Shown here one piece after another: positions 1-46,493 of a stretch of DNA of 46,493 nt; the first letter of the stretch is position 1; every line of letters starts with the position of its first letter. The position numbers were made by a program, and so were the translations under genes. Location: IMG/VR virus record IMGVR_UViG_3300036771_000002, positions 1 through 46,493 of that record; one strand, 5' to 3'. The notes under the pieces are model-generated. The model was not told the origin of the DNA and did no database searches. It saw only the letters and a list, made by a program, of their open reading frames with translations. The DNA comes from a virus.

Positions 1-1
1 T

Positions 2-127
2 TGGGGAAGGTATTATGTGTCTTCCCACATAGTAGCTTCACTGTATCAGACTGGGGACTACACCCCAGATTTGTTTCCAGATAACTCAAATTTTGATACA
101 AGCTTGTCAACTGCGGTAGGGGCTTGA
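2..127 (+). CDS. C-terminal fragment of an unknown protein (5' truncated)
   Basis: An open frame enters from the left edge of the window and stops with TGA at 125-127, giving about 41 residues that end in the acidic, Pro/Asn/Ser-rich sequence YTPDLFPDNSNFDTSLSTAV. The stop sits inside a hairpin that looks like a terminator, as expected for a real gene end. No domain can be recognised from so little. I cannot tell whether it belongs to the packaging genes or to another class. Confidence 0.45.
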   Translation, partial: WGRYYVSSHIVASLYQTGDYTPDLFPDNSNFDTSLSTAVGA

Positions 128-146
128 ACAACCCCTACCCCTCTTT
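115..146 (+). terminator. Hairpin terminator after the left-edge gene
   Basis: GGTAGGGG (115-122) pairs with CCCCTACC (132-139) around a 9-base loop, followed by CTCTTT. The T-tract is short and interrupted, so termination may be partial. It overlaps the stop codon of the upstream gene. Confidence 0.55.
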
Positions 147-218
147 ATGTCCACAACATCACAGAATACTCACACCTTAGATACTGATTTCGATTTTAAA
201 TCACAGGGGGTAATGTAT

Positions 219-2273
219 TTGAAACCACAAGTAGTTATTTACGGACTAGATTCCAGACCAGTTAACACAGAGTTTGTTAAGAAGATTGCTAATATTGGTG
301 GAGCTTTTGAGTTAGTTTTTGCTCCAGACTACCTAGTAGGGAAAGAACTAGTTGACTGGATTAAGGAAAATGTACCAGCAGTAAAAGAATTTATCTTCTC
401 TATTGATGCTATTGCATATGGTGATTTAGTAAGCTCTAGATACTACTATGATATCCAAGATGCTAATGACAGACTTCATAACACTTTTGAGCCATTACGT
501 GAGGCTTTTCCAGGTATTCCTGTAACAGCCTTTAACAGCATACTACAGTTAGCACCAAACCCTACGTCAGAAGCAGGGCGTAAAGACGTTAATCTAATAC
601 GTGAGTGGCACATTAATAACGACCTAATAAATAACGACTTAATAGGTCAAGAAAGAAATGATGCTATGAACCGTAACATCCAAATAGAAAATGAAGTAAA
701 CCCAGACAAGTTCTGGAATTGGCAGAAAACAATAGACCGTAACTTAGAAATCAATAGAAAAATGCTAAGTTGGACGGATTTAGGATACATCAAAAAACTT
801 GTATTCTTTGTAGACACCTCTAATAAGTATGGACATACAAGTCTGAATAGAAAGTATCTAGAGAAGAAAGTTGCTTCTTTACCATCTACTCTAGGCGGAA
901 AAGTCCATTTCGTAGCAGGTGAATATGGAACATCTACTCTACTAGTAGGGGGATTACAACAGAAATACTCTGGTATAGATTTGTCAATCAATGTCTCCTA
1001 TACAGACCCAGACCTAGAAAAGGAATGGATTGATATAAATGAGTCTCTTACATTAAACGAAAGTATAGTAAACCACGCTGGTGCTATTGGCATTAGAACT
1101 AACTTTACTACTGATCCTAATGCAATCATTTATGCTCATACTCCTTATTCTAAGGATGATGAATTAATTCGTCTTATACAGGAGAACGTGAGTAAAGCTA
1201 TCGTAATTGTTCCTAGTCAGTCTACAGGATTTATCTCTAGATTACAAAAAGAAGTAGATATTAGTAAGCTACTTGCTTTCTGTGGAACTGGTAATCCTAG
1301 CTCTCAAATTGGTCTTGCTATTGGACATGCAATTTCTAGATTGATTGCCTTGAAGACAGCTATGGCTAATGGTAACGGTGGATTAGCAACGACAACTCAC
1401 GTTGATGTACTACTTAAACAGTTCTCTAATGTAATCTATATGAAGAAGCTATTTGGACATATCAGTGACTTTGCTACCTCAAAAGGTGTTGAGATATTCC
1501 AACTAGGTAATATACAGGAAGAATTATGCGCTTACATAGATAAGCTCATGAGACCACGGGTTGTAAGCCTTTATGCTTCTAAGTTCCATCATAAGAAGAT
1601 TGCAGTAGATGACGTGGTTAAGTATAACGTGCTGGACAGTAAGTTTACTGGTATCAGAATTCCTTTAAATCACATTACAGAGGTGGATATGGAATCTAAC
1701 TTAGATGTTAGAGTTAATGTACCTTTCTCTAAGGATTTTACAGATGTCCCTTCTAGTCACTGGGCTTATAACTTTGTTATGACGCTTCGTAAGTTAAAGG
1801 TATTCCCTACTGGAGATTATTTCTATCCAGACGCTCCAATGCTACGACATCAACTAGTGTCAGCTATATTCTCTTTATTTAAATTTGATACTAATATAAC
1901 ATCTATACCTAATCCTATGTTTAAAGATGTTCCTAACACTCATCCCCTGTATAAGGAGATTGTTATGATCAACCACTTAGGTATAATGAAAGGTATAGAA
2001 AATGGTACATTTATACCAGACGGAGAGCTAACTAGAGCGGATATTGCAGTTATCCTATCAAACCTATTCTCTTTAAAAACAACTCTGAAATATGACAATG
2101 TACCAAACTATTTCAGTGACTCTGGAGTAATTAGTTCAGCACAAGAGTCTATAAACTTTATAGCTCGTGTAGGAATTGCTTCTGTACCTGACAATAAGCT
2201 ATTTAATCCAACTGGAACAGCAACTAGAGCTATGGTTGCTACCTTCCTTGGTAGATCACTAGAAGTATTATAA
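219..2273 (+). CDS. DUF4127-like protein with three C-terminal SLH domains
   Basis: The first ~490 residues resemble the DUF4127 family of Bacillota: an opening strand VVIYGLDSRPVN, then SIDAIAYGDLVSSR, later HTPYSKDD and LLAFCGTGNPSSQIG, in the order that family shows. Three SLH domains follow at about residues 507-561 (FTDVPSSHWAY), 567-626 (FKDVPNTHPLY, with the LTRADIA ending) and 630-681. SLH domains bind pyruvylated secondary cell-wall polymers, so the protein probably attaches to the host wall; the DUF4127 activity is unknown. There is no signal peptide, so it may be a virion part or be released at lysis. I chose the TTG at 219 because AGGGGG (205-210) lies 8 bases upstream and the family fold begins right there. 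The ATG at 147 has no ribosome site and follows a terminator, and the ATG at 213 is only 2 bases from the AGGGGG. With the 147 start the product is 708 residues. Function remains unknown. Confidence 0.8.
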   Translation: MKPQVVIYGLDSRPVNTEFVKKIANIGGAFELVFAPDYLVGKELVDWIKENVPAVKEFIFSIDAIAYGDLVSSRYYYDIQDANDRLHNTFEPLREAFPGIPVTAFNSILQLAPNPTSEAGRKDVNLIREWHINNDLINNDLIGQERNDAMNRNIQIENEVNPDKFWNWQKTIDRNLEINRKMLSWTDLGYIKKLVFFVDTSNKYGHTSLNRKYLEKKVASLPSTLGGKVHFVAGEYGTSTLLVGGLQQKYSGIDLSINVSYTDPDLEKEWIDINESLTLNESIVNHAGAIGIRTNFTTDPNAIIYAHTPYSKDDELIRLIQENVSKAIVIVPSQSTGFISRLQKEVDISKLLAFCGTGNPSSQIGLAIGHAISRLIALKTAMANGNGGLATTTHVDVLLKQFSNVIYMKKLFGHISDFATSKGVEIFQLGNIQEELCAYIDKLMRPRVVSLYASKFHHKKIAVDDVVKYNVLDSKFTGIRIPLNHITEVDMESNLDVRVNVPFSKDFTDVPSSHWAYNFVMTLRKLKVFPTGDYFYPDAPMLRHQLVSAIFSLFKFDTNITSIPNPMFKDVPNTHPLYKEIVMINHLGIMKGIENGTFIPDGELTRADIAVILSNLFSLKTTLKYDNVPNYFSDSGVISSAQESINFIARVGIASVPDNKLFNPTGTATRAMVATFLGRSLEVL

Positions 2274-2280
2274 AAGAGTT

Positions 2281-2315
2281 AAAAACCCTAAGATACTAAA
2301 TCTTAGGGTTTTTTC
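2281..2315 (+). terminator. Strong Rho-independent terminator
   Basis: A perfect 13-base stem (2281-2293 with 2301-2313, core AACCCTAAGA/TCTTAGGGTT) has a 7-base loop. The A-run on the left and T-run on the right make it usable in both directions. It follows the SLH gene by a few bases. Confidence 0.9.
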
Positions 2316-2374
2316 TATTATAAGGGGAAAACTCACAACCACTCGACTTTCTTTTATTAAAGGAGTGGTGATAG

Positions 2375-3283
2375 ATGAAGCACTGGGAACATACAGAAGT
2401 GGTAGACATGCCTGCGTACAAGGAGTTCTTACAGTTTGGTACTCCTATTGTACCTAGTAAACAATTACCCTTCAATACAGCAGTTTACGTAGTTTGTGAT
2501 GGTGGCTCTAAGCAGTTAGAAGGTATCTATGACAAGACTGTCGGTGGTATCAGACCCCTTAAAGACACTAAAGCTCCAAACCGTGACCTAAGACTGTATA
2601 AAGATGCAATCCAATCAGAGAATATCACAGTACTAGCAGTGGATGGATTAATGGGAACAGGTAAGACATCTACCATTGTTGAAGCATTAATTAAGAAGCA
2701 TCTAAGTAATGTTCATTTACCAGACCATGTATTTGCAAGTGGTAACTGGAAACCAGACCCAGATGTACACAAGATACTTATCTCTAAGCCTGCTGTAAAC
2801 GCTGGTGAAGAGGAATATGGTTTCTTACCTGGGGATATTAATGAGAAGATGATTCCTACTCTTCGTAACTACACCCAATATTTTGATAGAAACCATCAAT
2901 CAGGTTTCAGTAACCTTAATACAGCTGGATATGTTGAGGTACTACCCTTAGGATTCGTTCGTGGTATGGATGCAATGAATACTGACTTAGTAGTCGATGA
3001 ATGTCAGAATACTAAAGAGTTAGTAACAATCGTATCTAGAAGGGCAGAGAATTCTAGAATATTTTTAATAGGAGATACTTCTCCATTCCAAATAGACCTT
3101 AAAGGGAATACCCCGACTAAGAATGGTCTCAATGACATCATTGACCTCTTACAGGGAGCAGAATACTTCCAGTATATTGAAATGAAATCTCTAGAAAACA
3201 TCGTAAGAAGCTACGAGGTAAGGGATTTAGTGAGAAGACTGTTTAAGAAGCATGGTGCTAACCCTCAAGAGTGGCGTTCTTAG
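2375..3283 (+). CDS. PhoH-like P-loop ATPase
   Basis: A 302-residue protein of the PhoH-like ATPase family (related to the nucleotide-binding core of superfamily 1 helicases). Visible motifs are Walker A GLMGTGKT (91-98), the family signature GEEEYGFLPGD (144-154), Walker B LVVDECQN (205-212) and GDTSPFQID (233-241, motif III-like). The roughly 80 residues before Walker A are extra to the core domain and unrecognised. PhoH-like proteins are common in large phage genomes and their exact role is unsettled; RNA or nucleotide metabolism is usually suggested. The start follows an AAAGGAG site. The gene stands alone between a strong terminator and a hairpin, so it may have its own promoter, which I could not identify. 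Confidence 0.88.
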   Translation: MKHWEHTEVVDMPAYKEFLQFGTPIVPSKQLPFNTAVYVVCDGGSKQLEGIYDKTVGGIRPLKDTKAPNRDLRLYKDAIQSENITVLAVDGLMGTGKTSTIVEALIKKHLSNVHLPDHVFASGNWKPDPDVHKILISKPAVNAGEEEYGFLPGDINEKMIPTLRNYTQYFDRNHQSGFSNLNTAGYVEVLPLGFVRGMDAMNTDLVVDECQNTKELVTIVSRRAENSRIFLIGDTSPFQIDLKGNTPTKNGLNDIIDLLQGAEYFQYIEMKSLENIVRSYEVRDLVRRLFKKHGANPQEWRS

Positions 3284-3300
3284 GTATTTCCAAGGTACAC

Positions 3301-3327
3301 AAGGTGGGGTATTTGTTACCTCACCTT
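3301..3327 (+). terminator. Hairpin after the PhoH-like gene (weak terminator or processing site)
   Basis: AAGGTGGGGTA (3301-3311) pairs with TACCTCACCTT (3317-3327) through 11 pairs including one G:U, with a 5-base loop. No T-run follows, so it may be an RNA-processing or stability hairpin rather than a terminator. Confidence 0.5.
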
Positions 3328-3351
3328 ATATTAATGTAAGGGGGACTACAC

Positions 3352-3534
3352 ATGGCTATGACAAAGGTTCAGCTAATTACAGGTATTATCTATACTGAAG
3401 AGCCTGCTACTAAACTACGCTCATTCCTACAGGGTGGAGTTAAAACAGGAACATTCGTAGGATATACTGATGAGAATAAGACTGATAAGGTTATTGTAGC
3501 GGTTCATGCAATGGAATATATTTTTGTTAAGTAG
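3352..3534 (+). CDS. Small unknown protein (60 residues)
   Basis: A 60-residue frame whose ATG lies 7 bases after AAGGGGG (3338-3344), which makes it a credible gene despite its size. The product is mixed alpha/beta with no membrane segment or Cys motif. The run KVIVAVHAMEYIFVK at the C-terminus looks like paired beta-strands. A clear terminator begins at its stop codon, supporting an expressed cistron. No family recognised. Confidence 0.65.
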   Translation: MAMTKVQLITGIIYTEEPATKLRSFLQGGVKTGTFVGYTDENKTDKVIVAVHAMEYIFVK

Positions 3535-3560
3535 AGGTCTCTAAAAAGAGACCTTTTCTT
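3535..3560 (+). terminator. Rho-independent terminator
   Basis: AGGTCTCT (3535-3542) and AGAGACCT (3547-3554) form an 8-pair stem with an AAAA loop, followed by TTTCTT. It starts immediately after the stop of the 60-residue gene. Confidence 0.85.
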
Positions 3561-3627
3561 ATGCAGGAGAGAGGTTTTGAGAATCTCTTTCTTTTAAGGT
3601 AAAAATCAAAGGAATGGAGAGATTCAC

Positions 3628-4206
3628 ATGACTTGTGAACGTGTAGCACCAAAGACCATTAATCTAGTACCAGAATCATACAATAACCCTAGAATACTAA
3701 GAGGGACTTGGATTTACTCCCATCCCACTAAACCAATGCCCTCCCTCCCATTTGTCTATAGATTTAGGGAGATTATAGCTCAAAGCAGACAGTGTGGGGA
3801 TAACTCGCAGGTAGTATTTGATGCAATTACTAATTATCCTACTTTAACTAATAAAGTCAATTTAACCCTAGAACAAGTGGCAGATAATAGGATGACTAAG
3901 AGAAGGATGAACTACATGGATGGTTCACTAACTCTAAGTGCTACTGAGGAGAACTACCTAGCAGCAGCTAAGGAAGTTATAGACTCTCATTTTGCTGGGC
4001 TGTACTATAAGTATATGAGAAGTGGAACAGTTGTAGGATTGAAAATAAATACCTCTAGTAAGGCTATTTATGCTATGACTTGTGAAGTTAACAGTTTCCT
4101 AAATGAAGTGGTGCTTAGAGGGGGAAAACTAAGCTCAACCAGTGTATATAGAATTATGGGTATTCTAAATAAGAACTTTGAGTTATTACAGGAGGAATTG
4201 GAATGA
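3628..4206 (+). CDS. Unknown protein (192 residues)
   Basis: No family recognised. The protein is largely helical after residue 55 and has no membrane segment or signal peptide. The N-terminal 50 residues are Pro-rich (for example SHPTKPMPSLPF). It starts about 9 bases after a GGAG site and ends in an ATGA overlap with the next gene, so it is translationally coupled to a small membrane protein. The pairing, and the early position before the cargo/head block, are the only clues to function. Confidence 0.7.
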   Translation: MTCERVAPKTINLVPESYNNPRILRGTWIYSHPTKPMPSLPFVYRFREIIAQSRQCGDNSQVVFDAITNYPTLTNKVNLTLEQVADNRMTKRRMNYMDGSLTLSATEENYLAAAKEVIDSHFAGLYYKYMRSGTVVGLKINTSSKAIYAMTCEVNSFLNEVVLRGGKLSSTSVYRIMGILNKNFELLQEELE

Positions 4207-4403
4207 TTACACTTTTAGTGTTATGTATAGGATTATTTTTAGGTGCAGGTGCAATTTTGGTGTTAACAGGTATACAAATAAAGGGAGACAGTGAGTACAT
4301 TGTCAACTTTACAATCGTGTGTATTCTCTTCATAGTGTTCTGGTTATCCCTTGGGGGTATAATTCAGAGCATAGTATATTTAATTACAGGGAGGTTTATC
4401 TAA
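4203..4403 (+). CDS. Small two-helix membrane protein (66 residues)
   Basis: Two hydrophobic segments, at about residues 2-24 (starting ITLLVLCIGLFLGAGAILVL) and 33-62 (TIVCILFIVFWLSLGGIIQS), are separated by a short charged loop with GDSE. It overlaps the upstream stop (ATGA) and has AGGAGG a few bases before the ATG. The two-helix hairpin is compatible with a holin-like or superinfection-exclusion-type protein, but the position is far from the recognisable lysis genes at the right edge, so I leave it unnamed. Confidence 0.7.
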   Translation: MITLLVLCIGLFLGAGAILVLTGIQIKGDSEYIVNFTIVCILFIVFWLSLGGIIQSIVYLITGRFI

Positions 4404-4618
4404 TGGCTTTTACATTAATGAAATGGAATGAACAATACGGTGGAGATGCTAAGTTTGTAGTGCGAGATGATGATACTGGTAAACAAAGTATGTTTACCCC
4501 TGGTAGAGCACAAGATGTCGTCTGGACTAACAGTGACTTAGCCAATGCACCAGAGATGTCTAAGTGGAGTGACTTTGGTGATGAAACAGTAGACAATTTA
4601 GAAGATGTAGCATTTTAA
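4403..4618 (+). CDS. Small acidic unknown protein (71 residues)
   Basis: The start is the ATG at 4403 (MAFTLMKWNEQYGG...), which overlaps the preceding stop as TAATG and has CAGGGAGG at 4387-4394 with 8 bases of spacing. The same frame opens further upstream at 4319, but that start lies inside the membrane-protein gene and has no ribosome site. The product is acidic and soluble, with Trp-containing turns (VVWTNSDLA, MSKWSDFGD). A strong terminator follows within 6 bases. No family recognised. Confidence 0.7.
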   Translation: MAFTLMKWNEQYGGDAKFVVRDDDTGKQSMFTPGRAQDVVWTNSDLANAPEMSKWSDFGDETVDNLEDVAF

Positions 4619-4623
4619 TTGTG

Positions 4624-4658
4624 TAAGCCCTTACAATAGTAAGGGCTTATTTTTATTT
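4624..4658 (+). terminator. Rho-independent terminator before the cargo/head block
   Basis: TAAGCCCTTAC (4624-4634) and GTAAGGGCTTA (4639-4649) form a perfect 11-pair stem with an AATA loop, followed by TTTTTATTT. It closes the small-gene group. Confidence 0.92.
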
Positions 4659-4682
4659 AGAGAAGTCGGGAGGTGGGTTAGA

Positions 4683-5996
4683 ATGGAGTTAATTATAAAC
4701 ATCAACAAAGCCAGAGTCCTTAATACAGGCAAACTAGTTAAACGTGCTGTTCAAGTAAAAGGACAGGGTGGTAGAACATTCACTCGTATGCAATGGATAA
4801 ATCCTGATAAAGGTAAACCAGTAATGGAGACATCACATGAAGGACATGAAGACCCTCATGCACATAGAGTAGCTAACATGAGTCCTGAACAGAAGCATTC
4901 TATGGTCAATCACTTTGTATCTAATAATAGGGATGAAGCGAATGACCTAGCAATGACTACAGGACAGAAGAGAGCACCTTATGTAGCAGACCATCAGGTT
5001 ACTCAGCACTTAATGGATCATGCACACAAGATACCTCATGAATACGTGAAAGACCACTTAGACAGTAAAGAGTCAAAGCCTAGTCTAAATGTAGTGGGAA
5101 GTGACCTTCCAGAGAAGGAAGTTAACAAGCGTATGGGTAAGGAAGGTAGTTTAGACTTGTCCAAACTCAATACAGGGGCTTCAATGTATGATGACGACAT
5201 CTTTAAAGAAGATACAGAGTATGCTAGTGAGGAAGGTCTTAACCCAGAGAAGGAATTTAGACATGTATTCAAAGACGTTACTAAAGCTGGTATTGAGAAT
5301 GTATTTTCTGACCCTAAGGGTAACTGGACTGCACAGGTATCAGGTTATGACCTATTCCAGGATGGGGATAACGTGAACTGTGGCTTAAACATGACCCTAT
5401 ACGACAAGGATGGGGAGAAGATGGGACATATCATACGTTCAGCTTACCATGACGCAGATGGCACTCTACAGATACACAATGATGAGATGGAGCTAAAGAC
5501 ACAGTATCATGGTAAAGGGGTAGCCCAAACTATATACGACAGGTCTGAGCAATTATGGAGACACCTATCAGGTGGGCACAAGGTGGAGATAAACCTGACA
5601 GCCAATATTAGTGTTGGTGCATATGCATGGTCTAAGAAAGGCTTTGATTTTGCTAATGACAAGGAGCTAAAGATGGCTAGGGAAGAACTGAAACAATTCT
5701 GTAGAGGCAATGATATTAGCCTAGCAGATGTGCTTAAGAAGAGTGGACACAAGAGCGTAGATGATTTAGACCACTCATGGCAGTTCTCTACACTACAGAA
5801 TGGTAAGTCTTATGAACTGGACAAGGTTATAGACCCTAAATATAAAAAGGATGTTGAGGGTAGAGAAGGTCATTTTGGTAAGGCTTTCATGCTAGGCGGA
5901 TTGGGTATATGGGACGGTAAAAAGACACTAAACGATGACCATTCTTCAGAAAAAGTAGGTGAAATACATGGCAGAGCAACTAAAAAGAACAGCTAG
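4683..5996 (+). CDS. Candidate packaged protein with shared N-terminal motif and GNAT-like region
   Basis: The 437-residue product opens with NINKA, then GKLVKRAVQVKG and RTFTRMQWINP (residues ~16-41), a motif repeated in the next gene and in weaker form at 9613. A helical, charged middle follows. At about residues 245-325 there is a GNAT acetyltransferase-like stretch: paired strands, then QYHGKGVAQTIYD (the Q/RxxGxG/A acetyl-CoA loop pattern) and VGAYAWSKKGFDF. The fold call is by eye and needs structure prediction. Position directly upstream of zincin, portal and protease genes suggests a head-associated or ejected protein. GGGAGG precedes the ATG. The last 29 bases overlap the next gene. 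Confidence 0.7.
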   Translation: MELIININKARVLNTGKLVKRAVQVKGQGGRTFTRMQWINPDKGKPVMETSHEGHEDPHAHRVANMSPEQKHSMVNHFVSNNRDEANDLAMTTGQKRAPYVADHQVTQHLMDHAHKIPHEYVKDHLDSKESKPSLNVVGSDLPEKEVNKRMGKEGSLDLSKLNTGASMYDDDIFKEDTEYASEEGLNPEKEFRHVFKDVTKAGIENVFSDPKGNWTAQVSGYDLFQDGDNVNCGLNMTLYDKDGEKMGHIIRSAYHDADGTLQIHNDEMELKTQYHGKGVAQTIYDRSEQLWRHLSGGHKVEINLTANISVGAYAWSKKGFDFANDKELKMAREELKQFCRGNDISLADVLKKSGHKSVDDLDHSWQFSTLQNGKSYELDKVIDPKYKKDVEGREGHFGKAFMLGGLGIWDGKKTLNDDHSSEKVGEIHGRATKKNS

Positions 5997-8900
5997 AAAA
6001 GTACCTCATTACCGTCACGGTAGAGAAGGTATGAGTAGTGAAGGTGATGCTTGGATGCATCCAGAAGTGTTTGATGACGATTACGAACGAAAAACGAATT
6101 CTGACATAAGACGTTATATGGGTTCTCTGACGAAATCCAATCGTTTGGTTGTTGACATTAACAAGGCTGAAGCACCGAAAACTGGTAGGTCTTTGAATAG
6201 AGGAAAATTGGTGAAGCGCGCGGTACAAGTGAAAGGGAAAGATGGTAAGATGTTCACTCGTATGCAATGGGTAGACCCGAATGATGACCACCAAATACAG
6301 TCCCACCCTCTACACCAAGAGCCTTCACTGGAAGGTACTAAGCCTACCTCTTCTAAAGACCCTAGTGAGATGTCACGGGAAGAATACGTAGACCATCATG
6401 TTCGTAAGAAGATGTCTAAAGAAGAGAAATACGATATGCTAGAGAAACATGGGGTTGAATGGAAGCGAAATAACCATGAAGCTATTGACCATAAGAATGC
6501 TGTAATGGCTCTTAAAAACCATCTATTAAAGAATCCTCACCTTATTGGTGCGCACAACAATAAGGAAGCAAAGGACATTGAGAAGCCAATAACAGGTACA
6601 GATGATGAGAATGAGTTCTGGAATATGTGGGATAAGGCTGACAGAGAGGGTTCATATGAGCTTATGCGTAAGCTGGGTATTATAGAAAAGGATGAGCAAG
6701 ACCCTAGATTCGACCCTAATGTAAAGGAAAATATGAAGCCTATTAAGCACTTACTGAACGTTACTCGCTTGAAGAAGCATCTACGTGAGAATAGGCACCT
6801 TATGACTGACCCTGAATATCTTCCTACAAAGGATACAAATGCAACTAAGGCTGCTAAAAAGCAATTAGAAGATAAGAAACAAGGTATCAAGCCATCTCCT
6901 GCACAAGCAGGTGGTAATGATGTCCACACTATCTTAGCTAATATGCCGAGGGAACAGTTGTATAAGCTTATGAAGGATGCAGGTATAGCAGATGAAGACC
7001 CACTTATCACAGGAGATAAGATGGCAGGGGTTAAGCACCACCTTAACATGATTAAGTTCAAGAAGCACCTAGAACAACACCCTGAGATACTAACTCACAA
7101 TCCTGATGGTTCTCTTACAGAAGGTGAGAAGGAACGTATTGCTTCACTACCTGAAGAGGCTAAAGAACGTGACCGTATTAAGAGCTTTGTGTCTGATATG
7201 TCTCAAGAGGACGTAGAGGATGCACTAGACAAATACTCTGACCATGATGCAGTTAAGAACAGAACTAAATCTGACCATGAGGGTATTAACAGTATGCATG
7301 CAAAGGGTGCTCTAGTTAAAGTATTCTCTGAAGATAAGGAAAGAATGAAGCCTTATCAAAAAGAGGTAAGGGCTGACAGACTAATGAAGATGCGTATTGG
7401 TAATAAGGTTATGGGTAAATTCCTACGTCATGCATTTGGCTTCAAGGGTATAGGAGACTTAAAAAGACCTGAAGATGATGAGTTCCGTACTACAGAGTGG
7501 CAATGGCATGGTAATGGTGGTAGTGGCTCTGCCATGATGGAGAAGAACGAGGATGGAGATGCAGTACTAACTGTTATAGACTATGGGGAAGATGGTCAAG
7601 GGTGGAACGAATTCCAAGTCCCTCTACAGGAGGTTAAGGACTTTGTAGACGATTTGAGAAAAGGGAACGAACAAAAGAAAAAGGTTGAGCAGAAGGAAGT
7701 TCCCCTACAGAAGAAGCCAGCAGACCAGATAGAGAAAGCCCTAAACGAGAGTTTCGAAAAGAACTACACTCCAGAGGTTGGGGAGGTCATGAAGTCCCAC
7801 TTTACTAAACTGTGGAATAATGCAGACCGCTCTGGAAAGATTAGTGACATCGTGAAGAAGTCTATGAATATGACTAAGGGTACTATGAGGAACTTACTTA
7901 AAGAATGGGGTGTTCCAGTCTCTCCTACAGGAGATATTATTAAGACTAACGACCCTAACTTTAAGTCTATGGTATTCAAGGATGAGATTCAAGATAAGAA
8001 GTCTAAGAGTGCTATGGATTACCTTAAAGCAGCAGACATAGGAGTAGACCGCAAAGCTACACCTGATGCTCCCTATGACCCTTATGTACTACACGAATCA
8101 GCTAAGAACTGGACAGAAGGGGAGAAGGCACAGGCACGTAAGGAGCTATTAAAGAATGCAATTCATGTTAAGACGGGTATTACACATGAAGACCATGACA
8201 AACGTATAGCAAAACTTACAGACCACCTTCATTCATCTACGACTCATATACCATTTGACTTGATGAGTCACTTAATGGCAAATGGTATGAAAGTTAAGTT
8301 CTCTGATGTAGATGCTCACGGTAATGCTCACACAGGGGCTAACTACAATGGTAAGGACAATGCTATTTATCTTGACTCTCAGTACTATCATTCTACGTCA
8401 GTGTTTAAAGACCATCCACATGACCACATACCAGAGAAGACAGAACATCCTACTATCAAGGGAGCTAAATACGGTCACTGGAGTATAGGAGAGAATATGG
8501 TGCATGAATCTGCCCACGCTATTGACAGATTCCTAAGTGGTGGGGATTCCTACCTAAACTGGGATAAAGGTCAAGGTAGTACTTATGCTAAAGACCATTT
8601 AAATACTGTTCCTGAACATTATAAGAAGAAAGTTGAACAGTCTAACCCTGATAAGGAGATTAGATACAGCAAGGAAGGAAAGTATTTTTATGTTTTAGAT
8701 GAGTGGATGTCCAACTATGAGGGACGTGTCTATGGAGAGTATCAAAAGCTAAATCCCGATTACGTTCACTCTGACAATGGTACAGGTAAGATGTATGATA
8801 AGAAGTTCCAAGGTGTGGAAGGTATGCATGGTACTGAACACTGGGCTGAATCGGTAGCAGGTTATGGTAATGCTATTCACTCTTACCAACGTTGGAAAGA

Positions 8901-9228
8901 TATGAATCCAGGTAATAAGTCTACATCCATGGATGAGTGGGCTGAACAGATGCATAAGCAGTATTCACAAAAGGGCTTTGGTACAGCTAATGCAGAAGGT
9001 CAAAACTATAAAGCTGGTACAAGCACTAGACCAATGGAATCTTATGGATGGCAATACCACACAATGAAACAACACTATCCTGAACTATTTGGTGCAATGC
9101 AGTCCATCTTTAATAGACCCGACTTTTTAGGAAGTAAGGGACAGAGCCGAACAGAGTCAATTCAGCATGGAAACTCAGCTAAGAAATCTCTAGGCTTATT
9201 CGTTGATTTGGGAGGGAGCAAGGCATGA
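5968..9228 (+). CDS. Large candidate packaged protein: shared N-terminal motif, helical repeats, zincin-type metallopeptidase
   Basis: A 1,086-residue protein. At about residues 60-105 it carries VVDINKAEAP, GKLVKRAVQVKG and MFTRMQWVDP, shared with the upstream gene. Residues ~140-465 hold four related helical repeats, recognisable by AVMALKNHLLKNPHLI, NVTRLKKHLRENRHLM, NMIKFKKHLEQHPEIL and a diverged fourth copy. The C-terminal third has VHESAHAIDRFL (His846, Glu847, His850) with a downstream acidic residue in HWAESVAGYGN (Glu961), the HExxH...E pattern of zincin peptidases found in phage head proteins and toxins. The ATG at 5968 is preferred: AGGTGA is 6 bases upstream, while a GTG at 5959 has none. 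Likely ejected with DNA; the substrate is unknown. Codon choice in the first ~300 bases differs from the rest. Confidence 0.75.
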   Translation: MAEQLKRTARKVPHYRHGREGMSSEGDAWMHPEVFDDDYERKTNSDIRRYMGSLTKSNRLVVDINKAEAPKTGRSLNRGKLVKRAVQVKGKDGKMFTRMQWVDPNDDHQIQSHPLHQEPSLEGTKPTSSKDPSEMSREEYVDHHVRKKMSKEEKYDMLEKHGVEWKRNNHEAIDHKNAVMALKNHLLKNPHLIGAHNNKEAKDIEKPITGTDDENEFWNMWDKADREGSYELMRKLGIIEKDEQDPRFDPNVKENMKPIKHLLNVTRLKKHLRENRHLMTDPEYLPTKDTNATKAAKKQLEDKKQGIKPSPAQAGGNDVHTILANMPREQLYKLMKDAGIADEDPLITGDKMAGVKHHLNMIKFKKHLEQHPEILTHNPDGSLTEGEKERIASLPEEAKERDRIKSFVSDMSQEDVEDALDKYSDHDAVKNRTKSDHEGINSMHAKGALVKVFSEDKERMKPYQKEVRADRLMKMRIGNKVMGKFLRHAFGFKGIGDLKRPEDDEFRTTEWQWHGNGGSGSAMMEKNEDGDAVLTVIDYGEDGQGWNEFQVPLQEVKDFVDDLRKGNEQKKKVEQKEVPLQKKPADQIEKALNESFEKNYTPEVGEVMKSHFTKLWNNADRSGKISDIVKKSMNMTKGTMRNLLKEWGVPVSPTGDIIKTNDPNFKSMVFKDEIQDKKSKSAMDYLKAADIGVDRKATPDAPYDPYVLHESAKNWTEGEKAQARKELLKNAIHVKTGITHEDHDKRIAKLTDHLHSSTTHIPFDLMSHLMANGMKVKFSDVDAHGNAHTGANYNGKDNAIYLDSQYYHSTSVFKDHPHDHIPEKTEHPTIKGAKYGHWSIGENMVHESAHAIDRFLSGGDSYLNWDKGQGSTYAKDHLNTVPEHYKKKVEQSNPDKEIRYSKEGKYFYVLDEWMSNYEGRVYGEYQKLNPDYVHSDNGTGKMYDKKFQGVEGMHGTEHWAESVAGYGNAIHSYQRWKDMNPGNKSTSMDEWAEQMHKQYSQKGFGTANAEGQNYKAGTSTRPMESYGWQYHTMKQHYPELFGAMQSIFNRPDFLGSKGQSRTESIQHGNSAKKSLGLFVDLGGSKA

Positions 9229-9602
9229 AGGTAGTTATTCACAAAGACGGAAAATTAGGTACGGTAAAATATAGCAAAGATGGTCAAGCTATGGTGAGCC
9301 ACCCTGATGCTAAGGTTAGGAAGGATGTAAAGGATTACTTGGATACTGAACGAGAGTTTACTGTAGCAAACCCTAATACAGACCCTGATGTAGTTGGTTC
9401 TAGGAGGAAGCTTTATGCTTCCCCTAAAGCCAATGAAGATACAATGTCTATGGCTTTATGTGAGATGTTCCACCATACAGGGGTGCATGTAGACTGGTCT
9501 GGTAAGTTATCTAAGGATTTCTTAGGACAGAAGGACAAGAACAGTAAGGCAGATAAGCCTATTGAAAAATCAACAGTAGACGATTTCGATATTATAAACT
9601 AG
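9225..9602 (+). CDS. Unknown protein (125 residues) in the cargo/head block
   Basis: It overlaps the zincin gene stop (ATGA) and has GGGAGGGAG upstream, so it is coupled to it. The N-terminus (VVIHKDGKLGTVKYSKDG) looks like a small beta-meander. The C-terminus is charged and includes EKSTVDDFDI, one of the Lys-Ser sites common in this block. It lacks the LVKRAV...QWV motif found in its neighbours. It may be a partner or a regulator of the zincin protein. No family recognised. Confidence 0.65.
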   Translation: MKVVIHKDGKLGTVKYSKDGQAMVSHPDAKVRKDVKDYLDTEREFTVANPNTDPDVVGSRRKLYASPKANEDTMSMALCEMFHHTGVHVDWSGKLSKDFLGQKDKNSKADKPIEKSTVDDFDIIN

Positions 9603-9612
9603 GAGGGCTAAC

Positions 9613-10155
9613 ATGAACGATGACACTTTGTTGGTAATATCGCCCAAGCTTATGGACATCCAGAAGGGTAAGAGTGACCGTAATGGATTAGTACAACAGA
9701 TACTAACATATGTACGAGATGGTAGAACAATAACTCGTAAACAGTGGGTACGTAGTGAGTTTGCAGACCACGCTAAGAAAAATGAGGAAGAAAAGAAAGA
9801 CGTACTATTACGTGAGCAAGAAAGGGAAAGACGTAAGGAAGCTAAGAAGAATGATGAACAGAATGCGAAAATGGCTACTCAAGATAAACGAGCACGTAAG
9901 AAGAAGATAAAAGAGAAGGAAAAGATGGAAGGGCATGGGGAAGGTACTAAGCATGTTATCCATGTAGGGGAATACGCTAAGAAGCTAGCAGACCAAAAGA
10001 AAAAGCGTATGCAGGAAGAGAAGGATAAGAAGCATAAGCAACAAGGCGATAAGAAGAAGGATAACAAGAAGAAGGATAAACATGGCTCCTTTGGACAGGC
10101 TAAACAGACCAGAGAAGATAATAAAGCAAGTGACAATATGTCTCTTGGTAAGTAG
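9613..10155 (+). CDS. Highly charged basic protein with a version of the shared N-terminal motif
   Basis: The 180-residue product has NGLVQQILTYVRDGRTITRKQWV at about residues 26-48 (quoted positions: NGLVQQILTYVRDG then RTITRKQWV), a diverged copy of the motif in the two larger upstream genes. The remainder is an almost uninterrupted Lys/Glu/Arg/Gln helix (for example KKDNKKKDKHGSFGQAK), ending in GNMSLGK-like Ser/Gly residues. Such composition fits a DNA-binding or condensed internal head protein, but low complexity makes any assignment weak. AGGAGGGCTAAC precedes the ATG. It is the last gene before the terminator that separates this block from the portal. Confidence 0.65.
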   Translation: MNDDTLLVISPKLMDIQKGKSDRNGLVQQILTYVRDGRTITRKQWVRSEFADHAKKNEEEKKDVLLREQERERRKEAKKNDEQNAKMATQDKRARKKKIKEKEKMEGHGEGTKHVIHVGEYAKKLADQKKKRMQEEKDKKHKQQGDKKKDNKKKDKHGSFGQAKQTREDNKASDNMSLGK

Positions 10156-10184
10156 CGTACACGTAAGTGTATGCTATTTTTATT
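10154..10184 (+). terminator. Rho-independent terminator before the portal gene
   Basis: AGCGTACAC (10154-10162) pairs with GTGTATGCT (10167-10175) through 9 pairs including one G:U, with a GTAA tetraloop and ATTTTTATT downstream. It overlaps the stop codon of the preceding gene. The 70 AT-rich bases after it are a likely promoter region, but no clear consensus is visible. Confidence 0.85.
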
Positions 10185-10254
10185 GGCTTTGCGAATTTTA
10201 TTCTAAGAGAATAATGTGTATACCCCTTTTAATTTATAGTAGGAGGTGCTAGTA

Positions 10255-11835
10255 ATGGGGCTTTGGAACTCACTAGGTAATTTACTAAACGTAAATATGC
10301 CGAACTACTCTGATTCGACAGACCTAAGCAAGTCTATGAATCAGCATGAAGACATAATGAAATCTGAAAGAGCACGTGACCCTAAGTTTGTTATAGAAGA
10401 TCCACTATCAATGCTATCTCAACTAGGATTCAAGGATAAACCGTCATCATTGACATTCGATACGTTGAAGAAGATGGCAGTACGAAATTCAGTGGTTGCT
10501 TCTATTATTACAACGAGGGTTAACCAGGTGGCTAGTTTTTCACAGCCATCTAGATTTACTAAGGATGGTGTAGGGTTTGAAATAACACTACGTGACCCTA
10601 ACAAAACTCCCTCTAAAGAAGAAATGAGCATGATTCTATCCCTAGAGTCATTTATAGAGAATTGTGGTTTCACCTATGACCCTGCTAGGGACAACTTTGA
10701 TACATTCCTTCGTAAGATAACTAGGGACTCCCTAACGTATGACCAGTTGAACTTTGAGACTGTACCTGATAGAAGAGGATTACCAGCAGAGATATATGCG
10801 GTAGATGCTTCTACAATTAGGGCAGCAGAGATGGAAGACCCTACTCCAGATACTGGGGTTACTTTTGCTGACTTTAAAGGTAACAGTACACAGAACAAGT
10901 TCGTACAGGTACTTAATGGTGCTATCATTGCAGAGTTCACAGGATTAGAATTAGCGTTTGCTGTACGTAATCCTAGAACAGACATCAATATTCAGCCATA
11001 TGGTCACTCTGAGCTAGAGGTTCTTATACACCAAATAACTGCACATTTATGGGCAGAAGAGTATAACTCTAAGTACTTCTCTCAAGGAGGTACTACAAAG
11101 GGTATATTGAATATCAAAGGTCAGAATATAAGCAAGGAACAGTTAGACGCTTTCCGTAGACAGTGGACTGCTCAAATCGCTGGTATGACTGGTGCATGGA
11201 AGACCCCTGTAGTATCTGTTGATGGCTTAGAATACGTTAACGTATCCCAATCTAACAGAGAGATGGAGTACGAGATGTGGATGAACTACCTTATCAACAT
11301 ATGTTGTGCAGTATACCAAATTGACCCTGCTGAAATAAACTTCCCTAACCGTGGAGGTGCTGGAGGTTCTGGTGGAGGACTAGGTGAAGGTGGTATTGAA
11401 GACCGTCTTAAAAACTCTAAGGACAAGGGATTACGACCAATGTTAAGCTTCTTAGCTAACGTAATTAATCGTTATATTGTTCGTAGATTCTCCAATAAGT
11501 TTGTATTCAACTTTGTAGGACTTGATAAGGAATCTGAGAAGTCTAGATTAGAGGTACAAGATAAACAAGTACGCTCATTTAAGACTATTAACGAGTTACG
11601 TAAGCAACGTGGTATGGAGCCTATTGAAAATGGGGATGTTATCCTAGACCCAACATTTATCAACTACGTAATGCAGAAGGAAATGGCACAAGAGGCAGAG
11701 CAACAAGGTGACCCTAATGACCCTAATGCAGGAGCAGGAGAAGAGCCACAAGAGGAGCAAAGCCCAGAAGAGGTACAACAGGCACAAGAGGATGACCAAA
11801 TACATCAGTCTATAGACCAGCAGTATAGTCAATGA
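10255..11835 (+). CDS. Portal protein
   Basis: A 526-residue portal of the HK97/SPP1-like type. It would form the dodecameric ring at one capsid vertex through which DNA enters and leaves. Recognisable features are the N-terminal alpha/beta body ([42 protein letters not shown]), the long helical region around [13 protein letters not shown] and the QIDPAEINF segment before a Gly-rich loop [14 protein letters not shown]. The C-terminus is Gln/Glu/Pro-rich and disordered. The ATG at 10255 has AGGAGG at 10241-10246; an in-frame GTG at 10246 lies inside that site. Order portal, protease, scaffold-like, capsid is classical. Near residue 19 LSKSMNQ is one of the block's Lys-Ser sites. Confidence 0.92.
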
Positions 11836-11845
11836 TAGTATATGT

Positions 11846-11870
11846 GTTATAAGGTCTATAACTGATTTTA
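11846..11870 (+). terminator. Weak hairpin between portal and protease genes
   Basis: GTTATA (11846-11851) pairs with TATAAC (11857-11862) across a 5-base loop, followed by TGATTTTATACTTT. The stem is all A/T but for one pair, so termination would be poor. Confidence 0.3.
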
Positions 11871-11896
11871 TACTTTAGATACAAGGGGGTGAAGTG

Positions 11897-12658
11897 ATGG
11901 CAGATTTATTTAAGTTTAGCGTAAGTGCTGATGCTGATATACAGAAATCTTCAGAAGAGGGTAAGCGTATTATACGTGGTTATGCTTCTACTGAAGATGA
12001 GGATAGACAAGGTGAGTCTATGGTTCAGAAGGGCTTAGACATTTCTGACTTCCTTAATCACGGGTACTTCAACTACGACCACGATAACAGTGTAATCATG
12101 GGTTACCCTTATCCTACATGTAGGGTGGATGACAAAGGATTATATGTTGAGGGTGAGTTGTTCAAGGGAATACCACAGGCAGATAGGCTTTGGGAGTTAG
12201 CTATAGCTTTGAAGAAGTCTAATGCTCCTAGGAAAGTAGGCTTCTCTGTCGAGGGTAAGGTTATGGAGCGTGATGGAAGTCGTATTCTAAAGGCTAAAAT
12301 TTATAATGTGGCAATTACAACCAACCCAGTCAATACCCATACATCATGGGAGGCGGTTGTTAAGTCTTTCAATGCACCTTCTCACATACATGTAGATGAG
12401 GTAGAGAAAGCCCTATCCGCAGGTTATGAAACTGACCCAGAGGATATGGAAGGTGGAGAGACGTTTCGTAAGGAAAGCCTAGACAAAGACTTAAAGAACT
12501 TGTCGTATGTGATAGATAACGACGATAAGAAGAAAATTCTTAAAGAGAAACTTGCTAAAAAGTCGTTAACTACACGAGAAACAATTGTATACTTACAGTT
12601 AACTAAAGGCTACTCTAGAGTAGAAGCTGAAGCCTTCATTAAAAAGGCTATAAATTAA
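11897..12658 (+). CDS. Prohead protease (HK97-type, S78/U35 family) with capsid-like C-terminal segment
   Basis: Residues 15-155 match the HK97-fold prohead serine protease: RGYASTEDEDRQGE, the catalytic His in FNYDHDNSVIMGYP (His62) and the catalytic Ser in KVGFSVEGKV (Ser117). It would cleave scaffold and capsid precursors during head maturation. Beyond the catalytic domain, residues 171-195 (KALSAGYETDPEDMEGGETF then RKESL) resemble residues 24-48 of the major capsid protein, with 15 of 25 positions identical by eye. The last 40 residues (LTTRETIVYLQLTKGYSRVE) form a small helical domain. AAGGGGGTG precedes the start; GTG at 11894 is an alternative start. Confidence 0.92.
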   Translation: MADLFKFSVSADADIQKSSEEGKRIIRGYASTEDEDRQGESMVQKGLDISDFLNHGYFNYDHDNSVIMGYPYPTCRVDDKGLYVEGELFKGIPQADRLWELAIALKKSNAPRKVGFSVEGKVMERDGSRILKAKIYNVAITTNPVNTHTSWEAVVKSFNAPSHIHVDEVEKALSAGYETDPEDMEGGETFRKESLDKDLKNLSYVIDNDDKKKILKEKLAKKSLTTRETIVYLQLTKGYSRVEAEAFIKKAIN

Positions 12659-12671
12659 GGGGGTATATAGA

Positions 12672-13493
12672 ATGGCTAATATCAATCCGTTAGATGCAGA
12701 TATCAACAAGTCATTAGATGAGTTAGAGCAGTTGGCAGAGAACGTAAAGAAGAGTACGGCAGAGACTACTGAAAAGCTATCTAAAGGTTTAGATAATGAT
12801 GAGGTAGCACCTGAAGAGGTATCTGAGGATTCTCCTGAACAGGGTAACGAGGGAGAAGAAGCACCTGAAGAAGGTGCACCAGAGGGTAATGAAGCTCCAG
12901 CAGAAGACGGAGATGTAGATGCTGATACAGAAGCTGAAGAAGATGCTAACGAAGATGAGCCTGTAGAGAAGTCATTAGAAGACACTTTAAAATCTAATGA
13001 TGGCGTTCGTAAGGCACTAGAAGTTAGCGAATTCTTAGATGAGTTAGTTAAAGGCTTATCTTCAGTACTTACTGGACACTCTGATGAGTTACAGAAGTCT
13101 ATCGATAGCACTAACCAATCTAACCAGATCATAGCTAAGTCTATGTTAGGTATTGTTAAGTCTCACCAAACAATCGTATCTAGCCAAGAGAACCTAGCTA
13201 AGTCTATTGCTGAGTTAAGCAACCGTATGGTGAAAGTTGAAACAACTCCAACTGTACGTAAATCAGTACCATCTGCTAACACTAAAGTGCTACAAAAATC
13301 CTTTGAAGCTTCTAATGGTGAAGCACCTAAGCAAGAAGAAGGACTAAGCAAGTCGATGGCTATGTCTAAGTTGACTGATGCGATACAAAAAGGACAAGGC
13401 GACTTGACTATGGATGTACTAGCATTAGAGTCTGGCGCTAATATTAGTGACCTATCATCTAACGCTAAATTACTATTAGGTTCTAACAATTAA
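12672..13493 (+). CDS. Scaffold-like acidic head protein rich in Lys-Ser motifs
   Basis: The 273-residue product lies between protease and capsid genes, the usual place of a scaffolding protein. Residues ~43-97 are very rich in Glu/Asp/Pro/Ala and probably disordered; the remainder is predicted helical and coiled-coil-like (SDELQKSIDSTNQSNQIIAK). Eleven Lys-Ser dipeptides occur in 273 residues (such as INKSLDE, VEKSLED, LQKSIDS, LAKSIAE, LSKSMAM). No enzymatic motif is present. The role as an internal scaffold degraded by the protease is inferred from position and composition. GGGGG precedes the ATG. Confidence 0.75.
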   Translation: MANINPLDADINKSLDELEQLAENVKKSTAETTEKLSKGLDNDEVAPEEVSEDSPEQGNEGEEAPEEGAPEGNEAPAEDGDVDADTEAEEDANEDEPVEKSLEDTLKSNDGVRKALEVSEFLDELVKGLSSVLTGHSDELQKSIDSTNQSNQIIAKSMLGIVKSHQTIVSSQENLAKSIAELSNRMVKVETTPTVRKSVPSANTKVLQKSFEASNGEAPKQEEGLSKSMAMSKLTDAIQKGQGDLTMDVLALESGANISDLSSNAKLLLGSNN

Positions 13494-13510
13494 TCGGAGG
13501 TGCAAAGCAC

Positions 13511-14914
13511 ATGTTTCCTAACTTAGAAAACGGACAAGGTTTCGGTACAGCTACTCAGGCAGATGTGGATAATCTTAATAAAGCCTTATCAGCAGGTCAT
13601 GAGGTCAACCCTCTTGAACTACAGGGCGGTGGAGCGTTCCGAGTTGAATCTTTAGAGAACAGCTTAAAGGTTCTAACTTATGGCGACCAACATATTAAAT
13701 TCTGGAAGAAGATTCCTAAACAGACTGCATACTCTACTGTAGAGCAATACGGTCAATTATTAGACTACGGACGTAACCAAGGAGCGTTCGTTGGTGAGGG
13801 TATGTTACCAGATACTAACGACTCTACTTACGCACGTAAGGCAGCGTTCGTTAAGTTCTTAGGTACTACTCGTGAAGTTACACACCCAATGACATTAGTA
13901 AATAGTGCATTCGGTAACGTTGTAGCTCGACAAAACCAAGACGGTATCCTTTGGATGCTTAAACAAGTGGAGCAATCTCTATTCTGGGGTAACTCTAAGT
14001 TAAAGCCAGGTGGAGAAGAAGGTCGTGAGTGGGACGGTCTAGTAAACCTTATTGATAAAGAAAATACTATCGACTTAAAAGGTAACTACTTAGAAGAGCA
14101 CCACATGAACTGGGGCGCTCAAATGATCATCCAGAACTACGGTACTCCAACTGATATGTTCTTACCATTCGAAGTTATGGCACAGTTCTCTCAAGAGTTC
14201 TTCCCTAAAGAGCGTGTGTTAATGCCAACACAACAAGGCTACCAAGCTGGTGTGGTTGTTAACAAATTCATGACTCACGGTGGAGAAGTAGAGTTCAGCC
14301 CTGATATCTTCTTAACAAAAACTAAGCCATTAAGCATGAATGCTTCTAGCTATAAAGCTCCTGCTGTAGGTACTTTAGCTGGTGCATTAGACGCTTCTGG
14401 TACTGCTGGTGACTTTGCTAAGCAAGGTGGCGGTGTATACAAATACGCTATCACATTAAATAACGACCACGGTGAGTCTATCCCATCTAACGTTGTATCT
14501 GTTACAATGACAGGTTCAGACTTAGCTAAAGGCGTTAAATTAACTATCACTAACCCTGCTTCTACTGCATTCCCAGTTGATTACGTTCGTGTATATCGTT
14601 CTGAGAAAGATGGCAACCAGTTATATGAAGTTGCTAAGTTTGCAGTAACGTCTCAAGGTAGTGCAGCTACTACAGTGTTCACTGATAACGGTGAAACAAT
14701 CGCTAACACGTATACTTCATTCATGGGTGAGATGTCTCCAGAGATTATCGGCTTTAAACAGCTAGCTCCTATGATGAAGATGGATTTAGCTACGCTTGGT
14801 CCAGTTATCCGTTGGATGATTTTAATGTACGGTGTACCTGTACTTTATGCTCCTAAGAAATGGATGAAGTACACTAATATTAAAGCTGACGTACCAGGCT
14901 TCATTGGTGCTTAA
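13511..14914 (+). CDS. Major capsid protein with an Ig/FN3-like insertion
   Basis: A 467-residue capsid protein. The N-arm has LNKALSAGHEVNPLELQGGG, followed by FRVESLENSLKVLTY and IPKQTAYSTVEQYGQLLDYG, a pattern typical of large-phage HK97-fold capsid proteins. Residues ~305-400 form a beta-rich insertion (KYAITLNNDHGESIPSNVVS, FPVDYVRVYRSEKDGNQLYE) resembling a fibronectin type III/Ig-like module, probably exposed on the capsid surface. The C-terminus returns to the core fold (MKMDLATLGPVIRWMILMYG). Codon use is the most optimised of the window (many TTC, AAC, GGT), as expected for the most abundant product. CGGAGGTG precedes the ATG and a strong terminator follows. Confidence 0.92.
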   Translation: MFPNLENGQGFGTATQADVDNLNKALSAGHEVNPLELQGGGAFRVESLENSLKVLTYGDQHIKFWKKIPKQTAYSTVEQYGQLLDYGRNQGAFVGEGMLPDTNDSTYARKAAFVKFLGTTREVTHPMTLVNSAFGNVVARQNQDGILWMLKQVEQSLFWGNSKLKPGGEEGREWDGLVNLIDKENTIDLKGNYLEEHHMNWGAQMIIQNYGTPTDMFLPFEVMAQFSQEFFPKERVLMPTQQGYQAGVVVNKFMTHGGEVEFSPDIFLTKTKPLSMNASSYKAPAVGTLAGALDASGTAGDFAKQGGGVYKYAITLNNDHGESIPSNVVSVTMTGSDLAKGVKLTITNPASTAFPVDYVRVYRSEKDGNQLYEVAKFAVTSQGSAATTVFTDNGETIANTYTSFMGEMSPEIIGFKQLAPMMKMDLATLGPVIRWMILMYGVPVLYAPKKWMKYTNIKADVPGFIGA

Positions 14915-14937
14915 TATAAATAAGTGATCGCATAGGA

Positions 14938-14965
14938 GGGAGTGGACTTAGTTCACTCCCTTTTA
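14938..14965 (+). terminator. Rho-independent terminator after the capsid gene
   Basis: GGGAGTGGAC (14938-14947) pairs with GTTCACTCCC (14951-14960), 10 pairs with one G:U and a TTA loop, then TTTTATC. It likely limits read-through from the highly expressed capsid gene. The AT-rich stretch 14975-15005 may hold a promoter, but I could not define its boxes. Confidence 0.85.
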
Positions 14966-15020
14966 TCATGCCCTACGATACGTTGATTATATTATTATAA
15001 ACTATTAGGAGGTATTTACT

Positions 15021-15272
15021 ATGGCTAAGGTACAAAACATTCTATTACGAGGTCAAGAGGTAATGTTATCTACGGGAGCAGTACAGTTTGATGAACACGG
15101 TATTGCGGAGATTGAATCAGAAGAAGTGTACAACGGTGTTCTTGAGCTAAAGAACTTCTTTGCAGTAGAAGAAGAGGTTAAGGAAGAAGTTAAAGAAGAG
15201 CCTAAGGAAGAAGCAAAAGAAGAGGAAAAGCCTAAGGCAAAAGCACCTGATAAGAAAACTGCTGCTAAATAA
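15021..15272 (+). CDS. Small protein with Lys/Glu-rich tail (83 residues) after the capsid gene
   Basis: A folded-looking N-terminal half (residues 1-50, beta-rich: NILLRGQEVMLSTGAVQFDE) is followed by a Lys/Glu/Pro/Ala tail (EEVKEEVKEEPKEEAKEEEK) that ends TAAK. It has its own terminator-bounded start with AGGAGG and 8 bases of spacing. Its position just after the capsid protein suggests a head or head-tail joining accessory. No family recognised with confidence. Confidence 0.65.
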   Translation: MAKVQNILLRGQEVMLSTGAVQFDEHGIAEIESEEVYNGVLELKNFFAVEEEVKEEVKEEPKEEAKEEEKPKAKAPDKKTAAK

Positions 15273-15286
15273 TAGGAGGGGTACAC

Positions 15287-16036
15287 ATGGACTTATATGT
15301 CAAGTATGAAGACATAAATGCCCAATTCCTAGTTGAGAACTACCTATTTGGGGTTCCATTAGAAGACCTATATGGCAATAAGATGGGTGAGGGCTTACTA
15401 GAGCATTACATTAAGTCAGCTATCCTCTATACGCAACGTATGTTGCAAGTCATCATAGAACCACAAGAAATAGAGGATGAGGTACACGATTACTACCAAG
15501 GGGATTTTATGAGTTGGTCATTCTTACAGTTACACAGGAGACCTATCATAGAAGTACACAAGTTACAGATGAACTTTGGTAACTATAATGCAGCTAGTAT
15601 ACCAAAGGATTGGATACGCCAATATGATATTCCTGGGCAAATACAGCTATTCCCTACACAGGGTAGTGCAGGAAGTATGATTATAGCGCAGAATGGTTCA
15701 TTCTTACCATTGGCTCTAGGTCAATACTCTAGTGCTCCTGGTATATGGAGAGTTAGCTACAAAGCTGGTATGGAAAAGATTCCTCATGACTTAGTAGAGT
15801 ACATTATGAAGCGTGCTTCAATTGGTATCTTGCAAGTATGGGGTGACTTAATCATCGGTGCTGGTATTGCCAATCAGACAATCAGTATTGATGGTTTATC
15901 TCAATCTATTGGTACTACACAGTCTCCAGAGTTCTCTGGTGCAGGTGCTCGTATTAAAAACTATTCAGATGACATGAAAGACCTAGAAAAACGCTTGAAA
16001 GATACCTACTTAGGTATAAGCATGGGTCTTATATAG
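15287..16036 (+). CDS. Head-tail connector (adaptor) protein
   Basis: The 249-residue product sits two genes after the capsid protein, where phages encode the adaptor that docks beneath the portal. The sequence has the layout of such proteins: N-terminal helices (EHYIKSAILYTQRML), a beta core with LHRRPIIEVHKLQMNFGN and YKAGMEKIPHDLVEYIMKRA, where the 'YKAG...P.dL...i...A' pattern is typical of gp15/gp6-like connectors. The C-terminus is helical and charged (DDMKDLEKRLKDTY). The assignment combines order and pattern; exact family membership was not verified. AGGAGGGGTACAC precedes the ATG. Confidence 0.75.
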   Translation: MDLYVKYEDINAQFLVENYLFGVPLEDLYGNKMGEGLLEHYIKSAILYTQRMLQVIIEPQEIEDEVHDYYQGDFMSWSFLQLHRRPIIEVHKLQMNFGNYNAASIPKDWIRQYDIPGQIQLFPTQGSAGSMIIAQNGSFLPLALGQYSSAPGIWRVSYKAGMEKIPHDLVEYIMKRASIGILQVWGDLIIGAGIANQTISIDGLSQSIGTTQSPEFSGAGARIKNYSDDMKDLEKRLKDTYLGISMGLI

Positions 16037-16047
16037 GAGGGATTAGG

Positions 16048-16764
16048 ATGACACAGGAATATCCATATAATCTCCCTACTGGTAACCAAGTTCGGGCTGA
16101 TATAAAGCCCGAACTATTTGATTCTGCTATACTACAGAAGGGTTACACTGTTATCTGGGAACAAGGTATGTTCTGTCCTTGTATTGATATGAGGTCTGGT
16201 CAACCTGACTATGCTTGTCCTGAGTGCGGTGGTAAGGGTTATGCTTACTTTGGTGCAAGAGAGACAAAGGCATTAGTAACTAGTATTAGTGGTAATAAAG
16301 ACCAAGACCGCATAGGTCTCAATGAACAGGGTTCAGCTTACCTTACTCCTTTGAGTACAGACATGGTAGGGTTTAGGGACAAGTTCACTTTTGTGGATTT
16401 TGATATAAAGTTCTCTGAAGTAATAGCTAGGGGAGACACCAAGTATGACAAGCTGGACTATCAAGCCTTGAGAATAGTAGCAGTTAAGTCTATAAACAAA
16501 GAATATATAGAAGGCTTTGATTACGTTATGGCTAATGATGGTAAAGCTATAGAATGGTTGAATCCAGTAGCAATACCACAGAAGCAAAGATACTCAATCC
16601 TTTACACTACTAAGCCAGTGTACATCGCTATCGGTCCAGTACATGAGCTTAGAGGCACGTATACGATGGCTAAAGGTGGAGGGGTAGAGAGCTTTGTTAG
16701 GCTTCCTTCACAATTCCATATCAAGAGGGAGGATTTACTAGATGAAACTTTCAATGCAGGTTAA
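16048..16764 (+). CDS. Neck protein with a four-Cys zinc knuckle
   Basis: A 238-residue protein between connector and sheath genes, probably a neck/head-completion component. Residues ~41-65 hold FCPCIDMRSGQPDYACPECG, two CPxC-type pairs that would bind one zinc ion, as in other phage head-tail joining proteins. The rest is beta-rich (YTVIWEQGMF, KFTFVDFDIKFSE, RYSILYTTKPVYIAIG). AGGAGGGATTAGG precedes the ATG; the 3' end overlaps the next gene by 23 bases. Function is inferred from order. Confidence 0.7.
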   Translation: MTQEYPYNLPTGNQVRADIKPELFDSAILQKGYTVIWEQGMFCPCIDMRSGQPDYACPECGGKGYAYFGARETKALVTSISGNKDQDRIGLNEQGSAYLTPLSTDMVGFRDKFTFVDFDIKFSEVIARGDTKYDKLDYQALRIVAVKSINKEYIEGFDYVMANDGKAIEWLNPVAIPQKQRYSILYTTKPVYIAIGPVHELRGTYTMAKGGGVESFVRLPSQFHIKREDLLDETFNAG

Positions 16765-16957
16765 TATGGATAGTCTAGTAGACCTCTTGAAAGATACTAA
16801 ACGTGGTGTAGAATGGGGCAACGGAGAAGACCAGTTCTATATACAGAATCCACAGTTTAAACAAGAGGACAAGGACGTATCTAAACCTATAGCTCAAGTT
16901 AAGGTTGAAGATGTTCCTACTCCTAAGAAAGTTAAACTTAAATGGGGGAGGTTATAG
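16742..16957 (+). CDS. Small neck-region protein (71 residues)
   Basis: It begins inside the end of the zinc-knuckle gene at ATG 16742, with GAGGGAGG 9 bases upstream. The product has a short helical N-terminus (MDSLVDLLKDTKRG) and a basic C-terminus (TPKKVKLKWGRL). The next gene's ribosome binding site lies within its last codons. No family recognised. The tight packing favours translational coupling of all neck genes. Confidence 0.6.
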   Translation: MKLSMQVNMDSLVDLLKDTKRGVEWGNGEDQFYIQNPQFKQEDKDVSKPIAQVKVEDVPTPKKVKLKWGRL

Positions 16958-16959
16958 AC

Positions 16960-17793
16960 TTGATTCCGTTAATAGAGGATTACATCATTGAAAACATAGA
17001 AAACAAATTAGATTTGCTTAAGAAGAACCCTTCAGCTATCAGTCGAATTGTCAAGCTTGATAAGACAAGGCTGGACATGATAAGCAAATATCTAACCAAG
17101 AAAGAAATTCTTCTAAAGAAAGGCTACCCTAGAACCCCTGCCGAGTTACCTTGTATAGCTATCATGCTATCCACGGAAGATGAGACAGAAGAAGGTTTAG
17201 GGGATATGGGTTACAGTGGAGATGACCAATCCTTCCTTACAGTAGGTCTACCTGCTAAATATGGAACACTAGGATGGGAGATTCAACTGACCAAGCCGAA
17301 TGTACAGAAGGTTCACAATATACGTCATAATGACACAGGCATGGCTATTGAGCATTATGATGTTGACTATGCAAAGTCTAAAATTATTATTCATGATGAG
17401 GGCTTTGTAGAAGAAAATGACATGTTCACTATTGAGTTTAGCTACACTAGTGGTGCACAAGAGACAGTACGAACGATGTTTGAAGCTGAGTATAGGATAG
17501 AAATCTGGACTGAGAATGGAGACTTGACCGTAGACTTATACCATTTAGTTAAGTGGGCAATGTTATCAGGCAGGGACTTCCTTATAGATGAGAAAGACAT
17601 CTACAGACAGAAGCTATCAGGTGGAGATTTTGAGCCAGTACGTAGTTTTGAACCAGCGTTTGTATACAGAAGGGCATTGACCTTCTGGTGTCAATTTAGT
17701 GTAGACCCTATCAAGGATATACTCGATGATGACCTTCATGTAGTTACAGAAGTCCACGTGAATCAAGAGTACTACAATAGGGAGGATTCCTAA
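16960..17793 (+). CDS. Neck/tail-completion protein, TTG start
   Basis: I place the start at TTG 16960 (IPLIEDYIIENIENKLDLLK), since GGGGGAGG at 16944-16951 lies 8 bases upstream, whereas the in-frame ATG at 16942 lies immediately before that site and has none of its own. The 277-residue product starts with amphipathic helices and continues as a beta-rich domain (FTIEFSYTSGAQETVR, YRIEIWTENGDLTVDLYHLV). The position just before tail sheath fits a tail-completion or tail-terminator protein; that name is inference. It ends in a TAATG overlap with the next gene. Confidence 0.7.
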   Translation: MIPLIEDYIIENIENKLDLLKKNPSAISRIVKLDKTRLDMISKYLTKKEILLKKGYPRTPAELPCIAIMLSTEDETEEGLGDMGYSGDDQSFLTVGLPAKYGTLGWEIQLTKPNVQKVHNIRHNDTGMAIEHYDVDYAKSKIIIHDEGFVEENDMFTIEFSYTSGAQETVRTMFEAEYRIEIWTENGDLTVDLYHLVKWAMLSGRDFLIDEKDIYRQKLSGGDFEPVRSFEPAFVYRRALTFWCQFSVDPIKDILDDDLHVVTEVHVNQEYYNREDS

Positions 17794-17993
17794 TGGCTAC
17801 TAAAAAAGAAGATACACAAGTAGTGCCTGTCGAAGAAATTCCTAGCTCTCGTATTCACTTCCGTGAGTTCATTCAGTTACACACTAACCTAGACGCTGTT
17901 ACTGGTGCAGGGTTTAAGTCTACTTGTGGCTCTACGGAGTGGATGTATTTAGAAGAGTGGCAGGAATGCTTGGACAAGTATAAATCAATATAA
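17793..17993 (+). CDS. Small unknown protein before the tail sheath (66 residues)
   Basis: The ATG overlaps the upstream stop as TAATG and has AGGGAGG nearby. The product begins with a charged, flexible stretch (ATKKEDTQVVPVEEIPSS) and has a helical C-terminus with Trp and two Cys residues (GFKSTCGSTEWMYLEEWQEC). No family recognised. Co-transcribed with neck and sheath genes. Confidence 0.65.
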   Translation: MATKKEDTQVVPVEEIPSSRIHFREFIQLHTNLDAVTGAGFKSTCGSTEWMYLEEWQECLDKYKSI

Positions 17994-18007
17994 GAGAGGT
18001 GTTTTAA

Positions 18008-19735
18008 ATGGCTTACGAAAACTCTGGTATTACGTTTAACGGACGTAGAATTATCCATCCAGGTGCTTATGATCGCATAGACACTAGTGCTATGACAGCC
18101 TCTACTCCTGGTAGCTTAAACAGACCTATCTTGATAGGTACTGCTGATGCTGGTGAAGCAGGTAAGGTAATGTGGTGGACAGACCCTAGTAAGGCAAGAG
18201 CATATTTCAAAAATGGTGACTTACCTACTGCGGTTGAGTTAGCATTCTCTCCACTACCAGAAGGCGGTGGCGGTGCTTCTATCGTTGGTACTTTACTAGT
18301 CAACCCTACGGTTGCTGCTACTAAAGACGTTGGTGGAGGTAAGTGGACTGCCAAGGAATTCGGTACTATAGGTAATGAAATCCAAGTGAAAATGGAAGAC
18401 GGTACTATTGCAGGTACTAAGAAAGTTTCTATCTACCGCTTCAGTACTTCTGATGTTGAAACTTGGGATAACATCGGCGCTATTTTAGAGGTAAACTATA
18501 CAGGTACTAAGGCTTATGCTGAGATTGCTATAAACGCTGGCGTGGTCACTACTAAAACTGGTGCTGATTCCGCTACTGCTACTGTGGACTTAACTGTAGA
18601 TGGTAAGTTGCCACAATATAGCACAATTGATGCTTTAGTATCATACATCAATAGCATGTCTGGATACGCTGCTCGTATTATCAATATTGCTGATGCTAAG
18701 ATGCCTGTGACTGCTTTAGATACTGTTACTGCGGTAACTATCAAAAATGCACCTAAAACACTATTATCTGCTAAGACAGGTATTGAGACACGTGTAAACG
18801 TATCATCTCAACTAGTGAATGTTTCTATGACGGGTACTCCAGCAAACTTCCCATGGACGTATTTAGCAGGAGGACAAAAAGGTACTACACCTCCTTCATG
18901 GTCAGCACACTTCCTTACTTTACGTAAAGAGTTCTTCGACTTGCTTTGTGTCCTATCAGCAGATAGCGCAATACATGCAGAAGCAGCAGCACACGTACAA
19001 GTAATGGAAACACGCAGACAGAAACAGTACCTATTCTTTGGTGGTGCAGGGGATGACCCACAAAATCCAGAGGATAAGACTAAAGCTAAACAACGTGCAT
19101 CTGCTATGAACTACCGTAGAGCGGTACTTTGCTACCCAGCAATTTACCACCCAATCGTAGCTAGTGGAACTAAATTACTACCAGCATATATGACTGCTGC
19201 TATGGTATGTGGACGTGTAGCTGGAGTACCAACTTCAGAGCCTATCACGTTCGATTTCTTCAATATCTCTGGTTTAGGGGTAGACTTGGTAGCAGGTGAC
19301 CCAGATATTGATGAATTAATCGCTTCAGGCGTATGTGTAATGGAACGAGTTCAGAACGGTGGAATTCGACTAGCACAAGGTGTAACAACGTATCTTGGTC
19401 CAGTACGTACACCTAACGTAGAGATTAGTACAGGACGTACAGCAGATGAAGTTTCTGACCGTGTTACAAACAGATTAGAAGACACATTCGTAGGCTCTAG
19501 CTCTGCGATTGCTACTAACTCTTCTGTAACTACAGAAGCTACTAACGTTCTAGACGAATGTACACGTGAGAAGTTAATTCTTGGATACCGTAACATTCGA
19601 GTACGATTCGAAGGTACTGCTGTATATGTTGATTATGAAGCTGCTATCACAGAGCCAATTAACTTCATCCTAGTAACATCTCACTTTGTTCCATCTAGTA
19701 CGTTTAACAACCTAGTAGAGGGACAACAAATCTAA
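18008..19735 (+). CDS. Contractile tail sheath protein
   Basis: A 575-residue tail sheath subunit, which assembles as a helical cylinder around the tube and contracts on infection. The N-terminus (RIIHPGAYDRIDTSAM, RPILIGTADAGEAGKVMWW) shows the sheath start pattern. The C-terminal domain (TREKLILGYRNIRVRFEGTA, INFILVTSHFVPSSTF) holds the conserved fold that contacts the tube. Residues ~150-270 are a beta-rich, Thr/Ala/Val-rich variable insertion. It is followed 14 bases later by the tube gene, the universal order in contractile tails. GAGAGGTG precedes the ATG. Confidence 0.92.
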   Translation: MAYENSGITFNGRRIIHPGAYDRIDTSAMTASTPGSLNRPILIGTADAGEAGKVMWWTDPSKARAYFKNGDLPTAVELAFSPLPEGGGGASIVGTLLVNPTVAATKDVGGGKWTAKEFGTIGNEIQVKMEDGTIAGTKKVSIYRFSTSDVETWDNIGAILEVNYTGTKAYAEIAINAGVVTTKTGADSATATVDLTVDGKLPQYSTIDALVSYINSMSGYAARIINIADAKMPVTALDTVTAVTIKNAPKTLLSAKTGIETRVNVSSQLVNVSMTGTPANFPWTYLAGGQKGTTPPSWSAHFLTLRKEFFDLLCVLSADSAIHAEAAAHVQVMETRRQKQYLFFGGAGDDPQNPEDKTKAKQRASAMNYRRAVLCYPAIYHPIVASGTKLLPAYMTAAMVCGRVAGVPTSEPITFDFFNISGLGVDLVAGDPDIDELIASGVCVMERVQNGGIRLAQGVTTYLGPVRTPNVEISTGRTADEVSDRVTNRLEDTFVGSSSAIATNSSVTTEATNVLDECTREKLILGYRNIRVRFEGTAVYVDYEAAITEPINFILVTSHFVPSSTFNNLVEGQQI

Positions 19736-19749
19736 GGAGGTGACTACCT

Positions 19750-20163
19750 ATGGGAATGGTAGATAAACAGACGGTACATGCTGGTCATACCATAAACATC
19801 CGTATTCGTGGTGAAATCGTTGGTAGGATTCAGGGCTTAGATGGTGAGCGTGATTTCGGTACAGAAGGTGTATACGAAATCGGTTCAATGATGCCACAAG
19901 AGCACGTACACAACAAGTATACTGGGTCTGTAACTTGCGAACGATTCTTCGTACGTAAGAAAGACCTTGCTAAACTGGGTATGGCTGCTGTAGGTGAAGA
20001 GGTATTGAAGAAAGATATCATCACTATAGAGGTAGTAGATAAGTATACTAAAGAGATTGTTCGTTCTTACCACGGATGCTCTATTGGTAACTATCGTGAG
20101 AACTTCCGAGTTAACGCTATCGCAGGTGAAAATGCTAGCTTCCAATATCTGTATGCAAGCTAA
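19750..20163 (+). CDS. Tail tube protein
   Basis: The 137-residue product immediately follows the sheath and has the size and beta-barrel character of myovirus tail tubes (TINIRIRGEIVGRIQGLDGE, HNKYTGSVTCERFFVRKKDL, SIGNYRENFRVNAIAGENAS). It would polymerise as hexameric rings to the length set by the tape measure. AAGGAGGTGACTACCT gives a strong translation start. A long terminator hairpin follows, so sheath and tube form the end of a highly expressed unit. Confidence 0.9.
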   Translation: MGMVDKQTVHAGHTINIRIRGEIVGRIQGLDGERDFGTEGVYEIGSMMPQEHVHNKYTGSVTCERFFVRKKDLAKLGMAAVGEEVLKKDIITIEVVDKYTKEIVRSYHGCSIGNYRENFRVNAIAGENASFQYLYAS

Positions 20164-20177
20164 ATAGTACTAACAAT

Positions 20178-20225
20178 AGTAGGAGCAGGGGTATAATTTA
20201 CGTACCCCTGCTCCTATTTTTATTA
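20178..20225 (+). terminator. Very strong Rho-independent terminator after the tube gene
   Basis: A 14-pair perfect stem (20180-20193 with 20203-20216, core GGAGCAGGGGTA/TACCCCTGCTCC), 9-base loop, followed by TTTTTATTA. It separates abundantly needed tube/sheath from the chaperone and tape-measure genes. Confidence 0.95.
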
Positions 20226-20252
20226 TGAATTAAAACTCAAGGAGGTATTACT

Positions 20253-20693
20253 ATGTCAGAGAATATTAAGACAATTACACTTAACATGCTACAGGATATT
20301 AACCAAGGTGATGAGCGTACCCACACTTTTAAAGCAGACTTTTCAGATGTAGACCCAACATTCGTAGGTATGTTTACAGTACACCACCCTAATATGATGG
20401 ATGAGTTAGCTATTGGACGTTTATATGCTAGTCTAAAAGGTGGAATGGCTGTAGACCAATTCACAGACAATATTGCTACGGTTGTCTCTACACTAGACGT
20501 AGTGTTAGATAAGAAACCTGAATGGTTCCATGTAGGTAACTCAAAGGTAGACTATCCTATGTGGGAAGTTATCTACTTAGAGTACAGAAATTGGGTGGAG
20601 TCCTTTCGTAAGCCAGCTAAAAAAGATAACAATGAAGGAGATAGCAAAGACGAGTCAAGCGAGGTTCGAGTGGTGGGTACAGACCAAGTTTAA
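20253..20693 (+). CDS. Tail assembly chaperone, first frame (gpG-like)
   Basis: A 146-residue product between tube and tape-measure genes. It has a beta-rich start (IKTITLNMLQDINQGDERTH) and helical C-terminus ending in a charged tail (KKDNNEGDSKDESSE). It overlaps the next frame by 62 bases. In long-tailed phages this pair encodes chaperones that hold the tape measure during tail assembly, the second usually made only as a frameshift fusion of the first. AAGGAGGTATTACT precedes the ATG. Confidence 0.8.
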   Translation: MSENIKTITLNMLQDINQGDERTHTFKADFSDVDPTFVGMFTVHHPNMMDELAIGRLYASLKGGMAVDQFTDNIATVVSTLDVVLDKKPEWFHVGNSKVDYPMWEVIYLEYRNWVESFRKPAKKDNNEGDSKDESSEVRVVGTDQV

Positions 20694-20940
20694 TGTCCTA
20701 ACTACAGACCCTAGATACAAAGCCTTAACAACGGAACAATTTGACCTTATGTACCACCATTACCTTCTAGATAACCCAGAGGAGGAAGATGTGGTTAAGG
20801 CTGCTACTGACCCTGACTATAAGGAAGATGAGCCAGAGAGCTATGCAGACCCTGAATTCCAAGAGGCATGGGACGATATGGATAACGATAAGGTTGTTAA
20901 GGGAGAGGTAGAAGAAAAAGACGAATTTGAGGAGGTGTAA
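20581..20940 (+). CDS. Tail assembly chaperone, second frame (gpT-like extension, likely reached by frameshift)
   Basis: This frame is open from 20581 (after a TAG at 20578) to 20940 and lies in the +1 (equivalently -2) frame relative to 20253-20693. An ATG at 20632 could start a 102-residue protein (MKEIAKTSQARFEWWVQTKF), but no ribosome binding site precedes it. The A-run at 20619-20624 followed by G (codons AAA AAA GAT) is a candidate slip site: tRNA-Lys on AAA can re-pair with AAG one base downstream. The C-terminus is acidic (PEEEDVVKAA, EEKDEFEEV). The feature start given is the first codon of the open frame, not a proven initiation site. Confidence 0.7.
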   Translation, partial: STEIGWSPFVSQLKKITMKEIAKTSQARFEWWVQTKFNVLTTDPRYKALTTEQFDLMYHHYLLDNPEEEDVVKAATDPDYKEDEPESYADPEFQEAWDDMDNDKVVKGEVEEKDEFEEV

Positions 20941-20943
20941 TAA

Positions 20944-23634
20944 ATGGCTAGGAATCGGACGGATGCAGATATTAGATTCAGAGCTGATACTACCGATGCC
21001 CTCTCTGACATAAAGCAACTGGAAAGCAAAGTAGCCAAGTTAAAGGACTTAGCTAACCAGGGTGAGCAATCACAGGGGGGATTACTCTCCTACAGACAAG
21101 TCTCTATGTACAAAAAAATCCTAGGTGAGACTGAAGAACTCTATAATAAGCACTATAAACGCCTAGAACGTATGGAAGCGGATTATGGACGTAAGGTAGA
21201 GGAAAATCAAAAGAAGATTAAGAAGTATCAGGAACAGCTTAGAAACTCCCAAGGTGGTAATAAGTGGGGAGATGTAGCCAGTCCTAGAGTACAGCAATTC
21301 TATCAGTCTAGGCTAGACCAAGCTAATGCTGACAGAGATAAAATCAATTCTGGAACTAATGAAGCTGAAATGCAACGTCTACGTAACGTTGTAAACCAGA
21401 TGAACCCTACGGTACAACAACGTAATGAAAACCGTGACCGTATAGACAAGATGCATGAACGTGACCCTGTAACAGAGCGTATGCTTCATGGGGTAACTAC
21501 TGCCGTACAGTCAGCAGGTATTATTGCCAGTATAGGTCAGATGTTCAATTACGGCAACCGATACGCTGATATACTGAGACCACAGGAGCTACAGGCTTCT
21601 CAAATGGGACAGAAAATTGGCTATGGTGAAGATGGCAATGATGAAACCCTCCGTGAGAGAGCAGTAAATGTAGGTCTAAAGAATCAGTACAAAACAGGAG
21701 AGACTCTACAAACTCAGTCTATCTTAGCTAGTGGTGGTAGAACTAATCTAGATAAGCTAGACGCAGATACTGAAGCTGCACAGTCATTTGGACGTAATAC
21801 AGGTACTAATCCTGACCAACTTGCTAATATGGGTAGTATGCTTCAACGTATGGGGGCTATGGATGAGGGGCAGATGAAACGCTTATCAGACTTGATAGGT
21901 GGTGCTGTATCTAAAACCAAGATGAGTGGTCGAGAAGAGGAAATGATGAGAGCGACCACTTCCCTAGCACAATCAGTGAGTAGAGGACTACCAGAATTTA
22001 AGGATGACCAATTCAAGAACATGTTATCTGCCCAAGTTATGTTAGGTCAGCTATCTCCAGAGCTTAAAGGTGAACGTGGCTCTAAACTACTAGGCACTAT
22101 GGATGCAGGTTTTAAGGAAGGTAACCATACCTTAGACGTATTAATGCGTAATGGTAACTCTGACTTCCTAGGAGTAGAGGGTACTTGGAAGATGAAACTG
22201 CAACAAGAAGAGGGTATATCAAACCCTAAAAACATCACTGACCTAGTAAAAGGCTTGAAAGCTACCTATGGTAAGGACGTATTGAAAACCAGTCAAGGTC
22301 AAGCAGTAGCAGGTATGTCTCTGTCTCAAGGTCTTGGAGTAACTAAGAAGGAGAGTCAGAAGCTTATTGAATCTGGCTTCTTAGAGAAGATGGAACAAGG
22401 CAAGATGCCTACATCTAAGGAACTTGAACAAGCAGGTATGACAGACCTAGCGAAAAAGGCAAAAGCATGGGATAACGCTGAATCTAAGAATTGGACAGGG
22501 AATGAAGCAGGGTATGAGAAAACTGGTACCGAAACTGGAGGTAATATCTGGGCAGGTGCATCTAGCTATGCTGGACAGGCTTTTAACTCTCTTAATCCTT
22601 GGGTAGCATTCGGTGGCATGTCTGCTATGGCTCTTGGTGGCTCATACATGATGGGTAAATATGGTAGAATGGGTCTATCTAGGGGGTTGGCTAACCTCAG
22701 ACCTAACATAGGTCAGCAACGTGGAGCATTACCTAGAAGTGGAAACTTCATGGGTAATGTTAAAAACACTGCTGGTGGTCTATGGAATGCTACTAAGAGT
22801 GGTGCAGGTTCTCTGTGGAACGCTACTAAGAGCGGTAGTTCTAAAGCATGGAACTGGGGTAAAGGTCTCTTTAAAGGGGGAGGCACTCCACCGCCTACGG
22901 GTGGTGCTCCTGCTGGAGGTGGTTTGTGGAATAGCGTAAAAGGAGTAGGTGGAAAGGTACTTGGTCCAATAGGTGCTTTTGCCTCTATGTCATGGGCTTC
23001 CGATATGGGGGATGAAGCTGGTGACTGGTTATTTGGTCATAGTAAAGGTGATCTAAGAGCTGACCAACCTATAACTAATATAGGTAAAGAACCCCTACGC
23101 CACACAGATGATAGAAAGAGTGCATTCAGACGTGGTTGGGAATGGATGACTGGTAGCGACGAGGAAGAAGATAAGAAGAAGGAAGAGGCTAAGAAAGAGG
23201 ATAAAAAGAAAGAAGCTGAACCTCTACCTAAAACTGAAAAAGACGATGCCAAGCCAATACCAGAAGCTAAGAAAGATGATGGAACCGATAGCACTAAGAA
23301 AGAGCTAGAGGTAGACAGTATCAAGGTCAAAGATAAGTCAGTACAGGATTATCTAAGCAAAGATAAGGATGGAATATCTAAGTCTACTCCTAGTGCTAAG
23401 TCATCTTCTAGTGACAAAGATGTTGATACTAACATCAAGCTTGTTAAGATAGAACACACTGTTAGGGTTGAATGGACAGGCAACAACTTATCTCCAGACA
23501 ATGAATACAAGGTTTCAGGTAGTATCTCTAACTACTTCTCTACTGCTACTGATATCCTTATGGGTAAAGGTGGTATGGGGGGAGCACCATCCATGGGAGG
23601 TATGAATCTATCCAGAGACCAGAGCCGAGAATAG
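20944..23634 (+). CDS. Tape measure protein
   Basis: An 896-residue protein, mostly helical/coiled-coil (TDALSDIKQLESKVAKLKDL near the N-terminus), which sets tail length and is ejected with DNA. At about residue 555-580 there is a hydrophobic Gly-rich segment (VAFGGMSAMALGGSYMMG), and at ~610-660 a short tandem repeat around LWNATKSG. Residues ~735-850 are extremely Lys/Glu/Asp-rich. Using the known rule of about 0.15 nm per residue, the tail would be roughly 130 nm. GAGGAGGTG overlaps the end of the chaperone frame, and the order chaperones-tape measure-baseplate is standard. Confidence 0.9.
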   Translation: MARNRTDADIRFRADTTDALSDIKQLESKVAKLKDLANQGEQSQGGLLSYRQVSMYKKILGETEELYNKHYKRLERMEADYGRKVEENQKKIKKYQEQLRNSQGGNKWGDVASPRVQQFYQSRLDQANADRDKINSGTNEAEMQRLRNVVNQMNPTVQQRNENRDRIDKMHERDPVTERMLHGVTTAVQSAGIIASIGQMFNYGNRYADILRPQELQASQMGQKIGYGEDGNDETLRERAVNVGLKNQYKTGETLQTQSILASGGRTNLDKLDADTEAAQSFGRNTGTNPDQLANMGSMLQRMGAMDEGQMKRLSDLIGGAVSKTKMSGREEEMMRATTSLAQSVSRGLPEFKDDQFKNMLSAQVMLGQLSPELKGERGSKLLGTMDAGFKEGNHTLDVLMRNGNSDFLGVEGTWKMKLQQEEGISNPKNITDLVKGLKATYGKDVLKTSQGQAVAGMSLSQGLGVTKKESQKLIESGFLEKMEQGKMPTSKELEQAGMTDLAKKAKAWDNAESKNWTGNEAGYEKTGTETGGNIWAGASSYAGQAFNSLNPWVAFGGMSAMALGGSYMMGKYGRMGLSRGLANLRPNIGQQRGALPRSGNFMGNVKNTAGGLWNATKSGAGSLWNATKSGSSKAWNWGKGLFKGGGTPPPTGGAPAGGGLWNSVKGVGGKVLGPIGAFASMSWASDMGDEAGDWLFGHSKGDLRADQPITNIGKEPLRHTDDRKSAFRRGWEWMTGSDEEEDKKKEEAKKEDKKKEAEPLPKTEKDDAKPIPEAKKDDGTDSTKKELEVDSIKVKDKSVQDYLSKDKDGISKSTPSAKSSSSDKDVDTNIKLVKIEHTVRVEWTGNNLSPDNEYKVSGSISNYFSTATDILMGKGGMGGAPSMGGMNLSRDQSRE

Positions 23635-23646
23635 GGAGGTTATATC

Positions 23647-26166
23647 ATGGCAATTCAACGATATAAACCTAATGCCGAGGTCACTTTCTTTACTGAAGAG
23701 GGTCAGCTAGTAGCAAGAGGAGTAGCTGACCCTAATAGTAAGATAGACAATGACATTGTGGCGGTCTACACTAATAGAGATATAGGGGAAGATGCTCCTG
23801 TATTCAATATAACCCTCACTAACCGAAAGCCTTGGCATAGGTGGATTACTGCAAATGATATGTTAATTATCAAAATGTGCAGACCACCTGAAGCCTTGGC
23901 TGAAGTTATGTTTGGACTAGTAGACTATGCAGGTAAAACTGTAGACGCTAACAATGATGCACCGTCTCGTACTGTTTCAGTAAAGGGCAGAGGGTTTGCT
24001 AAAGCATTTATACAATTTGATATTGGTATCGTGCCAGAGGCACAATTCAATATTGAGAAGCTAGGTTGGGTTCAGACTCTTGGTATTACACTAGACCAAG
24101 CAACTCCAGACGAGCTAGCAAAAGCAGCATATGAGAAGATAGCCAAGCCTTTCATAAACTACAAGTGGAAAGGCTCTAAAGCTTTATTTGATATATTGAA
24201 AACTAAGTTTAGTGCAAGAAAAGATATGAAGTTACTAGACACATCTGGTTTGATGGCATGGCAAGGTAGTTTGCTAGGTATGTACAATGCTATAGCAGAG
24301 AAGCCTTTCCATGAAATATTCTACGAGGTAGAGGGCGGTTCACCCACTATGGTTATTAGGGAGACTCCCTTCAATAAGGACAAGTGGGATAAGTTGCCTT
24401 CTGTATCTGTAGGAGACCAAGACGTGGTGACAGATGATACAGGCAGGGGAGACCTAGAGACTTATACAATGTTCTCTGTAAGTGCCAAGACGTTAATGGC
24501 TCCAGATGACATGTTTAAGACATTTGGGGTTCGTCCCTACTGGTATCCACCCTATAAAAATAAATATGGTATTAGACGCTTGACAGTAGAGACTTCTTAT
24601 CTTGCTGTAAATGGTACTCCTAGTGGTGGTGGTGGTGCAGGTGCAGGAGGTACTGGAATAGGTGCTGATGGTACTACTGGTGCACCACTTAACCCTGACC
24701 CTCCAGGAGTAGGAGGCAACACAGGAGGTAACAATGGGGGTACTGGAACTAACCCGACCAATCCTACTGCCCCTACTGACCCTAGTCAACCAAACTCTGG
24801 CAATGGTAACCAAGGTACTACAAACCAAGATGGTTCTACAGGCATTACTCCTGCCAATGGTAATGGTACTGGTTCTGTTGACTTAATGAAAGGTCTTATG
24901 GAAGACCTATATAACTGGAATATTCTTAATAACCACTTTTATAGCGGAAACATCGTTGTAAAAGGCAGTAACAAATACAAGGTGGGAACAAGACTTGTAT
25001 ATACTTCAATAGAAGACAATTCCACTATTGAATACTATATTAAGTCAGTAACCCAGAACTTTAATACCTTTGGTGCATGGGTTACAACTTTAGGAGTAAT
25101 TAGAGGATGTGAGCCAGCTAAACGCTTTAGCCCTCCTGTAGGGAAGTTCGAACAGTATGAAGGTCATGGATTCTTAGGTGACAACAGCACTATTGCAGAG
25201 CAAAAGGCTAGTGGAGGTTTACCAACTCTAAATGACTTATGGAACCAGATATTTGGTGGTATGATGGGTGGCGGAGGTTTACTAGGTAATATTGGATTAG
25301 GAATAGGAGTAGGTGCTGGTATAGATGGTAATGCTGCACAGAAAGTAGTAGCAGGTGCACAAAGCGTACTGCAAAATGGTGTCAATGGTGTGAGAGTTCG
25401 CTACACATTCGGTGGAGGTAACCCTGCATCTGGTGCTCTAGACTGTTCATCCTTTACTCAGTACATCTACAAAACTTATGCAGGCATAGACATTGGTAGG
25501 GTTACTGGAGAACAAGTTAAGAAGGGTGTAGAGGTACCTAAAGCTCAACTACAGCCAGGTGACTTAGTATTCTTCAAGAATACTTATAATAGTGGATACA
25601 TCTATGGTGTTTCCCATGTAGGTATTTATGTAGGTAATGGTAACTTCATTGAGAACTCTAGTTCCAAGTCAGTAACCTTAACTGCCCTAAGTAACTCCTA
25701 TGCTACAGCTCACTGGTTGATGGGTAGACGGGTTCTAACATCAACTCCTGGTGTTGGTGGTACTGGTGGTAGCAGTAGTGGTAATGGTGGTCACGGTAAT
25801 GGTCAGCTAGCAGGTGGTAGTGGAGGTACCAAATTCATTGCAACTGTGTATAGTTCCCCTAATATCGACAATTACTCACCTAATACTACTACTGCGGTAG
25901 GTGCACCAACTGTAGAAGGTGAGACGATTGCAGTAGACCCTAAAGTAATCCCTCTACATAGTAGGGTTCAGATTACTTGTCCTTCTTATCCAGCTATCAA
26001 TGGTACCTATACTGCACAAGATACAGGGAGTGCAATCAAAGGTAACCGCATAGATATCTACTGGGAAGGTAGACCTCCTAGAAATCCAGAGTCAGTTAAG
26101 AAGGCTATGAATAACTTTGGTAAGAAGGAAGTCTTTGTTAAGGTAGTAAGATACGGGAAAGGGTGA
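23647..26166 (+). CDS. Baseplate hub-like protein fused to NlpC/P60 endopeptidase and 3D domains
   Basis: An 839-residue multidomain tail lysin. Residues 1-320 and ~410-490 look like the two halves of a tail hub (gpD/gp27-type) protein (TVSVKGRGFAKAFIQFD; VGTRLVYTSIEDNSTIEYYI), split by a Gly/Asn/Pro/Thr linker at ~324-408. Residues ~575-697 are an NlpC/P60 cysteine peptidase: ALDCSSFTQYIYK (Cys600), GVSHVGIYVGNGNFIEN (His657, Asn670 as third polar residue). After another Gly/Ser linker, residues ~728-836 form a 3D domain with Asp764 (IAVDPKVIPLHS), Asp792 (QDTGSAIKGN) and Asp803 (RIDIYW), seen in lytic transglycosylase-type enzymes. It would cut peptidoglycan during DNA entry. Confidence 0.9.
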   Translation: MAIQRYKPNAEVTFFTEEGQLVARGVADPNSKIDNDIVAVYTNRDIGEDAPVFNITLTNRKPWHRWITANDMLIIKMCRPPEALAEVMFGLVDYAGKTVDANNDAPSRTVSVKGRGFAKAFIQFDIGIVPEAQFNIEKLGWVQTLGITLDQATPDELAKAAYEKIAKPFINYKWKGSKALFDILKTKFSARKDMKLLDTSGLMAWQGSLLGMYNAIAEKPFHEIFYEVEGGSPTMVIRETPFNKDKWDKLPSVSVGDQDVVTDDTGRGDLETYTMFSVSAKTLMAPDDMFKTFGVRPYWYPPYKNKYGIRRLTVETSYLAVNGTPSGGGGAGAGGTGIGADGTTGAPLNPDPPGVGGNTGGNNGGTGTNPTNPTAPTDPSQPNSGNGNQGTTNQDGSTGITPANGNGTGSVDLMKGLMEDLYNWNILNNHFYSGNIVVKGSNKYKVGTRLVYTSIEDNSTIEYYIKSVTQNFNTFGAWVTTLGVIRGCEPAKRFSPPVGKFEQYEGHGFLGDNSTIAEQKASGGLPTLNDLWNQIFGGMMGGGGLLGNIGLGIGVGAGIDGNAAQKVVAGAQSVLQNGVNGVRVRYTFGGGNPASGALDCSSFTQYIYKTYAGIDIGRVTGEQVKKGVEVPKAQLQPGDLVFFKNTYNSGYIYGVSHVGIYVGNGNFIENSSSKSVTLTALSNSYATAHWLMGRRVLTSTPGVGGTGGSSSGNGGHGNGQLAGGSGGTKFIATVYSSPNIDNYSPNTTTAVGAPTVEGETIAVDPKVIPLHSRVQITCPSYPAINGTYTAQDTGSAIKGNRIDIYWEGRPPRNPESVKKAMNNFGKKEVFVKVVRYGKG

Positions 26167-26171
26167 TTGCT

Positions 26172-27308
26172 ATGCAGTTTCAACCACATCTTGGTAGAGA
26201 ATTTAAAGATAACTATAAGCCACAGGACAGACTTAACTTCATGTCCTTGGCTAAGGTTATCAAAGTCCACCATAAGCACCATACAGCAGATGTGCAGTTG
26301 ATTAAAACTAATGATACTATACGTTCCAGTGAAGAATCTGAAGGTAAGTATAGTGCTAAGATACTTACACAAGGCGCTCACTTTGATGATGCAACAATAG
26401 GAACATCTGGTATCATGTACCCTATCCAAGAAGGTCAGCTAGTGGTAGTTGCCTTCTTAGATGGAGTATACACACAGCCGATTATTATTGGTAGTACACA
26501 CAACAACAAAATGGATGAATTCAATATTCTTCCTAACAGGTACCCTCTAAGACCTGACAGTTCTCTAGAGGATATGAGAGAATCACTGAAGTATCTAAAT
26601 GTGCACCCATCTCAATTCTATACAATGATAGATGGTATAGGTTCGGTGGAGATGTCTCACCCCTCTAAGACTTTCCTAAAGATTGACCCTGATATATACA
26701 GTGAGATATCGGATGAGCATGGAGGGTTTGACCACCAGCACTTAACAGAGCGTGACCCTATGACATATAGACCTCGTTCTGCTAAGACAGAGAATACTGC
26801 ATATCCTGTTAAGATGCTCTTTAACTATAGAACTAGCTTTGAGGATACTGACACTAGCTGGACTAAGTTCTTCCTTAATAGTGACGGAATGTTCAGGGTG
26901 ACTAGAGATACCAACGATGAAGCCATAACTTACCAAGAACTAGGTGCACGTGGAGAATACAAGGTACGTAGACAGCTAGATAGCGCTAAGCACGGTGAGG
27001 GCAAAGACTTTGTAGAGTTAGTTATTGAGGAAACAGGTAGAACCACTATTAAAAGGTCTGTAGATGGCAACGAGTCTAGGATAGAGATAAGCGAGCTAGG
27101 GGACATAGCACTAGAGAATTCTACAGATACCTATGTCAGAGTAACCGTTGATGGGGATATTAATTTACGAGCAGATGCGGAACTCAATATCACCACGGAA
27201 AATGGAAAAGCGTTTCCAGTATTGGTTTCTAGCGAAGAACCGCCAAACCCGAAGGACGGGTTAATTTGGTTAGACACAAGCATTCCAACGGAGGTGCCTA
27301 AGCCATGA
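26172..27308 (+). CDS. Baseplate spike/gpV-like protein (OB-fold N-terminus)
   Basis: Residues ~15-110 show the OB-fold pattern of gpV/gp5-type central spike proteins: MSLAKVIKVHHKHHTADVQL, IMYPIQEGQLVVVAFLDGVY, TQPIIIGSTHNN. The C-terminal half is beta-repetitive (RTTIKRSVDGNESRIEISEL, ALENSTDTYVRVTVDGDINL), as in a triple-stranded beta-prism spike shaft. The ATG at 26172 follows AAGGGTGA; an in-frame GTG at 26163 overlaps the preceding stop. The final ~130 bases use codons (GCG, CCG, ACG) uncommon elsewhere in the window. It ends in an ATGA overlap. Confidence 0.8.
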   Translation: MQFQPHLGREFKDNYKPQDRLNFMSLAKVIKVHHKHHTADVQLIKTNDTIRSSEESEGKYSAKILTQGAHFDDATIGTSGIMYPIQEGQLVVVAFLDGVYTQPIIIGSTHNNKMDEFNILPNRYPLRPDSSLEDMRESLKYLNVHPSQFYTMIDGIGSVEMSHPSKTFLKIDPDIYSEISDEHGGFDHQHLTERDPMTYRPRSAKTENTAYPVKMLFNYRTSFEDTDTSWTKFFLNSDGMFRVTRDTNDEAITYQELGARGEYKVRRQLDSAKHGEGKDFVELVIEETGRTTIKRSVDGNESRIEISELGDIALENSTDTYVRVTVDGDINLRADAELNITTENGKAFPVLVSSEEPPNPKDGLIWLDTSIPTEVPKP

Positions 27309-27814
27309 ATGCACAAAACGATGGAAAGAACAAACTAAGACGTATGGAGTTCGTCTTCAATGGTCAATCCTTTAAACTAGCCTTAAACCCAGAGGAATAC
27401 GACCAGTCTCAACCTAGTAGGGTAGCAGTTACCCAAACTAAAGGTGGGGCTTGGGTAGATGATTGGGGTGCTGGTATTGCTAATATAAGCATGAAGGGAA
27501 CTACTGGTTGGAAGAACGGTACAGGTGACCCTACCAGCGGTTTCAAGAAATTTAGAGAGTTACAAGCAATGGTAGAAGCGTATTACACTAAGCTACCTCC
27601 TGGATCTACTATACCAGCAGATAAGGAAATGATATTCCACAACTATACAGATGAACAGCACTATATAGTAATACCTAAGGTATTTAGACTATTCAGGTCT
27701 GTAGCTAGACCCTTGCTTTATCAGTACCAACTTGAGCTAATATGTCAACGAGATGCCAGTGCTCCTGCTAGTAGAGGAACATCAGTTGAAATAAAACAGG
27801 GAAGGGTGCAGTGA
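27305..27814 (+). CDS. Baseplate protein, XkdP/LysM-associated-like (169 residues)
   Basis: The product has MEFVFNGQSFKLALNPEEYD, then GGAWVDDWGAGIANISMKGT and TTGWKNG, followed by GFKKFRELQAMVEAYY, a pattern seen in Gram-positive myovirus baseplate proteins near the hub. It contains no enzymatic motif. It is coupled to the spike gene by ATGA and precedes an unknown gene and the LysM-gp25 fusion. Exact family is uncertain. Confidence 0.65.
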   Translation: MNAQNDGKNKLRRMEFVFNGQSFKLALNPEEYDQSQPSRVAVTQTKGGAWVDDWGAGIANISMKGTTGWKNGTGDPTSGFKKFRELQAMVEAYYTKLPPGSTIPADKEMIFHNYTDEQHYIVIPKVFRLFRSVARPLLYQYQLELICQRDASAPASRGTSVEIKQGRVQ

Positions 27815-27818
27815 TAAT

Positions 27819-28442
27819 ATGTATGCAACTCCATCAGAAGACTATATCTCTGCTAATCTGAACTCTAAGGCTCTTAATTACCTACTTGACACTATGTGTA
27901 ACATTAGCTCTGTATTGGGAGATACGGATGGTAAGGTGACAATAACAACTGCTACAGAGCTTACTAAATCTCTAGATATATCTGCTAATGGTCTTGTCCT
28001 GTCTAACAGTGAGGTTATACAGGACGCTCCTTCTTCATACCTAATTGAAGAGTATTATGCTCCAGAAGTAGCTTATGATTCCTACCTAACGTACTTGTAT
28101 ATGAGGTCAGGTGACCCAAACTATGTGCTTAGTATAATAGATAGTAGGGAGATAACAAGCCCTCTGTTGAGGCTCACTAGGGAACAACATGCTCCAGCGT
28201 ACCTTACTATCAGAAGCCTTTACTTGGAAGCCTTCAGCATATATAAAGGTGCTGTAGAATTAAAGACTGTAGACTCATCCCAAGCAGATAAAGTTATAAC
28301 AAATTGTAAAGTGCTTGCTTCCTACTTAGCTAGTAAAGACAAAGTGAACTACGACTTATTGGAGGTACTAAAGACACTGAAACTGTCCCTAATGTTCCTT
28401 AAACATTACGCTCACTTGCTACCTGAACAGGAGGGATACTAA
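27819..28442 (+). CDS. Unknown baseplate-region protein (207 residues)
   Basis: An all-helical C-terminal half (LKTLKLSLMFLKHYAHLLPE) follows an N-terminal mixed region. There is no signal peptide or membrane segment. GAAGGGTGCAGTG provides a ribosome site and the stop overlaps the next ATG (TAATG), so it is made with the baseplate wedge proteins. No family recognised. Confidence 0.65.
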   Translation: MYATPSEDYISANLNSKALNYLLDTMCNISSVLGDTDGKVTITTATELTKSLDISANGLVLSNSEVIQDAPSSYLIEEYYAPEVAYDSYLTYLYMRSGDPNYVLSIIDSREITSPLLRLTREQHAPAYLTIRSLYLEAFSIYKGAVELKTVDSSQADKVITNCKVLASYLASKDKVNYDLLEVLKTLKLSLMFLKHYAHLLPEQEGY

Positions 28443-29041
28443 TGAAATATCGTAAGTATCTGGTCAAACACAATGATACAATACAGATGATAGCTCAAAA
28501 TCAGCTAGGAGATGCTTCTAAGTGGACTGATCTAGCCCTCTTGAATGACTTGGCTTATCCATTTATTGATTTACTATCCAGTAAGGGTGTAGTAGCTCCT
28601 GGGGATTATTTACTAATCCCTATGGGTGAAGGAATAGAATCCGACCCTAGCTTAGTATATGGTCAAGACCTTTTGCTAACTACTGACAAGTTCAGCTTAA
28701 CGAATGGCACTAATGGTGATCTCATAGCAGTGGATGGGGATTTTGCTATCATAGATGGAGTACAAACCCTTAAACAGGACTTATTCCACAGACTTCTAAC
28801 ACCTCTAGGTACTCTTCCTTACCATCCTGATTATGGTAGTAACATGCCTATGCTGATAGGTACCGTCAGGACAGATGAGTGGAGAGTTAAGATGAGTATA
28901 GAGGTAGCAAGAACGTTCAAGAGTGATGCTAGGGTAATAGACGTTGCCAACATCAAGGTAGAGCCTATTGACAATGGTGTTGTCATTGAATGTGACATCA
29001 TCACAGATGTAGGAGAGACTAGGATACGAGAGATTATATAG
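28442..29041 (+). CDS. LysM-like domain fused to gp25/gpW-like baseplate wedge protein
   Basis: The 199-residue product begins with a LysM-like module (YLVKHNDTIQMIAQNQLGDA, LALLNDLAYPFID) of about 65 residues including DYLLIPMG. Residues ~110-198 match the gp25/W lysozyme-like wedge family (LFHRLLTPLGTLPYHPDYGS, then VARTFKSDARV and GVVIECDIITDVGE). Gp25 homologues bind the sheath and are required for baseplate wedge assembly. The fusion would place a peptidoglycan- or protein-binding module in the wedge. It is followed by gpJ, the usual partner. Confidence 0.85.
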   Translation: MKYRKYLVKHNDTIQMIAQNQLGDASKWTDLALLNDLAYPFIDLLSSKGVVAPGDYLLIPMGEGIESDPSLVYGQDLLLTTDKFSLTNGTNGDLIAVDGDFAIIDGVQTLKQDLFHRLLTPLGTLPYHPDYGSNMPMLIGTVRTDEWRVKMSIEVARTFKSDARVIDVANIKVEPIDNGVVIECDIITDVGETRIREII

Positions 29042-29053
29042 GAGGTGTGACAA

Positions 29054-30097
29054 ATGAAAATTAAGACTATGAAAGAGATAGTGTCTGACATGGCAGGTTA
29101 CATGGTAACTATTGGTAGTAAGATTACTAACTTCAATCCAGGTTCTATAGTAAGGACTTTATTTGAAGCAGTAGCTACAGAAATAGAGCAACTATACTTC
29201 AAAATGAAGAAAGGTCATGCTGAAGCTATAGAAGGCTCTCTGTATACTAGCTTTGGTTTTAGTAAGACACCTGCTACTAAGGCTACTGGTCTGCTAACTC
29301 TAGAGTTCAAAGCACCTTTGAGCCTAGTGTTTACAATCAGTAAAGGACACTCCTTCTACACAGTGCCCGTAAAGGGAAAGGTTATCTACTTTGAATGTCT
29401 GGAGGATAAGACTGTACCTATCGGTGAAACCTCTGTAGATGTAAAGGTTCAGTGTACAGAAGCAGGGGAGATTGGTAATGTACCTCCTTTATCTATCCGT
29501 AACGTGATGTCTCCTCTGCCAATGGTAGAACGTATGTATAACCTATCTCCTTTCCACACAGGCTTACCTGAAGAGACTACTGAACAACGTAAGAAGCGTT
29601 TCAGTAACTTCATTGGTACTTTACAGAGAGGTACGGTTGATTCTATAAAGTATGGAGTGTCTCAAATACCTGACGTTGCTGGGGTTAATGTGAGGGAGGA
29701 TGTAGGTTTAATCTACATCTACGTTCATGATGCACAAGGACAGTTACCTGACCCTCTGAGAGTTCAAGTAGAGAATCTTGTACCTAACTACAAGTGTGGG
29801 GGAATTAAGCCTATTGTGTCCCAAGTCAATATTAAAAAGGTAGATATCGACATCAAGGTGTCTTTAGAAAATGGATTCGATAGAGGCACATACGCCCTAA
29901 TCATTTACAATTCCATTAGTACTTTCTTAGAGAGGTACACAGTAGGTAAACCGTTACTACGAGCTGAGATAGTACGATTTATCATGAACTTGGACTACAA
30001 TGCTATACTGAACGTAAACCTTAGTATTGACAAGGACGTTATAGCTCAAGATAATGAACTAGTAAGACCTGGTAAGATTACTATAAACGTAGAGTAG
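29054..30097 (+). CDS. Baseplate J-like protein
   Basis: A 347-residue gpJ family wedge protein (related to T4 gp6). The N-terminal part has the pattern FNPGSIVRTLFEAVATEIEQ, followed by EGSLYTSFGFSKTPATKATG. The middle has AGEIGNVPPLSIRNVMSPLP and GLPEETTEQRKKRFSNFIGT, the family core. It dimerises to link wedges into the baseplate ring. AGGAGGTGTGACAA precedes the ATG, and it lies between the gp25-like and gpI-like genes as in phages P2, Mu and many Bacillus myoviruses. Confidence 0.92.
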   Translation: MKIKTMKEIVSDMAGYMVTIGSKITNFNPGSIVRTLFEAVATEIEQLYFKMKKGHAEAIEGSLYTSFGFSKTPATKATGLLTLEFKAPLSLVFTISKGHSFYTVPVKGKVIYFECLEDKTVPIGETSVDVKVQCTEAGEIGNVPPLSIRNVMSPLPMVERMYNLSPFHTGLPEETTEQRKKRFSNFIGTLQRGTVDSIKYGVSQIPDVAGVNVREDVGLIYIYVHDAQGQLPDPLRVQVENLVPNYKCGGIKPIVSQVNIKKVDIDIKVSLENGFDRGTYALIIYNSISTFLERYTVGKPLLRAEIVRFIMNLDYNAILNVNLSIDKDVIAQDNELVRPGKITINVE

Positions 30098-30108
30098 GAG
30101 TGGTTTAC

Positions 30109-30645
30109 ATGGCATTCATTAGTAAACTGGCTTCCTTCTTTAATAGAAAGTCTAAAGGAGAGCTAGGCAACTTAGCAGGTGCTTGGCAAAAGTCTCTTGA
30201 TAAGGCTGAAGCAGACCTAACAGAGCTAGAACTCCAGTATATCATAGACACCGCTACTGGTGAATGGTTAGAGGAATGGGGTTCTTGGTTCGAGGTTAGT
30301 AGGAAGCTCAATGAAACAGACGTGAACTATAGAAAACGAATTAAGCTAAAAATGACCAGAGCTAAGAGTACTATCCCAGCACTAGTAGCAGCTGTTAAAG
30401 AATCTATGGGGGAAGATACGATTGTTGTACCTTATGAGACCTATAAGGACTTATTTATACACAACATGTCTCCCCTAAGTGGAACACACAGATTACAGGA
30501 TGCTCAGTATACTAGGCTTGCGGTAGTAGTGCTCAGGATAAATAAGCAGTTGACACCTGAAGCTGACTTACTCTTACGTAGTGTCAAAGGGGGAGGCATA
30601 AGACTTATAGTAGAGTATGTGCCTAACCTTCAACCTCAACCTTAA
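30109..30645 (+). CDS. Tail protein I-like / wedge protein
   Basis: The 178-residue product directly follows gpJ. Its pattern (YIIDTATGEWLEEWGSWFEV, then SRKLNETDVNYRKRIKLKM and VAAVKESMGEDT) matches the gpI/YmfQ-type wedge proteins, which cap gpJ and connect to fibres. The ATG at 30109 has AGGAG 8 bases upstream; the in-frame GTG at 30100 overlaps that site. A hairpin follows the stop. Confidence 0.8.
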   Translation: MAFISKLASFFNRKSKGELGNLAGAWQKSLDKAEADLTELELQYIIDTATGEWLEEWGSWFEVSRKLNETDVNYRKRIKLKMTRAKSTIPALVAAVKESMGEDTIVVPYETYKDLFIHNMSPLSGTHRLQDAQYTRLAVVVLRINKQLTPEADLLLRSVKGGGIRLIVEYVPNLQPQP

Positions 30646-30649
30646 TCAT

Positions 30650-30684
30650 ACCCTGTACCGCAATATGCGGGCAGGGTTATTCTA
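30650..30684 (+). terminator. Terminator-like hairpin after the gpI-like gene
   Basis: ACCCTG (30650-30655) plus CCGCA (30658-30662) pair with TGCGG (30666-30670) plus CAGGGT (30672-30677), with small internal bulges and an ATA loop, followed by TATTCTATT. A second weak A/T hairpin lies just downstream. Confidence 0.7.
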
Positions 30685-30731
30685 TTAGAAATTAGAATAG
30701 TAGAACTCAACGAAAAGGAGATGAAAACCTT

Positions 30732-33700
30732 ATGATTAACAAAGACGCTCCTTACTATGACGACTTTGACCCAGCTAAGAAGTTTAGTAAAATATCCTTC
30801 GTACCAGGTAGAGTAGCCCAAGCACGTGAGTTTACTCAAATGCAGACCATTATATTTGAGTATCTTAAACGTGTATCGGACACTCTATACAGAGACGGTT
30901 CTGTGGTATCTGGGATGGGTTGGACTCTGACTAGTAATACTATAAAGATTGATTCAGGTAAGGTATACCTTAAGGGGGTAGTTCATCTATTCGATGCTCA
31001 AGAGATACCGATAACTAAAAAAGGTAAAGAGATTGTAGGGGTTAAGCTTAAAGAAGAGATGATTACGGAGGATAAAGACGTATCACTCACAGACCCAGCC
31101 CTTAATATGGGTAACTATGGTCAGCCAGGTGCTCATAGGGTTAAGGCTAGTGTTGAGCTTAAAATCAATGACCCTGATGCTTCTCCTATCTACGAATTCA
31201 ATGAAGGGGAACTGCAATTAGAAATGGCTAGACCTCAATTTGATAGCGGTTTAATGGACATGCTAGCAAAACGTACTGTAGATACTAATGGTAACTATCG
31301 TGTTCGTGGTCTAGATTTAAGTGCAGAAGAGCATGATGCCAACAATATGAGAATCATAGTAGAAGCAGGTACGGCTTATATCATGGGTTATGAAGTTATT
31401 AAGGTAACCCCTGTTAAGAAGATTATACCTAAAGCTCTAGACACTCGTACAGTGCAAAATGAGCCTCAAGTGTACTTAGGAAACCAAGACAAGTACCCAC
31501 TGAATAACTCTCCTGTTAAACGTATTGACCGTGTATCTGGTGAAGTTCAGGTAACAGAGACCGTTACAAGAGGTGCAACTATCAACGGCATTGACCCATT
31601 AAGTAAGAACCCAGTATCCGACATCGTGTCAATCACTGGCTATGCTAAGGGGACAGACTATCAGCTTACTACTAATGGTGTAGACTGGAGTGCTGGTGGT
31701 GTCAGTGGAAAAGAACCTGCTACAGGCTCTACTTACTCTGTAACATATAAGTACAGAAAGAACTTTGTAAATGCTACTGACTATAAACTTATTACTATTA
31801 CTGATGCTTGGGGCGTCACTAAAGATAATCTTCAGTGGCTTGCAGGAGATAAACCTGTTAATAGTACGCAGGTTAATATTGATTACCAATTCTACTTACC
31901 ACGTGCTGACTTAGTGTCAATTGACCGTTATGGTAATGTAATAGTTACACAAGGTCAGAGTGATATAGAGTTGAACGTAGTAGCCCCACAACCATCTAGT
32001 GATGAACAGCTAGTCCTTGGTGCGGTTTATATAAACCCTGGACCAAATAATAAGACTGCTAGGACTAAATTCAACGCAATAACAAGGATGGAAATGGGAG
32101 AGATTCAACGTCTGGCTAGACGTGTTGATGACTTGGAGTATAACCAGGCAATAACAGCACTTGACCGTGATGCAATGGCTGGAGAACTACCTTCAGACTT
32201 GAAAGGTATATTCTCAGATAGCTTTAGGTCTGTTACACGTGGTGACTTATCACATCCAAACTTCAATATTATGTACTCATTGGAGGATGGGGTAATCATG
32301 TTACCTACAGATACAACTAAGGACATCAAGCCAAATATCAATATGGACTTGTCTAACGTTAAGTCATTTGGACGTTTAATAGGTGCTCCTATGACTGAGG
32401 TTGTGGGTGTTGAGCAGCCATACGCTACTCAATCTATGTTAGTCAACCCTTACCTATCATTTAATGTATTCTCTAGCTTAAAGCTTACTCCTGCTTCAGA
32501 TAACTGGGTGGATGAAAGCTATATCAAGATTGAGAATACTGAATATAGCGTTCGTAACTTCTATCGTTGGTGGGGACACCCAGAAGCAGTACCTTGGGTA
32601 CAAGACCTCTTAGACCTTAAGATGGATGATGGAAGAACAGTAGGAGACTGGAGACCACCTTGGACACCAGGTGAGACAGTAGATACTTCACCTAGAACAA
32701 CCGTATCAAAGGTTGAGAAGTCTCGTAGTATCTTAGAGGATGCCATCACTATCATGAGGCAGAGGGATATAGAAATCTTCTGTGAGAACTTACAGCCTTC
32801 AGCAGATAACCTAGAACTAACATTTGATAGTGTTCGTGTACCACTGACACCTGTTAAGGGTTCCGTATCAGGTTCAGTTGCTGGTACTGTTAGGGCTAAT
32901 AGCTCTGGTCAGGTGTGGGCTAAGTTTACAATACCAGCTGGTATTAAAACTGGTACACGAGAAGTTCTGTTACGTAACTCTACTAACTCTGCGGTGGCTT
33001 CATTCACCTCTATTGGTACTAAGAGAACGGTTACAGATACTATTCTGACTAAACGTATTACCCTAGTACCTGTCGATCCACTAGCACAGACGTTTGAGTT
33101 CGATAGGGATACTTTAATGACTTCAGTAGGGGTTTACTTCTCTGCTAAACACGATACTAAGCCTTGTACAGTTCAGATTCGTAACGTAGTCAATGGCTAT
33201 CCAAGTAACGTAGTATATGCTGAGAAGGTTCTACAACCTTCTGATATCAAAGTTAGCTCTAATGCTATCTCAGAGACTAAGATTACATTCGATGACCCTG
33301 TAATGTGTCAAGCTAATATTCAGTACTGTATGGTAATCTTATCTGACAATGATAAGCACTCTATGTGGGTGTGTGATTTAGGTCAGAAGGATGTTACTAC
33401 TGGAGTACAGGTTACTCAACAGCCTTACCTAATTGGTATGTTATTTAGCTCTAAGAATGCTAAGACATGGACTGCTCATCAGTCTATGAACTTGAAGTTC
33501 AAAGTATATAAAGCTGAATTCCAACCAGTGGGAGTAATTGAGTTTGACCCTATCTCTAACTTAGGAGCAGACCGTTTAGTACTTCTTGCAGACTACCTAG
33601 TACCTGCTAATACAGGTTGTATCTGGGAAGTTAGCTTGGATGATGGAATGTACACTCCACTAGGCAACTATGAACCACATGACTTATCCCAGATTGTTAG

Positions 33701-34106
33701 TAAGGTTAAGCTACGAGCTACCTTCAAGTCTGAAAAGAATATGTCCCCTTTAATGTCTAAGGATAGCTTTACCTTAGTAGGATTCATGTCAGGTAAAACA
33801 GGTTCATACCTAGGACGTACAGTAGAGATGCCGCAGATTTACACTACTGTTAAACAAACTTATGATGCTCACTTACCTGCTGGTTGTACGGTAACGCCAC
33901 AGTTCAGCTATGACGATGGTGCTACATGGATTACCCCTCCACTAGTAAGTAGCCAGCAAGTGTCTTCTGACTATATGAGATATAATCACGAGACAACAGT
34001 ACTTGCTAGTAAGAATGCTAAGAAGTTTAAAGCACGTTTAAATCTATCTACTCCTAATGCAGTAATTAGACCTACTGCAAGAAGGTTCATTAATATTATG
34101 AAGTAA
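30732..34106 (+). CDS. Large DUF4815-like baseplate/fibre-connector protein
   Basis: A 1,124-residue protein. The N-terminus (DAPYYDDFDPAKKFSKISFV, then PGRVAQAREFTQMQTI) matches the DUF4815 family found in large phage structural clusters. The middle contains beta-rich modules (VSSGSVAGTV-type strands near residue 710, KFTIPAGIKTGTREVLLRNS). The C-terminal part (FEFDRDTLMTSVGVYFSAKH onward, then CTVQIRNVVNGYPSN) looks like jelly-roll/galactose-binding-type domains. Its place between wedge genes and the giant fibre suggests it attaches fibres to the baseplate. AAAAGGAG precedes the ATG. Confidence 0.8.
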   Translation: MINKDAPYYDDFDPAKKFSKISFVPGRVAQAREFTQMQTIIFEYLKRVSDTLYRDGSVVSGMGWTLTSNTIKIDSGKVYLKGVVHLFDAQEIPITKKGKEIVGVKLKEEMITEDKDVSLTDPALNMGNYGQPGAHRVKASVELKINDPDASPIYEFNEGELQLEMARPQFDSGLMDMLAKRTVDTNGNYRVRGLDLSAEEHDANNMRIIVEAGTAYIMGYEVIKVTPVKKIIPKALDTRTVQNEPQVYLGNQDKYPLNNSPVKRIDRVSGEVQVTETVTRGATINGIDPLSKNPVSDIVSITGYAKGTDYQLTTNGVDWSAGGVSGKEPATGSTYSVTYKYRKNFVNATDYKLITITDAWGVTKDNLQWLAGDKPVNSTQVNIDYQFYLPRADLVSIDRYGNVIVTQGQSDIELNVVAPQPSSDEQLVLGAVYINPGPNNKTARTKFNAITRMEMGEIQRLARRVDDLEYNQAITALDRDAMAGELPSDLKGIFSDSFRSVTRGDLSHPNFNIMYSLEDGVIMLPTDTTKDIKPNINMDLSNVKSFGRLIGAPMTEVVGVEQPYATQSMLVNPYLSFNVFSSLKLTPASDNWVDESYIKIENTEYSVRNFYRWWGHPEAVPWVQDLLDLKMDDGRTVGDWRPPWTPGETVDTSPRTTVSKVEKSRSILEDAITIMRQRDIEIFCENLQPSADNLELTFDSVRVPLTPVKGSVSGSVAGTVRANSSGQVWAKFTIPAGIKTGTREVLLRNSTNSAVASFTSIGTKRTVTDTILTKRITLVPVDPLAQTFEFDRDTLMTSVGVYFSAKHDTKPCTVQIRNVVNGYPSNVVYAEKVLQPSDIKVSSNAISETKITFDDPVMCQANIQYCMVILSDNDKHSMWVCDLGQKDVTTGVQVTQQPYLIGMLFSSKNAKTWTAHQSMNLKFKVYKAEFQPVGVIEFDPISNLGADRLVLLADYLVPANTGCIWEVSLDDGMYTPLGNYEPHDLSQIVSKVKLRATFKSEKNMSPLMSKDSFTLVGFMSGKTGSYLGRTVEMPQIYTTVKQTYDAHLPAGCTVTPQFSYDDGATWITPPLVSSQQVSSDYMRYNHETTVLASKNAKKFKARLNLSTPNAVIRPTARRFINIMK

Positions 34107-34113
34107 TGAGTTT

Positions 34114-34143
34114 GGGCAGGTATATTATACCTGTCCATTCTTT
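34114..34143 (+). terminator. Hairpin terminator after the DUF4815-like gene
   Basis: GGGCAGGTA (34114-34122) pairs with TACCTGTCC (34128-34136), 9 pairs including one G:U, 5-base loop, then ATTCTTT. The T-tract is moderate. Confidence 0.75.
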
Positions 34144-34178
34144 ATGCACTTTTAAATTTACAGGAAGGGGATGTTGGT

Positions 34179-34418
34179 ATGCCAGAGATGAAGGTACTGG
34201 AAAGTGGGGGTATAGTATTCGTCCCTACGGCAGAGGAACAAAAAGTAGCAGATATGAAGATACAAGCCCAGAAAGACTTAGAAGAGACTCAATTATTAAA
34301 GACCCAAGCACAACAAGAGCTATTCGAGGTCAGGCAAATGAAGGAAGAAATAGAGGTGATACACAGAAGAGCAGAGAAAGTACTACAAGACTTGAAGGAG
34401 ATGAGACGAAATGGCTAG
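34179..34418 (+). CDS. Small coiled-coil protein before the giant fibre (79 residues)
   Basis: The product is a short beta start (EMKVLESGGIVFVPTAEE) followed by a continuous coiled coil (QAQKDLEETQLLKTQAQQEL). AGGAAGGGG lies upstream of the ATG, and the 3' end overlaps the fibre start by 8 bases. An alternative frame (34106-34423) through the same region begins in the previous stop, crosses the terminator and lacks a ribosome site. It may be a fibre chaperone or linker; function unknown. Confidence 0.65.
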   Translation: MPEMKVLESGGIVFVPTAEEQKVADMKIQAQKDLEETQLLKTQAQQELFEVRQMKEEIEVIHRRAEKVLQDLKEMRRNG

Positions 34419-37400
34419 TATGAAGGTCAGATTAGGTGGTAAGTGGGTTACTGTAGCAGGTGGCGGAGTGTCTCAAGAAGACCTGCAACAAGTGGTAAAT
34501 GAAGCCAATGATTATGCTAACCGATTAAAGGAACAAATAGATGACGACATCACAGCTATGGAGAATAGTATCACAGGTCTAGAAAATAATATTGAGGGTG
34601 CATTCTCTGATGGTATCATCACTAAGACTGAAGCTAGACGTATCCAATCTTATATTAATACTTTAGATACAAACAAAGCACGCTTTGACAAAGAGTATAC
34701 TAGTCTTATCAACAACCCATTTATGAACGAAAATGATAAGCAAGGTTTAATCTCTGCTAAGGCTAGTCATGATGAGAAGTTTGCCTTACTTGTCAAGGCT
34801 ATTAATGACGCTATTGCTGATGGTAAAGCCACTGTGGAAGAAGCTAAACACGTTAATGAGAGCTTTACTAACTACAATAATGCAACTGCTGTACTTACTT
34901 CTGCTATTTATGAAGCGATTGATGATATTGCAACTAATAAAACAGGAGTAGCTCTAGAAGATGCTAAGTCATTTGCTAACCAAGCAGCAGAGGGAGTTAA
35001 GACTATCCTAACTGCTGAAGTACAGGGTGTTCAGAAGTCTGTAACTGACCTAGATACAGAAATCAAGGGTGCATTCCGTGATGGCATCATACAAGAGAAT
35101 GAGCTATCTTCTATTAAGGCTTATTTAAATACTCTTGATACTTCTAAGCAAGGCTTAGACAAGAGATATGAGTCCACGTACAACAATGTTGACTTACCTG
35201 CACAGAACAAGACTAATCTTAATACCGTTAAGATTGATTATGACCGTTCTTATACTGCATTAATCAACACTATCAATGATGCCATTGTTGACCAGTTAGG
35301 TACTCCAGAAGAGCAGACTCTTATCAATACAAAGTTTAAGGACTACAACCAAAAACTTGCGCTATTAACAACTCAATTGGAACTTGCAATTGAAGCAATT
35401 TCTAAGACTAAATCTACTAGAGCAGAAACGAATGCAAAAACATATTCTGACCAAATCAAGAGCGACATGGCAGATGAGATTAAAGGGGTAGAAGATGCTA
35501 CTACTGCATTGAAGACGGAAATTAATACTACCTTTAAAGATGGAATCATAGATGCAAGTGAGGCACAGAAGATTAAGTCTTATATAAACTTATTGGATAA
35601 CAATAAGAAAGCCTTACTAGAAAGATATACTGAGCTATACAACAACGGATTCATTTCTGCTATAGCTAAGACAACTCTGACTAGTAAGAAGACCTTGTTT
35701 GACGCTAAATATAATCTTCTTATTAGTGAGATTACTAATGCAATTGCTGATGGTAAAACTACTATGGGTGAGTCTCAAGCTGTAGATAGTGCTTTCACTG
35801 TGTACAATGATGCAGTTAAAGAGTTTACAAATGCTATGGAAAAAGCAGCAGATAGCATAGCACAAGGTAAAGCAAATGCAGCAGAGTTTAACGCTGGAGA
35901 GTATGCAGATGAGGCTAGTAACCGCCTAGATGTAATTAAAGTACGCTACATCAAGAATACTCTTTCAGGTAGCTCGGTTAATGCTTACAAACACTGGACT
36001 GAAATCAAAGCTATTAGTAAAGGTGTAAACGTTGCTCTATCGGGTACTGTTACTGGTAGTCCTGGTATTACAAACCTTGGCGTGGTTAATAACGACAAAG
36101 TAGATGACCAGTTTGCAGAAGACCGTACAACAGGTGATTCATTCGTACAGATTGACTTAGGTACAATCAAGGATGATATCGACTACATCCAATTATGGCA
36201 CTACTATCAAGATGCAAGACAGTACAATGGTAACAAGCTGGAGGTATCTGCTGATGGACAGAAATGGTACACTATGTTCAACAGTACTAAATCTGGTACG
36301 TACAAAGAGTCTGCTGATGGTTTCATTGTACCAATCAATGCTGGGCGTATTTATAATCACACTATGCAACGTATCACTAGTACCGAGACTCAAATAACTA
36401 ATATTAATGGTGAATTACAATCTAGAGTAAAGACTACAGTATTTGACCAAGGTATTAAGGACTCTAAGGAACATGCAGATGCAGTAGCACAGGCTGTTCG
36501 TAATGAGCTGTCTAGCTTCTCTAGTCTTATCACTAATCGTATTGATGGTATTGAAGACCAAGTGGATGGCAATATTACTACCTGGTTCTTAACTGGAGCA
36601 CCAACACTAACTAACAAACCATCAGTAGACTGGAATACAGATGTGTTAAAGGATACTCATTTAGGTGACCTTTACTACGATTCTGCTACAGGGTACTGTT
36701 ACCGATTCTTGAAGACAGGTATTATCTATGCATGGGCTAAGATAACTGACTCTGACGTTACTGAAGCCATCCAAAAAGCAGCTAAGGCACAAGATACAGC
36801 AGATGGTAAGAGACGAGTATTCGTTGTTCAACCTATTCCTCCGTATGATGTGGGTGATTTATGGGCACAAGGTTCTGCTGGAGATTTAATGCGTTGTAAC
36901 GTTGCTAAGGCACAAGGTGCATTGTATAATGCAGGAGACTGGAGTAAAGCTTCTAAATATATTGACCAAAAGACAGTAAATGACACCCTAAATCCATTCG
37001 TAACTAGATTAGAGACTGCTGAGTCGTCTGTTATACAGAATGCTAGGGAAATCTCTGAACGTGTTAAGATTGATACGTATAACCAAGAGATTATTAACAT
37101 CAATACTAATGTGGGCAATATTGATACCGCACAAAAAGGCACTGCCGATAAATTAAACAAGTTGTCTATTGGTGGTCGTAACTTACTGAAGAACAGTGGT
37201 AACTTTGTTACTATTGAGAACTGGACGTCTTCTGACACTGCTACTGCTACAGTAATGCTGGACAAAGATGACCTTAAAATCAGTAAAGTAGGGTTAGCTA
37301 CAGCAGTTCACATTATCAACCCTAGCTTACAACGTGTTGAATGGGATGTTAATAAGGAATATACTATTACTATTAGGGCTAAAGGTTCTACTGGATTTGA

Positions 37401-40400
37401 CCTTAGTTTGGGTATCCAGAGTGCTACCATCATTCCTCTAGGAATAGTTTCGGTAGGTGCGGTTACTACTGCATACAAGGAGTTCACTCTAACATTCAAG
37501 CCTAAGGTGACAGGTGTTGCAGACTTCCGTATCTCAACCACTGCTATTCCTAATGGAGGAGCTTTATGGGTTGACTGGGTTAAGGTGGAAGAGGGTAACA
37601 AACCTACCGCTTGGTCACCAGCACCAGAGGACTTAACAGACTATGCAGATATATCTGTAAGCCAGATACTAGATTCCTCATTTGAAAGAGGTCTACGCTT
37701 CTGGAGTGCTTATAATGCAACTATTGATGTAGGAGCCCCTTTACAAAGTGGAGTGACTTACAAGACTTCTTCTGACAGTATTACTGGTAGAACTGCTTTA
37801 CAAATATCTGATGCAGAAGGTTGGATATACTCTTCTAACGCTATTCCAGTAGACACAAGCCGAGTCTATCGTGTTCGCTTCCGTGTTAAGAAAACACGTG
37901 ATGTTGATACTGGTGGTACTAATATATATGCTGGTGTTGCTACCTATGATAAGAACGGTGTGCTTCAAAGTACAGCTCCTGGTAATCACAGATACTGTGC
38001 AGCAAGTGGGAAACCATTAAAGGTAGCTGATGGATGGCAGGTATTTGAAGGGTATATCACTGGTGAGGGCAATGTGACTCATAACCAATTTAGACCAGGT
38101 ACAGCGTATGTAAAACCTATGTTTGTAGTGGACTATGCTAAAGGAACTGGCGGTATCAACATAATCGACCTTATGGACTTTGAAGATGTTACTGCACAGA
38201 TTAAGGCACAGGACTACTCAGAAACTAAGATAGGTGAGGCTAAAACTGCACAGGAAGCATACGCTAGAGCACAGGCGGAGGCTGCTAAGACAGTGGCTAA
38301 TGCATATGCAGATGGCATTGTTACTGCTGAAGAACAGCGTGCAATAGATGATGCTAATGCAAAACTACAAACAGCTAAGGCATATGCAGAACAGAAGGCT
38401 AAAGATGCACAGGATGCAGCACAAGGCTATGTGGATGGCATTGAAATAGGTGGTACTAACCTACTTAAAAACTCTGGGTTCAAAGACTCTCTTAGCTATT
38501 GGTCAATAGGTTCCAATGTCACTGTGGACTCTAAGGAGTTCGAGGGCTACCCTACAGTGTTAAGTAATCAAAGTGGTAGAACAGATGACATTTGGGCAGG
38601 TATAAACTCTTCTGCACAGTGGTATCCATGTAAGCCAGGTGATAAGTTTGTAGGTAGCATATACACTTACACAGAAAATATAGCAGGGTTTGAAGGTAGG
38701 GGAGGAAATGTAATCGTAGACTTCTACGATATCAATAACACTCGTATGCCAGGATGGTTACAGACATCTATAATACCTTCTAAGCAGGGAGAGTGGCAAC
38801 GCTTTACAGTTCAGGGTACTGCCCCAGCAAATGCTGTTAAGGTTCGTATATATGCTTATGTTACTCGTAATGGTAAGCTATGGATGGCTAAACCTCAACT
38901 AGAAAAGGGTACTAAGGCTACTGCATGGGGGCTTGCTCCAGAGGACTTAGTAGAAGCTATTGGTAAGGTTAAGGTTGGTGGGAAGAACTTATTAATAGGT
39001 AGTGAGTCTCTATCTATTATATCTAATAATGTTGCTGTATATCCTATAACTGTTACTAAGATGACTGAAGGGGCTGTTAGCTTCAATCGTGTTAAGAACT
39101 CTAAGGCAGGAACGGATGTTAATACAATAAGTGTATATAACACAATACCGTTTAACACCATCTCTGACAATATTGCAGGTAAACAAGTTACATTCTCTCA
39201 TCAAGTTCGTGCATCTAAGGCAGTAGAAGGTTCTATAATGCATGAGTTATATGGTGCTTCTACATTAAAGCTACCTGCTTCTAATACTAAGTTTGCTGTA
39301 ACTACAGACTGGCAGACTCTCTCTATTACTGTAGACATGCCTAGCAGCCTTAGTGGATACACAGGTGTCAGATTCTTGTTATCTGCATTCTCTAGTATGG
39401 TGGATCAATATGTAGACTATAGAACTATCAAGATTGAGTTTGGTAACAGGTCTACAGACTGGACACCTGCCCCTGAAGACGTAACTAAGCTTATAGCAGA
39501 TGCAGACAAAAAAGCACAGGATGTAACTGGTAGAGTAGATGAAATGTCAGCGGATGATAAGCTAACTTCTTTAGAGAAGCAAGATGCTAAGAAGGATTGG
39601 GATATTATTGCTGGAGAGTATAGTAACTTCTATACTCAAGCGGATGCTTTCAAGGTTACTACAGAAAAAGCTACTTACAAGACTAGATATGATGAGTTAA
39701 ACGCTTACCTTACTCCTTTGTTTACTAAAATGAATGAGACCTCTACTATCGTAAGAGCTGACTATAGACTGAAATTCAAGAACTACTTTGAAGCTAAGTC
39801 TGCACTAGCAAAAGCTATTTCTGATGCTTCTAAGTCTCAAATTGACAGTATTGTTATAGGTGGTCGTAACTACTACAAGCAAAAAAGCTTTACTGCTGCT
39901 GGTAGTACTACCGCAACATTTGACCCAGTAGAAGGTGTATGGGTAGTCACTATACCAAAAAATACCAACTCTTCTTGGAGAGGTATCATGTATAATGCAA
40001 AGAACGCCCTACTGAGAGCAGGTAGAACGTACACAGGTAGCTACGAAATTTATGCAGATGTAGTCATTCCTACTAACGTTGACATTAACAACTTTGGGGT
40101 AACTACTGTCACAGGTACTAATGATAATGATGAAGTAGCTAAAAGGGTTATGAGTTACCCTCCTACTGTTCCTGGTAAGTGGGTTAAGGTGTCCTATACT
40201 TTCACTATACCTTCCAATGCTACTCAAGATTTCTACGATAACTCTGTAATAGGTATAAATGGTGCGGCTAGTGCATGGACTCCTACTGTAGATACTGTTA
40301 TCAAAATCAAGAATATGAAGCTTGAGGAAGGTACTAGACCTACTGATTGGACTCCTGCACCAGAAGATATAGACCAGTTAATAACTGACCTAGACACTAA

Positions 40401-43400
40401 GGCTACTACTCTACAAACTAGTGTGGATGCTATGTCTGATGACAATTTGCTTACTCCTAGTGAGAAGTCTTTATTGAAAAAGGACTGGGATTCTATCGTT
40501 GGTGAGTACCCTACTATATCTGCACAAGCAGATGCATTTGGGGCTACTGCTGAGAAGGCTAATTACACTACTGCATACAATAACCTTAAAGGTCTTATAG
40601 AAACACCTCTTGCAAATGTCACTACGACATCTCCTGTTAATGGAGCTGATATGAGAACCAAGTTTAAGGACTATGCAGACAAAAAATCTAAGCTATTAAG
40701 ATATCTGTCAGATGCAGCTAAGTCCCAGATAGATGGCATCAACGTTGGTGGACGTAACTTAATCTCAGGTACTATGTTTAAAGACGCTACTGGTTGGTCA
40801 CGTTGGAGCACCTATGAAAGATGGGGCGTTAGGAATGATGCCTACAACAATATGGACTTTCTATTCATGGAAACCCTTACTAGTGCAGGCGCTCAAGTTG
40901 TAGTTCCTATAGGAACTAAACTAGGCGTACAGAGTGATGGTCGTACCTTCTCTGTTAAGAAGGACACAGAGTATACTATATCTATGGTAGTTGCTACTAG
41001 TGAGCTTAATAATACTCTAGACTACCTATATCTCATGCACAGTGATAAGGTCAATTTTAGACTACCAGATATTAAAGTTGATAGCTTCCCTAAATACAGT
41101 CTAATAGCTTCTGGGTCAGGCACTTACTTCTACAAAGTTAGTATAACGTTCAAGGCTATTAAAGATGATGCTAATGCATATCTTTTAATAGGAGGAACTC
41201 TATTCAGAGCTATGACAGGTAGTAACGGATATGCTTGGATTCGAGTAGCATATCTTAAAGTAGAGGAAGGTAATAGACCTACTGCATGGTCACCATCCTT
41301 TGAGGATATCTTTGGGGATATTAAAGCAGCCGATAAGAAGGCACAGGACGTACAGAACTCTGTAAATGATATGTCTGCTGATAACAAAATGACTGCCTTA
41401 GAAAAGCATCAAGCTAGTAAGGATTGGGAAGGGGTCAAGGCAGAATATCCCATAGTGTCTGCACAGGCAGATGCTTATGGCAAGACTGCCGAGAAAACTG
41501 CTTATACGACTGCTTATACTGCACTGAAAAACTATATTGAACCTATCTTAGTTAAGCTAAATGAGACTTCTGACATAGATGGCAACAACTACCGAGGACT
41601 ATGGAAGAACTACTCAGACACTAAGTCTAAGCTACTGAGAGCAGTCACAGATGGCTCTAAAGATGCTATAGATAATATATCTGTTGGGGGCAGAAACTTA
41701 ATTCTAGGCTCTCATAAGGATTTCTCAACAACAGACTATCTAATTAATCAGTACATGCTATCTGAGAACTGGGTAGCTGGTCAAGAGTACACTTTTGTAA
41801 TTAAAGGTACTGTCCCAGCAGGTCAGAAGTTTGGCATATGGATGAATGGTGGCTCTAATAATGTTGGGTATGCTACAGCTACTTACATTAATGGAGTAAC
41901 CTATGTAACATTCAAAGCTATAGCTACTACCTCCGGTAATGAGAGAATCATCAACCTATATAACTTTCCAAGTAACACTACTGCATCTACAGTAGATTGG
42001 GTTGCGTTATATAGAGGTAATAAACCTATGGATTGGACACCTGCTCCAGAGGAAGTACAAGGGAATATTGACAATATCCAAGTGGGTAGCCGTAACTACA
42101 TTGGTAACGGTGACTTCAGTACTCCACTTGAAGATGACCCTAACAAAGCATTCTACGCTAAAGGGGACATACAAGAGATTGTAGACATCTCTACGGAAAC
42201 TCCACCCCATAAGTGGGCTTTACACTGTAAGAATACTGCTGCTAAAAATAATGGTCAGGCTAACTTCCCTGTGTTCATTGGTAACGCTGCTAAAGACTTA
42301 CTAGGTAAGGAAATAACTGTGAGTATGTGGGTAAAATACCAAGGAGTTGTTAAAGGAGCAAATGTTTGGAACAGCTTGCGAGTAGGAGACCTTTCCATAG
42401 ATTACAAAAAAGCTGATGGTGTCACATATAACTATCAACCTTCTGTAATTGACCAGGTGGTAGGAACGGACATGACTTGGAAGAGGGTATTTGCTACCTT
42501 CAGAATAAACCCAGCAGGGGCTACTGAAATCACTCGTATTGGATTTAGGTCTCTACTTGAGGGTTGTATAGGGGAGTTCTGGGTTACTGGTCAGAAAGTA
42601 GAGATTGGTAACAAGGTTACTGACTGGACACCAATGCCTGAAGAGGTCAATAATGTTATCTCTACTATCACAACTCGTGTTGGTTCTGTAGAGGCTACCA
42701 CTAAAAATTTAGGAGACCAGCTTCTTAGTAAAGTAGAGAGCACTGACGTGTATACCAAGCAAGAAGTACTAGGTAAACTTGCAGAAGGTGAAATCTATCT
42801 AAAAGGTACTGGTCTAAACCACGGTGGAAACCGAGTACTAAAGGTAAATGGAGCTACTAAGTATGATAGTAATGCTACTCGTGGTTTACGCTTACTGACT
42901 TTGAGTAGAGCAAACTTAGCAACAGTAGAGGACATCAACTATGATGTATATGCAAGTGATGCTCAACAGATTGCCCTATCTGATAAGCTGAAATCTTTAG
43001 GTAATAACGTCTTGGTCACTCTTACATCTTACGATGCAATTAATATGACTACTAATACTGGATTGCTAGATACCCTAGCTGACTTTGGAGGTTCTGGTCA
43101 AGAGCTACGAGGTAGATTCCCATTTGCATTTATAGGTCTTAAGGGTCTTGGTAAAGGGTCTGGTATTGAGGTATCAACTGGTTTAGACCAAACGAAAACA
43201 CCTGTAGCAGAGGTGTTTACTAAGGTATCATCAGGTATACCACAAGGATTCAATACTTCATCTAAGGTACTAAATGATACGGTAAGTACTATCACTACTA
43301 GAGTAACTACTGCCGAGTCTACAATCAGTCAGCATTCTAAGAGTATTGACCTAAAAGTAAATGTTGATGGAGTTATTGCAGCTATCAACCTCTCTCCTGA

Positions 43401-45318
43401 AATTGGGAAGGGTGTACTAATCCAAGGGGAGAACATCATGCTTGATGGTAAGGTAAAAGCTAGACACCTTGCAGTGACGGACTTAGCTAACATCGTTATG
43501 AACAGTGATTTGAAGGATGGTTTAAGTGGATACTCAGCGGGTACCCTCATTAAGAAAGCCAATGCAAATAGAGCCAATGAGGTACCAACAGACTACGTAA
43601 TTGAGCATAATGGCAGAGACCTGTACTATGGTGACCCATTTCCTATTAATAGACTAGAGGTGTTCTCTTGCTCACTCCTAGCTAAGCAGATTGCAGGTAC
43701 AGCTTTATGTAGCATAGGTCTATGTTTCACTAATGTAAACTCTGCTGGAGTTGTAACACAGACTGATTGGAGAAAGGCTACAACATTCCCTAATGATACT
43801 GATATCCCTAACACGCCTTGGAAAACCCAACAAGGTCTAGTAACCGCTCCAGACTGGGCAACTCATGCAAGAGTGTGGATACAGATTGAGCAACCAACAG
43901 GTACTACCACAACTAAGTGGCAGGTGACCCTAGCAACGGTTAGACGTACTGGTTTACTAACGTTTGACCAAGCTAAAGGGGGTACCCTTGAGTTAGGGGA
44001 AGGTGGACGTGGATTACTTCGTGTGTATGCAACTGTCAATGGCAACCAAGATACAGTAGGTCAGATTGATGAGAATGGAGCCAGCTTTACTAAGGTTAGA
44101 ACTAACCTTCTAGAGGTTTCTGGTAATATCAGTGCCCCTAACATAGTTACTAGTAATAGGGCTTGGTTGGAACTATTTGTAGACCCATCTAATAGTGGTA
44201 ATTATACTCCAGACGGCTCTATAACTAAACCATATAAAACTATCAGGGATGCCTTAAACAGTGTACCTAAATATATAGACGTTGACGTGGAAATCAAGCT
44301 TCAAAATGATACCTATGAACAATGGATAGACGTTAGGGGCTTTGTGGGTGCAGGTACCGCAGGAGGAGCAGGTATATTCCTTAGATCTGGTACTAATGGT
44401 AGAAAGACCATATGGGGAGGTGTCCGATGCTGGTACAATTCTGCTCCAGTATTCTTAAATGACCTCAATATAGTCAGCAATACTCAAGATGCCAATGGGG
44501 TATTAGAATCCTATGGGTGTACTAAAGTAAGTTTATGGAGATGTAACCTTACAGGCAACAATAAAGCTAAGACAGGGGCTTACTCTGAAGCTAGTAATGT
44601 GTGGCTAAACGACTGTGAAATCTACAGTTCTTGGGATATGTTTAAAGTATACCGAGGGTATATGTGGGTGCTCAACTGTCGGGGGGGCGACTGTGCTACT
44701 GTTTTCTCTAGTGTTGCTGGTACTATTCAAGGTGCAGGTACTAGACCTGGATTTAGAAATGGTGGCGCTGAGAAATATGTAGAGCAAGGTGGGTATATAA
44801 GTGGTAACTGGACAGAGAACACTGGTTCATGGTCTAAACCACAACCTCCAGTAAACCCAGTACAGGAAGCATATGTGGAACCTAATGGTGCTAAGTCATG
44901 GCGTGATAACTTTGGTGGTCAATGGTACCGTGATGAAGTCCTACAAGGTACATGGGATGGATATGGTAACTACAGAGGGTGCTGGTTCTTTGGTAACAAG
45001 TTTGACTTCCTGAAAGGTAAGACTATCCTGGATATGACAATATACATCAAACGCTCAAACAGTGGTGGGGCTAGTGCTGCACAACAAGTTAGTATACGTA
45101 CCCATGACCTGCTTAGCCAACCAGCAGGTATACCTCCATTATCTAGCCCTGTAACAGGTAACTTCTTTGCATGGGGTGAAGGAAAGTGGATTAACGTTAA
45201 GGCTCTTGCTGGTAGCTTCCAGACAGGGAATGCTAAAGGATTTGGTATATATGCTGATGCAGGCTCTCCTTATATGATATTCGATGCTTGGTGTCAGGTT
45301 TGGGTTAAGTATCAATAA
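34411..45318 (+). CDS. Giant mosaic tail fibre / receptor-binding protein (3,635 residues)
   Basis: Order by residue (approximate): 54-490, three helical repeats (FxDGIIxxxEaxxIkSYInxLD); 509-647, discoidin/F5-8-type sugar-binding-like domain; 724-854, IPPYDVGDLWAQG module; 917-2750, about eight CBM-like modules, most starting GGRNLL and ending KVEEGNxPTxWxPAPED, three of them preceded by a ~115-residue helical spacer (SADDKLTSLEKQDAKKDWD type); 2794-2947, ILEI/PANDER-like domain (GTGLNHGGNRVLKVNG, NNVLVTLTSYDAI, FAFIGLKGLGKGSG); 2947-3036, coiled-coil/siphovirus-like tail segment; 3037-3180, another CBM-like module; 3252-3435, right-handed beta-helix; 3461-3635, tip domain (GYGNYRGCWFFGNKFDFLKG). 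It should bind host surface glycans. No premature stop interrupts the frame. Confidence 0.88.
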   Translation: MASMKVRLGGKWVTVAGGGVSQEDLQQVVNEANDYANRLKEQIDDDITAMENSITGLENNIEGAFSDGIITKTEARRIQSYINTLDTNKARFDKEYTSLINNPFMNENDKQGLISAKASHDEKFALLVKAINDAIADGKATVEEAKHVNESFTNYNNATAVLTSAIYEAIDDIATNKTGVALEDAKSFANQAAEGVKTILTAEVQGVQKSVTDLDTEIKGAFRDGIIQENELSSIKAYLNTLDTSKQGLDKRYESTYNNVDLPAQNKTNLNTVKIDYDRSYTALINTINDAIVDQLGTPEEQTLINTKFKDYNQKLALLTTQLELAIEAISKTKSTRAETNAKTYSDQIKSDMADEIKGVEDATTALKTEINTTFKDGIIDASEAQKIKSYINLLDNNKKALLERYTELYNNGFISAIAKTTLTSKKTLFDAKYNLLISEITNAIADGKTTMGESQAVDSAFTVYNDAVKEFTNAMEKAADSIAQGKANAAEFNAGEYADEASNRLDVIKVRYIKNTLSGSSVNAYKHWTEIKAISKGVNVALSGTVTGSPGITNLGVVNNDKVDDQFAEDRTTGDSFVQIDLGTIKDDIDYIQLWHYYQDARQYNGNKLEVSADGQKWYTMFNSTKSGTYKESADGFIVPINAGRIYNHTMQRITSTETQITNINGELQSRVKTTVFDQGIKDSKEHADAVAQAVRNELSSFSSLITNRIDGIEDQVDGNITTWFLTGAPTLTNKPSVDWNTDVLKDTHLGDLYYDSATGYCYRFLKTGIIYAWAKITDSDVTEAIQKAAKAQDTADGKRRVFVVQPIPPYDVGDLWAQGSAGDLMRCNVAKAQGALYNAGDWSKASKYIDQKTVNDTLNPFVTRLETAESSVIQNAREISERVKIDTYNQEIININTNVGNIDTAQKGTADKLNKLSIGGRNLLKNSGNFVTIENWTSSDTATATVMLDKDDLKISKVGLATAVHIINPSLQRVEWDVNKEYTITIRAKGSTGFDLSLGIQSATIIPLGIVSVGAVTTAYKEFTLTFKPKVTGVADFRISTTAIPNGGALWVDWVKVEEGNKPTAWSPAPEDLTDYADISVSQILDSSFERGLRFWSAYNATIDVGAPLQSGVTYKTSSDSITGRTALQISDAEGWIYSSNAIPVDTSRVYRVRFRVKKTRDVDTGGTNIYAGVATYDKNGVLQSTAPGNHRYCAASGKPLKVADGWQVFEGYITGEGNVTHNQFRPGTAYVKPMFVVDYAKGTGGINIIDLMDFEDVTAQIKAQDYSETKIGEAKTAQEAYARAQAEAAKTVANAYADGIVTAEEQRAIDDANAKLQTAKAYAEQKAKDAQDAAQGYVDGIEIGGTNLLKNSGFKDSLSYWSIGSNVTVDSKEFEGYPTVLSNQSGRTDDIWAGINSSAQWYPCKPGDKFVGSIYTYTENIAGFEGRGGNVIVDFYDINNTRMPGWLQTSIIPSKQGEWQRFTVQGTAPANAVKVRIYAYVTRNGKLWMAKPQLEKGTKATAWGLAPEDLVEAIGKVKVGGKNLLIGSESLSIISNNVAVYPITVTKMTEGAVSFNRVKNSKAGTDVNTISVYNTIPFNTISDNIAGKQVTFSHQVRASKAVEGSIMHELYGASTLKLPASNTKFAVTTDWQTLSITVDMPSSLSGYTGVRFLLSAFSSMVDQYVDYRTIKIEFGNRSTDWTPAPEDVTKLIADADKKAQDVTGRVDEMSADDKLTSLEKQDAKKDWDIIAGEYSNFYTQADAFKVTTEKATYKTRYDELNAYLTPLFTKMNETSTIVRADYRLKFKNYFEAKSALAKAISDASKSQIDSIVIGGRNYYKQKSFTAAGSTTATFDPVEGVWVVTIPKNTNSSWRGIMYNAKNALLRAGRTYTGSYEIYADVVIPTNVDINNFGVTTVTGTNDNDEVAKRVMSYPPTVPGKWVKVSYTFTIPSNATQDFYDNSVIGINGAASAWTPTVDTVIKIKNMKLEEGTRPTDWTPAPEDIDQLITDLDTKATTLQTSVDAMSDDNLLTPSEKSLLKKDWDSIVGEYPTISAQADAFGATAEKANYTTAYNNLKGLIETPLANVTTTSPVNGADMRTKFKDYADKKSKLLRYLSDAAKSQIDGINVGGRNLISGTMFKDATGWSRWSTYERWGVRNDAYNNMDFLFMETLTSAGAQVVVPIGTKLGVQSDGRTFSVKKDTEYTISMVVATSELNNTLDYLYLMHSDKVNFRLPDIKVDSFPKYSLIASGSGTYFYKVSITFKAIKDDANAYLLIGGTLFRAMTGSNGYAWIRVAYLKVEEGNRPTAWSPSFEDIFGDIKAADKKAQDVQNSVNDMSADNKMTALEKHQASKDWEGVKAEYPIVSAQADAYGKTAEKTAYTTAYTALKNYIEPILVKLNETSDIDGNNYRGLWKNYSDTKSKLLRAVTDGSKDAIDNISVGGRNLILGSHKDFSTTDYLINQYMLSENWVAGQEYTFVIKGTVPAGQKFGIWMNGGSNNVGYATATYINGVTYVTFKAIATTSGNERIINLYNFPSNTTASTVDWVALYRGNKPMDWTPAPEEVQGNIDNIQVGSRNYIGNGDFSTPLEDDPNKAFYAKGDIQEIVDISTETPPHKWALHCKNTAAKNNGQANFPVFIGNAAKDLLGKEITVSMWVKYQGVVKGANVWNSLRVGDLSIDYKKADGVTYNYQPSVIDQVVGTDMTWKRVFATFRINPAGATEITRIGFRSLLEGCIGEFWVTGQKVEIGNKVTDWTPMPEEVNNVISTITTRVGSVEATTKNLGDQLLSKVESTDVYTKQEVLGKLAEGEIYLKGTGLNHGGNRVLKVNGATKYDSNATRGLRLLTLSRANLATVEDINYDVYASDAQQIALSDKLKSLGNNVLVTLTSYDAINMTTNTGLLDTLADFGGSGQELRGRFPFAFIGLKGLGKGSGIEVSTGLDQTKTPVAEVFTKVSSGIPQGFNTSSKVLNDTVSTITTRVTTAESTISQHSKSIDLKVNVDGVIAAINLSPEIGKGVLIQGENIMLDGKVKARHLAVTDLANIVMNSDLKDGLSGYSAGTLIKKANANRANEVPTDYVIEHNGRDLYYGDPFPINRLEVFSCSLLAKQIAGTALCSIGLCFTNVNSAGVVTQTDWRKATTFPNDTDIPNTPWKTQQGLVTAPDWATHARVWIQIEQPTGTTTTKWQVTLATVRRTGLLTFDQAKGGTLELGEGGRGLLRVYATVNGNQDTVGQIDENGASFTKVRTNLLEVSGNISAPNIVTSNRAWLELFVDPSNSGNYTPDGSITKPYKTIRDALNSVPKYIDVDVEIKLQNDTYEQWIDVRGFVGAGTAGGAGIFLRSGTNGRKTIWGGVRCWYNSAPVFLNDLNIVSNTQDANGVLESYGCTKVSLWRCNLTGNNKAKTGAYSEASNVWLNDCEIYSSWDMFKVYRGYMWVLNCRGGDCATVFSSVAGTIQGAGTRPGFRNGGAEKYVEQGGYISGNWTENTGSWSKPQPPVNPVQEAYVEPNGAKSWRDNFGGQWYRDEVLQGTWDGYGNYRGCWFFGNKFDFLKGKTILDMTIYIKRSNSGGASAAQQVSIRTHDLLSQPAGIPPLSSPVTGNFFAWGEGKWINVKALAGSFQTGNAKGFGIYADAGSPYMIFDAWCQVWVKYQ
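34570..35890 (+). repeat. Three tandem helical modules in the fibre N-terminal region
   Basis: Three copies of ~120 residues each, starting near 34570, 35041 and 35500. Each has a GAFxDGII or TTFKDGII start, an IxSYINxLDxxK centre, a Tyr-containing YNN-type turn, and a helix with xNDAIxD or TNAIAD. The DNA copies are diverged, so they are old duplications. Coiled-coil linkers separate them. Confidence 0.8.
39500..41680 (+). repeat. Alternating helical spacer and CBM-like repeats in the fibre
   Basis: Spacers near 39500-39850, 40396-40740 and 41336-41680 share the pattern MSxDxxLTxxEKxxxKKDW, EYxxxxxQADAF, TEKAxYxTxYxxL and end in SKSQIDxI or SKDAIDNI. Each is followed by a CBM-like module beginning (I/N/S)VGGRN. 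The unit therefore repeats three times (~630 bp each) by domain duplication. Confidence 0.8.
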
Positions 45319-45331
45319 GTTGATATTTATA

Positions 45332-45357
45332 ATGGAGGGGTTATTACAACCCTCCAT
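45332..45357 (+). terminator. Hairpin after the fibre gene
   Basis: ATGGAGGG (45332-45339) pairs with CCCTCCAT (45350-45357), 8 perfect pairs. No T-run follows, so termination is uncertain; the hairpin could also mark a 3' end or RNA stability element. Confidence 0.5.
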
Positions 45358-45379
45358 CTACATATAGGAAGGAGTGGTA

Positions 45380-45841
45380 ATGGTGAAAGTACTAATCTAT
45401 CATGTAGAAAACGGTGAACCAGTTAAGGGTATGAGATTAGAAGGTCTTCAAAACATTAGAGTATCTGATGATGAAAAGACCATCTACCACTCTACAGGCT
45501 CTTGTGAGGGTATTAAGGGAAGTCTCCTTATCCTACCAGACGATGTAGACTTTGACTCTTCTTTCTTAGACTTGAGACGTAGAGCTTACTCTATATCTTT
45601 ATTCAAAGGGGATAACCTTATGGATAGCTTCAAGCAAATGCTTGAGATGGTACAGGGGATGAATAACTTTCAAGTACAGCAAACTATGGAAACAGATGCT
45701 AAAACAGAGGTTCTGCAAGTCGTTTGTGACTATGTTATGTCTGCTATTGAAGGTATGCAACTGACTATTGATGAGCAAGCTAAGAGGATTGAAGCACTAG
45801 AACAAGGCAAACCTATCACAGCAGTAGGAAAAGGAGTGTAA
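45380..45841 (+). CDS. Unknown protein after the fibre (153 residues), possible fibre chaperone
   Basis: An N-terminal beta-rich half (VKVLIYHVENGEPVKGMRLE, GIKGSLLILPDDVDFDSS) is followed by a helical C-terminus with coiled-coil character (LTIDEQAKRIEALEQGK). The start is ATG 45380, 5 bases after GGAG; the in-frame GTG at 45374 lies inside that site. The size, position directly after a fibre gene and helical C-terminus are compatible with a tail-fibre assembly chaperone, but no family is recognised. Confidence 0.65.
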   Translation: MVKVLIYHVENGEPVKGMRLEGLQNIRVSDDEKTIYHSTGSCEGIKGSLLILPDDVDFDSSFLDLRRRAYSISLFKGDNLMDSFKQMLEMVQGMNNFQVQQTMETDAKTEVLQVVCDYVMSAIEGMQLTIDEQAKRIEALEQGKPITAVGKGV

Positions 45842-45844
45842 GCA

Positions 45845-46111
45845 ATGGCTGAATTAACTAATGGAACAAGTGTAACAGGCGGAAAACTAGTCGGTGATGA
45901 GTGGTATCCTTACTATGAGCCAGGCTGGACTGCTAAAGACCAAGCATGGTGTTGTAACCTAGTGAGTCGATATAAAGTACCTATTTCAGTAATAACCCCG
46001 TTATATCGTACTATCATTGAGCAAGGCAAGTGTAATACTTTTGAAGCTGAGCACCAACGATATAAAGAGTTCCTAGCAGAGCATGGTATCGACCCATGGA
46101 ACCCTAGATAA
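45845..46111 (+). CDS. Small unknown protein (88 residues)
   Basis: It starts 4 bases after the previous stop, with AAGGAG in the previous gene's end. The product is rich in Trp/Tyr (DEWYPYYEPGWTAKDQAWCC) and has two adjacent Cys residues at ~36-37 plus one near residue 63. No transmembrane segment is evident. A strong terminator follows. No family recognised; the position is between fibre and holin genes. Confidence 0.65.
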   Translation: MAELTNGTSVTGGKLVGDEWYPYYEPGWTAKDQAWCCNLVSRYKVPISVITPLYRTIIEQGKCNTFEAEHQRYKEFLAEHGIDPWNPR

Positions 46112-46127
46112 CTCTTACAAAACAGAC

Positions 46128-46161
46128 AGACACCTCTACATAGGGGTGTCTTTTGTTTTTT
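46128..46161 (+). terminator. Strong Rho-independent terminator before the holin
   Basis: AGACACCTCT (46128-46137) and AGGGGTGTCT (46142-46151), 10 pairs with one G:U and an ACAT loop, followed by TTTGTTTTTT. It separates structural genes from the lysis module, so the holin probably has its own promoter in the AT-rich 46160-46190 stretch. Confidence 0.92.
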
Positions 46162-46200
46162 ACAATTTTATTAGTGTACACTTTCTATGGAGGGGTAAAT

Positions 46201-46493
46201 ATGCATCTTAGCTATCAGGAAGTTAAGAGGAAGGAGGGCACAATGGGACACTATGTAATGAAAGCATTCGAGGGTTTCGAATGGAAAATCCTAGCGAGCG
46301 TTTTTGGAACGGTTGTTGCATATATAGAGGGATTCTATACTGAACTAATTTGGTCTTTCTTAGCACTTTTTACACTAGACCTTATTACTGGCATAATGAA
46401 ATCTAAACGGAACGGTATCCCTATTAGTAGTAAAAGGCTAAGAGACTCGGTTAGTAAGCTAGGAGCTTACATTATTCTCATTACAGCCCTAAT
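46201..46493 (+). CDS. Holin (phage holin family 4 / TcdE-like), 3' truncated by the window
   Basis: At least 97 residues are visible without a stop. The N-terminal cytoplasmic segment is followed by hydrophobic helices (ASVFGTVVAYIEGFYTELIW and SFLALFTLDLITGIMKSKRN), then a basic loop with SSKRLRDSVSKLGAYIILI. The ALFTLDLITGIxKSKR pattern is characteristic of the holin family that permeabilises the membrane at lysis. Two starts have good ribosome sites: ATG 46201 after GGAGGGG (5-base gap) and ATG 46243 after AGGAGG (5-base gap), giving products differing by 14 mostly charged residues. The remaining residues lie beyond the window. Confidence 0.88.
   Translation, partial: MHLSYQEVKRKEGTMGHYVMKAFEGFEWKILASVFGTVVAYIEGFYTELIWSFLALFTLDLITGIMKSKRNGIPISSKRLRDSVSKLGAYIILITAL

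Follow-up and report, generated by a model that had tools for sequence, protein, structure and literature searches.

The stem of POMGnT1 binds beta-linked GlcNAc via Arg129, Asp179 and Arg207, three residues that are conserved in FAM3 proteins, and GlcNAc resin was bound by FAM3C, by FAM3A and by the worm Fam3L2 domain (PMC9802357). A role of POMGnT1 Arg129 in sugar contact has been described (PMC9802357, PMC9437275).

Modules of the same type, the ILEI/PANDER (FAM3) domains, are already on record in phage tails. The ILEI domain in Bacillus phage tail fibres was published in 2018, when the fibre was noted as resembling proteins of phages JL, Shanette and CP-51 (PMC6145125); in 2022 CBM_1 of Streptococcus phage TP-778L was described as a POMGnT1-stem-like carbohydrate-binding module with Arg and Asp kept (PMC9437275). 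The Pfam ILEI match of TP-778L CBM_1 was confirmed (E 4.2e-6), and genes of Erwinia phage Y3 and Dickeya phage AD1 are already named for their ILEI domain. Hence an animal domain in a phage, the oddness of which was implied in a previous reading of this DNA made from the letters only, is not new: the domain described here is a well-supported further example.

The giant fibre and its phage

The window, a virus contig of 46,493 nucleotides analysed at its full length, contains at 34411-45318 (+) one uninterrupted frame of 3635 aa, which codes for a giant tail-fibre/tail protein housing the ILEI domain. The assignment of this protein is supported by the match of the ILEI-domain segment to PHROG phrog_21973 'tail protein' (3605 positions; E 1.3e-82) and by the viral structure search, in which the domain matched the tail fiber protein of Bacillus phage JL best (68% identity). 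The predicted structural domain (residues ~2792-2940, 42784-43230, +) lies in the distal third of the long chain. It is enclosed by the span of 42775-43250 given in the sequence-only reading, and all four peptides quoted there were found in frame in this ORF.

The major head protein showed up to 80% identity to SPO1-like phages; megablast of the structural genes matched no phage record. JL and CP-51 are classified as Herelleviridae, Spounavirinae, Siminovitchvirus. Judged by its sequence, the window phage is Siminovitchvirus-like, of the Herelleviridae, with CP-51, Shanette and JL as relatives, and from the relatives of this 46.5-kb contig we infer a Bacillus host and a wall receptor.

Upstream of the ILEI domain, motif positions and a CBM_4_9 match identified seven CBM-like repeat modules (GGRNLL...WTPAPE) between residue 921 and residue ~2744 (37171-42642, +), with motifs at residues 921-1068, 1347-1506, 1523-1684, 1817-1980, 2113-2293, 2426-2542 and 2559-2739. 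CBM_4_9 (PF02018) matched residues 1828-1938 with E 6.7e-6 and 27 bits, against a cut-off of 25.9. Between relatives some of the module cores are ~20-50% identical and the linkers mostly 80-100%. In this comparison the ILEI segment falls in between, with 66-74%, and is 100% identical in L002; a separate search gave it 77% identity to L004 and 74% to L006. At the sequence level, such mosaic divergence of the CBM-like modules would be as expected for swapped receptor-binding modules.

The N-terminal part of the fibre (34411-36000) has three helical repeats of ~155 aa, marked by the motifs FSDGIIT, FRDGIIQ and FKDGIID at residues 65, 222 and 375; these repeats gave a weak TerB-like match, under the cut-off. 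Motifs akin to the FSDGIIT type reappear at residues 1712, 2008 and 2321.

Two further observations concern the fibre gene in relatives. In L004 (2-7604) two overlapping frames (ORFs 2-3784 and 3819-7604), both of which match the window fibre, take the place of the single ORF found in relatives; a sequencing error, a genuine frameshift or a split of the gene may account for this. Two contigs from one metagenome meet inside the ILEI domain: L011 ends (5001-5340) and L007 begins (1-388) within it, with ~200 nearly identical bases of overlap. The two measure 67.8 and 70.7 kb, which sums to the size of one genome of ~138 kb, and the assembly was probably broken within the ILEI domain, perhaps due to strain variation.

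Downstream of the ILEI domain, a model of residues 2735-3635 was obtained with a mean pLDDT of 45 only, and assignments in this part are tentative for that reason. They comprise a probable beta-sandwich module (residues ~3044-3180, 43540-43950, +; local pLDDT mostly 50-76) and a probable right-handed beta-helix (residues ~3320-3530, 44368-45000, +), the latter proposed from short regular strands, starting at ~3338 in this low-confidence model, together with a reading of the sequence. The ILEI domain had been placed just before the beta-helix; according to the same low-confidence model it is separated from it by some 380 residues, with a helical linker and the probable beta-sandwich intervening.

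Family membership and fold of the domain

The curated cut-off of the Pfam family ILEI (PF15711) is 27 bits. Scanning of the whole 3635-aa protein gave 26 bits (E 1.3e-5), marginally below this value; the segment at 42712-43239 scanned alone gave 31 bits (E 3.6e-7), which exceeds it, and the six-frame search of the record gave 32.5 bits. The core match, seen in the Pfam scan and in the six-frame search, covers residues 2824-2912 (42880-43146, +) and profile positions 1-89 of 90. It was the sole match, and no second ILEI copy was detected by the six-frame PF15711 search of the 46.5-kb record.

The shortfall of one bit in the whole-protein scan might suggest that the resemblance is accidental, or that it is an artefact of a profile match at low threshold. 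We give this explanation practically no credence: the segment score is over the cut-off, the fold search against the PDB agrees, and an independent profile recovers the known members of the family. This profile (A3) was built from 14 aligned phage domains, with no animal sequences, and was run against PDB sequences. It recovered FAM3C (1.2e-14 and 1.7e-13), POMGnT1 (2.4e-11 and 3.4e-10), FAM3A (3.3e-11), FAM3B (1.9e-9) and TMEM2 (1.3e-7). Below E 0.1 only ILEI-family entries were found; the next match, at 0.16, was unrelated. The recovery of known ILEI members by a profile from which they were absent refutes chance resemblance.

A model of the ILEI segment, built from seven aligned relatives, reached a mean pLDDT of 78, with much of the core at ~90. 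Foldseek against the PDB returned 21 matches at E<=1e-3, and all 21 were FAM3A/B/C, POMGnT1 or TMEM2 (E 4e-7 to 3e-4); beyond those, the next match came only at 0.26. The model and these matches identify a globular beta-beta-alpha fold of the FAM3 type. The HMM and fold searches which the sequence-only reading had named as a check thus yielded a significant PF15711 match and a FAM3-type fold, and its assignment to the ILEI/PANDER (FAM3) family has the full support of the profile match, the fold and the reverse profile search. The segment is a genuine domain of the ILEI/PANDER fold, and its membership is settled. It is internal to a phage tail protein of 3635 aa and not a stand-alone protein of the secreted, cytokine-like FAM3 kind.

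Several other searches were less sensitive or gave no match. Single-sequence phmmer against the PDB detected no ILEI relative; its one match, a membrane antigen, was weak (E 0.021), and the result was superseded by the profile searches. With the window domain as the query, tblastn against phage records gave no match at E<=0.01, which may be due in part to the omission of near relatives from these records; queries from L012 and L014 did reach distant phages. Many of the L014 matches were limited to its first ~50-70 residues, a stretch that includes a fibre module shared outside the ILEI core, and were excluded, as was the locus cr55_1 (L025), whose match did not sit cleanly in frame. The scan of genome contigs showed no relative, and NCBIfam gave no match.

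The viral structure search also returned ILEI-fold proteins of giant viruses: two of Fadolivirus, an Indivirus glycosyltransferase and, weakly, L138 of mimivirus.

Sugar-site residues and probable function

Profile alignments placed the three sugar-contact residues of POMGnT1 on three residues of the phage fibre: Arg129 on Arg2824 (42880-42882, +), Asp179 on Asp2875 (43033-43035, +) and Arg207 on Arg2902 (43114-43116, +), each of which is also aligned with the corresponding FAM3 residue. In this respect the domain resembles a module of the POMGnT1-stem type. Across the 14 diverse phage domains just three columns are invariant, and two of them, Arg2824 and Asp2875, belong to the sugar site; the third is Asp2845 (42943-42945, +), the role of which is perhaps structural. 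Among the eight closest sequences all three sugar-site residues are invariant. In distant phages the position of Arg2902 is blurred by a gap-rich region of the 14-sequence alignment.

The published superposition of TP-778L involves Arg1119 and Asp1174, which are 55 residues apart (PMC9437275). In our alignments the TP-778L counterparts of Arg2824 and Asp2875 are likewise 55 apart, and the residue mapping is consistent with the superposition because of this same spacing. Comparison of the ILEI segment with three relatives gave dN values of 0.18-0.21 and dS values of 1.3-1.7, the latter near saturation; therefore, the segment is under purifying selection.

These results point to a carbohydrate-binding module: the ILEI domain probably aids the hold of the fibre on the cell-wall polysaccharide of Bacillus. 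Arg2824, Asp2875 and Arg2902 would line a pocket that corresponds to the one for sugar in the POMGnT1 stem, and this pocket would hold an amino sugar of the GlcNAc type, terminal or beta-linked, from the host polysaccharide. The module would raise the avidity given by the other CBM-like modules of the fibre and help the fibre to keep its hold of the cell in adsorption. The conserved residues could serve folding instead.

The main alternative is a structural role without sugar binding, in which the domain would serve as a spacer or joint, as in the hinge connector gp35 of T4. ILEI domains were indeed found in gp35 of T4 (E 1.1e-8, 35.9 bits), of Serratia phage 92A1 (E 6.8e-10, 39.8 bits) and of the pseudoteven phage UPEC03 (E 9.4e-11); several gp35s are among the viral fold matches of the window domain, gp35-like proteins are present in 1,365 phage records, and helical linkers flank the ILEI domain here, according to the models. 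However, gp35 of T4 and of several other phages has lost the Arg and Asp of the sugar contact, whereas the Arg/Asp/Arg set is intact in the window fibre and in every aligned close relative. The architecture also differs: gp35 is a short connector, encoded as a separate gene of ~370-530 aa adjoining the proximal fibre gene, while the domain described here lies inside one long ORF as one module among many. A spacer role is therefore unlikely, although it is the alternative to which we give most weight.

The carbohydrate-binding reading is favoured over a spacer because the sugar-contact residues are intact in the window fibre. The fold alone is no proof of binding, since T4 gp35 keeps the domain without the sugar residues. 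Of the glycan-binding or hinge role suggested for the domain in the sequence-only reading, glycan binding gains support by inference, from the intact Arg/Asp/Arg set and the CBM-like neighbours, and the hinge finds no direct support here.

The domain might also use the pocket face of FAM3 to bind a protein partner, either another subunit of the fibre or a protein on the host surface. The fold is versatile, and in animals the FAM3 proteins are secreted and act in signalling. Against this, the conserved residues are those which contact sugar in POMGnT1 and no partner is known, so that we consider binding of a protein quite improbable.

The loss of the sugar residues is uneven among gp35 proteins: both Arg and Asp have persisted in gp35 of the pseudoteven type, for instance in UPEC03, as well as in CYPEBC003 and in Serratia phage 92A1. 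The gp35 ILEI loci are L027:1-1119, L019:2315-3469, L023:1321-2916 and L028-L031. Among open-access full texts no paper was found on the ILEI domain in gp35 and the uneven loss of its sugar residues, which is weak evidence of absence. It is conceivable, if rather doubtful, that fibres of several virus families grip amino sugars of the bacterial wall with the Arg/Asp/Arg pocket of an animal muscle-glycan enzyme, and that the hinge connector of T4 derives from such a pocket-bearing form, with the pocket lost and the domain turned into a joint. The T4-type hinge connector is worth viewing in this carbohydrate-binding light.

If it acts as a carbohydrate-binding module, the domain offers a named receptor-binding candidate, three residues and one class of sugar, for fibres of Bacillus cereus-group phages, and it strengthens the case for the ILEI/PANDER fold as a general carbohydrate-binding module common to phages and animals. 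Among the animal proteins, the FAM3A/B/C group (ILEI, PANDER) shares fold and profile with the phage domain; these are secreted proteins of 12-20% identity, and their cytokine-like roles are not implied for the phage. The POMGnT1 stem (PDB 5GGJ, 5GGF) is similar in fold (TM 0.67/0.77) as well as in profile and in the three aligned sugar residues, but it shows 19% identity and is part of an animal glycosyltransferase.

Among phages, CBM_1 of the TP-778L Tal protein has the POMGnT1-stem fold with the Arg and Asp conserved; it differs in its 27% identity and in belonging to a siphophage tail-tip protein with collagen linkers. The Basilisk-like fibre (Basilisk gp51, PBC4 orf21) likewise carries an ILEI domain in a tail fibre (PMC6145125); it comes from another phage group and is likened here via its published description. 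The closest resemblance is that of the tail fibres of the Siminovitchvirus phages JL, Shanette and CP-51 of the Bacillus cereus group, which are the same giant fibre and differ from that of the window in sequence, with upstream modules of 20-50% identity in places.
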